The notes beneath the pieces are model-generated. The model saw nothing but the letters and a program-made list of their open reading frames with translations. It was not told the DNA's origin and ran no database searches. This document shows, piece after piece, positions 1 to 64,000 of a stretch of 64,000 bases of DNA (positions are counted from its first letter, which is position 1; every line of letters starts with the position of its first letter). The stretch covers positions 64,454,123 through 64,518,122 of the forward strand of contig OZ022503.1 of NCBI GenBank assembly GCA_963989385.1, read 5' to 3'. The position numbers and the translations under genes were made by a program. The DNA is from Ctena decussata. Taxonomy: Eukaryota > Mollusca > Bivalvia > Lucinida > Lucinidae.

Positions 1-2560
1 TAATTTCCTGATCAAAGTCTTTTCTGTGCTATCCTACTCATGACCATTAGTCAAGGTCACAGATTTTACGATATCAAGAAAATCTTTCTGGGGTCAGCAT
101 GAAACAAGCTTTTCTTTTTATCTCTGATGATGATAGATTCGGGGCAACATGGTGGGCAAGATGGGCAGCAGGATAGAACAGAAGTTCTGTGTGACAAGTT
201 TACATGATGTAATGAAGAAACTTCTTACGGATGAAGTTTTATTACACTAGTGTGAAGTCAGGGTACTTATTTTGCACGGAGTAATGAATCTATTCTCAAA
301 CGAGTAAACAGACCATTATATACAGATTCTCTCTGATTGCTGAACAAAGAAAACTGACCCGAAGGTGTATAATTGGGATCATTATCAGCTTTAGACTGAG
401 AAGTTTGGACAGAATGTTTCAAAGATCACTGGAAGGAAACTAATGAAATTCAGTAGGTACACTACGTACAATGTGTTATTGTGGTATTCTGTATGCGTAT
501 GTTAACGTTATGGTTTCTGCCGGTTTTACAAGGAATTGTGGGAAAGCGTCATTAGAAACCGTGTAAACAAATGATAAAACTGGAGTAAAATTTGATAATT
601 AAGGTATATATGCCTTTATTCATATGAAAATTTGCCTGTAATAAGTTTTACCATAAGAATGCATATATTCCGGGCCGATGAGTGCTTTGTTATTCCTTAA
701 ATCAGCTTTTATAGAAAAGAACGTGAAAGTAGACTTCTCATCATATATTTGTAGAATATAATCCATAGTCGTGTGCTTAAACATAATAATGTTGTCCGCC
801 AACCTTAAATCTCTTTCCGGAAAGTCACTTTTGCGCCGTAATTTGCCTTTTTCATCATTTCTTGTTATAGTATTCGTCGGTAGCTGTTATGGTTTCTTTC
901 GGCTAAGATATATCATTCTACGGTTAAATTGTTATATATGATACAGTATTCTACGGTTTTGGGCGGTGGTATTCATTCTCACCTTCTTGGAAACATTATG
1001 AATTTTATGAGTCCGATTTCAAGAAATATCAATATAAATGAAAACAAAAATGTATACAAACTTCTTTACTGGTCTAGGATGTGGGATTTAATGGGTATGA
1101 CTCTCTCCCTCCTATCTTAATTGTAATAGTCATGACTAAATACATTTAATTCATTCCTTAAAGTATAAAAATATGCTTCTCCATATTTTCGGAAGAATAT
1201 TTCATGGCTGCCAATGTTTCAAAGACAAATCAACCTTTGAAGATGTCATAAATCATAAAGCTGTAATCATTATGCTTAACAATAAACCACTCAGGCCCAC
1301 ATTCACAAAACAACTCAAGCTCATACTCGACTTATACGCCAGTAAGATCGGTTGAAGTGACGCTCGAGTAAGCCTTGAGTGCGTGAAGCTCAAGTATACA
1401 GTTTTGGTATTCACTTTGACTTCGTGGAGGAGACTCTAGCTACAATTCAGTTAGACTCACGTCATGTAAAGGGCAGTGTGGACCCAGACCGAACCTCCTA
1501 AAACATATAAACTGTAATGACTCTAAATTTTGAGACACGGTTGACTTAACAGTGTAGAACTAAATCATACTAACTGTAAAAATCGTAAAATTATAAATAT
1601 ACCGCGGGATATACGCTTTTCACCGATGAGTTAGGGGACCTCCATACGAGCCGAACTACCGATTAATTGTGTGCACCGCGGCGGAGGGTGAGGGTGAAGG
1701 TTTGGGCCCAGTAAAACCGGTTTAACCCCCCCCCCCAGTAGTTATTAATGACCGTCCCAAGGTGGCACTTTCGTTGCGGCTGCATTTGTTTTTGTTCGGT
1801 GCTGTTTAACTTATTGTGTTTTCATTTTAACCCCTCTGTTGGTCTAAATTATTTAGTTAAGTAAAGATAGCTGAGTTGCCACCTACATGTATTTGGGAAA
1901 GAGCTGCTGACTCGGCTTATCACTTGTGATTATTGTTTGTTGGGATGTCTTTGTCAATCTTTCCCTTTGATGTTGGAGATAGGGTTTGGGATCTGATTCA
2001 GTCAGTTCCTGAAGTGTATTTACTCTTTAAATTTCTACTTGATGTCTGAGCGTCCGTCCGGTTAACTTGCTGTGTCTGCAGAAGCGTTCATGGTGTAGCC
2101 TGTTAAACATCGGTCATGGATTCGATACCGTCCTTCTCCAGTATTTTGGCTGCAACTTTAATCGATTTTCCGGCTCTCGCACAGTGATTTTTTCACTATT
2201 TTGGGAATGGTGCTGGTGCCAACAGAAATGGGAAAAATCTCTTTATATTCTCCTTAAATTTGAAATTTCAGAACACCTATATTGGCTCAAATGGTTGGAT
2301 AGGGGACATGAAACTGAATATATAATATTCAAATTCAATTATTGCTATATATCTGTCAGTTCTCTAAGCAAGCAAGTAAAGTTGTGTTTGTAGAATGTCC
2401 CAAGAAAAATTCTTCCTGCAATTGAGAATTTTTCAACTTGCAGTTGGAAAAAAAAGATACTATTTTGAATTGGGACTGGTGCCTTTTATGGGCACCACGT
2501 ATATAGAGAAAAAAAATCACTGTCGTATCACTATATTTATTCTTGTTAAACCCTACCTCC
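1..2560. other. Intergenic DNA, no gene recognised
   Basis: AT-rich sequence with only short, low-complexity open frames. None shows a recognisable domain, and most begin at chance ATG codons. A C-run lies near 1728. I see no RNA gene and no clear transposon terminus. Confidence 0.5.
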
Positions 2561-2749
2561 TGGAAGTTTCTGAGAGCCTTACCCCCCCCTCCGCCCCCAC
2601 CCCCGCCCCCCCCTCAAAAAATTATACCACGGATTTTATCCAAACTAGGCACATACTAGTATAGTGACACGGGGACGACGTTGTTGCATGCAATGAACAG
2701 CTTAAATGATACTAAAATTAATTATTATCGGCGTATTTCTATATCATTG

Positions 2750-3345
2750 TAGCCCCTCCGACCCCACCCCCAATAGACGATGTATGCTGTTGGGGTCCTT
2801 CCGTCCGTTCGTACATCCGTCTGTCTGTCCAACTGTCCACAAGTCTTTGGTTCCGTCCGTTTTAATTGCTTAAATTTCAGTAACCACAAGTAAATTTTTC
2901 TGATGTTAGGTATACCAAACTTGCATACAATTGACTTTGACACTGAGAGGACGGGAGATTAAAATAGCCATTTTAAGAGAGTAATATTTTGTATTAAAAT
3001 GTTTATTATTATTATTATTATTATTATGATTATCATTATTTATTAATTATTTTCTTGCGTGTGTTTGAAACTAATGATATGTAGCAGTACTTGATTCAAG
3101 TTATGTAGCTAAGGTCAATGTAGAACAATAATTTTGAGCACCCTCTTTTAATATTGTATAAAAATGAAAAATAACATAAAATAATAGTAAAAAATGTGTA
3201 TGTTGAATTTAAGAACTTTCAAAGATTTAAGTCGTTTTAACATACATATCCCACCTCTTCCTCTAATCACACCGCTACCACCTATATCGCAAAAGGAGTT
3301 TGGGGTTGGGGTATATTGTTTTCAATCTGTCCGCCAGTCTGCTGT
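2750..3345. repeat. Fragments of a CCGTCCGTC-type dispersed repeat
   Basis: Around 2750-2830 a pyrimidine-rich block (ACCCCACCCCC, then CCGTCCGTTCG and CTGTCTGTCC) resembles the terminal blocks of other repeats in this window. A related GGGGTTGGGGTATATTG / CTGTCCGCCAG block lies at 3300-3345. Between them is a (TTA)n microsatellite near 3002-3026. Boundaries are not clear. Confidence 0.35.
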
Positions 3346-3442
3346 CCGCATTTTAGGTTTTATACTATGCAAAATATATTTAGCAAATTTTTATATTTTG
3401 CATTTTTTCTCCTTACTGAAGTGCAACATTGAGCGAAATTAA

Positions 3443-4550
3443 ACTGCATTGAAGGGAACCGTATTTGGGGCTTAAGATACTATGGGATTACAGAAGCCGT
3501 CTTTAAAAACGATATTGGGGAAAAGCGATAAGCGCGGAAGGGGTCATTAGCCGAAATTCGCACCCATTGAAAAGCAACACAAAAATGGCAAGCACATGTG
3601 ATTTTTGTACAGTCTTTCTCATCATTTTCATGCCCACTTTTCTTGTCAAAGCTATTGACTGTGTAAACGTTGTGGTTAAGCTTAACAACTGATTAATCTT
3701 AGCATGCGCAATTGACGTTAAAACGTCATAATTCGGTACAATGTGCAATGATTCACGGGTGCTTCAGTTCAATGCAGAATCAAACCCCGACAAAAACGAA
3801 TAGGCTACATTTAAAGGTCACACCATGATTAACTTAACTGTGAAGTTTCTTCATTGAAGTGCAACGTAACTGTGAGAAAACGACGACGTTAGTCTGAGAC
3901 CTTGGACTTATGCTCAGTAACAGGGAAGAATTTTCTTTCTGAATTGTTTACGTTATTATATTAGAAGATACCAAAGAATCATACACTCGAAAGGGATTCA
4001 AGAAATACCGATTAGAAACACCTTTTTAAGACGATAACGTAAAAACAAGGGAAACCGTCAAATTTTCGAACTTTGTAAAACTCATACTCGTAGCATATTC
4101 AAATGTTTTAGAGCGTTTTCCTTCATTTTAACAGCAAACCAGCCGCCTCATTATGGTTTTGGCTTTTGTACATGATCAAAAATGTCCTTTAGATACAATG
4201 GTCATAAAAACTGACGTCACGGTAGTTCAAACGCTACAATTGAACAATCTTGAATATTTGACCTGCCAGACCATCTCGAATGATCGGCCATTGTATCTTT
4301 ATGCAGTAAAATGAAAATAAAAGCCTAATATTGTGGATCTGACACATACCAAAAAATTGCTATATTTATTGTGCATAGTATACTAATACAGAATTTGTCG
4401 GATCTCAACGGCATTTTGAACATACATTTATGATGACTGGAGACAAGTCAGCCTAAAAAAAGGGAGCCCGAGGAGGTTTTTGAAGGCATTATGCTTCTTT
4501 GTAGATCTAGTTTCCGCTAAAAAATGTAAATAATTTCAGAGTTTCCTTTT
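3443..4550. other. Intergenic DNA, no gene recognised
   Basis: AT-rich sequence without a domain-bearing open frame or an identifiable repeat terminus. Confidence 0.45.
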
Positions 4551-6295
4551 TAGCTCACCTGAGCCGAAGGCTCACAGGTGAGCTTATAGTATATGCAGGC
4601 ATCCGTCGTCCGTCGTCCGTCCGTCGTCCGTCCGTCAACATTTTCAAACGACATCTCCTCTGAAACTACAAGGCCCATTGTTTCCAAATTTCATATATGG
4701 CATCTATAGGCAAGGGGAACCAATAAAACTGTTTTTTATCCAAATCGCTTCAGAACTTTGGTTGCTATGGCAACTTAAAGTTTCCATTGACTTGTATGGG
4801 GAAAATTGAAAATTTGGATTTATTGCTATGTCACTGCAGATATTTTGACAAAACTTTTACAGAAATGTTCCTTGAGTAGTCCTCTATCAACCACATGAAA
4901 TTTATGTAGATTGCACAATTTGGCTGGTTGCCATGGCAACCGAAAGGTTAAAAATAGAAAATATATTCAAAAATCATCTCAAAAACTATGCAACCAATAA
5001 AGCTCAAACTTCACAGAAAGGATTTTAGTACTAGCTTATATAAAAGTACTGTTTTTCTTGGCAATTGCTCTAACAGTTTGGTTGCTATGGGAACTTAAAG
5101 TAACCATTGACTTAAAATGGCAAAATAGAAAATTTGCATTTATTGCTACGCCACTGCAGATATTTTGACAAAACTTTCATAGAAATGTACCTTCAGTAGT
5201 CTTTAACCAGCCTTGTTAAATTTATGCAAATTGCACAATTTGGCTGGTTGCCATTGCAACCGAATAGTTAAAAATAGAAAAATATTAAAAAATCATCTCC
5301 GCAGAAACTGTGCGGCCAATAAAGCTCAAACTCTACAGAAAGAACCTTAGTACTAGCCTCTATAGAATTACTGTATTTCATGGCAATTACTCCAGCAATT
5401 TGGTTGCTATGGCAACTAAGTGTTTCCATTGACTTATAATGGGGAAAATGGAAATTGGCAATTTTTGCTGTCTCACTGCATTTATTTGGATTTTTTTCCA
5501 CCGAAACGTTTCTTGAATAGGCCTCTATGTTTCATATGAATTTTCTCCAAATCGCAGAACTTGATTGGTTGCCATGGCAAAATATAGGGTAATTTTCGAA
5601 AAAAAGAAGAGAAAACGAATGAAAAAATCTTCTGCTCAGAAGCCATATGGGGGATGAAGCTGATATTGTGCAAACATGTTGATGACAGAAGTCTCTACAT
5701 GAATTTTGTTTTTTCTTCCAACCCCATAAGAACTTTGGTTGCTATGGCAACTTATAGTTTCCATTGACTTATAATGGGAAAAGTGAAGCCATGAGGAGGA
5801 GGAAGCTGATACTTTGCATACATATTAAAAACATTAGCCTCTACCTAAAATATGTTTCATATTATCATTGCCCATGTGAACTGGTTGCTATGATAACTTA
5901 AAGGTTCCATAGACATACAATGGGGAAAGTGGACATTTGGTATTTATTTCTGTGTTACTGCAGATATTTTGACAAAAGCTTTACAGAAATGTTCCTAGAG
6001 TAGTCCTCTATCAGCCATATGAATTTTGCCCAAAGACCTGATTTTGATTGGTTGCCATCGCAACCGAAAGGCCAAATTTTCATTTTTTTCATTTTTTTTT
6101 TGCCAAAGATCTTCTCAGAAGCCATTAAGGGGAGATAATGCTTATTTTTTGCATAAATGTTTGTGATATTATCCTCTACATAAATGGTGTGTTTTATTGC
6201 TGTTGTGCATGTTGTTTTGTTGCTGTGGGAACTTAGTTTTTCTAGCATAACCTCAGTGCTCAGGTGAGCGATATAGGGCCATTTGCCCTCTGGTT
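4551..6295 (+). repeat. AGCTCACCTGAG-family element, copy 1
   Basis: The left end is a hairpin: TAGCTCACCTGAGCC, a GAA loop, then GGCTCACAGGTGAGCT, followed by a CCGTCGTCCGTCC block. The right end is CTCAGGTGAGCGATATAGGGCC followed by TTTGCCCTCTGGTTT. The core consists of about five diverged tandem units of roughly 320 bp, anchored by GGTTGCTATGGCAACTTAAAG near 4762, 5083, 5403, 5740 and 5885. No coding capacity. The same ends recur at 8765-10606, 12254-13592 and 53994-55977 with different cores. Confidence 0.8.
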
Positions 6296-6839
6296 TAAAA
6301 GTTATATTGTAGCTCAACATTGTTAAGATATCCGTCAAGTTAGAAATTCGACTGGTTTTTGACAGGTTTAGGGTTGTTGTTTGTTTGTTTGGTTGGGGTT
6401 TAACGGCTAACTGAGGCAGTGTTTCAGTCTATCGAGCGGTCTCTCAGAGAGGAAGAAGGAACGACAGGACAGACGAGAGTAAAATGAAATCCGAACCCCA
6501 TTCCGCACCTGCTGCAATTACAGCAATTATTATCCAGATTTATAGTACGATCCTCAGGTACCTAAACCTTTAGCATGAGATACCCCATAATGTGCAAGGC
6601 CTAAAATGAGTATCATGCTATAAGTGAGAAAGAACACAGTATGTCCTCCTGTCCGGTCGATAATGCACTCCCTAAAGCTCGTGGATTATGTCTCCGTACA
6701 GGCGGACGAACCATGCTTTAGCTTACACTAGTAAGACTCGCCTACACCAAACGTAGCCCTACCCGACCACGCGCGAATGAGTATGTGTTGGGAGGGCTCT
6801 CTTTCTCTCTCCCTATCTTTCTCTCTATCTCTCTCTCTT
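6296..6839. other. Intergenic DNA, no gene recognised
   Basis: No domain-bearing open frame. A CT-rich microsatellite begins near 6798 and leads into the SINE that follows. Confidence 0.5.
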
Positions 6840-7020
6840 GGTGGAGCCCCGGTAGTTCAGTGGGCTAAGTGCTGGGTACTGATCTAGCGGACCCGGGTTC
6901 GAATCCCTCTCGAGGCGAGAATCTTTCCTACCGTTAACGGAGTTGCATTGCACATAGCATTTCATTATCATCGTCCCATCGTCCTGCTATGACTGAAATA
7001 CTGTTGAAAAGGGGCGTAAA
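6840..7020 (+). mobile_element. tRNA-derived SINE
   Basis: The head carries tRNA-like pol III box A (GTAGTTCAGTGGGCTAAG) and box B (GGGTTCGAATCCCT). The 3' part ends in CTATGACTGAAATACTGTTGAAAAGGGGCG, a tail type common in invertebrate SINEs. It is bounded by CT microsatellites. The cloverleaf is imperfect, so I do not call a functional tRNA. Confidence 0.7.
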
Positions 7021-7051
7021 ATCGCAAGTCATCCATCCCTCTCTCTCTCGC

Positions 7052-7329
7052 CGGGCCGGGTAGCGCAATCGGTAGGGCACCTGACTCGTAAGTCAGAGGT
7101 CCTGGGTTCGAATCCCGGTCTGGCCACATACTTTCGTTTCTCCTTCCGCTGATTCAAGAAGGGCAGTTGTCAGTTACTGGCGAAAGTATGTGCACTTAGT
7201 ACTGGTTAACCGCTTAGGAGGTCTAAGCCTGCCCAGGAATAGTGTGGTTAGGTTAACTGACCGTCCCGACATGACCTTAGTTGTTTACCGTGGACGTTAA
7301 GCATCAAATCAATCAATCAACCAACCAAC
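7052..7329 (+). mobile_element. tRNA-Thr-like SINE
   Basis: The head at about 7055-7127 folds as a tRNA with a CGT anticodon: acceptor GGCCGGG pairs with TCTGGCC, and box B is GGGTTCGAATCCCGG. The anticodon loop has six bases and the D stem has a mismatch, so it is a SINE head rather than a working tRNA. The body runs into a tail GACGTTAAGCATCAAATC followed by AATC/AACC repeats and a (CT)n tract. A 3' GGACGTTAAGC block is shared with the SINE at 8883-9045. Confidence 0.7.
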
Positions 7330-8764
7330 CTCTCTCTCTCTCTCTCTCTCTCTCTTGGAGACGTCTGAATATAGACTTAGGCTTTATTAGCCGAAACTAC
7401 GTTGTCTGGCCCATGTTCCTTCTTCTTAATATACTGAGAGAAATAAGTTTAGCAATTTTTCCAAAGGGTTGTGAAATTTTCTTTAGGGATAGTATTCCCA
7501 GGTTGTTGATCGCATATAGTTAGTTTAAGTTAGGGGACTGCGATTACATCAAACTTGGACGAAAAAGACGACTTAACGCACGTTTGACGTCACTTTAAGT
7601 GAATTCACAATTTGCGCGGGCTGACAAACAAGTAAACTAAGAAAATTGTCAAAATGCTTTTGAAAGGTTTAAACTGGGTCCTTGAACAAGAAAACCGTAA
7701 ATGGGTTTGCAAATAAACGCATAGGACGCCGGCTATGGGGCACGTAAGTTTGACGTTAACTTGCCGAAACATCAAACCGCCATTTTAAACATTATCAACT
7801 GACGTTTTGACTCCAATCTTTTGCACTTTATTACTGTCAACTGTGGAAACTCTATCATGCAAAACGATTACCCCTAGTAATCCATTTGTTTTAATGCAAC
7901 GACCAGAACTTGTCAAGATTTGAATGGAGGCGTCAAGTTTACGTTATGACGATAATTTACAAAATCGGTGGATATGCAATGACCCTTATGCGCACTTAGA
8001 GAAGAGAAACTTTAAGTTCAATATTGCTGATGTCAAAAAGATCTTTGATGGTTTTAAAAACTGACGTCAGAATGACGTTACTGTCGAACTGGGTGTGGTT
8101 AAATCTGCGGGAATAGCACCAGTTTACAGGAACAAATTGCTTGAAAGAGTTCTAGTCATTAGAGGCTTTGCCTTTGCAGTTTGGTTCAAGAATTTGGAAC
8201 AATTCGTTAATGGTGACTTTTGCTCAGTCTCAATTGCTTTGTGAATGCCAATTTTGACGGCGTCATAAGCACATTTACGTTTATCATGGTAACAATATTT
8301 CAGCACACAACACTGTGTCCTTGTTCACAAATGTCTACATCGCGGCAAATTGGCTCTGGTGTAAGATTTGAAGATGAAACAGCGCCTGAAAAAAGATGAG
8401 TTGCATAAAAGATTTATGGCATTTTTTTTGGTTAAACCCTTGGGTACAAATGCGACGCGATTTTGCTCTATAAATAAACTTTCGACATTAATTGTTGGGT
8501 TTCTGGTACCCAAAATGGTGCCTTAAACAGCGGAAACAATACAATTTCCCACTTCCAAAATAAGTCTGAATTATACGCCGATTTGTAAAAAGTTGCTAAA
8601 TTTATTTCCCTCAGTATATAATCTTTGCTCTCGAAGGAACTCTTTAAGTGTTTATTCATATTTTTTAAACGACATTATACAAATCACATGACGTAAGCCA
8701 AAAGTCTGTCTGTGGAACGCAGCACCCTTAAAAATATGAATTTGTCACACACACAAATAAAGAA
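7330..8764. other. Intergenic DNA, no gene recognised
   Basis: It begins with a (CT)n microsatellite at about 7331-7354. The remainder has no supported gene or element end. Confidence 0.45.
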
Positions 8765-10606
8765 ACAAGAGGGCCATGGTGACCCTGAATCGCTCACCTG
8801 AGTATCATGTGCACTAAGACTATTAGAGTTATTTTACTCACCTTGGCATGAAATAGGTCATGGTCAACCTAGAGTCATAATTTGAGAGGAGCCGCGGTAG
8901 TGTAGTGAATAACATGCTGGACTATCAATTCAGGGGTCGCAAGATGGATTACCCGCTTGGATGAGACCTTAAACTGCGGCCCCATCTCCTTATGACCTAG
9001 TTGTTGGTTGGACGTTAAGCCTGAGTTCACTCACTCATAATTTGAAGAAACCAAGTTTCATCGCAGTTGGCCAATCAACCTAGTGACCTAGTTTTTGAAC
9101 CAATATGATCCATATTCAAACATAAGCTAGACATTATTCAAACAAACATTCTGACACAGTTTCATGAAGTTTCAATGGATAATGAAGCCTCTATTGCGTA
9201 CACAAGGCCTTTCTAAAATTAGACATAGTGACCTCCTTTTTATCCTAATATAACGCAATTTCATTCTTTGCCTGAATTTCCGTGAGATAAACATTCTGAC
9301 AAAGTTTCATGAAAATCGAATCACAACTGTGCCCAATGGAATGTACATAAGGTTTTTTTAAGATATGACCTGGTGACCTTATTTTTGGCCCAACATGACC
9401 CGGTTTCAAACTTGGCTTAGACTTCATAGACATAAACATTCTGACAAAGTTTCATGAAGATTGGATTAAAACTGCCCTCTAGAGTGAACAAAAGTTTTTT
9501 GAAGATTTGACCTAGTGACCTAGTTTTTGACCCAACATCAAATCTGGCCTTGATATTATGGTGATAAACATTCTGGCGAAGTTTCATGAAGATTGAACCA
9601 AAACTGTGCTTTATCAAGTATACTCAAGGTTTTTCTAAGATCTGACCTAGTGACCTATTTTTGAGTCAAAAATACCCTGTTTCAATCTTGGCCTAGATTT
9701 TATCAAGATAAACATTCTTACATAGTTTCATGATGACTGAATCAGAAGTCTGCCCTTTAGAGTGTAGGTAAGGTTTTTTCTAAGATTTGACCTAGTGACC
9801 TAGTTTTTGACTCGAAAATACCTACTTTCAATCTTAGGCTAGATTTAATAGAGATACACATTCTTACAAAGTTTCATGATGATTGGATCAAAACTGTGCC
9901 CTCTAGAGTGTACATAAGGTTTTTCTAAGATTTGACCTAGTGACCTAGTGTTTAACCAAACATGACCCAGGCTCAAACTTGGCTTAGATTTTATCACGCT
10001 AAGTATTCTGACAAAGTATCATGAAGATTGAATCAAAGATGTCCCCTCTAGAGCGTGCACAAGGTTTTTTTTATAAGATTTGACCTAGTGACCTAGTTTT
10101 TGACCCGACATGACCCAGTTTCTAACTTGGCCTAGATATTATGGCAGTTAATATTCTGACAAAGTTTCATAAATATTGGATTAAAACTGTGCCCTCTAGA
10201 GTGTACACAAGGTTTTTCTAAAATTTGACCTAGTGACCTATTTTTAGATCCGACATGACCCAGTTTCAAACTTGGCCTTAATATTATGACGATCAACATT
10301 CTGACAAAGTTTCATGAAGAATGGATCAAAACTGTGCTCTCTAGAGCGTACACAAGGTTTTTCTAAGATTTGACCTAGTGACCTAGTTTTTGACCCGACA
10401 TGACCCAGTTTCAAACTTGGCCTAGAATTTATTAAGACTAACATTCTGACAAAGTTTCATAAAGATTGGGTTAAAACTGTGCCCGCTAGAGTGTACACAA
10501 GCAAAAGTTGACGGACGTCCGGACGTCCGGACACACGTACGACGGACGACGGACATCAGGGTATCCCAAAAGCTCACCCTGAGCACTTCGTGCTCAGTTG
10601 AGCTAA
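8765..10606 (-). repeat. AGCTCACCTGAG-family element, copy 2 (reverse)
   Basis: Reverse orientation: it starts with AACAAGAGGGCCATGG and CGCTCACCTGAG, and ends in GAGCACTTCGTGCTC and GAGCTAAAAA, preceded by a GACGGACGACGGAC block. The core has about ten tandem units of roughly 145 bp, each with GACCTAGTGACCTAG and ACATTCTGACAAAGTTTCATG. Short open frames within it simply echo the tandem unit. A SINE is inserted at 8883-9045. Confidence 0.8.
8883..9045 (+). mobile_element. SINE inserted in the tandem-cored repeat
   Basis: The tRNA-like head GAGCCGCGGTAGTGTAGTGA is followed by a degenerate box B region and the tail CCTTATGACCTAGTTG and GGACGTTAAGCCTGAG with TCAC repeats. The phrase TCATAATTTGA occurs on both sides (near 8876 and 9034), consistent with a target-site duplication of about 11 bp. 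Confidence 0.6.
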
Positions 10607-11564
10607 AAATGTATAACACAGAAGCCATCTGGCCTATAACAACAGCTTTTGGTAGTCGTGCTTCTTCGCATTCTCATATCATAGCCATGAAATCGCTGAA
10701 ATATTGATCAAACTTAACTCGAGCCGCCGTCGAGGGAGCTTCACCGTTTCTCGATCAAACCTTACTTATTGGAGTTTACTCCAGCTGCACTTATGTCTGT
10801 GAATAAGACTCGACCTGAGTTTAGTTTGCGAATAAGGGCCTCAGTATTAAAAACAAAACATTTGCTAAAATCTCCTTGCACACATGGGTTTTCCATCTCT
10901 ATTTTGCTTTTCATGTCACACTGTCACCGTAGGAAACATAAACGTCCACCGTAGAATACGTTAGCATAACATTCGAAATCCAATACATAAGGTTTGGATT
11001 AGCCGTAGAAAACTATAAAACCTGTTTGCTAAAATTCACATTTTTTCATACATTCGTGCATGCTGCAGTAAATATCGGTGTACATTTATAATTTAGAGCA
11101 ATATTCCTCTGCGTGGACGAATACAGGAGTAAATAGAGTCAGTAAAAACCTACTTATGATGACTGGGATTCTCGCTAAGCCTATTTCGATAAAACTGCCA
11201 AAAAAACGAAAAAAATTGTGTGCAAAGGGATTACAGTATGAGTTGGAATTCTTCGGCACAGCATAAAAGGCTAGATTTGCGTTAAAATATGCAAATAAAT
11301 ATTTATTTTGCTGAAATCGTCTGCTAAACGGCCGTTAACAGTAGAAATATTCATCAAAAGCCGTAGGAAATCATAGCGTTAACCGTAGCATGCAGACTCC
11401 TGAAATAACACATTGTATGTAGTGAGGTATATCTGAAGGAATATTCATTATTACATTAAGAATGGGTGAACATTTTTGGTCAAAGTTACCTGGTTTCCGC
11501 TATAAATACATTAATTGTCTCAATCTGTATTGTTAATAGTTTTACTGTTGTCCTAATGATAGAC
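10607..11564. other. Intergenic DNA, no gene recognised
   Basis: Only chance open frames of about 60 codons. No repeat terminus is visible. Confidence 0.45.
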
Positions 11565-11800
11565 GAGCCACCACACGAGAAAACCAACAATGTGGTTGTG
11601 CGCCCAGCGCAGACTCAGATCAGCCTGGGCATCCGCCCAGTCTGATCAGAGTCTTCGCTGTCCGCATGGGGGTAGCTTAGACTCTAAGCTATCCTTTAAG
11701 CGCTTAGCGAAGAGTCTGAACAGACTGGGCAGAAGCCCAGGCTGATCTGAGTCTGCGCTGGGCGCACAACCACATTGTTGGTTTTTTCGTGTCGCGGCTC
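11565..11800. repeat. Foldback element, copy 1
   Basis: A long near-perfect inverted repeat that starts GAGCCACCACACGAGAAAAC and ends GTGTCGCGGCTC. The arms carry GTGGTTGTGCGCCCAGCGCAG and CCGCCCAGTCTGATCAGAGTC, and a spacer with TTAAGCGCTTAGCG. No coding capacity. The flanks give no clear target duplication. Confidence 0.85.
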
Positions 11801-12253
11801 AACTCTTTTCTATATTCTTTTTTCTTGAATGTTTGATTTGCTTTAGATTTGACTCTTATTAATTTAGGTTGTGTTTTGAGGCAATTGATTCTCTTATTGC
11901 TTACTTATGCTTGTTGGATAACCCAATTTTTTGTTTGAGTTTATGAAATTGTTTAATTAAGTGGCTGTGTACTATAACCCGCTTACTTTCTAATAATTGT
12001 AAACTTAACCATGTTTTCACTATCTTAATTACAACTGGTTTTAAATTTATCATTTGATACCTTTATTCATTTATTTGTAGCTGCTATATATTTGTTTATT
12101 TTATACAATGTGTTTTCCAATAGTCAGTTCAAACGCTTATCAGAGCTTCTGTTATATTTTATACTTCTTGCAGATTCATAATAAATTTTGACTTGTCATG
12201 TATTAATGACAGTTTTGTTTAATTCTCTGTTTCATATTTTACAATACATGTAT
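11801..12253. other. Intergenic DNA, no gene recognised
   Basis: Very T-rich on this strand, with no supported gene or element terminus. Confidence 0.45.
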
Positions 12254-13592
12254 TTTAGCTCACCTTGGCTTAACTGCTCATGATGAATTTTTGTGATCCA
12301 TCACTCTCCATCGTCCGTTCGTTTGTCATCTGTCTGGCCATCTGTCATTCGCCACTTACCTTGTGAGCACGATAAAAACGGAATTAAATGACTTGATAAT
12401 AGTTATTTCTTTGAGAAAATCTGAAGTTTCTGTTATATAAAAAATCATTTTGTAATTCATGGAAAATTGGTGGAGCATGGCATACACTGTTTGCCATGCT
12501 TCTGTACCAATGCCATCGTAGATCTGCAACTAAGAGGTCATATTAATGTAAGAGTGATTTCATGAAGACGTCATTGTGCCAAGGTACTATGCACAACAGT
12601 TGTTAATTCCATAGCTGGTATGGTAACAGATTTATGGCGTCATCTCACTTATATTTCGAGAGGAGAATGGCATAAACTATATATCTTGCTCCTCACAAAT
12701 TATAAGTGAGATGCTACCTGAAATTCATACAATGAAAAAGTGTGATTTTCTCAAACCTATATTTCAGTCTCAAATATTTATAGAGGTTACATTATAATTC
12801 GAGAGGAGATGACATAAACTGTATATCATATTCCTCACGAATAATAAGTGAGATGCTACCTGAAATTCGTGCAATGGAAAAGTGTGATTTTCTCAAACTT
12901 ATAGTCATTCTCAAATAATTTAGTTCTTACTTGACAGAGGTTACATTTTTGGAGAAAGCAACTACAAGTTGATAATGAGCAGATGAGACTATTAATATCA
13001 TAGTTATTTTCCTTTAAAGTGAAGAATAAAAGATATGACAGAAAACTCCAATTTCAGCAGACTTGCTTTTGTGTTCTTGATATGAGCCGTGACACGAGAA
13101 AACAAACAAAGTGGTTGTGCGCCCAGCGTAGACTCAGATCAGCATTGTCATCCGCCCAGTCTGATCAGAGTCTTTGCTATGCGCTTAAAGGGTAGCTAAG
13201 GGTTTGAGCTACCTCCATGCGGACAGCGAAGACTCTGATCAGACTGGGCGGATGCCCAGGCTGATCTAAGTCTGCGCCTGACGCACAACCACAGTTTTCT
13301 CATGTCGCGGCTCGATTATTTTATATTTCACATAGTGCTTATGGGTGGAATATTGGTATAAGAAACTAAACAATTGAACACCAAAAACGCTGAAAGTGGT
13401 TGCCGTCCGAAACTCAAGATGGCGACCATGCCCAAATATGGTAAAAACTTGTTTTCCGAAGCAACTAAACCAATTTTACTTACAATTTGCAGATAACATA
13501 CTAGGAACCTCCTTCTGCAAAGTAGCAAAAAAGTTGAGGGCAATTGTAATATTAAGTTCAGGTGAGCGATTCAGTGATATCATGGCCTTCTT
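12254..13592 (+). repeat. AGCTCACC-family element, copy 3, interrupted
   Basis: The left end TTTAGCTCACCTTGGCTTAAC leads to a CCATCGTCCGTTCG block. The right end is TTCAGGTGAGCGATTCAG then ATGGCCTTCTTTT. The core holds two diverged units of about 140 bp (near 12656 and 12797) sharing GAGAGGAGA and AAGTGAGATGCTACCTGAAATTC. A foldback element at 13084-13313 has inserted into it. Confidence 0.65.
13084..13313. repeat. Foldback element, copy 2
   Basis: Starts GAGCCGTGACACGAGAAAAC and ends CATGTCGCGGCTC. The arms and loop match copies 1 and 3 with scattered differences. It lies inside the AGCTCACC-family repeat, so it inserted after that repeat. Confidence 0.85.
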
Positions 13593-14735
13593 TTTTATAG
13601 GCAATACTTTTTACGACTGCGACAACACAGAAGATGTATGATGTATTTATGATGAAGTTCACTTGCAGTACTCCTGGACAGTATATCTCATCATGGGGGG
13701 ACCCGTCGACGTCCATCCATTCGTTCTTCAACATTAAGTCATTATAGCATGCTTTTAACTATGTTAGTTTACATGTCGGAAGATAGCTCTTCACGTGACT
13801 TGCCTCATTTATTTTCCTGCTTTAATCTGCATCTTTTTTATTCTGTAATCCTGTATAATAAGAGAAAGGTTATCATTCATATTGACTTGTGAACTGAATA
13901 AATGTTGAGTTTCAGTAAGGTCTTACTTAGGAGTATTACGATCAATAGGAGAAAAATGTTAGAGATAACCGTGCTACTGTTTCCGAAAACGCAGATGCAT
14001 GTATCATGGCATGCGGTTGCCATTGACTTATCCATTCATGGTCGAAAAGTAATTTTGACTATAGTGTTTCTTTAGCTTTCATACACACAGGTCAAACACT
14101 GGATCAGTGTCTGAAGTTTTGCCATGTGATAACAGTTGCCGTAAAACGCCCACTTGAAGGCGAACGACTACACTCTCAGGGGCTGAACACTGTCATGTTC
14201 GTTTTTGCAGGCCTTCCTAGTATGGGTCAACACTTGGAGGAAAGAACTTTCTCCCATAGGAGCAGATTCTTTATCTTAATAATAGACGCCAGTATGGAAG
14301 GGTACGTCGTTCAAGGAAGAAAACAGAAACTCACAAAAGTAACATGGAGGTGTACCTATCACCTTAAAAGTTATGGACATGGGCCCACGCTATAGAAGAG
14401 GGTTCCACTGTAGCAAATGGGACATCTCCCCTTCGCAGTATTTGCCGAGACACATTGAACTTTCAAAGTTCAGAAGAAAACGCTTCAGCCCACTCCATAA
14501 TGTACTTTATTTTTGTATGAATTCTTTATTGTAATAGAAACAGACGTAAATACACTCGAATTTTCTTTTCATTTTAAAATTAGTGCATTTCGGACGAAAT
14601 TAAAGACACTGGTTAATTGGACAGAACTGTCACACTGTGCACTTCAGCTTGCGGTGTTTTGTCATTCAGCATTTTCTGTCTTGAACAGTTTTCAGAATGT
14701 CAAGAAAAATATGTGAAATAAACACGACCAAAATT
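13593..14735. other. Intergenic DNA, no gene recognised
   Basis: Contains a chance open frame of 89 codons at 14126-14395 with no recognisable domain. No element ends identified. Confidence 0.4.
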
Positions 14736-14971
14736 GAGCCGCGACACGAGAAAACCAACAATGTGGTTATGCGCCCTGCGCAGACTCGGATCGGCCTGGG
14801 CATCCGCCCAGTCTGACCAGAGTCTTCACTAAGCGCTTAAAGGGTAGCTAAGGGTCTAAGCTACCTTCATGCGAACAGGGAAGACTCTGATCAGACAGGG
14901 CGGATGCCCAGGCTGATCTGAGTCTGCGCTAGGCGCACAATCACATTGTTGGTTTTCTCGTGTCGCGGCTC
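14736..14971. repeat. Foldback element, copy 3
   Basis: Starts GAGCCGCGACACGAGAAAAC and ends TCGTGTCGCGGCTC, flanked on both sides by AATT, a plausible 4 bp target duplication. The arms carry the same CGCCCAGTCTGA and AGACTCTGATCAGAC motifs as the other copies. Confidence 0.85.
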
Positions 14972-17027
14972 AATTATTAAGTACCGTGTTTCTCTGCCAT
15001 ATTTCCAAAAGAGAAACAACCTTTGTGACTTCCTGTTTGCTTTCCTGAGGGTAGAAATCGTTACAGATGAAAGTGGTTAAAGTATCTAAATAATTAAGTC
15101 CAAACTCGGAAGTCATTTTAACATTTACAATTCCGGAATATTTTAGATACACAGATATGGACCCCAAAACAGAGATGTGATCAGGTGCTCGCAAGTAGTA
15201 CGCATCACCTGCCTATTATAATACACCCGCCATATCTATGTATCAGTGGAAAAAGTCAGTGAAAAAGAAAGTCCGGTAGTTGAAAGCTTTACTAAGCTTC
15301 GGCTGAGGCCATCAAAGGGCTTAGAAACGGCCACATTGTAGGGATCAACGAGGTCATGGTGTCTCCCATAAAAGAAGGAGGACAACTCTTAAAGGACAGT
15401 AATTAGTCACTCCTTAAGAAAGCAAAATGTGTAGAGTCTGATCAGGCACTGCGTTCTGTGGCGTCTGATCTGAGTCAAAATGTTCGCAAAGGTCCCTTTT
15501 ATGGGAGACTGTATTTATTGATTAATTGTAGGTCTATCTTCTGAGAAAGTGTATGACAACACAAGGTTTTCCAAGGATAAATAACTTGCATGTAAATCTT
15601 TTCAAATGCCATTTTGTTCGCCTGATTTAAGCTGCATTCATTATATCCATTAGCAAGGTCAAACTAAGGTCAAAATCATATCTTGTCATTTCAACAATAT
15701 ACATATTCATAGACAGGCTTATCAGATGACCATTCAAAAAGCCAAGTCAGAGTGTTTATCTGGAGTCAATAAATCCTATTTACGTTTCTCTGTGTGTGTT
15801 TCTGTTGAGTCATTACGGAGCATCAAGGGGGGGGGGGGGGGGCTTAGCGGAACGAATCCATGGCTGTCCCATCTGGGTCCGAGGTTATAACACGAGTAAA
15901 CATTTGCAAAAACATTTGCTCGGAAGCAGCCAATCAGTGTGGATTATTTTGAGTTTGAGAATATACTCAAGTTTTATAACCTCCGGGCCCGGCCTCCGAG
16001 AGTCTGTTCGTCGTTGATCATCCGTTATTTCTTCTTTTTGTCCGTTAATCCCGCTCTTCTAGGCTCTGCGGCTGGATTGAATTCATAGATAAGGGGGTAC
16101 ATTAGCAGTGCCCCAGATGATTCTAACTTACACGACGTGGATGCGTTTATACCATGATAATAAAGAATATGTTGAATCAAGAATGCGCCAACAATAAACA
16201 GTGAATTAAAATGAACATTTAAGTATTTTTTGAAATAGCCCTAGTTTTTGGATACACGAAGAATTTATATATCCAAAACTAGACATTTTTCAAAGAAATA
16301 TTTTACTTAATTTGGAATTTCATGTCACCCTTTCAGGTATGCAAGGGTATACACCAGATCTTCAACAAAGGCTTTAAAGTGGATGATATTTCGAAAAAAC
16401 AAAAAACAAAAAAAAAACAAAAAAAAAAACGAAAATTAACTTTTCAGAGAGCATAGGAGAAATTGAAAATTGACAGTTGGTGTTAAGCACTTGAAATTGA
16501 AGCAATTTCTACCAATGTTAAACTATTTTACATGTAGCTGAAGAGAATTAAACTAAAACAATATGGGGCTAATCTGTCAGAAAATATCAAGGACTTTAAA
16601 TTACCCCTTGCACCACATGTTGGTGTAAACAATATTTTATTCGAAATACTGAACAAAAAGAAGCAATACAATCTCAGAGAAAAGCAATACAATCTCATAA
16701 AATATAATTTTAAACAGTAGTTTGACCGGGATTCAGAAGAAAGTCTTCGGACTTATATAATTGTATCGCACCATTTCAGTATATATTTTATATAACAAGT
16801 GATTTGAAGCTTCTTACTTCCGAAATATTGTTTCAAACACTAATATAATAAGCTAGAAGCTTAGGAAAGTTGAGAAACTAAATACCGAATAAAAGTATTT
16901 CTGAAAAAAAAAAAAAAATAAAAAAAATAAAAAAAGACATTCTAGCGAGTTTAAATCTCCTTGGTACTACAACATTTTCTTAACACAAAATGCCTAATTT
17001 TTGTTTATGTTTCCTTGAACCTTACAG
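14972..17027. other. Intergenic DNA with short repeats, no gene recognised
   Basis: An inverted repeat of about 150 bp, bounded by GTCTCCCATAAAAG (near 15360) and CTTTTATGGGAGAC (near 15497), has a GTCTGATCAGGC ... GTCTGATCTGAG core. A G-run lies at about 15829-15842. A-rich tracts occur near 16385-16430 and 16903-16935. No coding evidence. Confidence 0.45.
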
Positions 17028-17291
17028 CATATTTATCCCCCGCCGAATAGTTTTGCCCATGTCCGCCCGTCCGTCCGTTCGTCCGTCCATCCACCCGTCC
17101 GTCCTTCTATCCGTCCGTCCGTCCGTCTGTCCGTCCGGAACCAGAACTAAGTAACCATTGATCGGAATTTCATGAAACTTATTATAGATATGTATCACTA
17201 TAACGCACTGATGCACGTCAAGTTTTGTCAGACTGGCTTCAGTAATGGATGAGTTATTGCCCTTTAATTGATTTAAAACAATGAAATAAGC
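17028..17291 (+). repeat. Left part of a CCCCCGCCGAA-ended repeat, split by the Polinton
   Basis: Starts TTTATCCCCCGCCGAATAG, the inverse of CTTCGGCGGGGGATATAAA at 33735-33755. It is followed by a CCGTCCGTCC block and a tandem-type unit with GGAATTTCATGAAACTTA and GATGAGTTATTGCCCTT. The same unit resumes at 33063, directly after the Polinton. The last six bases (17286-17291, ATAAGC) are one copy of the Polinton target duplication. Confidence 0.8.
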
Positions 17292-17792
17292 AGTAGAGTA
17301 AAAATAGGGGTTTTACAATATACTATTAATAGTTAAGCCAGTACAAACCAAGACCAGGCTTAATTTCACAATATATCGTACATATGTTTTATGATTAAGC
17401 CAGTAGAGACCAAGACCAGGCCTAATTTCACAATATATCGTTTCACTAACCTTCAAATCTGGATATCCAAATTCGCTAAGGTCACAATCAGACCACATGT
17501 GTTTATAATTAATTCAGTACAAACCCAGACCAGGCCTTATTTCCATAGTATATCGTAATTTCCAAGGTTCGCGAATATGGATATCAAAATTTGAAGCCAA
17601 ATATATTCCATAGTGGTATAATTAATCCAGTACAAACCATGACCAGGTCTTATTGCCATAATATACGGTATCCAGCTTTGAAACGCATAAACGGGAAATT
17701 GATATAACACATAGTTTATGTAGTGGATGAGATATCTGAAATGATTTATCTTAATAGTTTTTGGGGCAAATAAACTTTGATAGTGATTATCA
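17292..17792 (+). repeat. Polinton left terminal inverted repeat
   Basis: Matches the reverse complement of 32549-33056 over its full length, ending at GATAGTGATTATCA. It contains four diverged copies of a unit of about 45 bp that begins with a CCAGTACAAACC-type core and ends ATATATCGT, starting near 17335, 17397, 17511 and 17624. Confidence 0.92.
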
Positions 17793-18166
17793 CATACTCA
17801 GCAGATCGGCGAGTAACTGGGGACTATGAAATAAACGTTTCGTCGAAAGAAGCCTGTGTTAAATCTTACAAAGAATTGCAAAAACTTATAGACTCGGATA
17901 AAAGAAACGTGCTTTTAAACTCAGCAAAGCAAGGTCAAGTCCTTAAACATCTGAAAACAAATTTAGAAAAGGGCGTTTCATTTTTAAAATCTATTGAAGA
18001 AAAAGAAATATCAATTTCATTGAGTCACTGCAATTTTTTGATTTCATTGTATGAACTAAGTCTTAAGCAGCCTACAATTTTACAGTGCTCAGTAGAGTTA
18101 CGATTTGTAAAAAAAAATATGAAAACAATTAAAAAAGTATTTGAGAAACACCCACAAGGGTTTTGA
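17777..18166 (+). CDS. Unidentified Polinton protein, 5' end uncertain
   Basis: An open frame of 129 codons at the inner edge of the left TIR. The first 16 bases lie within the repeat and the frame opens with TTG, not ATG. The only in-frame ATG is near the 3' end, so the true start is unknown. The protein is lysine-rich, with an amphipathic middle (LLNSAKQGQVLKHLKTNLEKG) and a conserved-looking segment CNFLISLYELSLKQP. A possible splice acceptor (ACATACTCAGCAG) lies near 17793-17805, so this may be a 3' exon. I do not recognise the family. Confidence 0.4.
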   Translation: MIVIITYSADRRVTGDYEINVSSKEACVKSYKELQKLIDSDKRNVLLNSAKQGQVLKHLKTNLEKGVSFLKSIEEKEISISLSHCNFLISLYELSLKQPTILQCSVELRFVKKNMKTIKKVFEKHPQGF

Positions 18167-18368
18167 CCTAGCTTTTTTATCAGTGATACTGATATCTATG
18201 TCTATTCAAGCGTATACTCACGCCGTGGGATCACACTTGAATGAACACTTTAACAATTTTTGTCTTAACTGTACCAAAATTATTGTAGTATTGTATTAGA
18301 GAGTCAGTCGTTATGACAGAAATACACAGGAGGTGGATCATTATTAAATACAAATTTATTGAACAAAA

Positions 18369-18966
18369 TTATGTGTCGCTTATCTTTTTTTTGAATATCG
18401 CCAGTGCCTGTGATTTCCCTTCTTCTATTAACTTCTTTTTTTCTTGCTCACTCAGACCAGACTGTTTGGTGTGTGTTTTATCTTGCAACTCATTATATCT
18501 GTCCAGCTCATCAAGAACAATCTTAAATTCTTGTTCTGATATCTGTCCATCATTTATGGCTTTGGAAATCAAATTTTTAACAGAAATACAACTTACTTTC
18601 TCCAAGAGTTTTAATCTCATAGTGCTTTTGTGCCTTTGACATTAATTTACGTCTCACCAATTGCACGCAGGCGCCCATGCATCCGCAGACAATTGCAACA
18701 ATTTCTAAAGGCAGCATCACTGGCACTGCCAGGCCTATCCCAGCCATAACAACACTTGCAGAAATCAATGCAGTATCAACGCCGTCTGTGAGGTTGACTC
18801 CGCGTTTATATTTTTTATATAAAGCCTTTCTAACATCTTTTTCTCTTATTAATTGCTTTTCTATTTCTGATATTTTTTGTAAGCGATAGTTTTGACAGTC
18901 TTTAGACAAATCCGGATAAATTTTCTCATCTCCCAAATCCTGATAAGGAGCCGTTGGCGGTTTCAT
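18369..18966 (-). pseudogene. Polinton conserved small membrane protein, frame-interrupted
   Basis: The N-terminal part (18577-18966) starts at an ATG preceded by AATAAAAA. It has a charged region KDVRKALYKKYKRG followed by two hydrophobic stretches around residues 67-96 (TALISASVVMAGIGLAVPVM, then LEIVAIVCGCMGACV) and a basic KLMSKAQKHYEIK segment. The C-terminal part (18369-18620) continues in a +1-shifted frame with AINDGQISEQEFKIVLDEL, ending lysine-rich. Proteins of this layout, unbroken and about 170-200 residues long, are common in animal Polintons; their function is unknown. The frame change lies between about 18590 and 18605, after the ESKL residues. It could be a small deletion, an assembly indel or, less likely, recoding. 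Confidence 0.65.
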
Positions 18967-19010
18967 TTTTTATTGTTTTATATTTTTTTTCCAAATTATT
19001 AATACGTTTA

Positions 19011-19343
19011 TTAAACTCGTTTAGTAAATTCTATGGTCTGCAACCTCGATGTAATATAGGCTTGATTTACTGCATCATCAGGATTAACAGGACTCGCAAG
19101 ACCAGAAATTCGATGCTGGGTCATATCTAATCTGCCGTTCATGACATTATCAGTATGACGTTGTAACACTTCGTGTAGCAAATATTTCCTTAAATTATTT
19201 AAAGCCTTTGCTGTTACCACGTCACCGTTAAACGCCGCATTTTCATCTGGATCTCGAGGGTAAGCTACATTGATTATGCGTTTACCATCCATATTTAGAG
19301 TTGTTTCTAAAACATCTTCTCTCTGTTTTCCAAAAATGCTCAT
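19011..19343 (-). CDS. Small Polinton protein with tail-fibre-like repeats
   Basis: Predicted 110 residues, with the start ATG preceded by an AT-rich TATATAATAATG. It contains two related segments. Residues 16-44 have LNMDGKRIINVAYPRDPDEN; residues 72-98 have LDMTQHRISGLASPVNPDDA followed by NQAYIT. Each follows the pattern of hydrophobic-(N/D)-M-x3-(R/K)-I then P-x-(D/N)-P-D-x-A. This resembles the short repeat seen near the N-termini of many phage tail fibres and collar proteins. A role as a fibre, spike or attachment component is inference. The gene is intact and sits next to the minor capsid gene, about 18 bp from its end. Confidence 0.6.
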   Translation of the reverse strand: MSIFGKQREDVLETTLNMDGKRIINVAYPRDPDENAAFNGDVVTAKALNNLRKYLLHEVLQRHTDNVMNGRLDMTQHRISGLASPVNPDDAVNQAYITSRLQTIEFTKRV

Positions 19344-19361
19344 TATTATATAAAATGAAAT

Positions 19362-20007
19362 TTAAATTATTTCTAAAACACAACTCATGGGCAAACCATG
19401 ATTGTCTACCGTGTTTTTATTTTCATCTTTAACAACTAGTTTCAATTCAGATAAGGCCCCTGTCTTTAACGGCTTGAGTTCTGGGTGTTCAAAGCGTACA
19501 GTCACAATATCACCAAAGCTTTTATTTTCAATGGGAATGACTGCTAATACATCACTCGGTGAGCCATTAAAGTAATTATATGATGAATTTATTTCCGACA
19601 AATGAACATACAAAGATTTTATAACAGCAAAGTCCAGCGGCTTTTCACCTTGATAAATGTTTTTTGGAAAAAAAACGGCCTTTAATCTGGAGTCCAAGCA
19701 TTGTCTTGAGTCTTTTGCTTATTTTTAACTCAATAGGTGTAGTCAAAGTCACTATTCCGTTGGTTTCATCTACAGACATACTGATTTTATGGCTGCGAAA
19801 TATATCTGCTAACTGCTGAAAACTATAATACCCAGGCTTTATGCGAACAGGAGTCTCGCCTTGTTTTTGAATGACTTCATTATGAACATTATACCAACCC
19901 AAACAGTATGTAAAACTGTTTAATCCCACCCGCTTGAATCCATCTCTGTTGTCAATATACTGTTGCAGGATTACAGGATTGCTCATATCAGAAATTATGA
20001 GATGCAT
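19362..20007 (-). pseudogene. mCP: Polinton minor capsid (penton-like) protein, frame-interrupted
   Basis: The N-terminal frame (19645-20007) starts at an ATG next to a short AT-rich promoter. It encodes a segment typical of this family, with YYSFQQLADIFRS and a strand-rich SVDETNGIVTLTTP. The C-terminal frame (from about 19697 down to 19362) encodes SYNYFNGSPSDVLAVIP, FGDIVTVRFEHPE and NHGLPMSCVLEII, a beta-rich pattern I associate with the Polinton single-jelly-roll vertex protein. The two frames overlap and differ by +1. The change can be placed at an eight-base homopolymer (A on the plus strand, 19668-19675). Total span is about 215 codons, the usual size for the family. As assembled, no full-length product would be made. 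Confidence 0.75.
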
Positions 20008-20045
20008 TTTTTTATTTGATAATATAAAAAATCATTGTTATAAAA
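20008..20045. promoter_or_regulatory. Shared AT-rich promoter between divergent genes
   Basis: 38 bp, almost entirely A/T (with GATAATATAAAAAATC and TTATAAAA), separates the minor capsid start on the minus strand from the 481-residue gene on the plus strand. Both starts are immediately preceded by A-runs of the form TAAAAATG. Confidence 0.5.
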
Positions 20046-21491
20046 ATGGTGCAAATCAAAGCATTTTCATACAACCCCAACGCACAATATCAACCATCTG
20101 GAGTTTACAACACTAAAGATCTGAACATCATTAACCTAACAATAGAAGTCAAACAGGCCTCAGACAGTCCAAGCGGCCTTGATGTGAAATTCCCTGACAT
20201 CTTCGCAAAATACGTGCTGCCCTACGTTGAAAGTGATGCCATCGTCCAAAATTGGCGTTCACACCAAATGCAGTTTTGGCAAAACCAGATAAATTTTGCT
20301 TTGTGGTGCGCAACTACAGGATGTGGTGTTTCTATGCAAGACCACCTGACAGGCACTATTCCACTGTTTGCACGTTCATTGTTTTTGTTTCATGTGTATT
20401 ATCAAACGCGAAGAATATTATTCGAAATGAAAGTGGCATTACCAACAGATGACAGCTGGAATGCGTTTGACAACAGTTATGACAAGAAGGCCTATGAGAG
20501 GATCTGTGACGAGTTTGGAGTCTCAGTTCATACCGACTGGAGGCAAAACCAAGATGACAATAGCGGATTAGGGACTATATACTGGTATGTAACAAACACT
20601 GGGTACCAACCGGTCAAAGGTGTAGGTGAATATGATAATAAATTATATTCATTCTCAAGGAATCATCCTGATAACGTTTATCACATTGACTACATTGCAC
20701 AAAGTTTTCCCAAGGCCTGGACTACATTTATTCTCGACAAATCAGATGGCTTTACAAGACCCGGCGTTGAACGAATAAATGACTCAATAAGGACTTACTG
20801 TTGGGCCATTCTAGGCTCTCAGTCTCAGATTAAATCTGACATACTAGGGATATGCTCAGCTTTTGATGCCCAGAAGGAATTCCTTGCAAACGTTGAAGAT
20901 GGAGTCCAAAGGCCAATAGACTTACCAAGTCAAATTACCCGTTATCAAAATACTTTGAAGTACGCCCGGAGCAAGGTTGACTATGTTTTTGGTTATGGCC
21001 TTTACATGGCTCCAAGCAATATGGAATTGCAAATCGGGACAATAAAAAATTACAACAACGAGATTGTACTCTCTACTCATAATCAAAAGTTATGGTGGAA
21101 CAAAACCGTAAACCTTCCTGCCAATGCCACATCTTACACTGATGTGAGTGGGACCCCAACACACAAAGCAAAAGTTGGTGTAGAACCTGGACCAAAAATC
21201 CCTTTAGCTGCCCAGGGTAAAACCATAATAGGAGCACTTGGAATGCCAATAACGATACCCACCGAGAAACAAGCACAGAAGATATATAAAACAAAAAATG
21301 TCACGACTGACTCACATCAAAAGTCATTGAAAAAACCTGACCTACATCAAATACCAAAACCTGACACCCATCCAGTACTGAGTTCCACACCAAAAACTGT
21401 TGCTGAAGAACATGAAAACCACAAAACAGCACTGATAGTCGGGAGCATCGCCTTGGGCATCGTTGCTCTGCTTATTTACGAGATTTATTAA
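20046..21491 (+). CDS. Conserved Polinton virion-type protein with C-terminal membrane anchor
   Basis: Intact 481-residue frame starting at an ATG in TATAAAAATGG context. The N-terminal 350 residues look like one folded domain, with conserved-looking patches QNWRSHQMQFWQNQINFALW, CATTGCGVS, RICDEFGVS, HTDWRQN, DGFTRPGVERINDSIRTYCW and GYGLYMAPSNMELQIG. Residues 375-450 are proline-, lysine- and histidine-rich and probably disordered. Residues about 459-481 form a single hydrophobic helix (TALIVGSIALGIVALLIYEI), a likely tail anchor. Similar proteins occur in many animal Polintons next to the capsid genes, but I know of no proven function. A virion membrane or attachment role is inference from the anchor and the location. 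It converges with the 74-residue gene, overlapping it by 20 bp. Confidence 0.75.
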   Translation: MVQIKAFSYNPNAQYQPSGVYNTKDLNIINLTIEVKQASDSPSGLDVKFPDIFAKYVLPYVESDAIVQNWRSHQMQFWQNQINFALWCATTGCGVSMQDHLTGTIPLFARSLFLFHVYYQTRRILFEMKVALPTDDSWNAFDNSYDKKAYERICDEFGVSVHTDWRQNQDDNSGLGTIYWYVTNTGYQPVKGVGEYDNKLYSFSRNHPDNVYHIDYIAQSFPKAWTTFILDKSDGFTRPGVERINDSIRTYCWAILGSQSQIKSDILGICSAFDAQKEFLANVEDGVQRPIDLPSQITRYQNTLKYARSKVDYVFGYGLYMAPSNMELQIGTIKNYNNEIVLSTHNQKLWWNKTVNLPANATSYTDVSGTPTHKAKVGVEPGPKIPLAAQGKTIIGALGMPITIPTEKQAQKIYKTKNVTTDSHQKSLKKPDLHQIPKPDTHPVLSSTPKTVAEEHENHKTALIVGSIALGIVALLIYEIY

Positions 21492-21696
21492 TCCATTCTT
21501 TAGCTGCCGCATGTAACAACCCAGCGACAAGCACAACAAGAGCCCACAAATTATTTCCAAACCAATTAACCACTTTTGCAGTGGTAGAAAGAAGCCTAGA
21601 CACAATTGATCCAATTATACCCGGCAACGCAGCAGCCGCTTTTCCAGCAAGATTTGCTAGTAGTCTAGCAAGATTATGAAGTTGTTTTTTACCCAT
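21472..21696 (-). CDS. Small amphipathic membrane-active-type protein
   Basis: 74 residues. A basic start (MGKKQLHNLARLLANLAGKA) leads into alternating small and large hydrophobic residues (AALPGIIGSIVSRLLSTTAK), then a hydrophobic helix (NLWALVVLVAGLLHAAA) and a basic end. Such composition suits a membrane-lytic or membrane-associated virion peptide, but that is inference from composition. Its start overlaps the end of the 376-residue gene upstream on the same strand by 40 bp, suggesting co-transcription. Confidence 0.55.
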   Translation of the reverse strand: MGKKQLHNLARLLANLAGKAAAALPGIIGSIVSRLLSTTAKVVNWFGNNLWALVVLVAGLLHAAAKEWINKSRK

Positions 21697-22787
21697 TCTT
21701 TCGCTCCACCTTGCGATGGTTTGGGTGTTGTACCACCGCCTCCAGAAGTTGGAATTACAGCTTCAACTATAACACCAATAATTATGCCAAGAGCCGTCAA
21801 AATACTAACTATCGTTATACCTTGCTCTTTGAATAATGTTTTCAACCGCTCACGCAATGTCGTATCTTTTTTTAAGACTTTGTCAATTGTTTCTTTTATC
21901 CTGTTTATTTGACCCCGCAACGCTTCTTTGTTTGCACTGGCAGCCTCCAGTCTTGCGGCTCTTTCATCTTCTAAGTTTTTTAAACGAGCCTTTATATCAT
22001 TTTTACTGATTTCATCGTCAGCCTCTTGTAATTTCCTGTTTTCTTTTGCAATGTCTTTATCAAGCTCGGTCAGTTTTGCCAAATTATTTGTAAGCTCACC
22101 GCGGGTGCGTTGCAATGCCTTGTCTAATCCTTGAAGTTCCCGCAGTGTTAGACCCTCTGTTTGTGTGTCAGTGTGTACCCAATCAGTAAGAGATGTTTCC
22201 AGTGACTTAACGGCCGTCTCTGCACCAATTACCGTATTTGTTAAATCTTGCAGTTCAGTGCCACCTGACATCTCTAGATCCATGTCATTTCGTGTGCTTT
22301 CCAAAGCCTGCCGTACTTGCTGAGATAGCTGTGTTTTACTCCTGTAATCTGGTAAATTCAAATACTGCCGCACTGCTAATGTGCCTCCTGAGCCAACAAC
22401 CTTATTATACTCATTTGCCAGAGTACCAAGAGAAAGAAACTCTGCACCACCTTGTTTTGCAGTAATTCTGATTTCTTTGTCACCAACACTCCATAACAGT
22501 GTCTTGCCATCATTTGATATCCTAAACTGGTTGTAATCTATCTTGCTCGGGGCCATTTTGTATCGCTTTCCTATTTCATCATAAAATGTTTTAACAAGTC
22601 GTTTTTTGTGGTCTTCAACTGCAGACTTTCGGAGTTCACCCCTTAAATCATCAATTGCCCCACTTTGATTCAAAATGATTCGCTGATCGGTTTCATCCGG
22701 CACCATCGGTAATCTGTCATCTATGTTATCGACGTCATCATAATCATCGTCAAATGTAGGATTCTCAAAATCGTAACCTTCGGCCAT
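21657..22787 (-). CDS. Coiled-coil Polinton protein with C-terminal membrane segment
   Basis: Intact 376-residue frame. The N-terminus is acidic (FENPTFDDDYDDVDNIDD). Residues 50-135 are a mixed domain with TFYDEIGKRYKMAPSKIDY and LLWSVGDKEIRI. Residues about 170-320 are a long, heptad-rich coiled coil dense in K, E, L and R. A hydrophobic segment follows (ITIVSILTALGIIIGVIVEA, about residues 325-344), then a G/T/P-rich tail. This layout recurs in animal Polintons beside the major capsid gene; function unknown, and a structural or scaffolding role is inference. It shares a 41 bp divergent promoter with the major capsid gene. Confidence 0.7.
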   Translation of the reverse strand: MAEGYDFENPTFDDDYDDVDNIDDRLPMVPDETDQRIILNQSGAIDDLRGELRKSAVEDHKKRLVKTFYDEIGKRYKMAPSKIDYNQFRISNDGKTLLWSVGDKEIRITAKQGGAEFLSLGTLANEYNKVVGSGGTLAVRQYLNLPDYRSKTQLSQQVRQALESTRNDMDLEMSGGTELQDLTNTVIGAETAVKSLETSLTDWVHTDTQTEGLTLRELQGLDKALQRTRGELTNNLAKLTELDKDIAKENRKLQEADDEISKNDIKARLKNLEDERAARLEAASANKEALRGQINRIKETIDKVLKKDTTLRERLKTLFKEQGITIVSILTALGIIIGVIVEAVIPTSGGGGTTPKPSQGGAKEWVKNNFIILLDY

Positions 22788-22828
22788 TATTTATTTATTG
22801 AATAAAAATATATTTTTATCTAATAAAA
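22788..22828. promoter_or_regulatory. Divergent promoter of the capsid gene pair
   Basis: 41 bp without G except at the edges, containing the self-complementary AATAAAAATATATTTTTAT. Both neighbouring ATGs follow within a few bases. The symmetry suits a bidirectional TATA-type core promoter. Confidence 0.5.
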
Positions 22829-24094
22829 ATGTCTGCCTACGGAAGTAAACTGAACCCCTATAGAAAACTACGAGAACCTTTTGGTGCGAAAGGAATTCGG
22901 CAAAGCGTAGTAATCACTAACAACCCCAGCACTATCGACCAAAACCAGCAGTTGCTTGTGAGATTTCCAAATCTAAGTAATAATGATGTCATCGTCCCAA
23001 GAACTGCACGTCTCGCTTTCACTATTGAACTGACCAGCAAAGATCACAATGCGACAATCTTTCAAAATCTTGGTAGAGCCATCGTGAAGAAAACAACCAT
23101 TAAAATAAGCGGTAATGAAGTCATGTCAATAGATGACAGCGACATATTTCACTGTTATGTTGACTTATGGAAATCCCCATCCGAGCGGATAAACATGGCC
23201 TACCAAGGCATCGGCAAATCAAACATGTTAAAACACAGAGTCGGGGCAGGAAACGCAACAGCTGACGCTGAAGACCAGGCCATTGCTGGCGCCTTCAAGA
23301 ACAGGTTTTGCATCCCACTGGACTTTGAACTGCTGGAGACGCATATGCCTTTTTACCAGGCCGGGCTCGGTGATAGGCTAGAGTATGAATTAACATTTAA
23401 TGACTATTACAAAGTAATCAGCTCAACGGATGCCGACAGCAGTTATGCCATCAGCAATATCTGTTTAGAATTCGACATGGTAACCGACTCAGAACTTGCA
23501 CGAACAATCAGACAACAGGTCAGTGGCAGAATGGCGATATTGTATGACCGTATTTTGCGGCACAGAAAAATCACAAAGAAAAAGTCTGATACTCTGTGGA
23601 ATATCAACTTGAATGTCCCAGCAAGAAGCATGAAGGGGATTTTAATGTTGTTTGAAGACCCGGACAGGACAACCACTGAAGATTTTTACAATCCAAAAAT
23701 CACAAAAGTTGAAATGACAATAGAAGGCATACCGAATCAACTGTACAGCCAAGGCATGCGGCAGTACCAACAGTGGGACGAAATCAATAAATACTTTGCG
23801 CTGACATCCAAACGCGACAAAGAAATCGATAAAGTTGCAAAATACTTATACTTCAGCGACACTAACATTGAATAATATCTCACCAAAAGATTCGCTTTAT
23901 GGCTTGACTTGCGTTCCACGGATGACAACACCTTGCACGGCAGCGGCAGAAGGATTGAAAATGCCAGTGAAGGGATAACAATACAAATTGAAAAAGAACA
24001 AGGAGCAGATGAAAATTTAAATATCTACCTTTTTATAATACAAGATGCGCAAATCCATTTTGAAGATGGAAGATTTAGTGAAGTCAAATATTGA
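22829..24094 (+). pseudogene. MCP: Polinton major capsid protein, with an in-frame stop
   Basis: The frame runs 348 codons to a TAA at 23873-23875 and then continues in the same frame to a TGA at 24092-24094, 421 codons in all. The first part has features of the double-jelly-roll Polinton capsid protein: VVITNNPSTIDQNQQLLVRF, RTARLAFTIEL, ISGNEVMSIDDSDIF, FYQAGLGDRLEYELTFNDY and a late EGIPNQLYSQGM. The part beyond the stop carries LRSTDDNTLHGSGRRIE, a typical C-terminal signature of the family, so the stop falls inside the conserved protein. The context after the stop is not a classic readthrough signal. A nonsense mutation or a base error is most likely. The packaging ATPase gene overlaps its 3' end. 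Confidence 0.88.
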
Positions 24095-24719
24095 GTTTCC
24101 AAAATATCCACACTCAGCTGTCATCTCGGGTCAAACGGGATGTGGTAAGAGTTTGTTTGTCCTAGATTTACTTGAAAAAGAATACAGAGGTGTGTTTGAA
24201 AAGATAGTCATACTTTGCCCCACCATTGAGTGGAACAAGGCCTACAAAACCAGGAGCTGGATTGGTGACGTACGTTGTCCAAAAGACAAAAGCATAATTA
24301 TAGTAAATCCTGTGATGTCAGATGGAACAGAAAGACTCCAAGAATTGCTGCGTTATTTTTTTGATAATTTTGCTGGCCGACCCACATTGTACATCATCGA
24401 TGACTGCCCTGCAACAAAAGAACTTACAAAGAAAAAAGACATGCTCTCACAGCTAGCATTTTCCGGCAGACACGCAGAGCAAAGCGTCTGGGTCATTTCT
24501 CAAAGATATATTTCTGTCTTGAAAGACCTTCGAGAGCAGGCAAAATGGGTCTGTATGTTTTACACCAAGGACAGAGATAGTTTTGAACATTGCTTGAGGG
24601 AAAATGATGTTGTTCCTGCGGATGAAAGGCAGAAAATAAAAAAAGAATTATCTGAGGTTAAACACCGTAAATTAATATTAAAAACTGACCAACCAACTGG
24701 GTATTGGTTAATGGATTAG
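24045..24719 (+). CDS. ATP: A32/FtsK-like genome packaging ATPase
   Basis: Intact, 224 codons from the first ATG; a second ATG at 24066 gives 217 and is equally plausible. Walker A is GQTGCGKS (residues 29-36), Walker B is LYIIDD (about 115-120), and a downstream VISQRYIS motif (about 150-157) fits the sensor glutamine. This is the compact FtsK/HerA-superfamily ATPase that pumps DNA into capsids in Polintons and related viruses. The start lies inside the 3' end of the capsid gene in another frame, so the two are probably on one transcript. Confidence 0.92.
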   Translation: MRKSILKMEDLVKSNIEFPKYPHSAVISGQTGCGKSLFVLDLLEKEYRGVFEKIVILCPTIEWNKAYKTRSWIGDVRCPKDKSIIIVNPVMSDGTERLQELLRYFFDNFAGRPTLYIIDDCPATKELTKKKDMLSQLAFSGRHAEQSVWVISQRYISVLKDLREQAKWVCMFYTKDRDSFEHCLRENDVVPADERQKIKKELSEVKHRKLILKTDQPTGYWLMD

Positions 24720-24927
24720 CTAAAAGCAAATATAACAATGCTTAAAGCAAAATATAGCGCAAAAATAGCAATGCTTTAAGCAAAAAGCAATGCTTAAAAC
24801 AAAAATAGCAATACTAAAAATGATACTCGAACTAATAACAATTGCTTCTGCCGCTGTTAATATCTCAGTCGGATGTTTGATTTTTTTCATTTATTTTAAG
24901 TTAAAATATATTTTCCAAAATATAAAA
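24720..24927 (+). repeat. Short tandem AAAGCAA/AATGCTTA repeats and leader
   Basis: Between the ATPase stop and the next likely start, imperfect copies of a unit with AGCAATGCTTAAA and AAAATAGC are repeated (about 24722-24815). The region also contains an upstream in-frame ATG at 24790 with a hydrophobic extension. It is unusually long for a gap in this compact element. Confidence 0.5.
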
Positions 24928-25437
24928 ATGAACGCTGAAGATCTATTAGAAAATATTTCACTAGATACACCAGCTGAACGCCAAGATGTGCCAAAACGAG
25001 AGAGACTTTCAGCCATTATAGCCGGAGGTGGAAGTCGGCAATATTTAGGGCGTGAGTTGCAACTCTCAGACATAGATGAAATGACGCCCCAAGAAGTTGA
25101 TAAGCTTTACTGCAGATATGAAGCGAGGCTTGGTGCAAGTATGACTAAGACGTTGGGCAATTCTTTTATTAATTTATATGTCATGGGGGTGTCAAAGTAT
25201 TTCCATGTGGAAAACCCACCCAAGCTATTAGAAGATCTAGAAGAAGACCCATTTATCAATCATGCTCTGACAAGCGTTTGCTGTGAGCTGTATTATAAGT
25301 ATGGGATGTACCTGGCTCCATTTACGGCAATGCTAACAACTGCAAAGCATATTAATTTTAACAAAAATAAAAATGCCATAGAAAAAAATGAATCAGGAAA
25401 TTCAGGAAGCTCAGAAAACTCAAGAACCCCAGAGTGA
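24928..25437 (+). CDS. Conserved Polinton protein of unknown function
   Basis: Start chosen at 24928 because it follows ATATAAAAATG, the context seen at other starts in the element, and because the conserved-looking protein begins here (MNAEDLLENISLDTPAERQD). An in-frame ATG at 24790 would add 46 residues including a hydrophobic helix. The 169-residue protein contains EMTPQEVDKLYCRYEARLGA, MTKTLGNSFINLYVMGVSKY, LLEDLEEDPFINHALTS and CCELYYKYGMYLAPFTA, a mostly helical, well-conserved block in animal Polintons. The C-terminus is polar and overlaps the next gene. Confidence 0.7.
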   Translation: MNAEDLLENISLDTPAERQDVPKRERLSAIIAGGGSRQYLGRELQLSDIDEMTPQEVDKLYCRYEARLGASMTKTLGNSFINLYVMGVSKYFHVENPPKLLEDLEEDPFINHALTSVCCELYYKYGMYLAPFTAMLTTAKHINFNKNKNAIEKNESGNSGSSENSRTPE

Positions 25438-25802
25438 ACCCCAGAGTGAACCCCAGAAAAGTGAAGGTCCACAAAAACGTGAAGAACCCCTAAAAGAAAA
25501 AAACCAAAAACGTGTCGCGGCTGGTAAAAAAAGGCGCTGAAGCCAGATGGAAACAAAAACAAGCCCAAACCCTGGAAGCTGAACCAATCAAAATAACAAG
25601 AGAGCCACAGCTACCAGAGCGGCAACCAACAGTGACTGTTTATAAGAACTATATTCAGCTCTGTGTGATGATCGGAGCTGTAGGTGTTGGTATTTACATG
25701 ATTTACAGTAAAACTGAAATAAAACAACCTCAATCACAACCTAAATCACAACCTAAAATACCTGAGATACAAACGTCGATAGACCCTTTTGAAATGAGAT
25801 AA
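25388..25802 (+). pseudogene. Small Polinton membrane protein, frame-interrupted
   Basis: An ATG at 25388, inside the end of the previous gene in another frame, opens a Q/E/P/K-rich stretch with QEPQSEPQSEP repeats up to KNQKRVAAGKK. The frame then changes by +1 at a seven-A run (25525-25531) and continues as GAEARWKQKQ, a hydrophobic helix (YIQLCVMIGAVGVGIYMIY) and a QPQSQPKSQPK tail ending in SIDPFEMR. The open frame that begins at 25512 starts with GTG and is not an independent gene. Single-pass membrane protein by inference; function unknown. Confidence 0.6.
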
Positions 25803-25837
25803 TTAAAATTAAAAAAACTATATTTTCACAAAAAAAA

Positions 25838-26071
25838 ATGGCAGCTATTGACGGTAAACAAATTGCAAACATGCTTTATCATGCCGGAGTAGAAACTCTT
25901 CTCACTGTTGGGTACTCAGAACTTGGCAAGAAACTCTTGAGAAGATCTGCACCAAAAGTAGATTTTAATATGGGTGATATTGGAATGCTTTCTATTGATA
26001 TACTGCTGGCGATGGCCACACGCGATATGTTGATTAAGCAGGGTATTATTCCAGCGGATATTATGAAATAA
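25838..26071 (+). CDS. Small conserved Polinton protein
   Basis: 77 residues, with the ATG preceded by a run of nine A. The sequence has a helical, partly hydrophobic character (GKQIANMLYHAGVETLLTVG, IGMLSIDILLAMATRDMLIK) and one basic patch (GKKLLRRSAPK). It may be membrane-associated. It lies 35 bp after the preceding gene and 35 bp before the next, on the same strand. Small proteins of this kind are usual here in Polintons; no function can be assigned. Confidence 0.6.
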   Translation: MAAIDGKQIANMLYHAGVETLLTVGYSELGKKLLRRSAPKVDFNMGDIGMLSIDILLAMATRDMLIKQGIIPADIMK

Positions 26072-26106
26072 TTTCTGTTTTAAACTTTTTTATCACGATA
26101 AACAAA

Positions 26107-26532
26107 ATGGCTAGTGCAGTAGCGATGATGTTAGGAGGTGCCGTGGTCAATGCCTTGGCGTTCACAGGAAGTAATTTTTTATTCTCAAAATTGGGAAAAA
26201 ACAACGATGCTGAGGCGGAAAGAGAAAGGCATGATAAAGCAGTCGAACAATTAGAAGCGGCTCAAGCAGCTTGGAGCAAAAAAAGAACCCAGAGATTGGA
26301 TTTTATCAATGAGGAAATACAAAAAGAACATCATGCTGAGCAGACGTTTGACAATGTTGATCAGGCTATGAAACAATACTATTACATTACTGGCAAAAAA
26401 CTTGACCCACTTCCTCAGGAGCCAAAGTTGAGTGATTATTATGCACCATCCCCAGATCAGCAAAACCGTGAATTGTTGTTTATTGTTGCGGGGATGGCAG
26501 CAACCGGGTTTTTGGCTTATAAGTTGATATAA
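26107..26532 (+). CDS. Conserved Polinton protein with two terminal membrane segments
   Basis: 141 residues. Hydrophobic residues 3-27 (SAVAMMLGGAVVNALAFTG) are followed by a charged coiled-coil-like middle (ERERHDKAVEQLEAAQAAWS). A conserved-looking YYYITGKKLDPLPQEPKLSD segment precedes a C-terminal hydrophobic helix (LLFIVAGMAATGFLAYKLI). The frame is intact and precedes integrase by 40 bp. The layout recurs in Polintons of many invertebrates. A membrane or inner-virion role is inference. Confidence 0.65.
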   Translation: MASAVAMMLGGAVVNALAFTGSNFLFSKLGKNNDAEAERERHDKAVEQLEAAQAAWSKKRTQRLDFINEEIQKEHHAEQTFDNVDQAMKQYYYITGKKLDPLPQEPKLSDYYAPSPDQQNRELLFIVAGMAATGFLAYKLI

Positions 26533-26572
26533 ATTTATTATTTTTTTTAGTCTTAAATTGGAATAAAAAATA

Positions 26573-27475
26573 ATGGAAAAGATTTACTACAGCCCAAAGG
26601 GGTTCTGGAAAGGGCTCCCCGCAGTAGAGAAACTAGCAAAAGAAGCAAAAGTCAGTAAAAAGCAGGCGCTTGAATTTTTAAAAAAGCAGGCGGTGTGGCA
26701 AATATATTTACCCGCACCAAAGAAAATAATACGGCCCAGGTTTGATGCGTCCACCCCAAATGAAATTCGTCAGGCAGATTTGTTGTTTTTGCCGCATGAT
26801 ACAGTCAACCGAAAGACATACAAATATGCGCTGACAGTCGTTGATATTGAAAGCAGATATAAAGAGGCGGAGCCTCTGACTTCAAAAGACAGCAAAGAAG
26901 TTGCGAAGGCGTTTGAAAATATTTACAAGCGAAAGCTGAACTTTCCCAAGCTTCTACAGGTAGATCCGGGCAGGGAGTTCATGGGCTCTGTGACACAGCT
27001 GATGGCGAAACACAACGTAAGTATCAGACGTGGCAGGAAAGAGATCCACAGAGACCAAGCTTTGGTTGAGAGGTTCAACAGGACACTGGCTGAAAGGCTT
27101 TTTGGTTATCAGTATGCGAAGGAATTGGAAAATCCACACAAACGCAACAGAGAATGGGTAAAAAGATTACCGGAAGTGATCAAAGCCATAAATGCGGAGA
27201 CGAAAAAAACCCCTCCAGTGAAACAGAAACGGACTGTAGGGAACCCTATTTGTCCTGATGCCACTGTAAGATATTTATATCAACCTGGAGAACAAGAAGG
27301 GGGCGTACGCCGTGCCACGGACCCAATATGGAGTGTCAGTATTCATAAGACAAGTCATCACATTGTTCTGCAGGGCATCAGGGTTTATTATTTAATGCCG
27401 CCAGCTCCGCAGAGAGGTTTCGTAACAGAAGAACTGCTTATTGTTCCTGCTGATACCCAAACGCGTATGTTGTGA
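26573..27475 (+). CDS. INT: Polinton integrase (retroviral-type DDE)
   Basis: Intact 300-residue frame. An N-terminal helical region (residues 15-40, VEKLAKEAKVSKKQALEFLK) is followed by the rve catalytic core: D69 in RQADLLFL, D131 in LQVDPGREF, and E166 in QALVERFNRTL, giving the D,D-35-E spacing. A C-terminal chromo/SH3-like region follows, with WSVSIHKTSHHIVLQGIRVY (about residues 252-275). It would insert the linear element DNA and create the 6 bp duplications seen at the ends. Its 3' end overlaps the 3' end of the convergent PolB gene by about 38 bp. Confidence 0.93.
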   Translation: MEKIYYSPKGFWKGLPAVEKLAKEAKVSKKQALEFLKKQAVWQIYLPAPKKIIRPRFDASTPNEIRQADLLFLPHDTVNRKTYKYALTVVDIESRYKEAEPLTSKDSKEVAKAFENIYKRKLNFPKLLQVDPGREFMGSVTQLMAKHNVSIRRGRKEIHRDQALVERFNRTLAERLFGYQYAKELENPHKRNREWVKRLPEVIKAINAETKKTPPVKQKRTVGNPICPDATVRYLYQPGEQEGGVRRATDPIWSVSIHKTSHHIVLQGIRVYYLMPPAPQRGFVTEELLIVPADTQTRML

Positions 27476-30400
27476 TGCCGTCTGGGGCTATCCAGCGTTT
27501 CGTGTCTAGCGGTGAGAGTGTTGTTTTGTTAATTGTAAGGCCGTAGATCTGGTGCTTTTTGCTTCTCAGCATATTCATTTCGTGGCTGTATGTTTTCCGG
27601 TTGAATAGTTTATCTTTGTAGTTTGCAAAGTTGATTTGTTTATTGATGACATATTTCTTGACACCTTTTGTTTTTTTTTATCAGCTGCTCATCAGCCAGC
27701 AGAATGGAGTACATCTTGGGACGCAGCCCGATATACTCAGCTATGGGGGTACTTTGACATTCGTCCTTAAACTTGCCAATTTTTTTCTTGTTTTGCTCAC
27801 TATAGAGCGGGTGATCCTTGGGGTAATCTGAGAAGTCATACTGGGTCCTCATGGTTGCCATATCAGCATATACATCTGGCGTTTTTAGGTCGACCAGCAG
27901 GCTGTCTGTGTCGGTGTACAGCAAAGTACAGTTTCTGCCGTACTTCTGTTTCAGTGTATTGTAATACCAGTCATACATCAGATGCTTGGATAAGTCCAAG
28001 ACACACATGCCAACATATACTGGTTTGTTTAGTTTCAAGCGAGTCTTGTGTGTATGCAGGGCTGATAATTCATCAGAAAATATGACAGCCCGGTTGTAAT
28101 TGGGTTAAGCGATTATTTTTCTTATCTGCTCTTTTTCTTTATCACCGCCATTTGTGCGGACAATTTTTATATCAACTCGCTTCCGGAGGTTTTCGCAAGT
28201 TTTACCAAATACCGAATTGTTCATGAGTTTGTAGAAGTCTTTCTCAAAGGGCGATTTGGCTTTTTTTCTGAATTCTGTGTTCATGCGAATATATGGTTCC
28301 ATCCACGGCGCCTCGTTGAATTCTAATATTCTGTGGATTTTCTTGAGTTTCATTCCGAGGGACAGGTATAGCTGCAGATTTCTGTAATGCAAAACATATT
28401 TATTTTTGTCTCTGAGATTTGGGACCAGCTTCTCGGTGTTGAGCATACTGTTATTTTCAAGAAGGTATGACTGGTAATCAGACAACCATTCTTTTTTTAC
28501 TTTTAATCGCTCCGGGGCAAGTGGGTAGTCATTATGCAAGTCATGGAGCTCGGCTGGATACTCTAGGTCTACTTCTAAGATGCAGCCCTTGCCTGGTTCA
28601 TCCGGCGGTTTATCAACCCATTTAAAACCAGAATAAGGTAGGGGCTGACTCATAGCCCAGCCATAGAGATTATTTGCATCGTAATACATGATGTGGTTGT
28701 GCTGTTCGTTAGGATTATAGCCAGGCACGCCAGGGTTATTAGCCTTAGCGTGTCTTTTTGAGGTCATGCTGACACCGCCACGCATCCCTTTTTCTATGAA
28801 TAGATGCTGATCGTAGTCAGTCAGGAGCTCCAGTTCAGTACCGGTGTATTTGAGTAAAGCGTCCCAGGATAAGCCGGGGGCTGTATAATAATGCAGCGGA
28901 TCCAGTTTGTATGCATTTATACAAGTTCTACGGAATTTTTGGAATACGTCTGCCAGCAGAGTCACATCTGTTTTTAGATAGAGATCATGGTAATCTCCCA
29001 GCGTCTCGCAGCTGAAAGTTTCCCATACTTTCTGGGCATGTTGGTAATCTTTCTCGGATATACCCTCATCTGTTAGGCTGCTGTGGAATTTCTCAATAGG
29101 CGGCAGCTGAGTCTCCAGGAACCGGTCAAATGAATCTATATATTCGTATGGGTAAACGCCCTTTTGTAATAATATATCAATGTCTGTTGACTGGTGGTTT
29201 CTGGTTGGGCCGGGAATATCATAACCTTCATCCATTTCTTTTAAGGTGAACTCGATGCCACAGCCTTCTAACACATGGCCAACACTTGATGAGCAACCTT
29301 TAAGAATACCGGCAATGTCGGACACGTTATTCTTGTAAATCATAAGTCCATCAAAAACAAGAGAAGCAACCTCCATGCCTTTTCCATTTAAGTAATCGAA
29401 AGCAGCCATCAACGCTTTGTTTTCCAACCGGCACAGTATGTGGTTAATCGTGGATCCTTCCAGATTGTAATTTGTATGTTTTGTTTTCTCTGCATGTTCA
29501 TACATCTCCGGATTAAGCTGGACAACAGCGTTTATGATACTGCGCATTCCAGTATAATAATCGATGAACCACCGTGGATCATCTGGCTGCAGATTTTCTT
29601 GCTTGCCATTCATTATTGCTAAGAGAATTTTTTTTGCTTCATCCCGGGTGATGCCGCGGTTCTTCATGATATCCTGCAACATGGGATCACGGTGCTTGAT
29701 GTAAGCATCCAGGGCTGCGCAGTTTATCCCGTGTTTGTGACAGTACCAGGAAAGTAGCGTTGGGTGCGCATTTTTCATGTCGATGTCAAACATGCTGTCC
29801 TTGCATATTGTATGACGGATTTTCCGGCTCATATTTTGAATGCCTAGCTTTTCAGCTGTCCAGTATCGACCAAACCCATGTCGCTGCCGGTATGACATTG
29901 GTCGTTCTCCATTCTGGTTTAACATGGAGAGATAATTACGAAGCAAGCTCAGCTGAGTTTCCTTGTCAGTATTTTGTCCATCCTGGAAACTGCTGCCGAG
30001 GTCAAACTGGTTGCTGTGATCTAATATGTAGGCTAGCTTACGCCTGTCGACACACTCCCGCAGAACGATGGGTCGACTATCTTCAGAACTAAAGCTGCCG
30101 TAAAGTCTTTTCTTGATTGGCTGGGGATTAAATGTCTTCTGGGTGATTTTAAAGTCATTTTTGTCAGTTGCATCAACTAACTTTGCCAAAGATGATGCCA
30201 TAAACTGAAAGCTGTCCAGAAATTTAAGTTGACCAACGCTGAAAGAGATGTATTTTTCGGTGTTGTTTGGAATGCACGATAATCTGCCCGAGATTTTATC
30301 AATCTCTTGCATGATTAAATGGCTGTCATATCCTTTGAGATTGTGCAAAACAACAGGGATGGTGTTTACCCACGGTTTTATAGCAAGTTTAAGGTTGCAG

Positions 30401-32004
30401 AGTTTATGAGCAGCAGCTCTAAAGTGGCCTAGGATTCTACAGTGATCACGTACTTTGGGATTTTTTTTCATCGTTGAATTCTTTCTGGCAGATCCAGCAA
30501 TGCGTTGCAGACTGGAAATCCTTCTCATTTTTCTCCGACATGTGTAGGGGCTTCGGCTTTGCAAATCTTGCATTAATTCCGACTACTTCCCGTTTCAGGG
30601 ATTTCAAGAACTGCTCTACAGCGTCTTCACCTCTGTAAATTCTTACACCAGATGATGCACCAGCATATCTAACAACCTGATATCCGTAACCGCATGCTTG
30701 GTGTTTGCTTTTGATTTCAGATTTATCCCCAGCTGCCACTTGATGCGGTTTTATTATGCTTTCAAAATCGGCATATATGACGAAAGGCACCTGCATCTGT
30801 TTATGGTAATTTTTAAACTTTATTTTTTCCCCTGGGGCTGGCATTACAATCTTTGTTGCTCTGCCGTTGATGCCGTAACATTCATCTTTGTGGCTGATTA
30901 GTAGGTCTTCACGGGAAAACCCGTAGAGACAGCGATTGCAGAAGTATGTTTTACCTTTGTATTTGTTCTGGTCGTATAGCAGCCTGGACAGGTATTTTAC
31001 CCAACAATAATGGTAATTGTCTTTTTTGTCATGGAGCAACAGCAGGTTGATCCGTGGCATTTCACTCGGCTGCCCGGAAATATGATATGGGACAACTCAT
31101 AGCCATATACATTGATGGCGAGATTGTTTTGTTTCTCTACTTTGTAAATTTGTGATACTGGTGTAGGGAAGTCAATTCCGTCCATGTTTAAATTGTCTTG
31201 TTTTGGATAGCTGTATGGGTTGTTGAGATTATTTTTAGCTGGAAATAAAGCTGACCTTAAGGCCCATCTAAGGCATTCTTGATCTTGATTTTTCACATTG
31301 ATTATTGCCTTTTTATTAGCCAAGACCTCAGGAAGTGGAAAATATGATGAGCCCTTGAGTGGCTCATATTTTGCGATGTTAAGGTACAATGTATTGCATC
31401 TATCAATCATCCAGCCTGAGCCTTCCTTAGTGAATTTTTCGATTTTCTGCTCAATTGCCGAAACTGCCTCATCGTAAAAGGCGAGAATTTCTTGAGGAGA
31501 CAATGTGGCATATTGATTGCTGTAAAATGTTCCCTGTATATTCTTTTTATCCTTGAAAAAGTCAACAATAAGCCCAAATTGCCATTTCAGACCGGATAGT
31601 TCTTGCAATTCAGCGGTGAGCTTGTTTTTTATAATAGTTTTCTTATCTTGAAACATTTTCATGGGGTCTTTGTATCGTGTAACGGAAATTTCATGCGCTC
31701 TGAGATAGCCACATTTGGTTTTGTCCACAAGCCGAAATGGCGATTCTATAGCTTTAATTTTTTCTTTAAGTTCATTTATAACATTTTTCTGTTTCTCAGC
31801 TATTGCCTTTCTTTGTTTTCTTAATTTCTTCTTTCTACGTCGTTTTTCTCTCACCTTGTCTATGAGAGTTTTTTCTTGGGGTTTTTCTTGAGGCTGCGAC
31901 GCCTGTGGTGCATTGTTCAATGCTTTCAATGCATTGTTTAAGGCATCACCGTCAATAATTCCATTGTCATAAAGCATAAGAAGTTTTTGAACGTGTTCTG
32001 ACAT
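27438..32004 (-). pseudogene. PolB: Protein-primed family B DNA polymerase with inserted second polymerase-like domain; interrupted
   Basis: The gene reads from an ATG at 32004 to a TAA at 27438-27440, about 1,520 codons in five segments. Segment 1 (to about 31070) has a basic coiled region (KVREKRRRKKKLRKQRK) and the usual Polinton N-domain (LYLNIAKYEPLKGSSYFPLP). Segment 2 has Zn-binding CNRC...H..C, exonuclease motif I (YADFES, D at about 30769) and CWIC. Segment 3 completes a treble-clef-like DHC...CN motif and has exo II (HNLKGYD), the insertion (about 29185-30132), exo III (YLKTD), motif A (YYDANNLYGWAMSQPLP) and motif B (KLMNNSVFGKT). Segment 4 has motif C (YTDTDS). Segment 5 is the C-terminus. 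Breaks: one base missing near 31065-31075; +1 shift at the eight-T run 30461-30468; in-frame TAA at 28105-28107; +1 shift at the nine-T run 27671-27679. The pattern suggests decay or homopolymer assembly error. Confidence 0.9.
29185..30132 (-). other. TV-Pol-like (superfamily A-like) polymerase domain inserted in PolB
   Basis: About 316 residues with no break, placed between exo II and exo III, where related Polinton polymerases have a short loop before KGVYPYEY. In order: a basic upstream motif GRYWTAEKLG-IQNMSRKIRH; motif A FDIDMKNAHPTLLSWYC (first Asp codon near 29787); motif B RDEAKKILLAIMNG (29605-29646); a helix with STINHILCRLENKALMAAFD; motif C ASLVFDGLMIYK (Asp near 29352); and MDEGYDIP at the exit. 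Motifs A (acidic plus hydrophobic), B (R-x3-K) and C (FDG in place of HDE) match the arrangement of superfamily A-like TV-Pols described from Sputnik and other mobile elements. The family assignment rests on motif recognition only. Lack of LAGLIDADG or splicing residues argues against an intein. Confidence 0.72.
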
Positions 32005-32024
32005 TTCTTTTTCTAATACTAATC

Positions 32025-32038
32025 AGTTGTCTAATAGG
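32025..32038 (-). promoter_or_regulatory. Promoter-type motif upstream of PolB
   Basis: On the gene strand the motif reads CCTATTAGACAACT, 20 bases before the PolB ATG. An almost identical motif lies at the same distance before the zinc-protein gene. Confidence 0.5.
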
Positions 32039-32088
32039 AAAAATGTCTATGTTTTTACCTAGAAAATCCAAAACAAAAAAAAAATCTA

Positions 32089-32271
32089 TTAAAACAGGCC
32101 AACACCAGCTGGTTCACAATTATCTTGTATTTGTCTGAGTAACTTTTTTTCTGCACGCGCCCTCTTGTTTTTGATATTCTGCTGATTTGATCGACATTTT
32201 TTGCATACGGCTTTACCTTTTGTGAACAATTCTTCGTCTTTCAAAAGTCCGCAAAGTCTGCAGTGTTTCAT
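32089..32271 (-). CDS. Small zinc-ribbon protein
   Basis: 60 residues with two CxxC pairs: CRLC (residues 4-7) and CKKC (23-26), separated by about 15 residues, then a basic KNKRARAEKKLLRQIQ helix. This fits a small zinc-ribbon or treble-clef DNA- or RNA-binding protein. Comparable one-ribbon proteins occur near PolB in other Polintons. It is the rightmost gene and is read leftward, like PolB; the shared upstream motif suggests joint control, probably early in the element's cycle (inference). Confidence 0.65.
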   Translation of the reverse strand: MKHCRLCGLLKDEELFTKGKAVCKKCRSNQQNIKNKRARAEKKLLRQIQDNCEPAGVGLF

Positions 32272-32288
32272 CTTTTAAAATATAAAAT

Positions 32289-32303
32289 AGTTGTCTAAAT
32301 AGG
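32289..32303 (-). promoter_or_regulatory. Promoter-type motif upstream of the zinc-protein gene
   Basis: On the gene strand it reads CCTATTTAGACAACT, 17 bases before the ATG at 32271, and is followed by TATTTTATATTTTA. It differs by one base from the motif at 32025-32038. Confidence 0.5.
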
Positions 32304-32548
32304 CCGTAAGCCTTTTTACTTGTTTCAGCATAGTCAAGATTGACAACTAGTGATTTATATTTTGAAGAAAATCAATGTATGTATCTTCCCTTGGACTGAT
32401 TAGATAAATTGACGGATCATTCGATAAATACCTTTTCAAAATTAATAATGAGATAAAAAGTAACAGGCCCTGTTACCAAAAACGGAAATGATCAATTGTG
32501 CGCGCGCACACAGATAATCAGCTGACTTCATATCTTTAGTGGGTAAAC
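32304..32548. other. Non-coding right subterminal region with palindromes
   Basis: No open frame. It contains TAACAGGCCCTGTTA (32461-32475, palindromic around the centre) and GTGCGCGCGCAC (32498-32509, perfect). It lies between the last gene and the right TIR. Confidence 0.5.
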
Positions 32549-33056
32549 TGATAATCACTATCAAAGTTTATTTGCCCCCAAAAACTTTTAAGATAAATCA
32601 TTTCAGTTATCTAATCCACTACATAAACTATGTGTTATATCAAATAAAATTTTCTGTTTATGCGTTTCAAATCTGGATACCGTATATTATGGAAATAAGA
32701 CCTGGTCATGGTTTGTACTGGATTAATTATACCACTATGGAATATATTTGACTTCAAATTTTGATATCCATATTCGCGAACCTTGGAAATTACGATATAC
32801 TATGGAAATAAGGCCTGGTCTGGGTTTGTACTGAATTAATTATAAACACATGTGGTCTGATTGTGACCTTAGCGAATTTGGATATCCAGATTTGAAGGTT
32901 AGTGAAACGATATATTGTGAAATTAGGCCTGGTCTTGGTCTCTACTGGCTTAATCATAAAACATATGTACGATATATTGTGAAATTAAGCCTGGTCTTGG
33001 TTTGTACTGGCTTAACTATTAATGGTATATTGTAAAACCCCTATTTTTACTCTACT
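32549..33056 (-). repeat. Polinton right terminal inverted repeat
   Basis: Reverse complement of 17292-17792, ending CTATTTTTACTCTACT. It has the same four internal subunits. Differences from the left copy include scattered substitutions and an indel of about 7 bp near 32645. Chance open frames here mirror those in the left repeat. Confidence 0.92.
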
Positions 33057-33062
33057 ATAAGC

Positions 33063-33765
33063 TATAACCTAGTAACCAAATCACCGGACTTTCATGAAAC
33101 TTAAAACAAATATGTATTACCATAACTTAGCTGTGCACATTAAGTTTCATCAGTATGGCATCTGTAGTGCATGAGTTATTGCCCTTGGATCAATTTGAAA
33201 TTGCAAAATTGAGCCGTACCTAAGAAAACAATGAATGGAATTCTATGAAACTTATAACGAATATTGCTCACCATAATATGGTGGTGCATGTGTAATTTTG
33301 ACAGAATCACTATTGTAATGCATGGGTTATTGCCCTTGAATCGCTTTAAAATCAGCAAATTGAGTCATAACTAAGTACCCAATGAACGGAATTTCATGAA
33401 ACTTAATACAATAGTGTATTGTCATACATCGGCAGTGCACATCAAGGTTTGTCTTAATGGCCTCAGTAGTGCATGAGTTATTGCCCTTTAATTGCGTTTA
33501 AATACCACAAATTAGCCATAACTTAGGGACCAAAGAACGAACTTTGTTTAATCTGAATATACATGTAGTTATGTTTTATCATACTGGGGTGATGCTGAGG
33601 CAAATTTGTTAAGAATGATCTCAAGCATGAGTTATTGCCCTTGATTTAAAATCCATTAGTTTCGCCGTAACTATGTAACCATTGAACGAATTTTTATGAA
33701 ACTTGGAATAAACCATACACAACTTGGAGCTACTTCGGCGGGGGATATAAATTCAACGAATTTGC
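33063..33765 (+). repeat. Right part of the CCCCCGCCGAA-ended repeat
   Basis: About five diverged tandem units of roughly 145 bp with GAACGGAATTTCATGAAACTTA and CATGAGTTATTGCCCTT. It ends with CTTCGGCGGGGGATATAAATTC, inverse of the left end at 17028. It continues the unit interrupted at 17291, so the Polinton inserted into an existing repeat. Confidence 0.8.
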
Positions 33766-33799
33766 TTGTTTAAATGTACTATTAATGATCATTGTAATA

Positions 33800-34720
33800 C
33801 CCCTATTCCACACAGACCACGAACCCCACGAATCGTCACGAATTGATAAATTTTAGGATTCGTAGCTGAATCGTAATTACTTCGTGAAGTTCTTAACTGA
33901 ATCGTATATATTCGTAGTCAGTTCTTGCAATTCTTGAGCAATCGGGAATTCGTGGCAAAAGTTTTGAGCTGTTCAAAATTTTGGCCACGAACTCCCGATT
34001 AAAAAAATTCGTAGTTAATTCGTAACAGCTTCTTAATGCATTCTTAGGCATCGTAACTGAATCGAAATCGATTCGGAGGCGTTCGTAGTGTTCTCAACTC
34101 ATTCGGGGATTCGTGAATTTGTACCTTTAATGCATTTGCGCACAGTGAAGACTCTGGACGCATGCATTTATCTACCCAGCGGGCAAATGACGTCGTACTG
34201 ACGTCGATGAGATGTCACTACGTCGCACTAACCTTAGTACGACGTCGTTACGACATCATGTGCCTCGTGGGTAGATATTTCATTTTGTGGCCATAGATTT
34301 CTGATGATTCATACTTAATATGTACGTACAGCAAAGGATCTGATCAGGCTTGGGGCCTTTTTATACCTATCTTGGGAGAAAATCTCACGAATTTTCAAGA
34401 ATAGTCACGAATTCATTTTTATTCGTACCGGATTCGTACGTGCATTCGGCGTATTCTTAACTGATTCGTAACTAATTCTAAACGTTCGTGCAGTATTTCC
34501 AAAGAGATTCCTGTAAATCGTACTGAATTCTTGACTATATTCGTGCGAGGCAAGCCGAATCCAGTCGAATCCCACGAATATTCGTAAGCCCATCGTACCT
34601 GTATCGTAACTGAATCGTAGAGCATCACGAATTGGACCAGAAAATTTACAATCGCCACGAATTCTAATATTTATCAATTCGTGGCGATTCGTGGGATTCG
34701 TGGTTTGTGTGGAATAGGGG
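33800..34720. repeat. Inverted-repeat element rich in ATTCGTG motifs
   Basis: The ends are CCCCTATTCCACACAGACCA and, inverted, TGGTTTGTGTGGAATAGGGG, followed inward by matching CACGAATCG and CACGAATTGATAAA. The interior repeats variations on ATTCGTAACTGAATCG and CACGAATTC in both orientations. Overlapping open frames on the minus strand at 34405-34755 are by-products of these motifs. No transposase. Confidence 0.75.
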
Positions 34721-35220
34721 CATAAACTAAACTTTTCGTCTAAAGCAGGTGACAATAAATTCGTAATGATTGTTGTTGCGTAAAATTGGACCTTACGGTA
34801 TGTGCGAGCAGTGAAGACTCAGATCAGACTACGCATTTTGGCAGTCTGATCTGAGTCTCCTCTTTTCGCCTTAACATTCTATGAATCCTGAGAAATCTTA
34901 ATATAAAAAAATGAAAAGCCAAGGTCGAAACGCAGAATGAGGTTAGTATTTACAGTGCGCAATGGTATAAGGTCCATTTTCACGCGAGGCCAATTTTATA
35001 TCCAGACTTAAAGTTTTCTCGAACAAATAACGTTTCAAGAAATAATTTTATTTAATATTACTTGTGATCTCCTTTAACGGTTATTTCTGATGAAGTGCTG
35101 CAGTTGCTAGTTGCTAGGAACTGAAGGCTCTGATAACGTAAAAAGTCTTTTGAGAATTCATCTTTGAGTGCATTGATATGCTTTGGATTTGCTGACATAC
35201 AAGAAATTAAATTTTGGATT

Positions 35221-35260
<40 letters not shown>

Positions 35261-36720
35261 GAGAGAGAATGAAAACAACAACACTACAACATAGTTTATC
35301 AAGAGCTCTGGAATATGCCATATATACGTATCAGAATCTGAGAATGCACATGATTATATCTACTAAGCTTGAGACATTTAGAATTACATGTAAAAGTGCT
35401 ACATGCACTGATTAAAGGGTATGGGCATACCTCCTTTATTCATTCATTTATTTTTTTATTTTCTTTTTGCAAAGAGTGACAACCTTTGTGACTTCCTGTT
35501 TTTTTCCTGGTGGACGAAGCCATTCCATAATGGGATCGACTCTGAAAGGAAGAATTTATTCATATGTGAACAAATCGTTCATTTAAGAGTTGAACCCCCC
35601 CCCCCCCTCCCCCGACAAGGGAGGTGAAAGTGAAAATGGCAGAGGCTGAAAAAAACTATTAAATAGCTTTACTTTCGATGGTAAATTTTATTTAGAGTTG
35701 GCTACCTTTTTATTGTAACCTCAGTTTGTGCCTAAAATTAAATTATTGTTTAAATGATACGTATTTATTCAGTTTAAGTTACGTATTGGTTTACATGAAA
35801 GGTACAATACGTATAATATGGTACGGGATCTGCTGGTAAGGGAATCGTCTTGTATGGAAGTCATCTTCTGAGACGAGGTTATTTACAATACGAGAATATG
35901 AGAACGTTTTGACATGTTTTAAGTAAAATGGTATTTGTCACTTTAGATAACGTATAGTTAAGAAACTTTTAAGAAAGCAGTATGATGGAAAAAGAACCAG
36001 GTCCTATTAACTCAGAAAAATATTGAAACAAATACTGTAATGATCTGACAAGGTCTGGTTTCTGAGATTGAAAAGGCTTTATGAGATTGGACAATAAAAC
36101 AATTTACCCCCTTAGATTGAAAAAAAAAGAAGACAAAATGAAACTACCAAAAAACCATAATGTCAGAATACACTTTTGGCAAATTATCTTCAAAGCGTAT
36201 AATAATAAAATTGTCTGATACGAAAAACACCAGTGGGAACAGTCAGTATTAACTTGGGTTGATGGCGAAGTGTCAAATGTTTTGATAAAAGTGTCAATAC
36301 AGAGACGGAATCTTGGTTTAAAGTCCCATTCGGAAGACCGGAGCAGCGGGAGATCGAACCTGCATCCCTGAAATTGGTAGTCTAGGAGGATTTAAAACTA
36401 GTGATCACTTGATATAAAAATTATGAAACGAGCTTAAGATGGGTTTCATAGAGTTTATATCATTTGTCCATGAGTTTAACTCATTTTACTGGACACTTCT
36501 GTCCTTATTGGTTGAATCCATTTGGCAATCAAGTTAGGGGTGTCTGGTTTGGTTTATTTTCATCAGTTTCTTTTTATTTTAAAAGGAAGTACCGGTTTGT
36601 CTTATGCAAGTAGTGTAGACTCTGATCAGACGCTGCAGGTTTGATGTCTGATCTGGGTCTGCAATGTTTGCCACTTTTCATTTTTTGGGACCCAAGGCAT
36701 AAATGAGTTAACAAGGATGC
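34721..36720. other. Intergenic DNA with small repeats, no gene recognised
   Basis: A GATCAGA-type inverted repeat lies at about 34800-34862 (GAAGACTCAGATCAGACT ... AGTCTGATCTGAGTCTC). A (GA)n microsatellite lies at about 35224-35269. A C-run is near 35597-35608. A second GATCAGA-type unit lies at about 36612-36665. No supported gene. Confidence 0.45.
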
Positions 36721-36723
36721 TAG

Positions 36724-36800
36724 AGAGGCGACGTGGTCGAGTGGTCAGAGCGATTTGGTTATGGTTCAGAAGGTCGCGGTTCGAATCCCGGCTTGGGACA
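36724..36800 (+). mobile_element. tRNA-Ser-like SINE head
   Basis: Box A-like GACGTGGTCGAGTGGTCAG and box B-like GGTTCGAATCCCGGCTTGG suit a serine or leucine tRNA-derived SINE. The anticodon arm is degenerate. No standard SINE tail follows; instead a fragment of the AGCTCACC family begins about 60 bases downstream. Confidence 0.6.
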
Positions 36801-36859
36801 GCTGGCGACTTGAAAACTCTATCTGTTAGCCCAGAGCAAATGTGTATCGTTTTCGAATC

Positions 36860-36917
36860 GCCAGGTGAGCGATTCAGGGCCTCATGTCCCTGTTGGGGCC
36901 TCATGCCCTCTTGTTTT
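36860..36917 (+). repeat. Terminal fragment of the AGCTCACC family
   Basis: CCAGGTGAGCGATTCAGGGCC ... GCCCTCTTGTTTTAGG matches the right ends at 6261-6295 and 13559-13592. Only the end is present here. Confidence 0.6.
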
Positions 36918-39900
36918 AGGATCCTAATCAAAATTGCATGAATGACCACACTCTTTTTCCTTTCTGTTTGAATGAAAATTATATCATCGGAATGTTTTCA
37001 GATTGAACACGGAAAATGGACATTTTATGGGGAAAATATAAGAGAAGCTATTTGGATGAAAAATGGATATACTCGTAGTGATGTCATGACTTACTATATA
37101 TTCTATACATTTTGGGGGAGGTCAACTAAAATTGACCGCGGCAATTACTGTGCGATCTTTCAAAAATATATCAGGCTTTTCGTAATTGGAAGAGGTTTTC
37201 GAAATGAACACGAAAAAAAACCCACAATAGGTCCTTAAATCAACACACACACGCACGCACGCATGCACGCACGCACAACATCGATACAGCGTTGTTTTAG
37301 CACTTTTGCCCATACAAAATAAATATGACAATTCGGCGTGTACTTATTCAAGCTAAGAAGGAGAAAAAACAAAACAAAAAACAACAACATGTGACACACC
37401 ATAACCGGAGAGGAGACGAAGTAGCCATTTCGCACATTATAATCGATTCTAAGTGATTGTTTTGCTTTCTATTAATGAGATATTTGCGTTCTGTATATGT
37501 CTGCACTACTAGAAAATGTCTTCTATAATGGTTTATTCCATTAAAACATGATTCATCTTTTCCACTTTGTATCATGGCCTACGCGGCATTAGTAAATCTA
37601 TAACCGTATATGCCAAGTAACATGCATACTATGGGGGTGGGCATGGAAAGCCAAATGCACAATGAGTCTCTAAACCAAAGTTTGTAATATTAGCTTCAAA
37701 TCCAGATGATTTTGCTTCTGACCGTTCTAATGTATTCTTCGAAATTGTTCTGGGCCCAGTTTTTCAAAACTAACGACGTAAAATGTTTAAACGTATTATT
37801 CATAAAAACGCTGCCATTTCTTGCCGAAAAATGTGAGCCTCTTTCAGGTTTTCAGCAAAACTATCAAAACCCTTGATTTTATAGGTACAAGAAGACTTAA
37901 CGAATCCTTGATTAACGACTTCATTAAGCTGTGATGCTTTGGACAACTTGGCCCAGGTGTACAGTACATCTCTTTCAGCCTATGCACTTGTATATGTGCT
38001 TTTTTTTCAAGATAATTTCTCTTCTTTTTCATAAATGCTAGATGGAACAATCTATTTTTTTACTGACTGGCATGGATTTATATTATTTGGCATTGCATTG
38101 CTCTAAATAAGGCTTTATTAGGAAGACACTTAAAACTATAGTTTGCCAAGAGATGTAAAGAAATAACTGACAGCTGATTTCATTTTATCATCTTTTAGTT
38201 CATTTTTGATGTAAAAATATTTCACAATTAATATCTCTCAATGTTGGCTTTTCATACACTTTTTTTAGCTGTACATACTGTTTGCCGATGTACATTCAAT
38301 CGTTTCTGAGTAGTTACAACCTGTTGAACCGTAGTATATAGACCTTGAGCTAACCATAGACCCCCCTCCCCCCAGGGGGAGTTTTGTACCCTATAATATT
38401 CTGAAACTACATTATATAAGAAACAAAATGACACATGTTAGCCCTCTGAACGTTGGGGCGTTAACGTGTAACGTCAATTACACTACCCAAATTTACATAC
38501 TCACGTTATAATAGAAAATACCCATTGGTATACACATGTCAGTATTCGCCATAAATAATGTTGGGTGTTGTCTGCTAGTACATAAATCGCTGTTTCAAGG
38601 TAATTGACATTGTCAAGGATAAGTTGACTAACCCGTATAACATAGTTTACATTGTATTTGACGTTTTTCCCCTTCAGTGTCTAAATACATGTAATATAAG
38701 GAGCAAATTGTAAGAGTTGAAGTGAAGAGAAAAGTTATTGTCATATATATGACTGTTTCAATATCCTAGTATAAAAAAACAAACAAACTAAAGTCTTAAA
38801 AAACTCGCCAGCAGTCACAATAAATATGTAACGTATATAACTTCAACAAAAATTCGGAAAAAAAACAATCAGACCAAATCGCTGAATTGGTGGACTGAAG
38901 TTTGTACGTGCTCCATCAGTCTTCTTTGATTCATGCCCAGCTTAGATAAGTTATGTAGCAGCTAGCAGTGGATATAGTAAATGTGAACAGAAACTATCTT
39001 ATTTTTGAAGAATTTAACCTACAAAATGATGAGAAAAGCTAAGAAAGCCAACATCAGCTGCATTTATTTTCAATGTTATCTGTATTATATCTTAAGCAGA
39101 CACTCTTGTATAATGTAAATATGAAGAAATGCCAGTGTTATGTGTCCTCAAACTATAGAAAACACCGGATAGTGTATATTTGAAAAGCAATCTAACAGTA
39201 ACGTTACATTACATAATTGTAATATGTAGGGGGATACGATTTGTGAGTCATCTCTTATCAAAAATTTAGTTCCCAGGTGATATAAATTATTCATTGCTGT
39301 ACTATTAGCTTACCACTGGTAGTCAGACGGCAAATTTAGCTTTTTGAAATACACAAGAACTCAGCAAGACGCACATAGATTGTTATAGCTGAAGCAGTTC
39401 GACCTTGTCTTCAATCCAGTTTCACTTAAAGTGACTTCTTAAAAATGTATTTTTTTTAATTTTATGCATAGAATGAAATAAGTATAAGTTGATATATGCT
39501 GCAACTGATTAATATTTAGGTTCTCATCATGATGGGGATAAAACCAATTTCGCTACCTGTTTTGTTGGCTGAGCCATTCAATTACCCTACATACAAATAT
39601 GCAACTGTGACTGCCAGCCGAGGAAATCAAAAGCAGTACCAACTCTGCCAACAGGGATTAACACCATTTTTGCTATGCTGTCAGTCGAATCGTCAGCCAC
39701 GAGCCTCTTTGCACAGTAACTGCTTTATATAGGTTAGCAAATATGTGTGGCTCTCGTGATCATAACTAACATGTTTTTTTATTTGTGATCTACGTGATCT
39801 GTTTATGCAGCTCCCGGCCATCAAATACATTACAAACTATTAACAATGTGAAAATTTTAGGCTGATAGAAAGTGACATACTTTATAACGCATACAACATT

Positions 39901-41515
39901 CTGTCATCGGCCTGTTTAAAGTTTTATTTTTCATTATGTTGTTACAAATATTTAACTGGTCAGGTAATTTTGCAAACCCCATGGTTTTATTCCTACTAGT
40001 AGTTACTATCAAGGACTAAAGGTGTTACGAAATACAAATTTCAATCAGACAACTTTTCAATATGTAAGCGACTAAAATTGTTGTTTAGATATTGCCAAAA
40101 TGCTGTATACTCTAACAGTATTTAACATATTTGGACAAAGATGATTAGATAAGCAGTAAGGTCTCATAAATAAACAGTTTTCAACCATATTTATTGCTAA
40201 AAAGTAAACAATATGGTAGTACAAGGTCACAGAGATCAAATGCTGTTAGTTATTTAGGTAAGCCCTTCCTTGGCATGTATAGGTATGCACTATTTCTATT
40301 GTTTGATTATTTGCTCTTTAGAAATACTGTATTACTAGTTAAGGATATCGGAAATAAAGAATCCATAAACTCGCAATGAATACGTTGTATACGTTACTTG
40401 TTCGGTCTTTCTTTCTTTTTTTCCTTCTCAATATTATGCTGCAAAGCATAACTACAGTGTAGGCGAATACAATCTGAAGGAGAACAACTAAGGTTTGCTC
40501 ATAAATATCTGAACAGCGATGACCAACATTAATATATTCTGTCATTTTCATTTGCCATTTCCTTATGTGTGCAGAGCTACTGAAACACTGTCCCCTGAAA
40601 AAAAAAACATTTTTGTCCAACTAAACGTATCTTTATGTTCTTTGGTGAAAAGATTAATAGATGGTTGAATGTAGTTAGTTTCTTTAAGAGATGATTGAAT
40701 GGAGTTAGACTTTAAAGAGAAAGAAACAAAAGCATAGAAATATAGATCATCTTAAACTTAGCATTTATAGATTGCTACAGTATACTAGTAAACTGCCAGT
40801 GTCTCTTTTGTGTATTAAATGTTTCTGATACTATTCTCCCAAACTCCTGGTTGACACATTATTGTTAGCTACTAGTTACATAAATGAACTAAATAAAGCA
40901 ATGTATTGACACTACCATTAAGTATTTTCAACAGTTTGTTTCTTAACTGTAACTCAGCAATGTTGTTTCCCTTGGTAACGTAAAATATACGATAGTCTAA
41001 CAAAAGTAAGTATGCACTGCCAGCAAATATCTACATTAGCTTTGATGCAGAACTGTATTTGGCTTAAGTCTTCAAACTTCAGGTTAACTGTTCTGTTTTA
41101 TAGTTTTTTCAGAGTGCACGTAAAAACTATACCAAATCCTGTCAATAAACAAGGCGGTACTCCATTTTGCATTGTTAATTACAGATTATTTTATAATTTA
41201 ATACTAAACACGTCAAAAGCGCTTAGCTTTTAATGTTATCAAACTGATTGTATATCATTTTATTTGAGCCCTATATGCTAAATCTATGCTGGCTTGGCTG
41301 CGGCTTTATCTTTTTTATATTTTCTGATGTGGTATTTTCTTTCTTTCTTTATTTATTTTTTTAGTTGTATATAACAAAATTTCACGTATGTTAATGTCTT
41401 TAGAACTCAAATGTACAAATTGTATAAGAAACAAACTGGGCAATGCCATTACGAAATACTTTTATTTTTGATATAATAACAAAGTAAACAGCCAAAAAAC
41501 GTTTTACATGTCCAG
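36918..41515. other. Intergenic DNA, no gene recognised
   Basis: Contains a (CACG)n microsatellite at about 37246-37275 and an A-rich tract near 37366-37388. A repeat segment at about 38365-38475 (GGGGGAGTTTTGTA ... ACATGTTAGCCCTCTG) has an inverted relative at 49420-49545. Only chance open frames otherwise. Confidence 0.45.
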
Positions 41516-41520
41516 AATAT

Positions 41521-42656
41521 TGTTACGCAGAAGGTTTTACACTCGGTCGACACGGGTGTAGAGCCTTATGCGTCGCCAGGACGGCGGAGGGTGACTTCCG
41601 GTTAAAGGGTTATCTACTAGTGTAATACACTAACAAGGAAACTCTAACAACGTTAGAATTTTTTTTAAGTTTATATATAATGTAAATTTTATATACAACA
41701 ATACAATTTACAACTGTCACAATTACAATAATATACAACACATATTAGTTCATGTCGCTGGCCCAAGTAAGGTGTTTGTTTCAAATCTGTAATCGATTTG
41801 CGTACAATACGCAAAAGATTACCGTCTGACGTCAACACCGTACTCGGCTCAGCGCCATGAACTAAAGGAAAACACAAAGAACAAAAAAACGTTAGTTTGA
41901 GCTCATACAAAAAAACAAGGCCTTATGTTGGTAGACTTCACTTCGTCGTTCCCTGGATCATGTCATGGGCCAGTCCATATATCCTGAGGAACACCAACTT
42001 ATAATTACACGTGCACGATTATATACTGGTCGCTCCCTGGATCGTACCAGGGACCAGTCTATATATATTAACACACCTTAGTGGACGAACACTGTCCCAC
42101 ACTTGATGTGACCTTCAGATCTTATCACAGAATCTGGCAAAACTGAGCTAACCACTTCCGCCTACATTTTGTGCTTCCCGCCTCTGCTTGGGAACCTTGC
42201 ACAAACGGCGTTGTAACTGCCTCTACCCGGGTTGGTATTAACCTGGAGACGTAAATCGAATCTCCAGGTGAGACGTGGCTCTAAGCCCTAACAGCTGACT
42301 GCCGGACTTGATGTGCCCTTCTAGGTCTTAACACAGAATCTGGGCACACAACAATATAACATCCATCAAGAATTAAACAGCCACGTCTAACTTTTCATTA
42401 AAAGATAGGCGTATAAATACTATGCGTCTCACATTAAAATCATGCAAAGCGCTTTCCACAATCAAAAGACTCGTGCAGGTATTCACCTTAAAATCATGCA
42501 ATATGCTGTCCACGAGAGGTATTCACAAACAACCCATGCATAACGTAGTCACAATTTCCGTAAACGTTTTATTACCACAGTTGCCCTAAAAACTGTAGCT
42601 CTACTGATTAAAATAATCTCGACGACATAGTGGACGATTAGATCCATTTCGTAACA
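41521..42656 (-). repeat. 3' LTR
   Basis: 1,136 bp, differing from the other LTR by a single inserted base that I can see (near 41810, in ACGCAAAAGATTACC). A TATATAT-rich stretch occurs near 42060. The near-identity implies a very recent insertion, since both LTRs are copied from one template. Confidence 0.93.
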
Positions 42657-42670
42657 TAGGTTTCCCCTTA
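42657..42670 (-). promoter_or_regulatory. Polypurine tract
   Basis: On the element strand this reads TAAGGGGAAACCTA, directly before the 3' LTR. Purine-rich and in the position expected for plus-strand priming. Confidence 0.6.
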
Positions 42671-42841
42671 GGGAGAAAAAAACATAACAATGTTTCTTTT
42701 CTGAAATAGTACGAAATGCGATCGAAACGTAGGCTATGTCAAAACTGGAAAACTAGCTATATACACAACAACGGTGCGATGCATAACGTGGCTAAACTAT
42801 CTACTAAGGTAGTCCGCCCCAAAATTATCTTGGCAACTGAT

Positions 42842-45800
42842 TTACCTAATCCCAAAGTCAATCAATTCTCTGTGTCGTACCTGTCGTGCCTCAAATGGAA
42901 TGGGGAAGTATGGGTAAGTCTGATCGAACACTACGTGGAAATCGCCACCTTTAAGTGTATCAGACGTAACACTAACGCTGTCTTTGACGTTACACCTACT
43001 TCGCACGACAGATCCCACAGGATCCGTTGCCTCTGCCTCTAATCTACTATCGCCACCGTGTTCTTCCTTGTTTGCTTTTTGAATCGACGTTACGTCGTCC
43101 GGCTTTACGTTTTCACGTATGAAGTCATATTGGGATACGTCCTCTGACGTACAAATGTTTACTTTTTGGACATTCGGATCACTGTGATCCTCGGATCCAA
43201 CATTGTCACGTGCATTAACAACTGCAGACGACACGTTCTTTTGACGTTGAACGTACTGCTTAATCATGTTAGCAGGATAAGTATTCACGACGCCCTTGAC
43301 GTTAATCTTGTAGTTCATTATATTAACTACTTCGACAACTTCATATGGCCCGTTCCATTGAAGTAACAATTTATTGCACTCATTCGGGAGTAGCAAAAGT
43401 ACTTTGTCTCCGACGTCAAATTTACGCGACCTCGCGCGTTTATCATAATAAGCATTCTGCTTTACGTCCATTTTTCGGACAATATCCTGTGCTAACTTAC
43501 ACGTTCTCTCTAAACGTTCTTTTAGATCAATAACGTACTGATACGTCAATAACGCACGTTGGTCAGTTTCCTCTACAGACCACAATTCCTTTAATATTTG
43601 CATAGGACCCCTAACATTACGCCCATACAACAGTTCAAACGGGGAAAAACCTAATGACTCTTGCGGAACTTCCCTTACTGCGAATAATAATGCTGGGAGA
43701 TACCTGTCCCAGTCATTCGGACGTTCTACGCACATTTCACGTAATATCTGTTTCAATGTATCATGGAATTTCTCCACGGGTCCTTTACCAGTAGATTGAT
43801 AAGGAATAGTTGTCAGATCTTGAAGCGACAACAACCTACTAACCTCTCTCATGACGTCAATCGTGATCTTACTATCATGCTCGATTAGCATTTCACTCGG
43901 TATTCCTAATCTACTGAACATTTCAACTAACGCTTCGGCTACGCGTCCCGTTTCAATGCCGGGTAACGCTACCGCCTCGGGATATCTCGTCGCATAGTCT
44001 ATCATTGTTAAAATATAGCGGGATTTCCTGTCAGAACGAGGTTCTATCGGTCCAACTATATCAACAGCGACTCGTTTAAATGGTGTGTCAATCTGTGGCA
44101 ACTTTCCTAAAGGAACCTTAGTGACACGACCTTTTTGAATAGTCCTTTGACATATGTCACAAGATTTACAAAACCTTGCCACATCACCACAAATTCCAGG
44201 CCAAAAGAACTCAGTTAAAACTCTATCCATAGTTTTCTTTATGCCCAAATGACCTGACATCAAGGTTTCGTGCGCCAATCTTAACACCTTTTCACGAAAA
44301 CCTTCAGGGATAATAAGTTGCAAAGTGACCTTGTTTCCCTTAGTAAACTGCCTATACAATAAATCTTTCTTTCGGATAAACTTAGTTTCACCCCGGTTCA
44401 ATCCACGACTAATAGTCACATTCCCAGATTCCACTCTTTGCCTTATGCTATTCAATTTAGGGTCAACAACTTGGGCCTGCTTCAATGCCTCCTTATCACT
44501 AGCAATAATTTGATCAGGAACCTTAAGTTTCCTATAGACCTCTTCACCTTGCTTAGCTTGTGACCTAGTCACTGCCGCCATTGCAAAATGGGACATATCG
44601 GGAAGTTTTGACCCGTCAATATTTCCAATAACCAGGTCATACAATGTATCTTCCATGCACAATGCCTCAGTTTTTCCTGTGAAAAATGGACAATCTATGT
44701 CAACCATTGCTAAGGGATACCTTTGGGTAGATTCATCAATCAAAGTTACATCAGATTCTCTACCAAGTAACTGATCATTAGAAACCAAGTTTCTACGAAC
44801 GACACACCCAGTACAACCTGTGTCCCTTAAAACTACAACAGTCTTACCATTAACCGTACCCTGCGCTGTTGGTAATCGCGACCTTAAAAAGTAACAGACA
44901 CCTTCCCTATCCACGTTATTATCGATTAATGGACTTTCTTCCTTAGTCTTATAGAGACCTTCAATTTCATGAGACCTATTCATTGTAGTTTTACAAAAGC
45001 TCATTTGATGTCCGCCACCCCGACCACGTCCGTGGGAATAACCCCGACCACGGCCACGATCTGAATTACTACCCTTCGTCTGTACAGTATCGCTCTTACT
45101 CTGTGATCTTTGTGTCTCATCTTTCGGTGCATAACTACTCCCCTTACTTCCGCTATACCCGCTTGCACTTGCACCTACCTCCGCACTATATGCTTGCTTC
45201 CTATCGGGATTCTTAAAACATTTATATGTTAAATGTCCCTTACCACAAATACTACATTTTATCTCTGGCTTCGCACTCGGCTTATTATCAGATCTACTCT
45301 GAGTTACGCCCTTACTATCACGCTGCCCCTTATTAACACAAGCGTAGACACCGCCACGTGCTTCTGCAAATAAATCTGCTTCCCTAGCCATCTCACCTAG
45401 ATTCGTGAATGTTTTCGGTTTCAAATGAACATACAGTTCTTTACTACACGATTCTAAAAACTGATCTCTAGCGAAAAAATCGCAAACAGATTCATAAGAC
45501 TGGTCTACCTTCGCCATTTTCAACCATTTATTAAGATACGACCTAAGTCTACTACTAAACTGAATAAACGTTTCGGACTTTTCAGGCCTATCATAGCGAA
45601 ATTTCTTCCTAAATCCGCGTTCAGTCATATCAAAATTCTTTAACAACGCATCTTTCAACTTGTCATAATCTGCTGCATCATCTACAGACAATCTATCATA
45701 AACATCAAGCGCGCGACCTTTAAGTAATGCGCTTAAATATGCAGCCCAAACGTTTTTATCCCATTTATTCGCCGTCGCGTATTTCTCAAACCTTGATAAG

Positions 45801-46402
45801 TAACTATCCATTTTGTCCTTACTTTCATCAAAATACGGTAACTTGGGATCTCGCGCATGCGCTAACTTTTCAGACTTCTGTTTTTCTAATTCAACCCTAA
45901 ACGTTACCTTCTGCAAATCTATCTGATTCTTTAACTCGCGTTGCTGCAATTCAAAACTATACTTCAACTTTTCTAACTCGACCTCGCTCGACAACTTTGC
46001 TTCCTTATCGCTTTCGACTTGAGACAACCTAGCTTCCCTATCTTTCTCGGCTTGCCGCTCTATACTTTCAATCCGCGCCATCTCGATTTCCCTATCCGCC
46101 GCAATCTTAGCTTCTTCCGTCGCGATCCTAGCCAATTCAATTTCCCTATCTTTTTCGGCTTGCGCGATCCTAGCTAACTCAATTTCCCGGTCTTTATCGG
46201 CCTGCGCGATCCTAGCTAACTCAATTTCCCGGTCTTTATCGGCCTGCGCAAGCTTTTCTTTCTCCGCCGCGATCTTCTCTTTATCAAGTTCCCTTACCGC
46301 GTGCCTTTCTGCCCTTTCAGTCTCTTGCTGTTGCTTTACAAATTCCTGCAATGCCTGCCCTTCATAACCTAACTCCCTTCCCGTCTTAACTAACTGATCC
46401 AT
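42842..46402 (-). CDS. Gag-protease-integrase polyprotein
   Basis: Start chosen at the ATG at 46402; the frame is open seven codons further upstream but begins there with GTG. The product is 1,186 residues. Residues about 50-180 are a charged coiled coil with 15-residue tandem repeats (ADKDREIELARIAQ). A Gag domain follows (about 190-350), then a zinc knuckle C383-x2-C386-x3-H390-x4-C395 and RGRGRG repeats. The aspartic protease site is RDTGC (D527). The integrase has an H2C2 finger (H711, H718, C748, C751), then AVDIVGP (D781), LIEHDSK (E841 at the second Asp position) and GPVEKFHD (E877). The C-terminus resembles a Gypsy integrase tail and then an acidic extension. The frame is unbroken. 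RT and RNase H are absent. The D-to-E change at position 841 may impair catalysis. Confidence 0.9.
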   Translation of the reverse strand: MDQLVKTGRELGYEGQALQEFVKQQQETERAERHAVRELDKEKIAAEKEKLAQADKDREIELARIAQADKDREIELARIAQAEKDREIELARIATEEAKIAADREIEMARIESIERQAEKDREARLSQVESDKEAKLSSEVELEKLKYSFELQQRELKNQIDLQKVTFRVELEKQKSEKLAHARDPKLPYFDESKDKMDSYLSRFEKYATANKWDKNVWAAYLSALLKGRALDVYDRLSVDDAADYDKLKDALLKNFDMTERGFRKKFRYDRPEKSETFIQFSSRLRSYLNKWLKMAKVDQSYESVCDFFARDQFLESCSKELYVHLKPKTFTNLGEMAREADLFAEARGGVYACVNKGQRDSKGVTQSRSDNKPSAKPEIKCSICGKGHLTYKCFKNPDRKQAYSAEVGASASGYSGSKGSSYAPKDETQRSQSKSDTVQTKGSNSDRGRGRGYSHGRGRGGGHQMSFCKTTMNRSHEIEGLYKTKEESPLIDNNVDREGVCYFLRSRLPTAQGTVNGKTVVVLRDTGCTGCVVRRNLVSNDQLLGRESDVTLIDESTQRYPLAMVDIDCPFFTGKTEALCMEDTLYDLVIGNIDGSKLPDMSHFAMAAVTRSQAKQGEEVYRKLKVPDQIIASDKEALKQAQVVDPKLNSIRQRVESGNVTISRGLNRGETKFIRKKDLLYRQFTKGNKVTLQLIIPEGFREKVLRLAHETLMSGHLGIKKTMDRVLTEFFWPGICGDVARFCKSCDICQRTIQKGRVTKVPLGKLPQIDTPFKRVAVDIVGPIEPRSDRKSRYILTMIDYATRYPEAVALPGIETGRVAEALVEMFSRLGIPSEMLIEHDSKITIDVMREVSRLLSLQDLTTIPYQSTGKGPVEKFHDTLKQILREMCVERPNDWDRYLPALLFAVREVPQESLGFSPFELLYGRNVRGPMQILKELWSVEETDQRALLTYQYVIDLKERLERTCKLAQDIVRKMDVKQNAYYDKRARSRKFDVGDKVLLLLPNECNKLLLQWNGPYEVVEVVNIMNYKINVKGVVNTYPANMIKQYVQRQKNVSSAVVNARDNVGSEDHSDPNVQKVNICTSEDVSQYDFIRENVKPDDVTSIQKANKEEHGGDSRLEAEATDPVGSVVRSRCNVKDSVSVTSDTLKGGDFHVVFDQTYPYFPIPFEARQVRHRELIDFGIR

Positions 46403-46423
46403 GACGCTTAACGTAATGCTCAC

Positions 46424-47324
46424 GTTAACTTATCTGAAACCGATGTTCACTTATAGTCACACACGTTAACTAAAACGTTAACAATAATAATAACGAACTA
46501 ATCCAACTAAAACGTTGATTAATTAGTATACTCGCGATCTGGACGTAGCCATTAAAGTTACGTTCATAACAGACCGGAAATGACGTCATAAACTGACGTT
46601 GACTTTGCCGAGAATTACTTTTCACTTTCAAATGACACAATTAGATGACGTAAATAACCCACATTACAATTACGCCCAACTTGATCTAGCGTATCGGATA
46701 TACAAACGTAACGTATGTAACGCAACGTATTAACACTGACACGACAACTGTAGGTCCTACATTACAAAACCTTATAAGATACCAACGGTAAATCAAAATT
46801 AAGATTCTGCTATTAGGTTTAATTCATTGTAACGATACTATATAACGTTACGAGTGACCTACGTTACTAAATCAGGACATAAAATGGACCTCAGTAACGG
46901 TTACGACACCACGTACAAACGTTTGAATTAATGAACTAACAGATTGTCATGCAACAGCAGTGCCAAGGTACTCAAACGGACCTTAAATCTAAATATGTAT
47001 CATCCGTGCCAAGACAATTCAGGTCTATATACCTCAGTTTCCCCACTCAGATATGCAACCTGTTACATTTTATCACAAAATAATGCATGGGCTATCGCAC
47101 TTCATCACGTAGGGAATAAGGATAGTTGACCTTAATTGAGTGTAGGTTACATTTACTAAGAATTTAGTGGCAAAATTGCTCCCCTAAAATTCACAGCCTT
47201 ACGTTACCTTAGAAAAGAACAATCAGAAAGTCAATAATAATAAAAAAAAATGTCTGACAAAATTGTGCCTAGATTCTGTATATATTGTCAATGTCTTACA
47301 CTGGCAGATATTAACCGGAAGTCA
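46424..47324 (-). other. LTR element leader region
   Basis: About 900 bp between the primer site and the polyprotein start. Rich in AACGTTA motifs and without an open frame of note. It probably holds the packaging signal of the element (inference from position). Confidence 0.5.
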
Positions 47325-47343
47325 AATCCCACTTCTGACACCA
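47325..47343 (-). promoter_or_regulatory. Primer binding site, tRNA-Leu type
   Basis: On the plus strand AATCCCACTTCTGACACCA abuts the 5' LTR. It equals the 3' end of a typical animal tRNA-Leu including CCA, so the element strand is complementary to that tRNA. Confidence 0.85.
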
Positions 47344-48480
47344 TGTTACGCAGAAGGTTTTACACTCGGTCGACACGGGTGTAGAGCCTTATGCGTCGCC
47401 AGGACGGCGGAGGGTGACTTCCGGTTAAAGGGTTATCTACTAGTGTAATACACTAACAAGGAAACTCTAACAACGTTAGAATTTTTTTTAAGTTTATATA
47501 TAATGTAAATTTTATATACAACAATACAATTTACAACTGTCACAATTACAATAATATACAACACATATTAGTTCATGTCGCTGGCCCAAGTAAGGTGTTT
47601 GTTTCAAATCTGTAATCGATTTGCGTACAATACGCAAATAGATTACCGTCTGACGTCAACACCGTACTCGGCTCAGCGCCATGAACTAAAGGAAAACACA
47701 AAGAACAAAAAAACGTTAGTTTGAGCTCATACAAAAAAACAAGGCCTTATGTTGGTAGACTTCACTTCGTCGTTCCCTGGATCATGTCATGGGCCAGTCC
47801 ATATATCCTGAGGAACACCAACTTATAATTACACGTGCACGATTATATACTGGTCGCTCCCTGGATCGTACCAGGGACCAGTCTATATATATTAACACAC
47901 CTTAGTGGACGAACACTGTCCCACACTTGATGTGACCTTCAGATCTTATCACAGAATCTGGCAAAACTGAGCTAACCACTTCCGCCTACATTTTGTGCTT
48001 CCCGCCTCTGCTTGGGAACCTTGCACAAACGGCGTTGTAACTGCCTCTACCCGGGTTGGTATTAACCTGGAGACGTAAATCGAATCTCCAGGTGAGACGT
48101 GGCTCTAAGCCCTAACAGCTGACTGCCGGACTTGATGTGCCCTTCTAGGTCTTAACACAGAATCTGGGCACACAACAATATAACATCCATCAAGAATTAA
48201 ACAGCCACGTCTAACTTTTCATTAAAAGATAGGCGTATAAATACTATGCGTCTCACATTAAAATCATGCAAAGCGCTTTCCACAATCAAAAGACTCGTGC
48301 AGGTATTCACCTTAAAATCATGCAATATGCTGTCCACGAGAGGTATTCACAAACAACCCATGCATAACGTAGTCACAATTTCCGTAAACGTTTTATTACC
48401 ACAGTTGCCCTAAAAACTGTAGCTCTACTGATTAAAATAATCTCGACGACATAGTGGACGATTAGATCCATTTCGTAACA
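47344..48480 (-). repeat. 5' LTR
   Basis: 1,137 bp, nearly identical to 41521-42656. It would drive transcription towards lower coordinates. Confidence 0.93.
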
Positions 48481-48485
48481 AATAT

Positions 48486-49804
48486 GTCAATGCCCTTAAC
48501 ATTACAATTTGAAGTATACTGTGTTTAATCACGTATAAAACACACCTCATGAATCCCTAAAAGTAATAACTGAGAGAAGTGTTGCTAGGTCCAAGTACAC
48601 AATATATCATAAAAACACCCAGACTTGTATGTGTTATTGTTTTTAATGCGACAGTGGGAAAAACCTGATTAAAGGTATGATAATGAAATATTTTAAATGT
48701 TACTGTTATTTACGTTACTACTAGTAATAGCTTATCATAGAAAATAAACCAGAATAAAGTTTTTTCTTTTATCCTTTTATATTAAAAGATTCTTTTATGA
48801 AGAAACTGCTACCAACGAAAATAAAGTGATTCTATCTTGAAATTGTATGAGTTGAACAAAAATAACCCTTGGTAACGTATATAATCGATCATTATGGCCG
48901 ACTAGAATGCGTTCAAAATATTGTGGAACTGTTCCTTGCTGTTAAGATAGGCTGTCATAATTAATATTACCTTTTACTGTCGTTTTCTAAATCTTACAGT
49001 GTAGTTTAAGCACTTGAATTATACAGAAAGTGATAATTGTAATATGGAACATTTAAAGGGGGTGCTGTGTTCAACATCCTATTACTCCCGAAGTATACAA
49101 GATAAGATAATAAATTTTGCAGATCTAATAGGACCAATAAAGTGTCTTTAATAAAGTTAGAAACATATGGTCTAATATTAAAGAAACAACTTACAAAAAG
49201 AAAGTATTTTGGATGGAAATAGCAATTTTAATGGAATGTAAAGACAAATGTCACGTATATTACACCTGGTAGGCTAAAGTGACCTTTCAAACATCCTAAC
49301 TTTTAGCTACTGGATTGTTCTATTAGGCTCTACTATAATTTTAAACATGGGAAAGTGACTTCTATTTTTTATAATTTTTGATAATTTTTATTTTATGTTT
49401 ATTTTTTTAATGGGTAACGTTTGTAACAGGCTGTTACAGCTTAACGCCCCACTCGCCAGAGGGCTAACATGCTGCAAAATACTTCTAAGATGCTGGGCTT
49501 TAAGAAAAGTATGGTCTACAAAACTCCCCCTTTGGGGGGGGGGGAGGGGGTAGGTAAACCATATTTGGCTCATGGCCTAATAGTGAAGATGAATCTGAAC
49601 TAAAGTGTAATCAAAGCTGACTACTTAGCCTTGGTTGCAGATAAGCTAAACTCGTTTACAACCAGGTCAGCCTCAAGGCAGAGGGTAAAGGGTCATTCGC
49701 CTCGAGCGGCCGCTTTTATTTTTCATTTCATTTGGCTTCTGGTGTAACTATAATCTTTATTCGAGCAGAGAATCTCATAGAATGGTAGTTTCTTCGGCTG
49801 CGAG

Positions 49805-49884
<80 letters not shown>

Positions 49885-50014
49885 AAATCTTAGGCAAAGC
49901 GACACTAATTCAGGCAGCAGTCGTTTCATCAACTTTAGTATGACGTTTGTTCTCGCTTGTTGCAAACGCCATTATATGTTATGCTGTTTCATTAGAGCTA
50001 CTCAAAATATATGC
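48486..50014. other. Intergenic DNA with microsatellite, no gene recognised
   Basis: A repeat segment at about 49420-49545 is the inverted relative of 38365-38475. A G-run lies at about 49534-49543. A long (GA)n microsatellite spans about 49806-49885 and creates an artificial serine/leucine frame. Confidence 0.5.
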
Positions 50015-50016
50015 TA

Positions 50017-50956
50017 CGAGGGTCATCCAAGAAGTCTTGCAAACGCCGTCATAACTTTTTATTAATTGAAGTAGGGTAATCAAATTACACCACAACTAGC
50101 TCACGAATAGTATACACATATCTGCTAAAAATCATACATGTGACTTTCCTTTCTTATAAGTGGGAGAATTTGAATGCAAAGATGTAAGCTGTGAACTTGC
50201 ACACACGCGACGTCTTTTACAAGAGGTGAGGGTAGATATTCCTACATATATTTTTATATATCTTTCAAATTTCAATAATTCGTGTTCTAAAAAGATTGTC
50301 TTATATTTAAGAACCCAAATAAGAGAAAGTTATCACTTCATATTACCAAACAAATATGGTTGCTAGGTAACAAAAGAATTTTACAAAATTAGAGCAATTT
50401 TCTAGTTTTGGACGTTTTCCTCAGGTTTTTGAAGGCTGCAAACGATATTTAACAAGGCCTGAATCTTACATTTTCTTAAATATCTTCAGTTCAGTATCTC
50501 GATAACAAATATATGGCAGTTTAGGAAACACCTCATCTGCTGTGAACGCATCTTCTTGAGATACTTATTTTATATGGTATTGTAGCTTCCGTAAAAAAAC
50601 CCCGGTGATCTTTCTTTGAACAATAATGATATCTTTAATGATGGCAACATCTTAACTTTGGTATCATGTACTTCCTGCAGTATTGTTTTTCGTATCTCCC
50701 AAGCAAACTTCAGGTATTTACAAGCATTTTGAACTAGGTAAGAGATCTTAAACAGACAGCTGGAAGCCACCGCCGACTTCTAATGTAAATATTCTTCAGT
50801 TGCTTAGCAACAGCATTTATAAGATCATGATGTTTCATGAAATTGTTGACTGGAAAGAAGGAAAGATGCAACTGAGAAATGTGAACTGCTTGACTCGCTT
50901 GAAATTATCATTTGCCCGAAACTGGGCCGTTTGCAAGACTTATTGGTTGACCCTCG
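50017..50956. mobile_element. Tc1/mariner-like non-autonomous element
   Basis: The left end CGAGGGTCATCCAAGAAGTC and the right end, inverted, CGAGGGTCAACCAATAAGTC continue to match through TTGCAAACG, about 27 of the first 32 bases. TA dinucleotides flank both ends (50015-50016 and 50957-50958), as expected for this superfamily. The interior of about 880 bp has no transposase frame. Confidence 0.75.
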
Positions 50957-50958
50957 TA

Positions 50959-51813
50959 TTTATTGACAATTCTTAATTTATTCATATTTGTTTTTTATGG
51001 TAACCAAATGTAAAAGCTGCCACTAATGACAACATCATCTTTCTTAAAGCCAAACAAGACAAATTTATTCCTTGACCGGAAGATTTGTAGACTATCGATA
51101 AGACATGCAAAGTTCAGCTGTTAGCTTGTGAAATACAACAGATCATAATTACTATCAATCTTGGTCGAGGATTTCTAGAATTTATAGAAATGTGCGGATT
51201 CCACTCTCTCCAAAATAACATCTGCAAGACCTGCTCATATTATAAAAGTCTAAATTGCTTCCTTGTACTTTTATTTGAAAATAAAAAAATGTTATAACAT
51301 AAGATTTCTTGGAAATTGTCTACAAGATATTGGTAGAAATGTTGGTATATAAAGCCAATTAAATGAGAACTTGAAGGTTCCACTTGGGGAACGTCGATAG
51401 GAAAATTGAACTGAACTGAACTTGAATGTTTTAAGTACTTGGCCTTTGATGACATTACAGCAGCTTCAAAAGTCTTCTCCTCCAAAGCCACTAAGCCAGT
51501 TGAAACGAGATTTCATATGGAACTTCACTGGGTCGCAGAAATAAAAGTCTAGTAAAAGATTATAGTCACGTGAACATGATGGCCCCATGTCTGTCTGTAG
51601 TAAAAACCTGTAAAAATCTTCTAATGAACCATATTGATACCTTCCATGCAAAAGTATGGATTCATATACTATTAGTTTGTTCAAAGGAAGAATCAAGATC
51701 GACCTTTGACTTTGTTACAGAAAGACCATATTTGCTTCCTTGTAAAAATGCTTCAACATTATATTTTACTGACACAATTGAAGTCCATTATATGAAAGTT
51801 GGTATATATACAT
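50959..51813. other. Intergenic DNA, no gene recognised
   Basis: Chance open frames of up to 83 codons only. Confidence 0.45.
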
Positions 51814-52054
51814 GAGCCATGACATGACAAAACAAACAAGGTGGTGTATGCGCCCAGCGCAGACTCGGATCAGCCTCGGCAAACGCCAAGTCTGACAGAG
51901 TCTTTGCTGCCCGCATAGAGGTAGCTTAAACCCTTAGCTGTAATTGAAGCGCACAGCTTAGGCTCTGATCAGACTGGGCGGAAGTTCAGGCTGATCTGAG
52001 TCTTCGCTGGGTGCACATGTATGCCATTTTGTTTGTTTTGTCGTGTCACGGCTC
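51814..52054. repeat. Foldback element, copy 4
   Basis: Starts GAGCCATGACATGACAAAAC and ends GTCGTGTCACGGCTC, flanked by ACAT on both sides, a 4 bp target duplication. More diverged than the copies at 11.6-15 kb. Confidence 0.85.
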
Positions 52055-53751
52055 ACATGTAGTAAACTAAATAAGTATATGCAGATATTTTCTGTAGTAA
52101 CGGAGATCAGTCATTCTTTGACCTTTGTCCAAGGTCACTCATGTCAACAGTTTCAGATATTTTCGACTCCAAGCACGGTGGGTAACCTCGATAAACGGAG
52201 CCACTGGTTCCGCACTTTAAATCTTATCCGCGTCATGTGCGGCTCTGAAGTTGTAGCTGGAAAAAGTGTGACGGCAAGAGGTAGGTCTGGTGTTTCTCGA
52301 TTTTTATCTGTTGTTTCAGGGATTAAATGCTATTAGATTGCCATGTCATTTGACTGACGCTACGTGCAGAGATGGGTGTGTGAATGTCACTTGCCTTTCT
52401 CTGAAAATATTTGTTTCGGGGCGAGTCTAATCATTCAGCGGCATGGAGTGCTAGAAAGGTCCGTACATTTTCCCATAAACGGACGAGCTATCTGGACCCC
52501 AAAGTCACATTAACGTGTTTGATCGGTAAATATAGTTCCCCAATTACGCCGCTGAGTTTTCTTCAGGAAACTGCGTTAAACTGCAGGAGGTCTGTACCAA
52601 AAGGGCGTGGCTCCGTTTATGTAGTGTGGGATGCGACTCTGAAGTTGTGGAGCCAGTTTCATCTAGACCACAATGGCTCATTCTTGCCCCGCACTTCGAG
52701 ACAAAACCTACTTTCAAAGTCAGTCACGTGCTTTCCTTAAATACTTTTTAGCCAATTTTGGCAGTGAGATATTTCACGAATGTCGTCCACTGATGTGAGA
52801 GAAAACAGAAGTTACGTGCTAATAAGGTGACTAAAATTAAAATCTTAAAGAGTTCCTTCAAGAGCAGAGAACACCCACTTTGAAAAATAGAACAGCTTTT
52901 GGAGCTTAGAATAGACTTCTTTATCGGGAGAGATCCTAAATCAAAAGCGGTCTACTCTACCAGGAAAGAGTAGAGTCCGGCGGGGAAAGGGATGGGGCTG
53001 GGTTTGCGCATGGGAGGGGAAAACTGAAAATGGCAAAATGAAAGTCTGAAAGAGTTCCTTCAAGAGCAGAGATTGCATTCAGAAGAAGGAACAGACTACG
53101 TAGTTTCGGCTAATAAAGCCTCAAAGTCGCTATGGAAGTCTATCCTTTCAATTTAAAGTTTTTCGACACTTGGAATGGCAAACAAAGTGGTGACTTAAGG
53201 AGAAACAAGTAATGATGAAGTGACACAGTTTCTATAAAAGTATGCAATGTTTATTGCAATCTGATTTTTTCTGTATATGTTGATAGTTGATTAACGTGAT
53301 TCAGTTGGTCTAGACTATCAATAATAGTGCTTAGTTGTGCAGACAAAACTAACAAGCTGGTAAAGTTCGGTCCAGTGAAAGTCCAGACCAGCATATTAGT
53401 ACAGTAAGATCAGGGCACTATCGAAGTGGACTGTCATAGTGTCCAAACTAAATGCGTTTACAGTTATCAGCTGGAACAGTTTATGTCTCAGTTTCCGCAT
53501 TTCATCTGGGACAGACTTGATAAATGAGCAAGCAATAGCAAGATCTCAGAAGTCAGACCAAATATTTTAATTTTGTCGCTAGAGCATGACATTGCTGATT
53601 TATGTCAGCCTTTTAATGGCATTGTGTTGTTTTTGTCTGACAAGGATTTTTTTAGTTTACTAGAGTTTGTGAAAGAAACCATCGACTTTGCCCGTAACTG
53701 GGTTAAAGATTCAACTTTTAGGACAACTGTGTTCTAAAACAAATAGGGCAT
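52055..53751. other. Intergenic DNA with short repeats
   Basis: A direct repeat AAAGAGTTCCTTCAAGAGCAG occurs near 52847 and 53047. The segment about 53500-53660 has a diverged copy at about 58390-58540 (shared GTCAGACCAAATA and GCATGACAT). Open frames of about 100 codons at 52043-52740 have no recognisable domain. Confidence 0.45.
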
Positions 53752-53993
53752 TATATAGAGGATCTTACATGAGTGCTCATGTATTATTGAACTTATTTAA
53801 CGAGTCGGGAAAATAGATAAGATGCCAGGCTATGTCGAGCATCTTATCGGTTTCCCCGAACGGGTTTACTAATTAAATTTAATAATACAGGAGCACGAAT
53901 GCAAGATTATATTTATCAAATGACACTAAAATCGCATTTGAGCAGCAACTTTGGCACTGAAATGTCATGATTTCGCCATCAGAAAGCCGACTT
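53752..53993 (+). repeat. Left part of a dispersed element, split by copy 4 of the AGCTCACC family
   Basis: TATAGAGGATCTTACATGAG ... GATAAGATGC ... GAGCATCTTATCG ... ATTTCGCCATCAGAAA matches 60209-60440. The second half of the same element resumes at 55978. Confidence 0.75.
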
Positions 53994-55977
53994 TTTAGCT
54001 CACCTGAGCCGAAGGCTCAAAGGTGAGCTTATAGTATAGGCAGGCCTCCGGCGTCCGTCGTCGTCCCTCATCGTCGTCCACACTCTTTAAACATCTTCTC
54101 AGAAACCACTGGGCAAATTGAAGTCAAATTTCATATGGAGCATTTACAAGATGGGGGAACGAAAGTTTATATATTTGGCCCAGGTCACATGACCAAGATG
54201 GCTGCCATGCCCATATATGGTAAAAACCTTTAAAAATCTTGTTCTCCAGAACCACTGGGCCAATTGCCTTGACACTTGGTATGTAGCAGTTGAGACTCTA
54301 GTACTACAAAGTTTATATAAATGATGACCCTGGGTTGACCTTGACCTATTTTATGACACGGTCAAAATTGGTCCCTTAGGCTTTTGAATGGGAAAAGCTG
54401 AAAAAGTGCATTTTTCAGTTACCACTGTACTCTGTGATATGGAAATGCAGCAAAATTCAACTCCTCTGAATTTTAAAGGTCAAAGTCATTTAGTGACCTT
54501 GGCCAAAGGTCAATTGTCCATCCTTTGTTAACATTTTCAAAGGACTTCTCCTCTGAAACTTCTGGGCCAATTTCATTTAAATTTCATATACAGCCTTCAG
54601 GTAAAGGTAGAAAGAAAGTTTATATATTTGGTCCAGGTCACATGACAAAGATGGTTGCCATGCCCATATATGGTAAAAACCTTAAACAATCTTCTTCTCC
54701 AGAATCACTGGGCTGATTGCCTTGAAACTTGGTATGTAGCAGCTGGGACTCTAGTACTACAAAGTTTATATAAATGATGACCCTGGGTTGACCTTGACCT
54801 ATTTTATGACAAGGTCAAAATTGATCCCTTATGCTTTTGAATGGGAAAAGCTAAAAAAGTGCATTTTTCTGTTGCCATTGTACTCTGTGATATGGAAAAA
54901 TTCAACTCCTCTGAATTTTAAAGGCCATGGTCATTCAGTGAACATGGCCTAAGGTCAGTTGTCCATCCTCTGTCAACATTTTCAAAGGACTTCTCCTCTG
55001 AAACTACTGGGCCAATTTTATTTAAATTTCATATACAGCCTTCAGGTAAAGGGAGAAAGAAAGTTTATGTACTTGGTCCAGGTCACATGACCAAGATGGC
55101 TGCCATGCCCATATATGGTAAAAACCTTACAAAATCTTCTTCTGCAGAATCACTGTACGGATTCCCTTGAAACTTGGTATGTATCATCTGGGGCTCTAGT
55201 ACTACAAAATTGATATAAATGATGACCCTAGGTTGACCTTGACCTATTTTATGACAAGGTCAAAATTGGTCCCTTAGGCTTTTGAATTGGAAAAGCTGAG
55301 AAAGTGCATTTTTCTGTTGTTATTGGGCTCTGTCACATGGAAATGCAGCAAAATTCAACCCCTCTGAATTCTAAATGTCAAAGTCATTTAGTGACCTTAG
55401 CAAAAGGTCACCCGAGGGTCCTCTGTCAATTTTTAAGACTCCTCCTCTGAAACGACTGGGCCAATGGGCCAATTTCATTTAAATTTCATAAACAGCGTTC
55501 AGACAAAGGGGGAAAGAAAGTTTATATACTTGGTCCAGGTTACATGACCAAGATGGCCGCCATGCCCATATGTGTTAAAAACTTGAAAAAATCCTTTTCT
55601 CCAGAACCTCTGGGCTGATTGCCTTGAAACTTGGTATGTAGCATCTGGAACTCTAATACTACAAAGTTTATATAATTGAATACCCTGGGTTGGTCTTGAC
55701 CTATTTTGTGACAATGTCAAATTTGGTCCCATAGGCTTTTGAATGTGAAAAGCTGAAAAAGTGCATTTTTCTGTTGCTATTATGCTCTTAGATATGGAAA
55801 TGCAGTCAACTTCAGCCCTTATGTATTCAAGAGGTCAAGACCTTGTACTTCATCAACAAGCATTTAATAATCTTAGATGCATTTGAAATTCAAACATATT
55901 GTACAATTTGCCTTGGACTTATGTGCTGAGGTTGAAAGGATTCAGGTGAGCTACAGGACCAATGGCCCTCTGGTTTA
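53994..55977 (+). repeat. AGCTCACCTGAG-family element, copy 4
   Basis: The left hairpin TTTAGCTCACCTGAGCC / GGCTCAAAGGTGAGCTT is followed by CCGTCGTCGTCC. The right end is TTCAGGTGAGCTACAGGACC, then AATGGCCCTCTGGTTT. Four core units of about 450 bp share GGTCCAGGTCACATGAC, AAGATGGCTGCCATGCCCAT and TGACCTTGACCTATTTTATG. No coding capacity. Confidence 0.8.
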
Positions 55978-56062
55978 TGAACGTCAATTAATCCACTACT
56001 GTTGGTTATCCTTTTTAATGCAAGGCTTTACTACACTCTCAGATGCGACGTCATATTTTATC
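55978..56062 (+). repeat. Right part of the split dispersed element
   Basis: TTAATCCACTACTGTTGG ... TACACTCTCAGATGCGACGTC matches 60495-60560, the end of the uninterrupted copy. Confidence 0.7.
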
Positions 56063-56440
56063 AGTTGTCTGTCGGCTTTTATTAGTCTTTTACTTTTGCA
56101 CATCTGAACGCTGGAAAGTAGAAATCGAGAGGTCTGTGTGTAGTTTGTCAAAACGTGGAGGTAAAAAATTGGTTTAATTTCATTACTACAGAATAAAATT
56201 TCACGAAACTTGGCATTCTTTTATCTATTACCCATACAAACTCGTGCATGGGAATTCGGAATTTTTGACTAGTAAATAAAAAAGTAACTTTATCAATTAT
56301 TGCATTTTTTTGTCCATTAATGTCATTTGTACATGGGAGGTAACCATAAAGGTACAACAGACTTTGTTTCTACTACAGTTACTATTATGATACATGTACT
56401 ACAAAAATTTGGTATGAAATGCGTTTACTCACTACCAGGT
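56063..56440. other. Intergenic DNA, no gene recognised
   Basis: No domain-bearing frame or repeat terminus seen. Confidence 0.4.
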
Positions 56441-56454
56441 AATAAAGAAATAAT

Positions 56455-56950
56455 GGGTCAGTCACTTAAAAAGGATTTTCTTCAATGATTATGTATAAAA
56501 TACTTCATCATCAAAACTAATTAATAGGTAAGGCATCAATGTCTATTGTAGACACTGATGCCTTACCTATTTTACCTATTTATTAGGGACCGACCATTTA
56601 ATATTCTGGGGGTGGGGGCTGTCACTTAAAAAGGATTTTCTTCAATGATTATATATAAAAATATAAAATACTTCATCATCAAAACTAATTAATAGGTAAG
56701 GCATCAATGTCTATTGTAGACACTGACGCCTTTTATTAGGGACCGACCATTTGATATTCTGGGGGGGGGGGGGGGGGGGGGCTGTCACTTAAAAAGGATT
56801 TTCTTCAATGATTATATATAAAAATACAAAATACTTCATCATCAAAACTAATTAATAGGTAAGGCATCAATGTCTATTGTAGACACTGACGCCTTTTATT
56901 AGGGTCCGACCATTTGATATTCTGGGGGGGGGGGGGGGGGGGGGGGGGCT
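56455..56950 (+). repeat. Triplicated unit of about 162 bp ending in G-tracts
   Basis: Three tandem units begin TCACTTAAAAAGGATTTTC near 56460, 56624 and 56786. Each contains TAGGTAAGGCATCAATGTC with an inverted partner in the first unit (GATGCCTTACCTA). They end GGGACCGACCATTTGATATTC (slightly varied) before a G-run. The run grows from a mixed GGGGGTGGGGG in unit 1 to about 20 and about 25 G in units 2 and 3. Confidence 0.75.
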
Positions 56951-58227
56951 GGTATTCCTGGGTGGAGCCAGGTTATTTTTTTCACTGGGCTCTGGAAACA
57001 ATTTCTTTTTTTTCACCTTGAGGAAGCTAATTTCTTTTTTACAGACTAACTCGAACATTTTCTTTATAAATTTTATAGGCTGAACTATCACAGTCAGGCT
57101 CACATGGTATAGAAAGTGTGAAGATTTTTCACAGTGACCTTCACAAGGTATCTCTATACCCATCATTACTACCACATGCCAGATTCCCATAATGTTTTGA
57201 TAATCAGATAAAGTTGTCAAACTTCTTGTGTCCTTGCAGTAAAATGAACAAAAACTGCTTAAACTGCAAACATATTATGGGGCTAAATAAATACCAGCAC
57301 TTTATGTACTGTTACAATCACAGTCTAGAATGAGTGATGAGGTCAAACAGAATCTGCTGCTGTATGTGTGGCCAGTTGCTCTTGTGTGCTGGAGTGATCA
57401 GATCCTTATTTATTTGACCTTAACGTCCTTTTATTTTACCCACATCAGTATTCTTTACACCTTATCTTATCACAAAAAGAACATGGTGCTGTCTGTAACC
57501 AGGTTAAGGGCATGGTTTAGCTTGCTTTTGCAAACCAGTGCCTGGAGCATGTTACTCTCTTCATCTATGGTACAGATGCAAACATCCCTGTATGAGCTTG
57601 GCCAAAAATTAGGCCTTAAATTAGGGTTATTTTGACCAAAAAAATAGGGTTATTTTCGCAAAGTTATAGGGCTATAACATCAGGAATCAAGTTTTTTTTC
57701 TGGCCCAATCATATGCCCAAACATGCTTTTATTTGCACTTTTGAAAGTTTGATAAATGCTTATTGATAGAGTCACATTATAAATGAATGCAAGTTAATAA
57801 ATGGCTAAAAGTTCTTTGCTAAGAAGTTAACAAAGGGAAGGGGGGGGGGGGGGGGGGGGGCAAAGCAATGTCCCAGTTTTAATGACGATTTTAAGACTGG
57901 AAACAATAGAGCAAAACTAGGGATGATAATAAAAGAAATATAATAATATTAAAACATTACTATAAATATGGGGGGGGGGGGTCTGGGGAGCGCAGCCCCC
58001 AGAAGCCAGCGACATTTTAAAGACTCAATTCAAATGGGATTATCTGCAGACTATTTTTGTCTAAATTTTTGGTGGAGCCAGGTTATTTTTTTTCACTGAT
58101 TTTTGAGGCCAGATTTTTTTTCAATCCCCTTGTGAGCCAATTTATTTTTTTCTTGCCTATCCAAAGACAGGGACTTTTTTTTGAAAAATATACCAGGCAC
58201 CCCAGAATATCAAATGGTCGGTCCTTT
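56900..58227. mobile_element. Inverted-repeat element with GACCGACCATTTGATATT ends
   Basis: The left end GACCGACCATTTGATATTCT is mirrored at 58205-58227 (AGAATATCAAATGGTCGGTCC). A GGTGGAGCCAGGTTATTTTTT phrase occurs just inside the left end (near 56962) and again near 58071. G-runs lie at about 57841-57860 and 57970-57980. The only long frame (57330-57635) has no recognisable domain, so I see no transposase. Confidence 0.5.
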
Positions 58228-59036
58228 AGTTCTGATGATGAAGTATTTTATATAGAGACATATGGCAAATATATACAGTGCTCCTTTGAATATTTTAAGT
58301 AGTGTATTATTCAGAACTGGCCATGGGAAGTCACAAACATTCAAGGAAAACATTCTTGGTAGCTGTAAATTTCAGTCTTTTAGCAGTATATCACCGCAGA
58401 CTCAACAAATGAACAAACAAGCTATATCAGGATAACACAAGTCAGACCAAATACATAAATTTTGTTGCTTAGGCATGACATCGTTGATATATGAAAGCTG
58501 TTTAATGCTATTGGCTTTGTCTTACAAACATTATCAGTTTACCGCAGTTAGTTTTGTAGAAACAAGTGGAACAACAGGTCTCCAACAATTGAGTTATGAA
58601 GGACCTGACCTTGAATTACTCTGATAATAACTGAGAGATCAAGTAAACTAGTGTAAGTAAAAGTATGTGAGCTGACACTATGCACGCTCGGCATTAACCC
58701 TTTTATGCCTAGTGTCCCATAAAAGGGGCATTGGTAAACAATGCAGACGCAGATCAGACGCCGCAGAACGCGGCGTCCGATCAGGGTCTTCGCTATTCGC
58801 ATAAGAGCGATAGGTATTTTCCTTTAGAGAAAATCAAAAAGATAAAAATAAACTTAACCAGAACCCCTTAGTTGACAAATGGACTCGACCATTTTATGAA
58901 GTCAAGTAACATGTCTGCCTACGCAATAGTGGGTTTAGCAAAACACTAAGCATAAAAGAGTTTAAAATTAAGACTGAAAACTGACATTTCAGAGCAAACA
59001 CTCTGTCATCTTTTGATATTTTAATGTACTAACCGG
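58228..59036. other. Intergenic DNA with small inverted repeats
   Basis: A GATCAGACGCCGC / GCGGCGTCCGATC inverted repeat at about 58752-58787 belongs to the GATCAGA-core group. About 58390-58540 is a diverged copy of 53500-53660. No gene. Confidence 0.5.
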
Positions 59037-59039
59037 TAT

Positions 59040-59280
59040 GACAATGGTGTTTGTGACTGCTATTTCGATCGTTATTGGAAATATTTCAATCGTTTTAGAA
59101 ATAGCCTTGTTTATCGGAAACTACAGCTCTTCAGCTTTTGTCTTTGAACAAATCAGTGTTGTTTTGATTGCTATTTCATTCTTTGCCAGTCGATGTAACA
59201 ACTAATAATCTGGACAGAGTTGTTCAAAACATCGTTAGCTTAGTGAAATCATTAGTCTCTTATTCGTTAAGTCTCACAGG
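59040..59280 (+). repeat. Duplicated segment, uninterrupted copy
   Basis: Shares TGACTGCTATTTCGAT, CTTTTGTCTTTGAACA and ACTAATAATCTGG ... GTTGTTCAAA with 60170-60780. That second copy is interrupted by another repeat. Confidence 0.65.
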
Positions 59281-59337
59281 ACTGCATTGTCGAGTAAAAT
59301 GAGAGAGGTCACAGACTTGCAACTTTTAAGTAACAAC

Positions 59338-60018
59338 CTGGTACTGAAAAACACCCTTGCCCCTCACAAACCATCCAGAAGATAGACATGGCACAGCCTA
59401 GATGGGAAACACCAAAATCAGATTGACTACATCTTGGTAAGGAAGCGCATCCGCTCACGAGTTAACATCCATAGGACAAGGAGCTTTCCTGGAGCAGACA
59501 TAGGAAGCGACCATGACCTGGTGATGATGAACTTTCGAGTTCGTCTGAAGAAGGCGAGAAGGACAACCCATATATGCATGAAGTCAAGATTGAAATTTGA
59601 TCTTGAGGAGTTAATGGACGCAGATGCGGCATCCACTTTTCAAACAACAATAAGTAGCAAATTTGCATCACTCATCGGTCTGAGGGATGATGACGTGGGA
59701 ATAGACTCCATGATTACCACCTACAATACAGTAGTGACTGATGCCGCCAGTGAGATACTCAGTGGAAAGGAAAATCGCAGGAAAAAGCCATGGGTCACCA
59801 GAGATGCTCTCGACCTCTGTGACGAGAGGAGAGTTTCGAAGAAGAGGCAGTATGAAGCAGAAGGGGCAAAAGAATACAGGGAAGCTAACAAGTGGGTTCA
59901 GAAGGCGGTGAAGAAAGCAAAGGAGAACTTGATAGGTATTCAGTGCGAGGAGATCGAAACTTGCCTGAACAAAAACACCAGTAAGGGAGCATACCAGCTG
60001 ATGAAGAATCTTACTTAA
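59338..60018 (+). pseudogene. LINE endonuclease remnant
   Basis: The frame encodes the C-terminal part of an AP-endonuclease-like domain of a non-LTR retrotransposon: TWHSLDG, NQIDYILVRKR and the catalytic-type GSDHDLVMMNFRVRLKK. It continues into a charged linker of about 150 residues with KKPWVTRDALDLCDERR. A TAG interrupts the frame at 59383-59385. No reverse transcriptase follows the stop at 60016-60018, so both ends are truncated. It is a dead fragment. Confidence 0.8.
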
Positions 60019-60169
60019 GAGAAACTTGGTAGATCCACAACTATCCAGGACGAGTCTTGTGTTTTTGGTCTAACCGGTTTGAAAATATATCGCCTCGTTA
60101 ACTAGTCACGTCGTTACTTTTGATAAATGGGCAATATCTCGTTGTCTTGGGATATTCTTTAGTACTAGC

Positions 60170-60780
60170 TAGTATGAAAATGCTTTTGGTGACTGCTATT
60201 TCGACCGTTATTGTTTACATAGAGGATCTTACATGAGTGCTCATGTATTTTTGAATTTATTAAACGAGTTGGGGAAAATGATAAGATGCGAGGTTATGCC
60301 GAGCATCTTATCGTTTTCACCAACGAGTTTAATAAATTCAATAATACAGGAGCACGAATGTAAGATTTTATTTATCATATGACACTGAAATCGCCTTTTA
60401 TACGCAAATTTTGCACTAAAACGTCACGATTTCGCCATTAGAAAACGCGACGTTTTATTGACGTCAACGCATAACGTTACGACGTAATTTGCATATTTAA
60501 TCAACTAGTGGATTATCGTTTTTAATGCATGGCTTTATTACACTCTCAGATGCGACGTCATATGAAAAATTTCATTCGTTTGAGCTATAACCTTGCTTAT
60601 CGGAAAATACAGAGTTTGGACTTTTGTCTTTGAACACATCAGTGTAGTTTTGATTGCTATAATATTGCTTGCTAGTCAGCTAAACAGCCCCTAAAACAAG
60701 TTTACATCTAGATGAAATAACTAATAATCTGGGCCCAGTTGTTCAAAGCATCGTTAGCTAAGCGAAGTCGTTAGGGAGTT
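60170..60780 (+). repeat. Duplicated segment, interrupted copy
   Basis: Matches 59040-59280 up to TTTCGACCGTTATTG (60208) and again from about 60563. The intervening 350 bp is the dispersed element below. Confidence 0.65.
60209..60562 (+). repeat. Dispersed element, uninterrupted copy
   Basis: Starts TTTACATAGAGGATCTTAC and ends GATGCGACGTCATATGA. It contains GATAAGATGC ... GAGCATCTTATC and flanking ATTTATTAAACGAGTTGG / AACGAGTTTAATAAAT inverted arms. Boundaries are defined by comparison with the empty paralogous site at 59040-59280. Confidence 0.7.
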
Positions 60781-61149
60781 AAGTCTTACAGTTCTGCTAA
60801 AAACAACTGTGGATATAGTTTTTCCTGAAAAATGTGAGTAACGTTTGCACTGCTTTTGTGTTTTTGGTTCGACACGATTGAAAGTTAACTTTTGAGTGAG
60901 GGCTAAATCTCGTGTGTACTGTTGTTCCAATGCTCGTAACGCAAAGCTCAGCGGAATGCAGCATTCGCTCACCTCCTGGCACCGAGCCTGTCCATTACTG
61001 AGCTAAGTTGTTTTGTTATTTTCATTACGAAGTCTGCACGAGGCTAAGCGAAACGACTCCATGGCTGCACCTCTTAGCACTGAGTTCGTCCATATCAGAC
61101 ATTTCATCTTCATCTGTACTATTAATAAAACGTCTGAAGAATTTGAATG
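60781..61149. other. Intergenic DNA, no gene recognised
   Basis: No supported gene or element terminus. Confidence 0.4.
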
Positions 61150-61322
61150 TTTTCTTTTTTTCTGTTTTTTTTTTCTCTCCGAAGATATGAGGTTTTGATT
61201 CGGAACCTTTGGCAGAAATGTATGCCGATCACGTCACAGGATATATCGTTCAAATTCCAGTTTTATGCGAATCGTTTTTAAAGAGTATATGTCTTATACA
61301 TATATACAGTTTTAGATAGATA
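61150..61322 (+). repeat. Direct repeat, first copy
   Basis: T-rich start, then CTTTGGCAGAAATGTATGC, GATCACGTCACAGGATA and AGTATATGTCTTATACATAT. A diverged copy is at 61640-61800. Confidence 0.7.
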
Positions 61323-61639
61323 CGCAGGACACTGGCTATGATTCGTTTAACAAACTCACATCGCTTTGTAAAAAATCAGGAATCCAAGCATAAAAAGACT
61401 TAACTGTATTGTGACTTGGCATACCTAATTTGGTTTTTGCTTATTTAAAATTGCAGTTTCGCAGAACAAATATAAGACATCACAAATAAGAAAAAACAAA
61501 GCAAAAAAAAATACAAAAATAAACAAAACAAACAAATAATAATAACAATAATAATAAAAATAGTATTAGTAATAATAAAAAAACTGAGAATACAAAAATC
61601 AGAAATGCTTAAAAAATCCAGCTTACTCGAAGAATCTGA

Positions 61640-61800
61640 ATATTTCTTTTTCTTCTTTTTTTGAAGATATGATGTTTAGGATCGGACCCTTTGGCAGAAA
61701 TGTATGCAGATCACGTCACAGGATAATTCGTTCAAAATCAAGTTTTATTCATTTTTTAAAAGTATATGTCTTATACATATTTACAGTTTTAGATAGATAT
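61640..61800 (+). repeat. Direct repeat, second copy
   Basis: Shares the same anchors as 61150-61322, in the same orientation and about 490 bp away. Confidence 0.7.
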
Positions 61801-64000
61801 AATATTTCTTTTAAAAGCTACACTTCATTATAGCTGAACATCCCTACTTTTTGCCAATAGTACATACACTATAGTCGAATATCAAAAAAGATATTTTAAG
61901 CATGAACGAAAAACTTTTAGGGGTATATAGACTCAAAAGTGTACACAAGTTTAGATGAATTACGTGTACATTTGAGATGATTAACATGCTTAAAAGAAAC
62001 CAGCTGTAGACATCCACAATTCTTTAAAATTGAAAAAAAAATATTAGCCCTACATTTCAGACAGCCTTTCTAACAGCACGTGAGAATGCATATAATTAGA
62101 TAAAGCCTGTCGTACAACGACACAAGAAATTTACATGGATATTTCAGATTAAACTTTTGAATGACGTTATGTATCGCCTGTGAGTGTACATATGAGCGTG
62201 TCACGTCAAAATAGATCGTTGCGGCATGTGCAAACAGGGAGCACTGGGAGCGAAGATTCTGATCACCAATTTTGGTGTATGGAAATCCACCGAAATTGCT
62301 CAAAGTGATCAGAATCTTCGCTTTAAGCATATAGAATCTACAAATTCTGGAGAATCTATAAAGGAATAAGTAAAGACAGCAATCTGTCTGTGCAGCTGCT
62401 TTGAGGCTGATATGGATACATGCAGTTGCTATTTGCAATGGTCTATGGTTCCTTTTCACGTGATTCTACACATACGATCTCTTCGCTGACATGAATTGAC
62501 ATTTGGGAATAGAGTTTCAAAGAAACAATGTTCACAATGAGCGTTTGCTGGAAATAATATGTCAAGTGAGACGGACGTTAAATAAGCAACAAGACTGACA
62601 TGTAATCAAAGATTGACTAAATATGGGTGAGCATGCAACATTACACTTCAGATCAGAAATGTAACATTTTCAGGATTAGAACTTAAATACTAAGAGAAAG
62701 GAGAATCACTTGGAATAAAGAGAAAAGCAAAAGTTTGAATAAAACAGACTAGCTGCCAGAAATTGAAGTTTGCAAAAGCATTGTAACTAGCTTTTAACAG
62801 ATATTTAGAAAAGTGTCTATGCCTATAGCATAGCCACTATCGATTTTAATGACAGGGTATCAGTAAGTGACATTTTCGGTCGGTGCAAAATAGGTCCATT
62901 TCCATTTAATTTAATTTTTATTGATTTATAATCTTTTTACTTTAAATCTACTTTGGTAAATTTTGTTAAAAGTATGCTCTGTTTTGTAATAAGAACATTA
63001 TTTTTTCGTTTAGATGTAAAGCTGATTAATTACCACACCCACTTTTCAGTTTTCAGCTGTAGACTATCTTCCAGTATACTACTTAACTTAGCATGCAATA
63101 CCTGCACAATTTGTGTAACGGAATGTAGATAGATAGATAGATAGATAGATTCTCCACTGCCGATTATCGGACTCTCCACTGCCGATTATCGTGAGTTAAG
63201 AGTGACATTTCAATGAGAGTTCTTGGATTATGTTGAAATTTTCGTTTTTATGAGTTTAAAAAGAAAATATACATTACAACAATCGGAGGTATTCGAATGC
63301 CCATAGTCTCGCGATGTTTCCTACTATCAATCACCAGAAATAATTTGTGTTTGCGTTTTTTTTTTGTCTTGGTCGGCATCTGTCGGCTGGGGTATGTCCC
63401 AGGTTATACAACCATAAGACGTACGTCTTCAACATATTTGACCGACTTAATAATTTCGGATTTTTCTGATTTCTAAGACGTACTAGGCAGTCATGTTTAA
63501 ACAAAATGGATAACAGACAGTAGGCTAGTGTCATTTTATACGTAATAATCGGTTTATGTCATCCATTTACAGTTTTGTAATGAGAAGGTTGCGTTTTTGG
63601 TAAATCTTAAGCGTACAAAATGCCACAAATAATTAATTATTTACATTAAGCTTAGACTGAATATCACTACGTAAAAGCAAAGCTTTTGCCAACTTTAAAA
63701 AGGGATTATATGGCCGAAAGAGCCAGCTTGTCACTGACCATTTGATTTGGATGCTTAATAATTGTTATTCTCACAGTCAGAAGAAACATTCTTTATCATT
63801 TAACAGTTTATATAATATTTTAATGTAAATATCTTACTTGTACATACTTTTTATCCTTCTTAAAGTCTCTCGTAACTCAAAATGAGTGATTTTGTACATC
63901 TCACGTGTGTGTTTAAACGTGTATATGTATATTATGTGTACAAAAGTGAGACTCTAGTAAATTGTCTGTCTGTCTGTCTTTCATTTGATGCTGGGCACTT
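61801..64000. other. Intergenic DNA, no gene recognised
   Basis: An inverted repeat at about 62250-62325 (GCGAAGATTCTGATCAC ... GTGATCAGAATCTTCGC) belongs to the GATCAGA-core group. A (GATA)n microsatellite lies at about 63127-63150, next to a short duplication of CTCCACTGCCGATTATCG. A (TGTC)n tract ends the window near 63965-63980. Confidence 0.45.

What the first reader, a model, noticed from the sequence alone, without database searches (positions are those of the whole stretch)
29185..30132. A second, superfamily A-like polymerase domain embedded inside a Polinton PolB
Seen: PolB exo II (HNLKGYD) is followed, after a short conserved stretch ending KITQKT, by about 316 extra residues before KGVYPYEY and exo III (YLKTD). 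The extra block carries FDIDMKNAHPTLLSWYC, RDEAKKILLAIMNG and ASLVFDGLMIYK in that order, preceded by a GRYW/IQNMSRKIRH motif. Known: superfamily A-like TV-Pols of Sputnik and bacterial mobile elements (proposed primase-polymerases) have motifs A, B and C of this type. Inference: the protein would join a protein-primed replicase with a primase-polymerase-like module, which could add a priming, bypass or repair activity. The block is free of frameshifts although the rest of PolB has four breaks. I know of no description of such an insertion in Polinton PolB.
Basis: partly seen in the sequence, partly recalled or inferred. Interest (0 to 1): 0.9.

Follow-up and report, generated by a model that had tools for sequence, protein, structure and literature searches.

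The report
Two polymerases nested in one gene
In a virus-like transposon of a eukaryote, the gene for its usual DNA-copying enzyme carries, in frame and inside its proofreading part, what looks like a second DNA-copying enzyme of a different superfamily, whose known relatives in mobile elements include a primer-making one.

Summary
ORF 28105-30582(-), 825 aa, runs unbroken through PolB exo II, a 316-residue block (29185-30132), exo III and part of the PolB palm. Pfam DNA_pol_B_2 matches only on either side: 7 profile positions stand where the protein has 336 residues.

The block is a TV-Pol-type, superfamily A-like polymerase. A tblastn of 72,556 plasmid records finds relatives at E=2e-4; an HMM of 8 TV-Pols ranks this ORF first of 659 window ORFs, E=2.9e-18, next 3.4. 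The signal lies in hairpin, motif A and fingers; the motif C half alone gives E=1.1. The TV-Pol profile matches phage family A polymerases at E=2.8e-5.

The host element is a Polinton, 17292-33056.

My literature searches listed no such nesting. This copy's PolB is broken elsewhere, and the block's intactness says little about selection. Best reading: a TV-Pol captured by a pPolB, perhaps priming or synthesizing on displaced strands.

The parts
28105..30582 (-). Unbroken 825-aa ORF: PolB exo II, inserted TV-Pol block, exo III, PolB palm motif A and B regions
   Evidence: PF03175 E=1e-14
29185..30132 (-). Inserted block, 316 aa, TV-Pol (superfamily A-like) polymerase domain
   Evidence: on its own best Pfam E 0.11, best PHROG E 0.038, no NCBIfam match
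29227..29886 (-). TV-Pol core used for comparison (block residues 83-302: hairpin, palm, fingers)
   Evidence: hhalign aligns block residues 75-282; core comparison; end placed from alignment A3
29887..30132 (-). Block residues 1-82, probable thumb helices or linker
   Evidence: outside the hhalign match but for residues 75-82; assignment as thumb is inference
29860..29871 (-). GRYW, beta-hairpin Arg (block R89)
   Evidence: identical in 9 of 9 aligned rows
29740..29790 (-). Motif A FDIDMKNAHPTLLSWYC, catalytic Asp = block D118
   Evidence: aligned with T7 gp5 GIDASGLELR
29605..29646 (-). Fingers / motif B RDEAKKILLAIMNG, RxxxK = block R163, K167
   Evidence: aligned with T7 gp5 TRDNAKTFIYGFLYG
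29410..29460 (-). EGSTINHILCRLENKAL, conserved Glu = block E237
   Evidence: E in 9 of 9 rows; aligned with T7 gp5 ALNTLLQSAGA; this half not significant on its own
29332..29367 (-). Motif C ASLVFDGLMIYK, catalytic Asp = block D261
   Evidence: aligned with T7 gp5 AWVHDEI; this half not significant on its own
30133..30582 (-). PolB exonuclease part before the block (exo II HNLKGYD)
   Evidence: PF03175 positions 12-73, E=0.0083, 15.5 bits against a cut-off of 25.8
28105..29184 (-). PolB after the block: KGVYPYEY, exo III YLKTD, palm
   Evidence: PF03175 positions 81-403, E=3.7e-13
27640..28104 (-). PolB continuation with motif C (YTDTDS) behind an in-frame stop
   Evidence: sequence, label by eye; no Pfam match of its own
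30446..31096 (-). PolB piece with exo I (YADFESII), other frame
   Evidence: sequence, label by eye; no PolB match in Pfam
30997..32022 (-). PolB N-terminal piece, possibly terminal protein / vOTU region
   Evidence: vOTU label recalled, no such match in Pfam
26567..27475 (+). Retrovirus-type integrase (rve)
   Evidence: PF00665 E=2e-8
24039..24719 (+). A32-type packaging ATPase
   Evidence: PF04665 E=6.3e-8
22802..23875 (+). Probable capsid protein
   Evidence: weak PF16903 E=0.0071, below its cut-off
17292..17766 (.). Left terminal inverted repeat of the Polinton, beginning AGTAGAG
   Evidence: 6 mismatches in the outer 409 nt; 6-bp duplication ATAAGC outside
32576..33056 (.). Right terminal inverted repeat

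Best explanation
A TV-Pol-type superfamily A polymerase domain was captured in frame by the protein-primed PolB of a Polinton lineage, at a site in the exonuclease domain between exo II and exo III, and is translated as part of the same chain. Shown here by sequence: relationship to TV-Pols, boundaries, open frame, catalytic residues in the expected places. Inferred: it folds as a second palm on the exonuclease domain. PolB carries out protein-primed, strand-displacing synthesis from the ends, and the TV-Pol palm, held at the same fork, makes short DNA primers or fills in DNA on the displaced single strand, or backs up PolB.
For: tblastn of the block against 72,556 plasmid records: 4 matching records, two of them Polaromonas plasmid proteins at E=2e-4 and 3e-3, the other two at E=3 and 5. 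One of the proteins matches Microcystis phage Ma-LMM01 gp030 at E=6e-5; that phage is a TV-Pol carrier in PMC2579912. Hhalign of 8 TV-Pols with the block: probability 96.4, E=1.4e-9 for this one comparison; score 74.0 against at most 24.6 in 100 shuffles, 16.5 reversed, 15.8 and 14.1 for the PolB flanks. HMM over 659 ORFs: E=2.9e-18, next 3.4; without the two Polaromonas proteins 1.1e-13; from L022 and L023 only 5.9e-8. 8 phage family A polymerases against the TV-Pol profile without the block: probability 73.9, E=2.8e-5, score 50.2 against at most 19.5 in 60 column shuffles. Insertion: PF03175 positions 12-73 before and 81-403 after. No GTRAG donor near the 5' boundary and no HN[CST] near the 3' boundary. 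CCPol, placed among the TV-Pols, is a proven DNA polymerase and makes primers with its partner MP (PMC7581432, abstract and first part of the discussion).
Against: One copy only; its PolB is broken by at least two frame changes and a stop. The signal is in the first part: profile up to the fingers E=1.8e-17, after the fingers E=1.1, though still ranked first. An HMM of the two near-identical phage TV-Pols does not find the block. The 8 TV-Pols were gathered partly through the block: two by its tblastn, five by scans with an alignment that held it. The phage family A polymerases do not match the block alone (hhalign probability 0.1; nothing in the HMM scan), so the superfamily A link runs through the TV-Pols. 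Adding the real block raised that score to 58.7, but ten shuffled blocks gave 40.5-55.1, so the rise proves little. No helicase or SSB partner recognised in the element's ORFs scanned, apart from weak P-loop matches in the ATPase ORF, whereas CCPol alone only extends primers. No structure, RNA or biochemistry.
Confidence: 0.58

Rival explanations
1. Passive passenger: a TV-Pol gene from another mobile element landed in frame in this PolB and is tolerated or harmful; it has no role in Polinton replication.
For: Only one copy seen; PolB of this copy is broken. Codon usage of block and following PolB correlate weakly (0.20), but block against five other element ORFs (0.17-0.39) and out-of-frame readings (0.14, 0.19) are no clearer.
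Against: The block is only 17-25% identical to the 8 relatives compared, yet has the expected catalytic residues, which needs selection until fairly recently, either here or in an unknown donor. It joins PolB without loss of frame.
Confidence: 0.25
2. Frozen step of a polymerase replacement: the lineage is changing from pPolB to a family A polymerase, as inferred for some virophages, and the insertion is a transitional form.
For: PMC11071308 (section 11 read) infers that pPolB was replaced by PolA-S3H in some virophage lineages and that replication modules were exchanged with PLVs.
Against: PolB motifs exo I-III, A, B and C are still recognisable by eye, and no S3H helicase was recognised.
Confidence: 0.1
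3. The block is an intron-borne ORF that is spliced out of the PolB messenger.
For: Five GT in the 140 nt around the 5' boundary and five YAG in the 160 nt around the 3' boundary, about what any DNA has.
Against: No GTRAG donor in those 140 nt; the block is open and in frame on both sides.
Confidence: 0.05
4. Intein or homing-endonuclease invasion of pPolB, of the sort suggested for Polinton pPolBs in PMC11071308.
For: Homing endonuclease domains at different positions of pPolB are suggested there to be intein invasions (passage). An HQS occurs at ORF residues 463-465, just before the 3' boundary; HQ followed by Ser is a rare intein ending (recalled).
Against: No HN[CST] in residues 440-480 and no Cys or Ser in residues 141-160 around the 5' boundary; no intein or homing endonuclease family among the block's Pfam matches; instead a polymerase profile match.
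Confidence: 0.03
5. Elaboration of the PolB exonuclease domain with chance resemblance to family A motifs.
For: Searches of Pfam, PHROGs, NCBIfam and PDB sequences with the block alone give nothing significant; the half with motif C is not significant alone.
Against: tblastn E=2e-4, E=2.9e-18 to a TV-Pol profile, and a collinear alignment with shuffle controls.
Confidence: 0.03

Closest known systems
TV-Pol family (Iyer, Abhiman and Aravind 2008, PMC2579912), with the Polaromonas plasmid proteins and Ma-LMM01 gp030 as relatives found here
   Same: Hairpin Arg, motif A and C Asp, RxxxK fingers; mobile-element setting. The Polaromonas plasmids carry a recombinase gene, as many TV-Pol elements do in that paper.
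   Different: Those are stand-alone, or fused to a D5 helicase or an N-terminal helical domain; [quoted passage not shown] Here the domain is inside the exonuclease domain of a PolB. 17-25% identity to 8 relatives.
PolA-S3H of sputnikviruses and PLVs (PMC11071308)
   Same: Family A polymerase in the same viral phylum.
   Different: There it replaces pPolB and is fused to a superfamily 3 helicase; here it shares an ORF with pPolB. I had no such sequence to compare.
CCPol-MP of SCC elements (PMC7581432, PMC10061031)
   Same: Placed among the TV-Pols; family A catalytic domain in a mobile element; proven polymerase, and primase with MP.
   Different: Two-protein complex with a partner predicted to have an OB fold; no PolB. 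Pol I residues E710 and F762, kept in CCPol by that paper, fall on H123 and L171 of the block by my count along the alignment. CCPol was not fetched or aligned.
Polinton / Maverick pPolB (TP-vOTU-EXO-PALM, PMC11071308)
   Same: Exo I-III and palm motifs by eye, rve integrase, A32 ATPase, TIRs, 6-bp duplication.
   Different: About 316-330 extra residues between exo II and exo III.
Helicase SF1-pPolB fusion of Oxyrrhis PLV (PMC12721341)
   Same: An unusual extra replication domain on pPolB.
   Different: A helicase N-terminal to pPolB, not a nested second polymerase.

Membership tests
TV-Pol | Significant similarity to TV-Pols | tested here: met
   tblastn E=2e-4; hhalign E=1.4e-9; HMM E=2.9e-18; part after the fingers alone E=1.1
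TV-Pol | Beta-hairpin with conserved Arg | tested here: met
   R89, 9 of 9 rows; the hairpin itself is not modelled
TV-Pol | Two palm Asp (motifs A and C) | tested here: met
   D118 and D261, 9 of 9 rows each; aligned with T7 gp5
TV-Pol | RxxxK in the fingers | tested here: met
   R163, K167; of the 8 relatives used, 8 have the Lys and none has Arg at that aligned position
TV-Pol | Conserved Asp in the fingers | not tested
   position not given in the text read
TV-Pol | Two-helix coiled-coil thumb | not testable with these tools
   structure prediction switched off; block residues 1-74 lie outside the hhalign match
TV-Pol | No linkage to nuclease domains (stated as never seen) | tested here: not met
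   sits between exonuclease motifs of PolB; I treat it as context, not as a defining feature
Superfamily A DNA polymerase | Direct similarity to classical family A polymerases | tested here: inconclusive
   block alone not matched; TV-Pol profile matched at E=2.8e-5
Polinton | TIRs with AG ends and 6-bp target duplication (feature recalled) | tested here: met
   17292-17766 / 32576-33056, ATAAGC
Polinton | pPolB, rve integrase, A32 ATPase | tested here: met
   that the PolB is of the protein-primed kind is inferred from the element
Polinton | Major capsid protein | tested here: inconclusive
   PF16903 E=0.0071, below cut-off
Polinton | Ulp1-like protease | tested here: inconclusive
   none recognised in the ORFs scanned
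Intein | N-terminal Cys/Ser and C-terminal HN + Cys/Ser/Thr | tested here: not met
   a variant ending HQS is present at ORF residues 463-465
Primase-polymerase (CCPol-MP type) | De novo primer synthesis; SSB-type partner | not testable with these tools
   needs biochemistry; no partner recognised

The most novel reading that the evidence does not exclude
A single viral replicase chain with two unrelated DNA polymerase active sites: a protein-primed family B palm for synthesis from the ends and, nested in its proofreading domain, an active TV-Pol primase-polymerase that starts or completes synthesis on the displaced strand; a lineage-wide feature of a group of Polintons and a route by which pPolB is replaced by family A enzymes.
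Probability: 0.3. Interest if true: 0.88.

Novelty: new variant of a known kind. Interest (0 to 1): 0.7.

Why it matters
In eukaryotic preplasmiviricots, family A and family B replicases are described as alternatives, one replacing the other (PMC11071308, section 11). Here both lie in one open reading frame; my searches listed no such case. It would give a concrete path for polymerase swapping, and a testable case of a replicase that might carry its own primase.

Tried and rejected
In viral contigs, patterns from the block alone: 4 stretches, none confirmed; from a sub-block: no stretch; from a PolB piece: 3 stretches, none confirmed; motif A DNA pattern: 3 loci, judged chance from their translations; PolB motif A pattern: 0; alignment A3 with the block first: 46 stretches, none confirmed. 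Alignment A1, which contains the block: 12 loci confirmed of 46 viral stretches and 4 of 45 genome stretches. Of these 16 loci, five (L008, L020-L023) entered A2; the other 11 viral loci were left out (92-97% identical to L008), L012 being used in A3 only. tblastn of the block in phages: no match at E 1, three at E 2-4; PolB after the block: three records at E 0.7. PDB sequence searches with the block, Ma-LMM01 gp030, A2, A3 and PolB after the block gave no polymerase. Pfam listed no DNA_pol_A match for the 8 A2 members at E 10, though its filters drop most weak matches. T7 RNA polymerase against two TV-Pol profiles: nothing. HMM of the two phage TV-Pols, and HMM of the part after the fingers: block not significant. 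Codon usage was uninformative. Intein, intron and chance resemblance are judged unlikely for the reasons given under rivals. A tree was not built: the block is 17-25% identical to each of the 8 relatives.

No virophage or PLV PolA-S3H sequence was compared, so the origin of the block (eukaryotic virus or bacterial element) is open. The host organism was not identified.

Full report
Observation. On the minus strand, ORF 28105-30582 (825 aa, stop to stop) carries PolB exo II (HNLKGYD, residue 80), the stretch ending KITQKT (145-150), the block (151-466, window 29185-30132), KGVYPYEY (474) and exo III (YLKTD, 535), then part of the PolB palm. Only the block's own frame is open; the other five have 13 to 21 stops over the same 948 nt.

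Insertion, not a standard part. Scanned on its own, the part before the block matches PF03175 (DNA_pol_B_2) positions 12-73 (E=0.0083, below the curated cut-off) and the part after it positions 81-403 (E=3.7e-13). So 7 profile positions stand where this protein has 336 residues (136-471). PHROG_1907 breaks at the same place: positions 68-156 before (E=0.0069), 161-437 after (E=1.2e-7). I had no uninterrupted Polinton PolB sequence to align directly. The block alone has no significant Pfam, PHROG, NCBIfam or PDB-sequence match.

What the block is. tblastn in 72,556 plasmid records gave 4 matching records: two Polaromonas plasmid proteins at E=2e-4 and 3e-3, aligning from GRYW to the fingers (block 88-183), and two at E=3 and 5. 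One of the Polaromonas proteins (P0001) matches gp030 of Microcystis phage Ma-LMM01 (E=6e-5), next to two transposase genes. Ma-LMM01 is a carrier of the TV-Pol family in Iyer et al. 2008 (PMC2579912, whole text read); that gp030 is the protein meant is my inference. With further relatives from IMG/VR and GTDB contigs I aligned 8 TV-Pols without the block (A2). Hhalign of A2 with the block: probability 96.4, E=1.4e-9 for this single comparison, over block residues 75-282. Controls: best of 100 shuffles 24.6 against 74.0; reversed block 16.5; PolB after and before the block 15.8 and 14.1. An HMM of the same 8 proteins over 659 six-frame ORFs of the window gives this ORF E=2.9e-18 and the next E=3.4.

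How independent this is. The 8 proteins were gathered partly through the block: P0001 and P0002 by its tblastn, L008 and L020-L023 by scans with an alignment that contained it (confirmed with P0001). Without the two Polaromonas proteins the HMM gives E=1.1e-13; from L022 and L023 alone 5.9e-8; from the two near-identical phage proteins alone the block is not found. The profile up to the fingers gives E=1.8e-17, the part after the fingers E=1.1, first in rank but not significant. So hairpin, motif A and fingers are firmly TV-Pol-like; motif C and the Glu helix are placed by collinearity.

Link to superfamily A. Eight phage family A DNA polymerases (T7 gp5 and seven others, one cut at the end of the fetched stretch) match the TV-Pol profile without the block: probability 73.9, E=2.8e-5, score 50.2, against at most 19.5 in 60 column shuffles. 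In the joint alignment T7 gp5 TGR, GIDASGLELR, TRDNAK..YG, ALNTLLQ and VHDE align with block FGR, DIDMKNAHP, TRDEAK..NG, TINHILC and VFDG. Limits: these polymerases do not match the block alone, T7 RNA polymerase matches neither TV-Pol profile, and including the real block raised the score to 58.7 while ten shuffled blocks gave 40.5 to 55.1, so that rise is not evidence.

Active-site residues. Hairpin Arg (R89), motif A Asp (D118), fingers Lys (K167), E237 and motif C Asp (D261) are identical in 9 of 9 rows, block included; the Arg of RxxxK is in the block and at that column in none of the 8 relatives. At the positions that I count as Pol I E710 and F762 (named in PMC7581432 as residues that discriminate against ribonucleotides) the rows have His (8 of 9) and Leu (9 of 9). 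At the position counted as Q849 the block has Cys. Numbers of Pol I residues other than E710 and F762 are recalled.

Element. Inverted repeats 17292-17766 and 32576-33056 (6 mismatches in the outer 409 nt), AG...CT ends and a 6-bp duplication ATAAGC bound a 15.8-kb element with rve integrase (E=2e-8), A32 ATPase (E=6.3e-8) and a probable capsid gene (weak). I take it as a Polinton. No helicase, SSB or protease was recognised among the ORFs scanned, apart from weak P-loop matches in the ATPase ORF. PolB lies in four ORF pieces: two frame changes upstream of the block and an in-frame stop downstream. By eye the pieces hold exo I, II, III and PolB motifs A, B, C. With under one break per kb and about 1.5% divergence between the repeats, an intact 948-bp block is no sign of selection by itself. 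The stronger sign is retention of catalytic residues at 17-25% identity to the 8 relatives, which needs selection on activity until fairly recently, in this lineage or in a donor.

Mechanism. Most likely (TV-Pol identity about 0.9, role about 0.35): a TV-Pol captured by pPolB and used at the same fork. pPolB starts at the ends with a terminal protein and displaces one strand; a TV-Pol palm could prime or fill in on that strand. Support is by analogy: CCPol, placed among the TV-Pols, is a polymerase and becomes a primase with the ssDNA-binding MP (PMC7581432, abstract and part 1 of 2 of the discussion; PMC10061031, abstract, introduction and discussion). Against: CCPol alone only extends primers, and no such partner is recognised here. 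Rivals: passive passenger (0.25), frozen step of polymerase replacement (0.1), spliced intron (0.05), intein (0.03), chance resemblance (0.03).

Literature. PMC11071308 (section 11 and passages read) describes pPolB as TP-vOTU-EXO-PALM, PolA-S3H as a replacement in some virophages, shared with PLVs, and suggests that homing endonuclease insertions in Polinton pPolBs come from inteins. PMC12721341 (parts 1-3 of 7 read) reports a helicase-pPolB fusion. The papers listed (none; 20 of 37 listed), 99, 100 and 105 do not, by title or the start of the abstract, describe a family A polymerase inside a pPolB; most were seen only in the listing, and the library lacks most subscription journals.

Not done. 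Structure prediction, the large protein database and the own-genome search (13 tries) were not available. So I cannot say whether other copies or species share the block. Verdict: a real and well-supported new domain arrangement in one element; function untested.

Noticed in passing
17292-33056: Polinton with 475-481 nt terminal repeats (6 mismatches in 409 nt) and target duplication ATAAGC, hence young, yet its PolB is broken in several places.
   Followed up: partly
11565-14975: Cluster of nested inverted repeats of 81-238 nt (80-93% complementary), perhaps foldback or MITE-like; weaker relatives at 34801-34874 (70-75%).
   Followed up: no
42409-42540 and 48233-48364: Two ORFs of equal length with identical scores in an HMM scan, suggesting a duplication about 5.8 kb apart; strong negative GC skew between them (-0.30 at 44001-46000).
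   Followed up: no
L004:3781-5286: This Polaromonas plasmid TV-Pol relative is labelled 'Clp protease N-terminal domain-containing protein'; Pfam Clp_N matches it just below the cut-off, so the label is probably wrong.
   Followed up: partly
L022, L023: Stand-alone TV-Pol relatives on long contigs of Thioalkalivibrio and Methylonatrum; possible undescribed integrated elements.
   Followed up: no
30446-32022: N-terminal PolB pieces contain Cys- and His-bearing stretches resembling the vOTU region of Polinton PolB (recalled, not tested).
   Followed up: no
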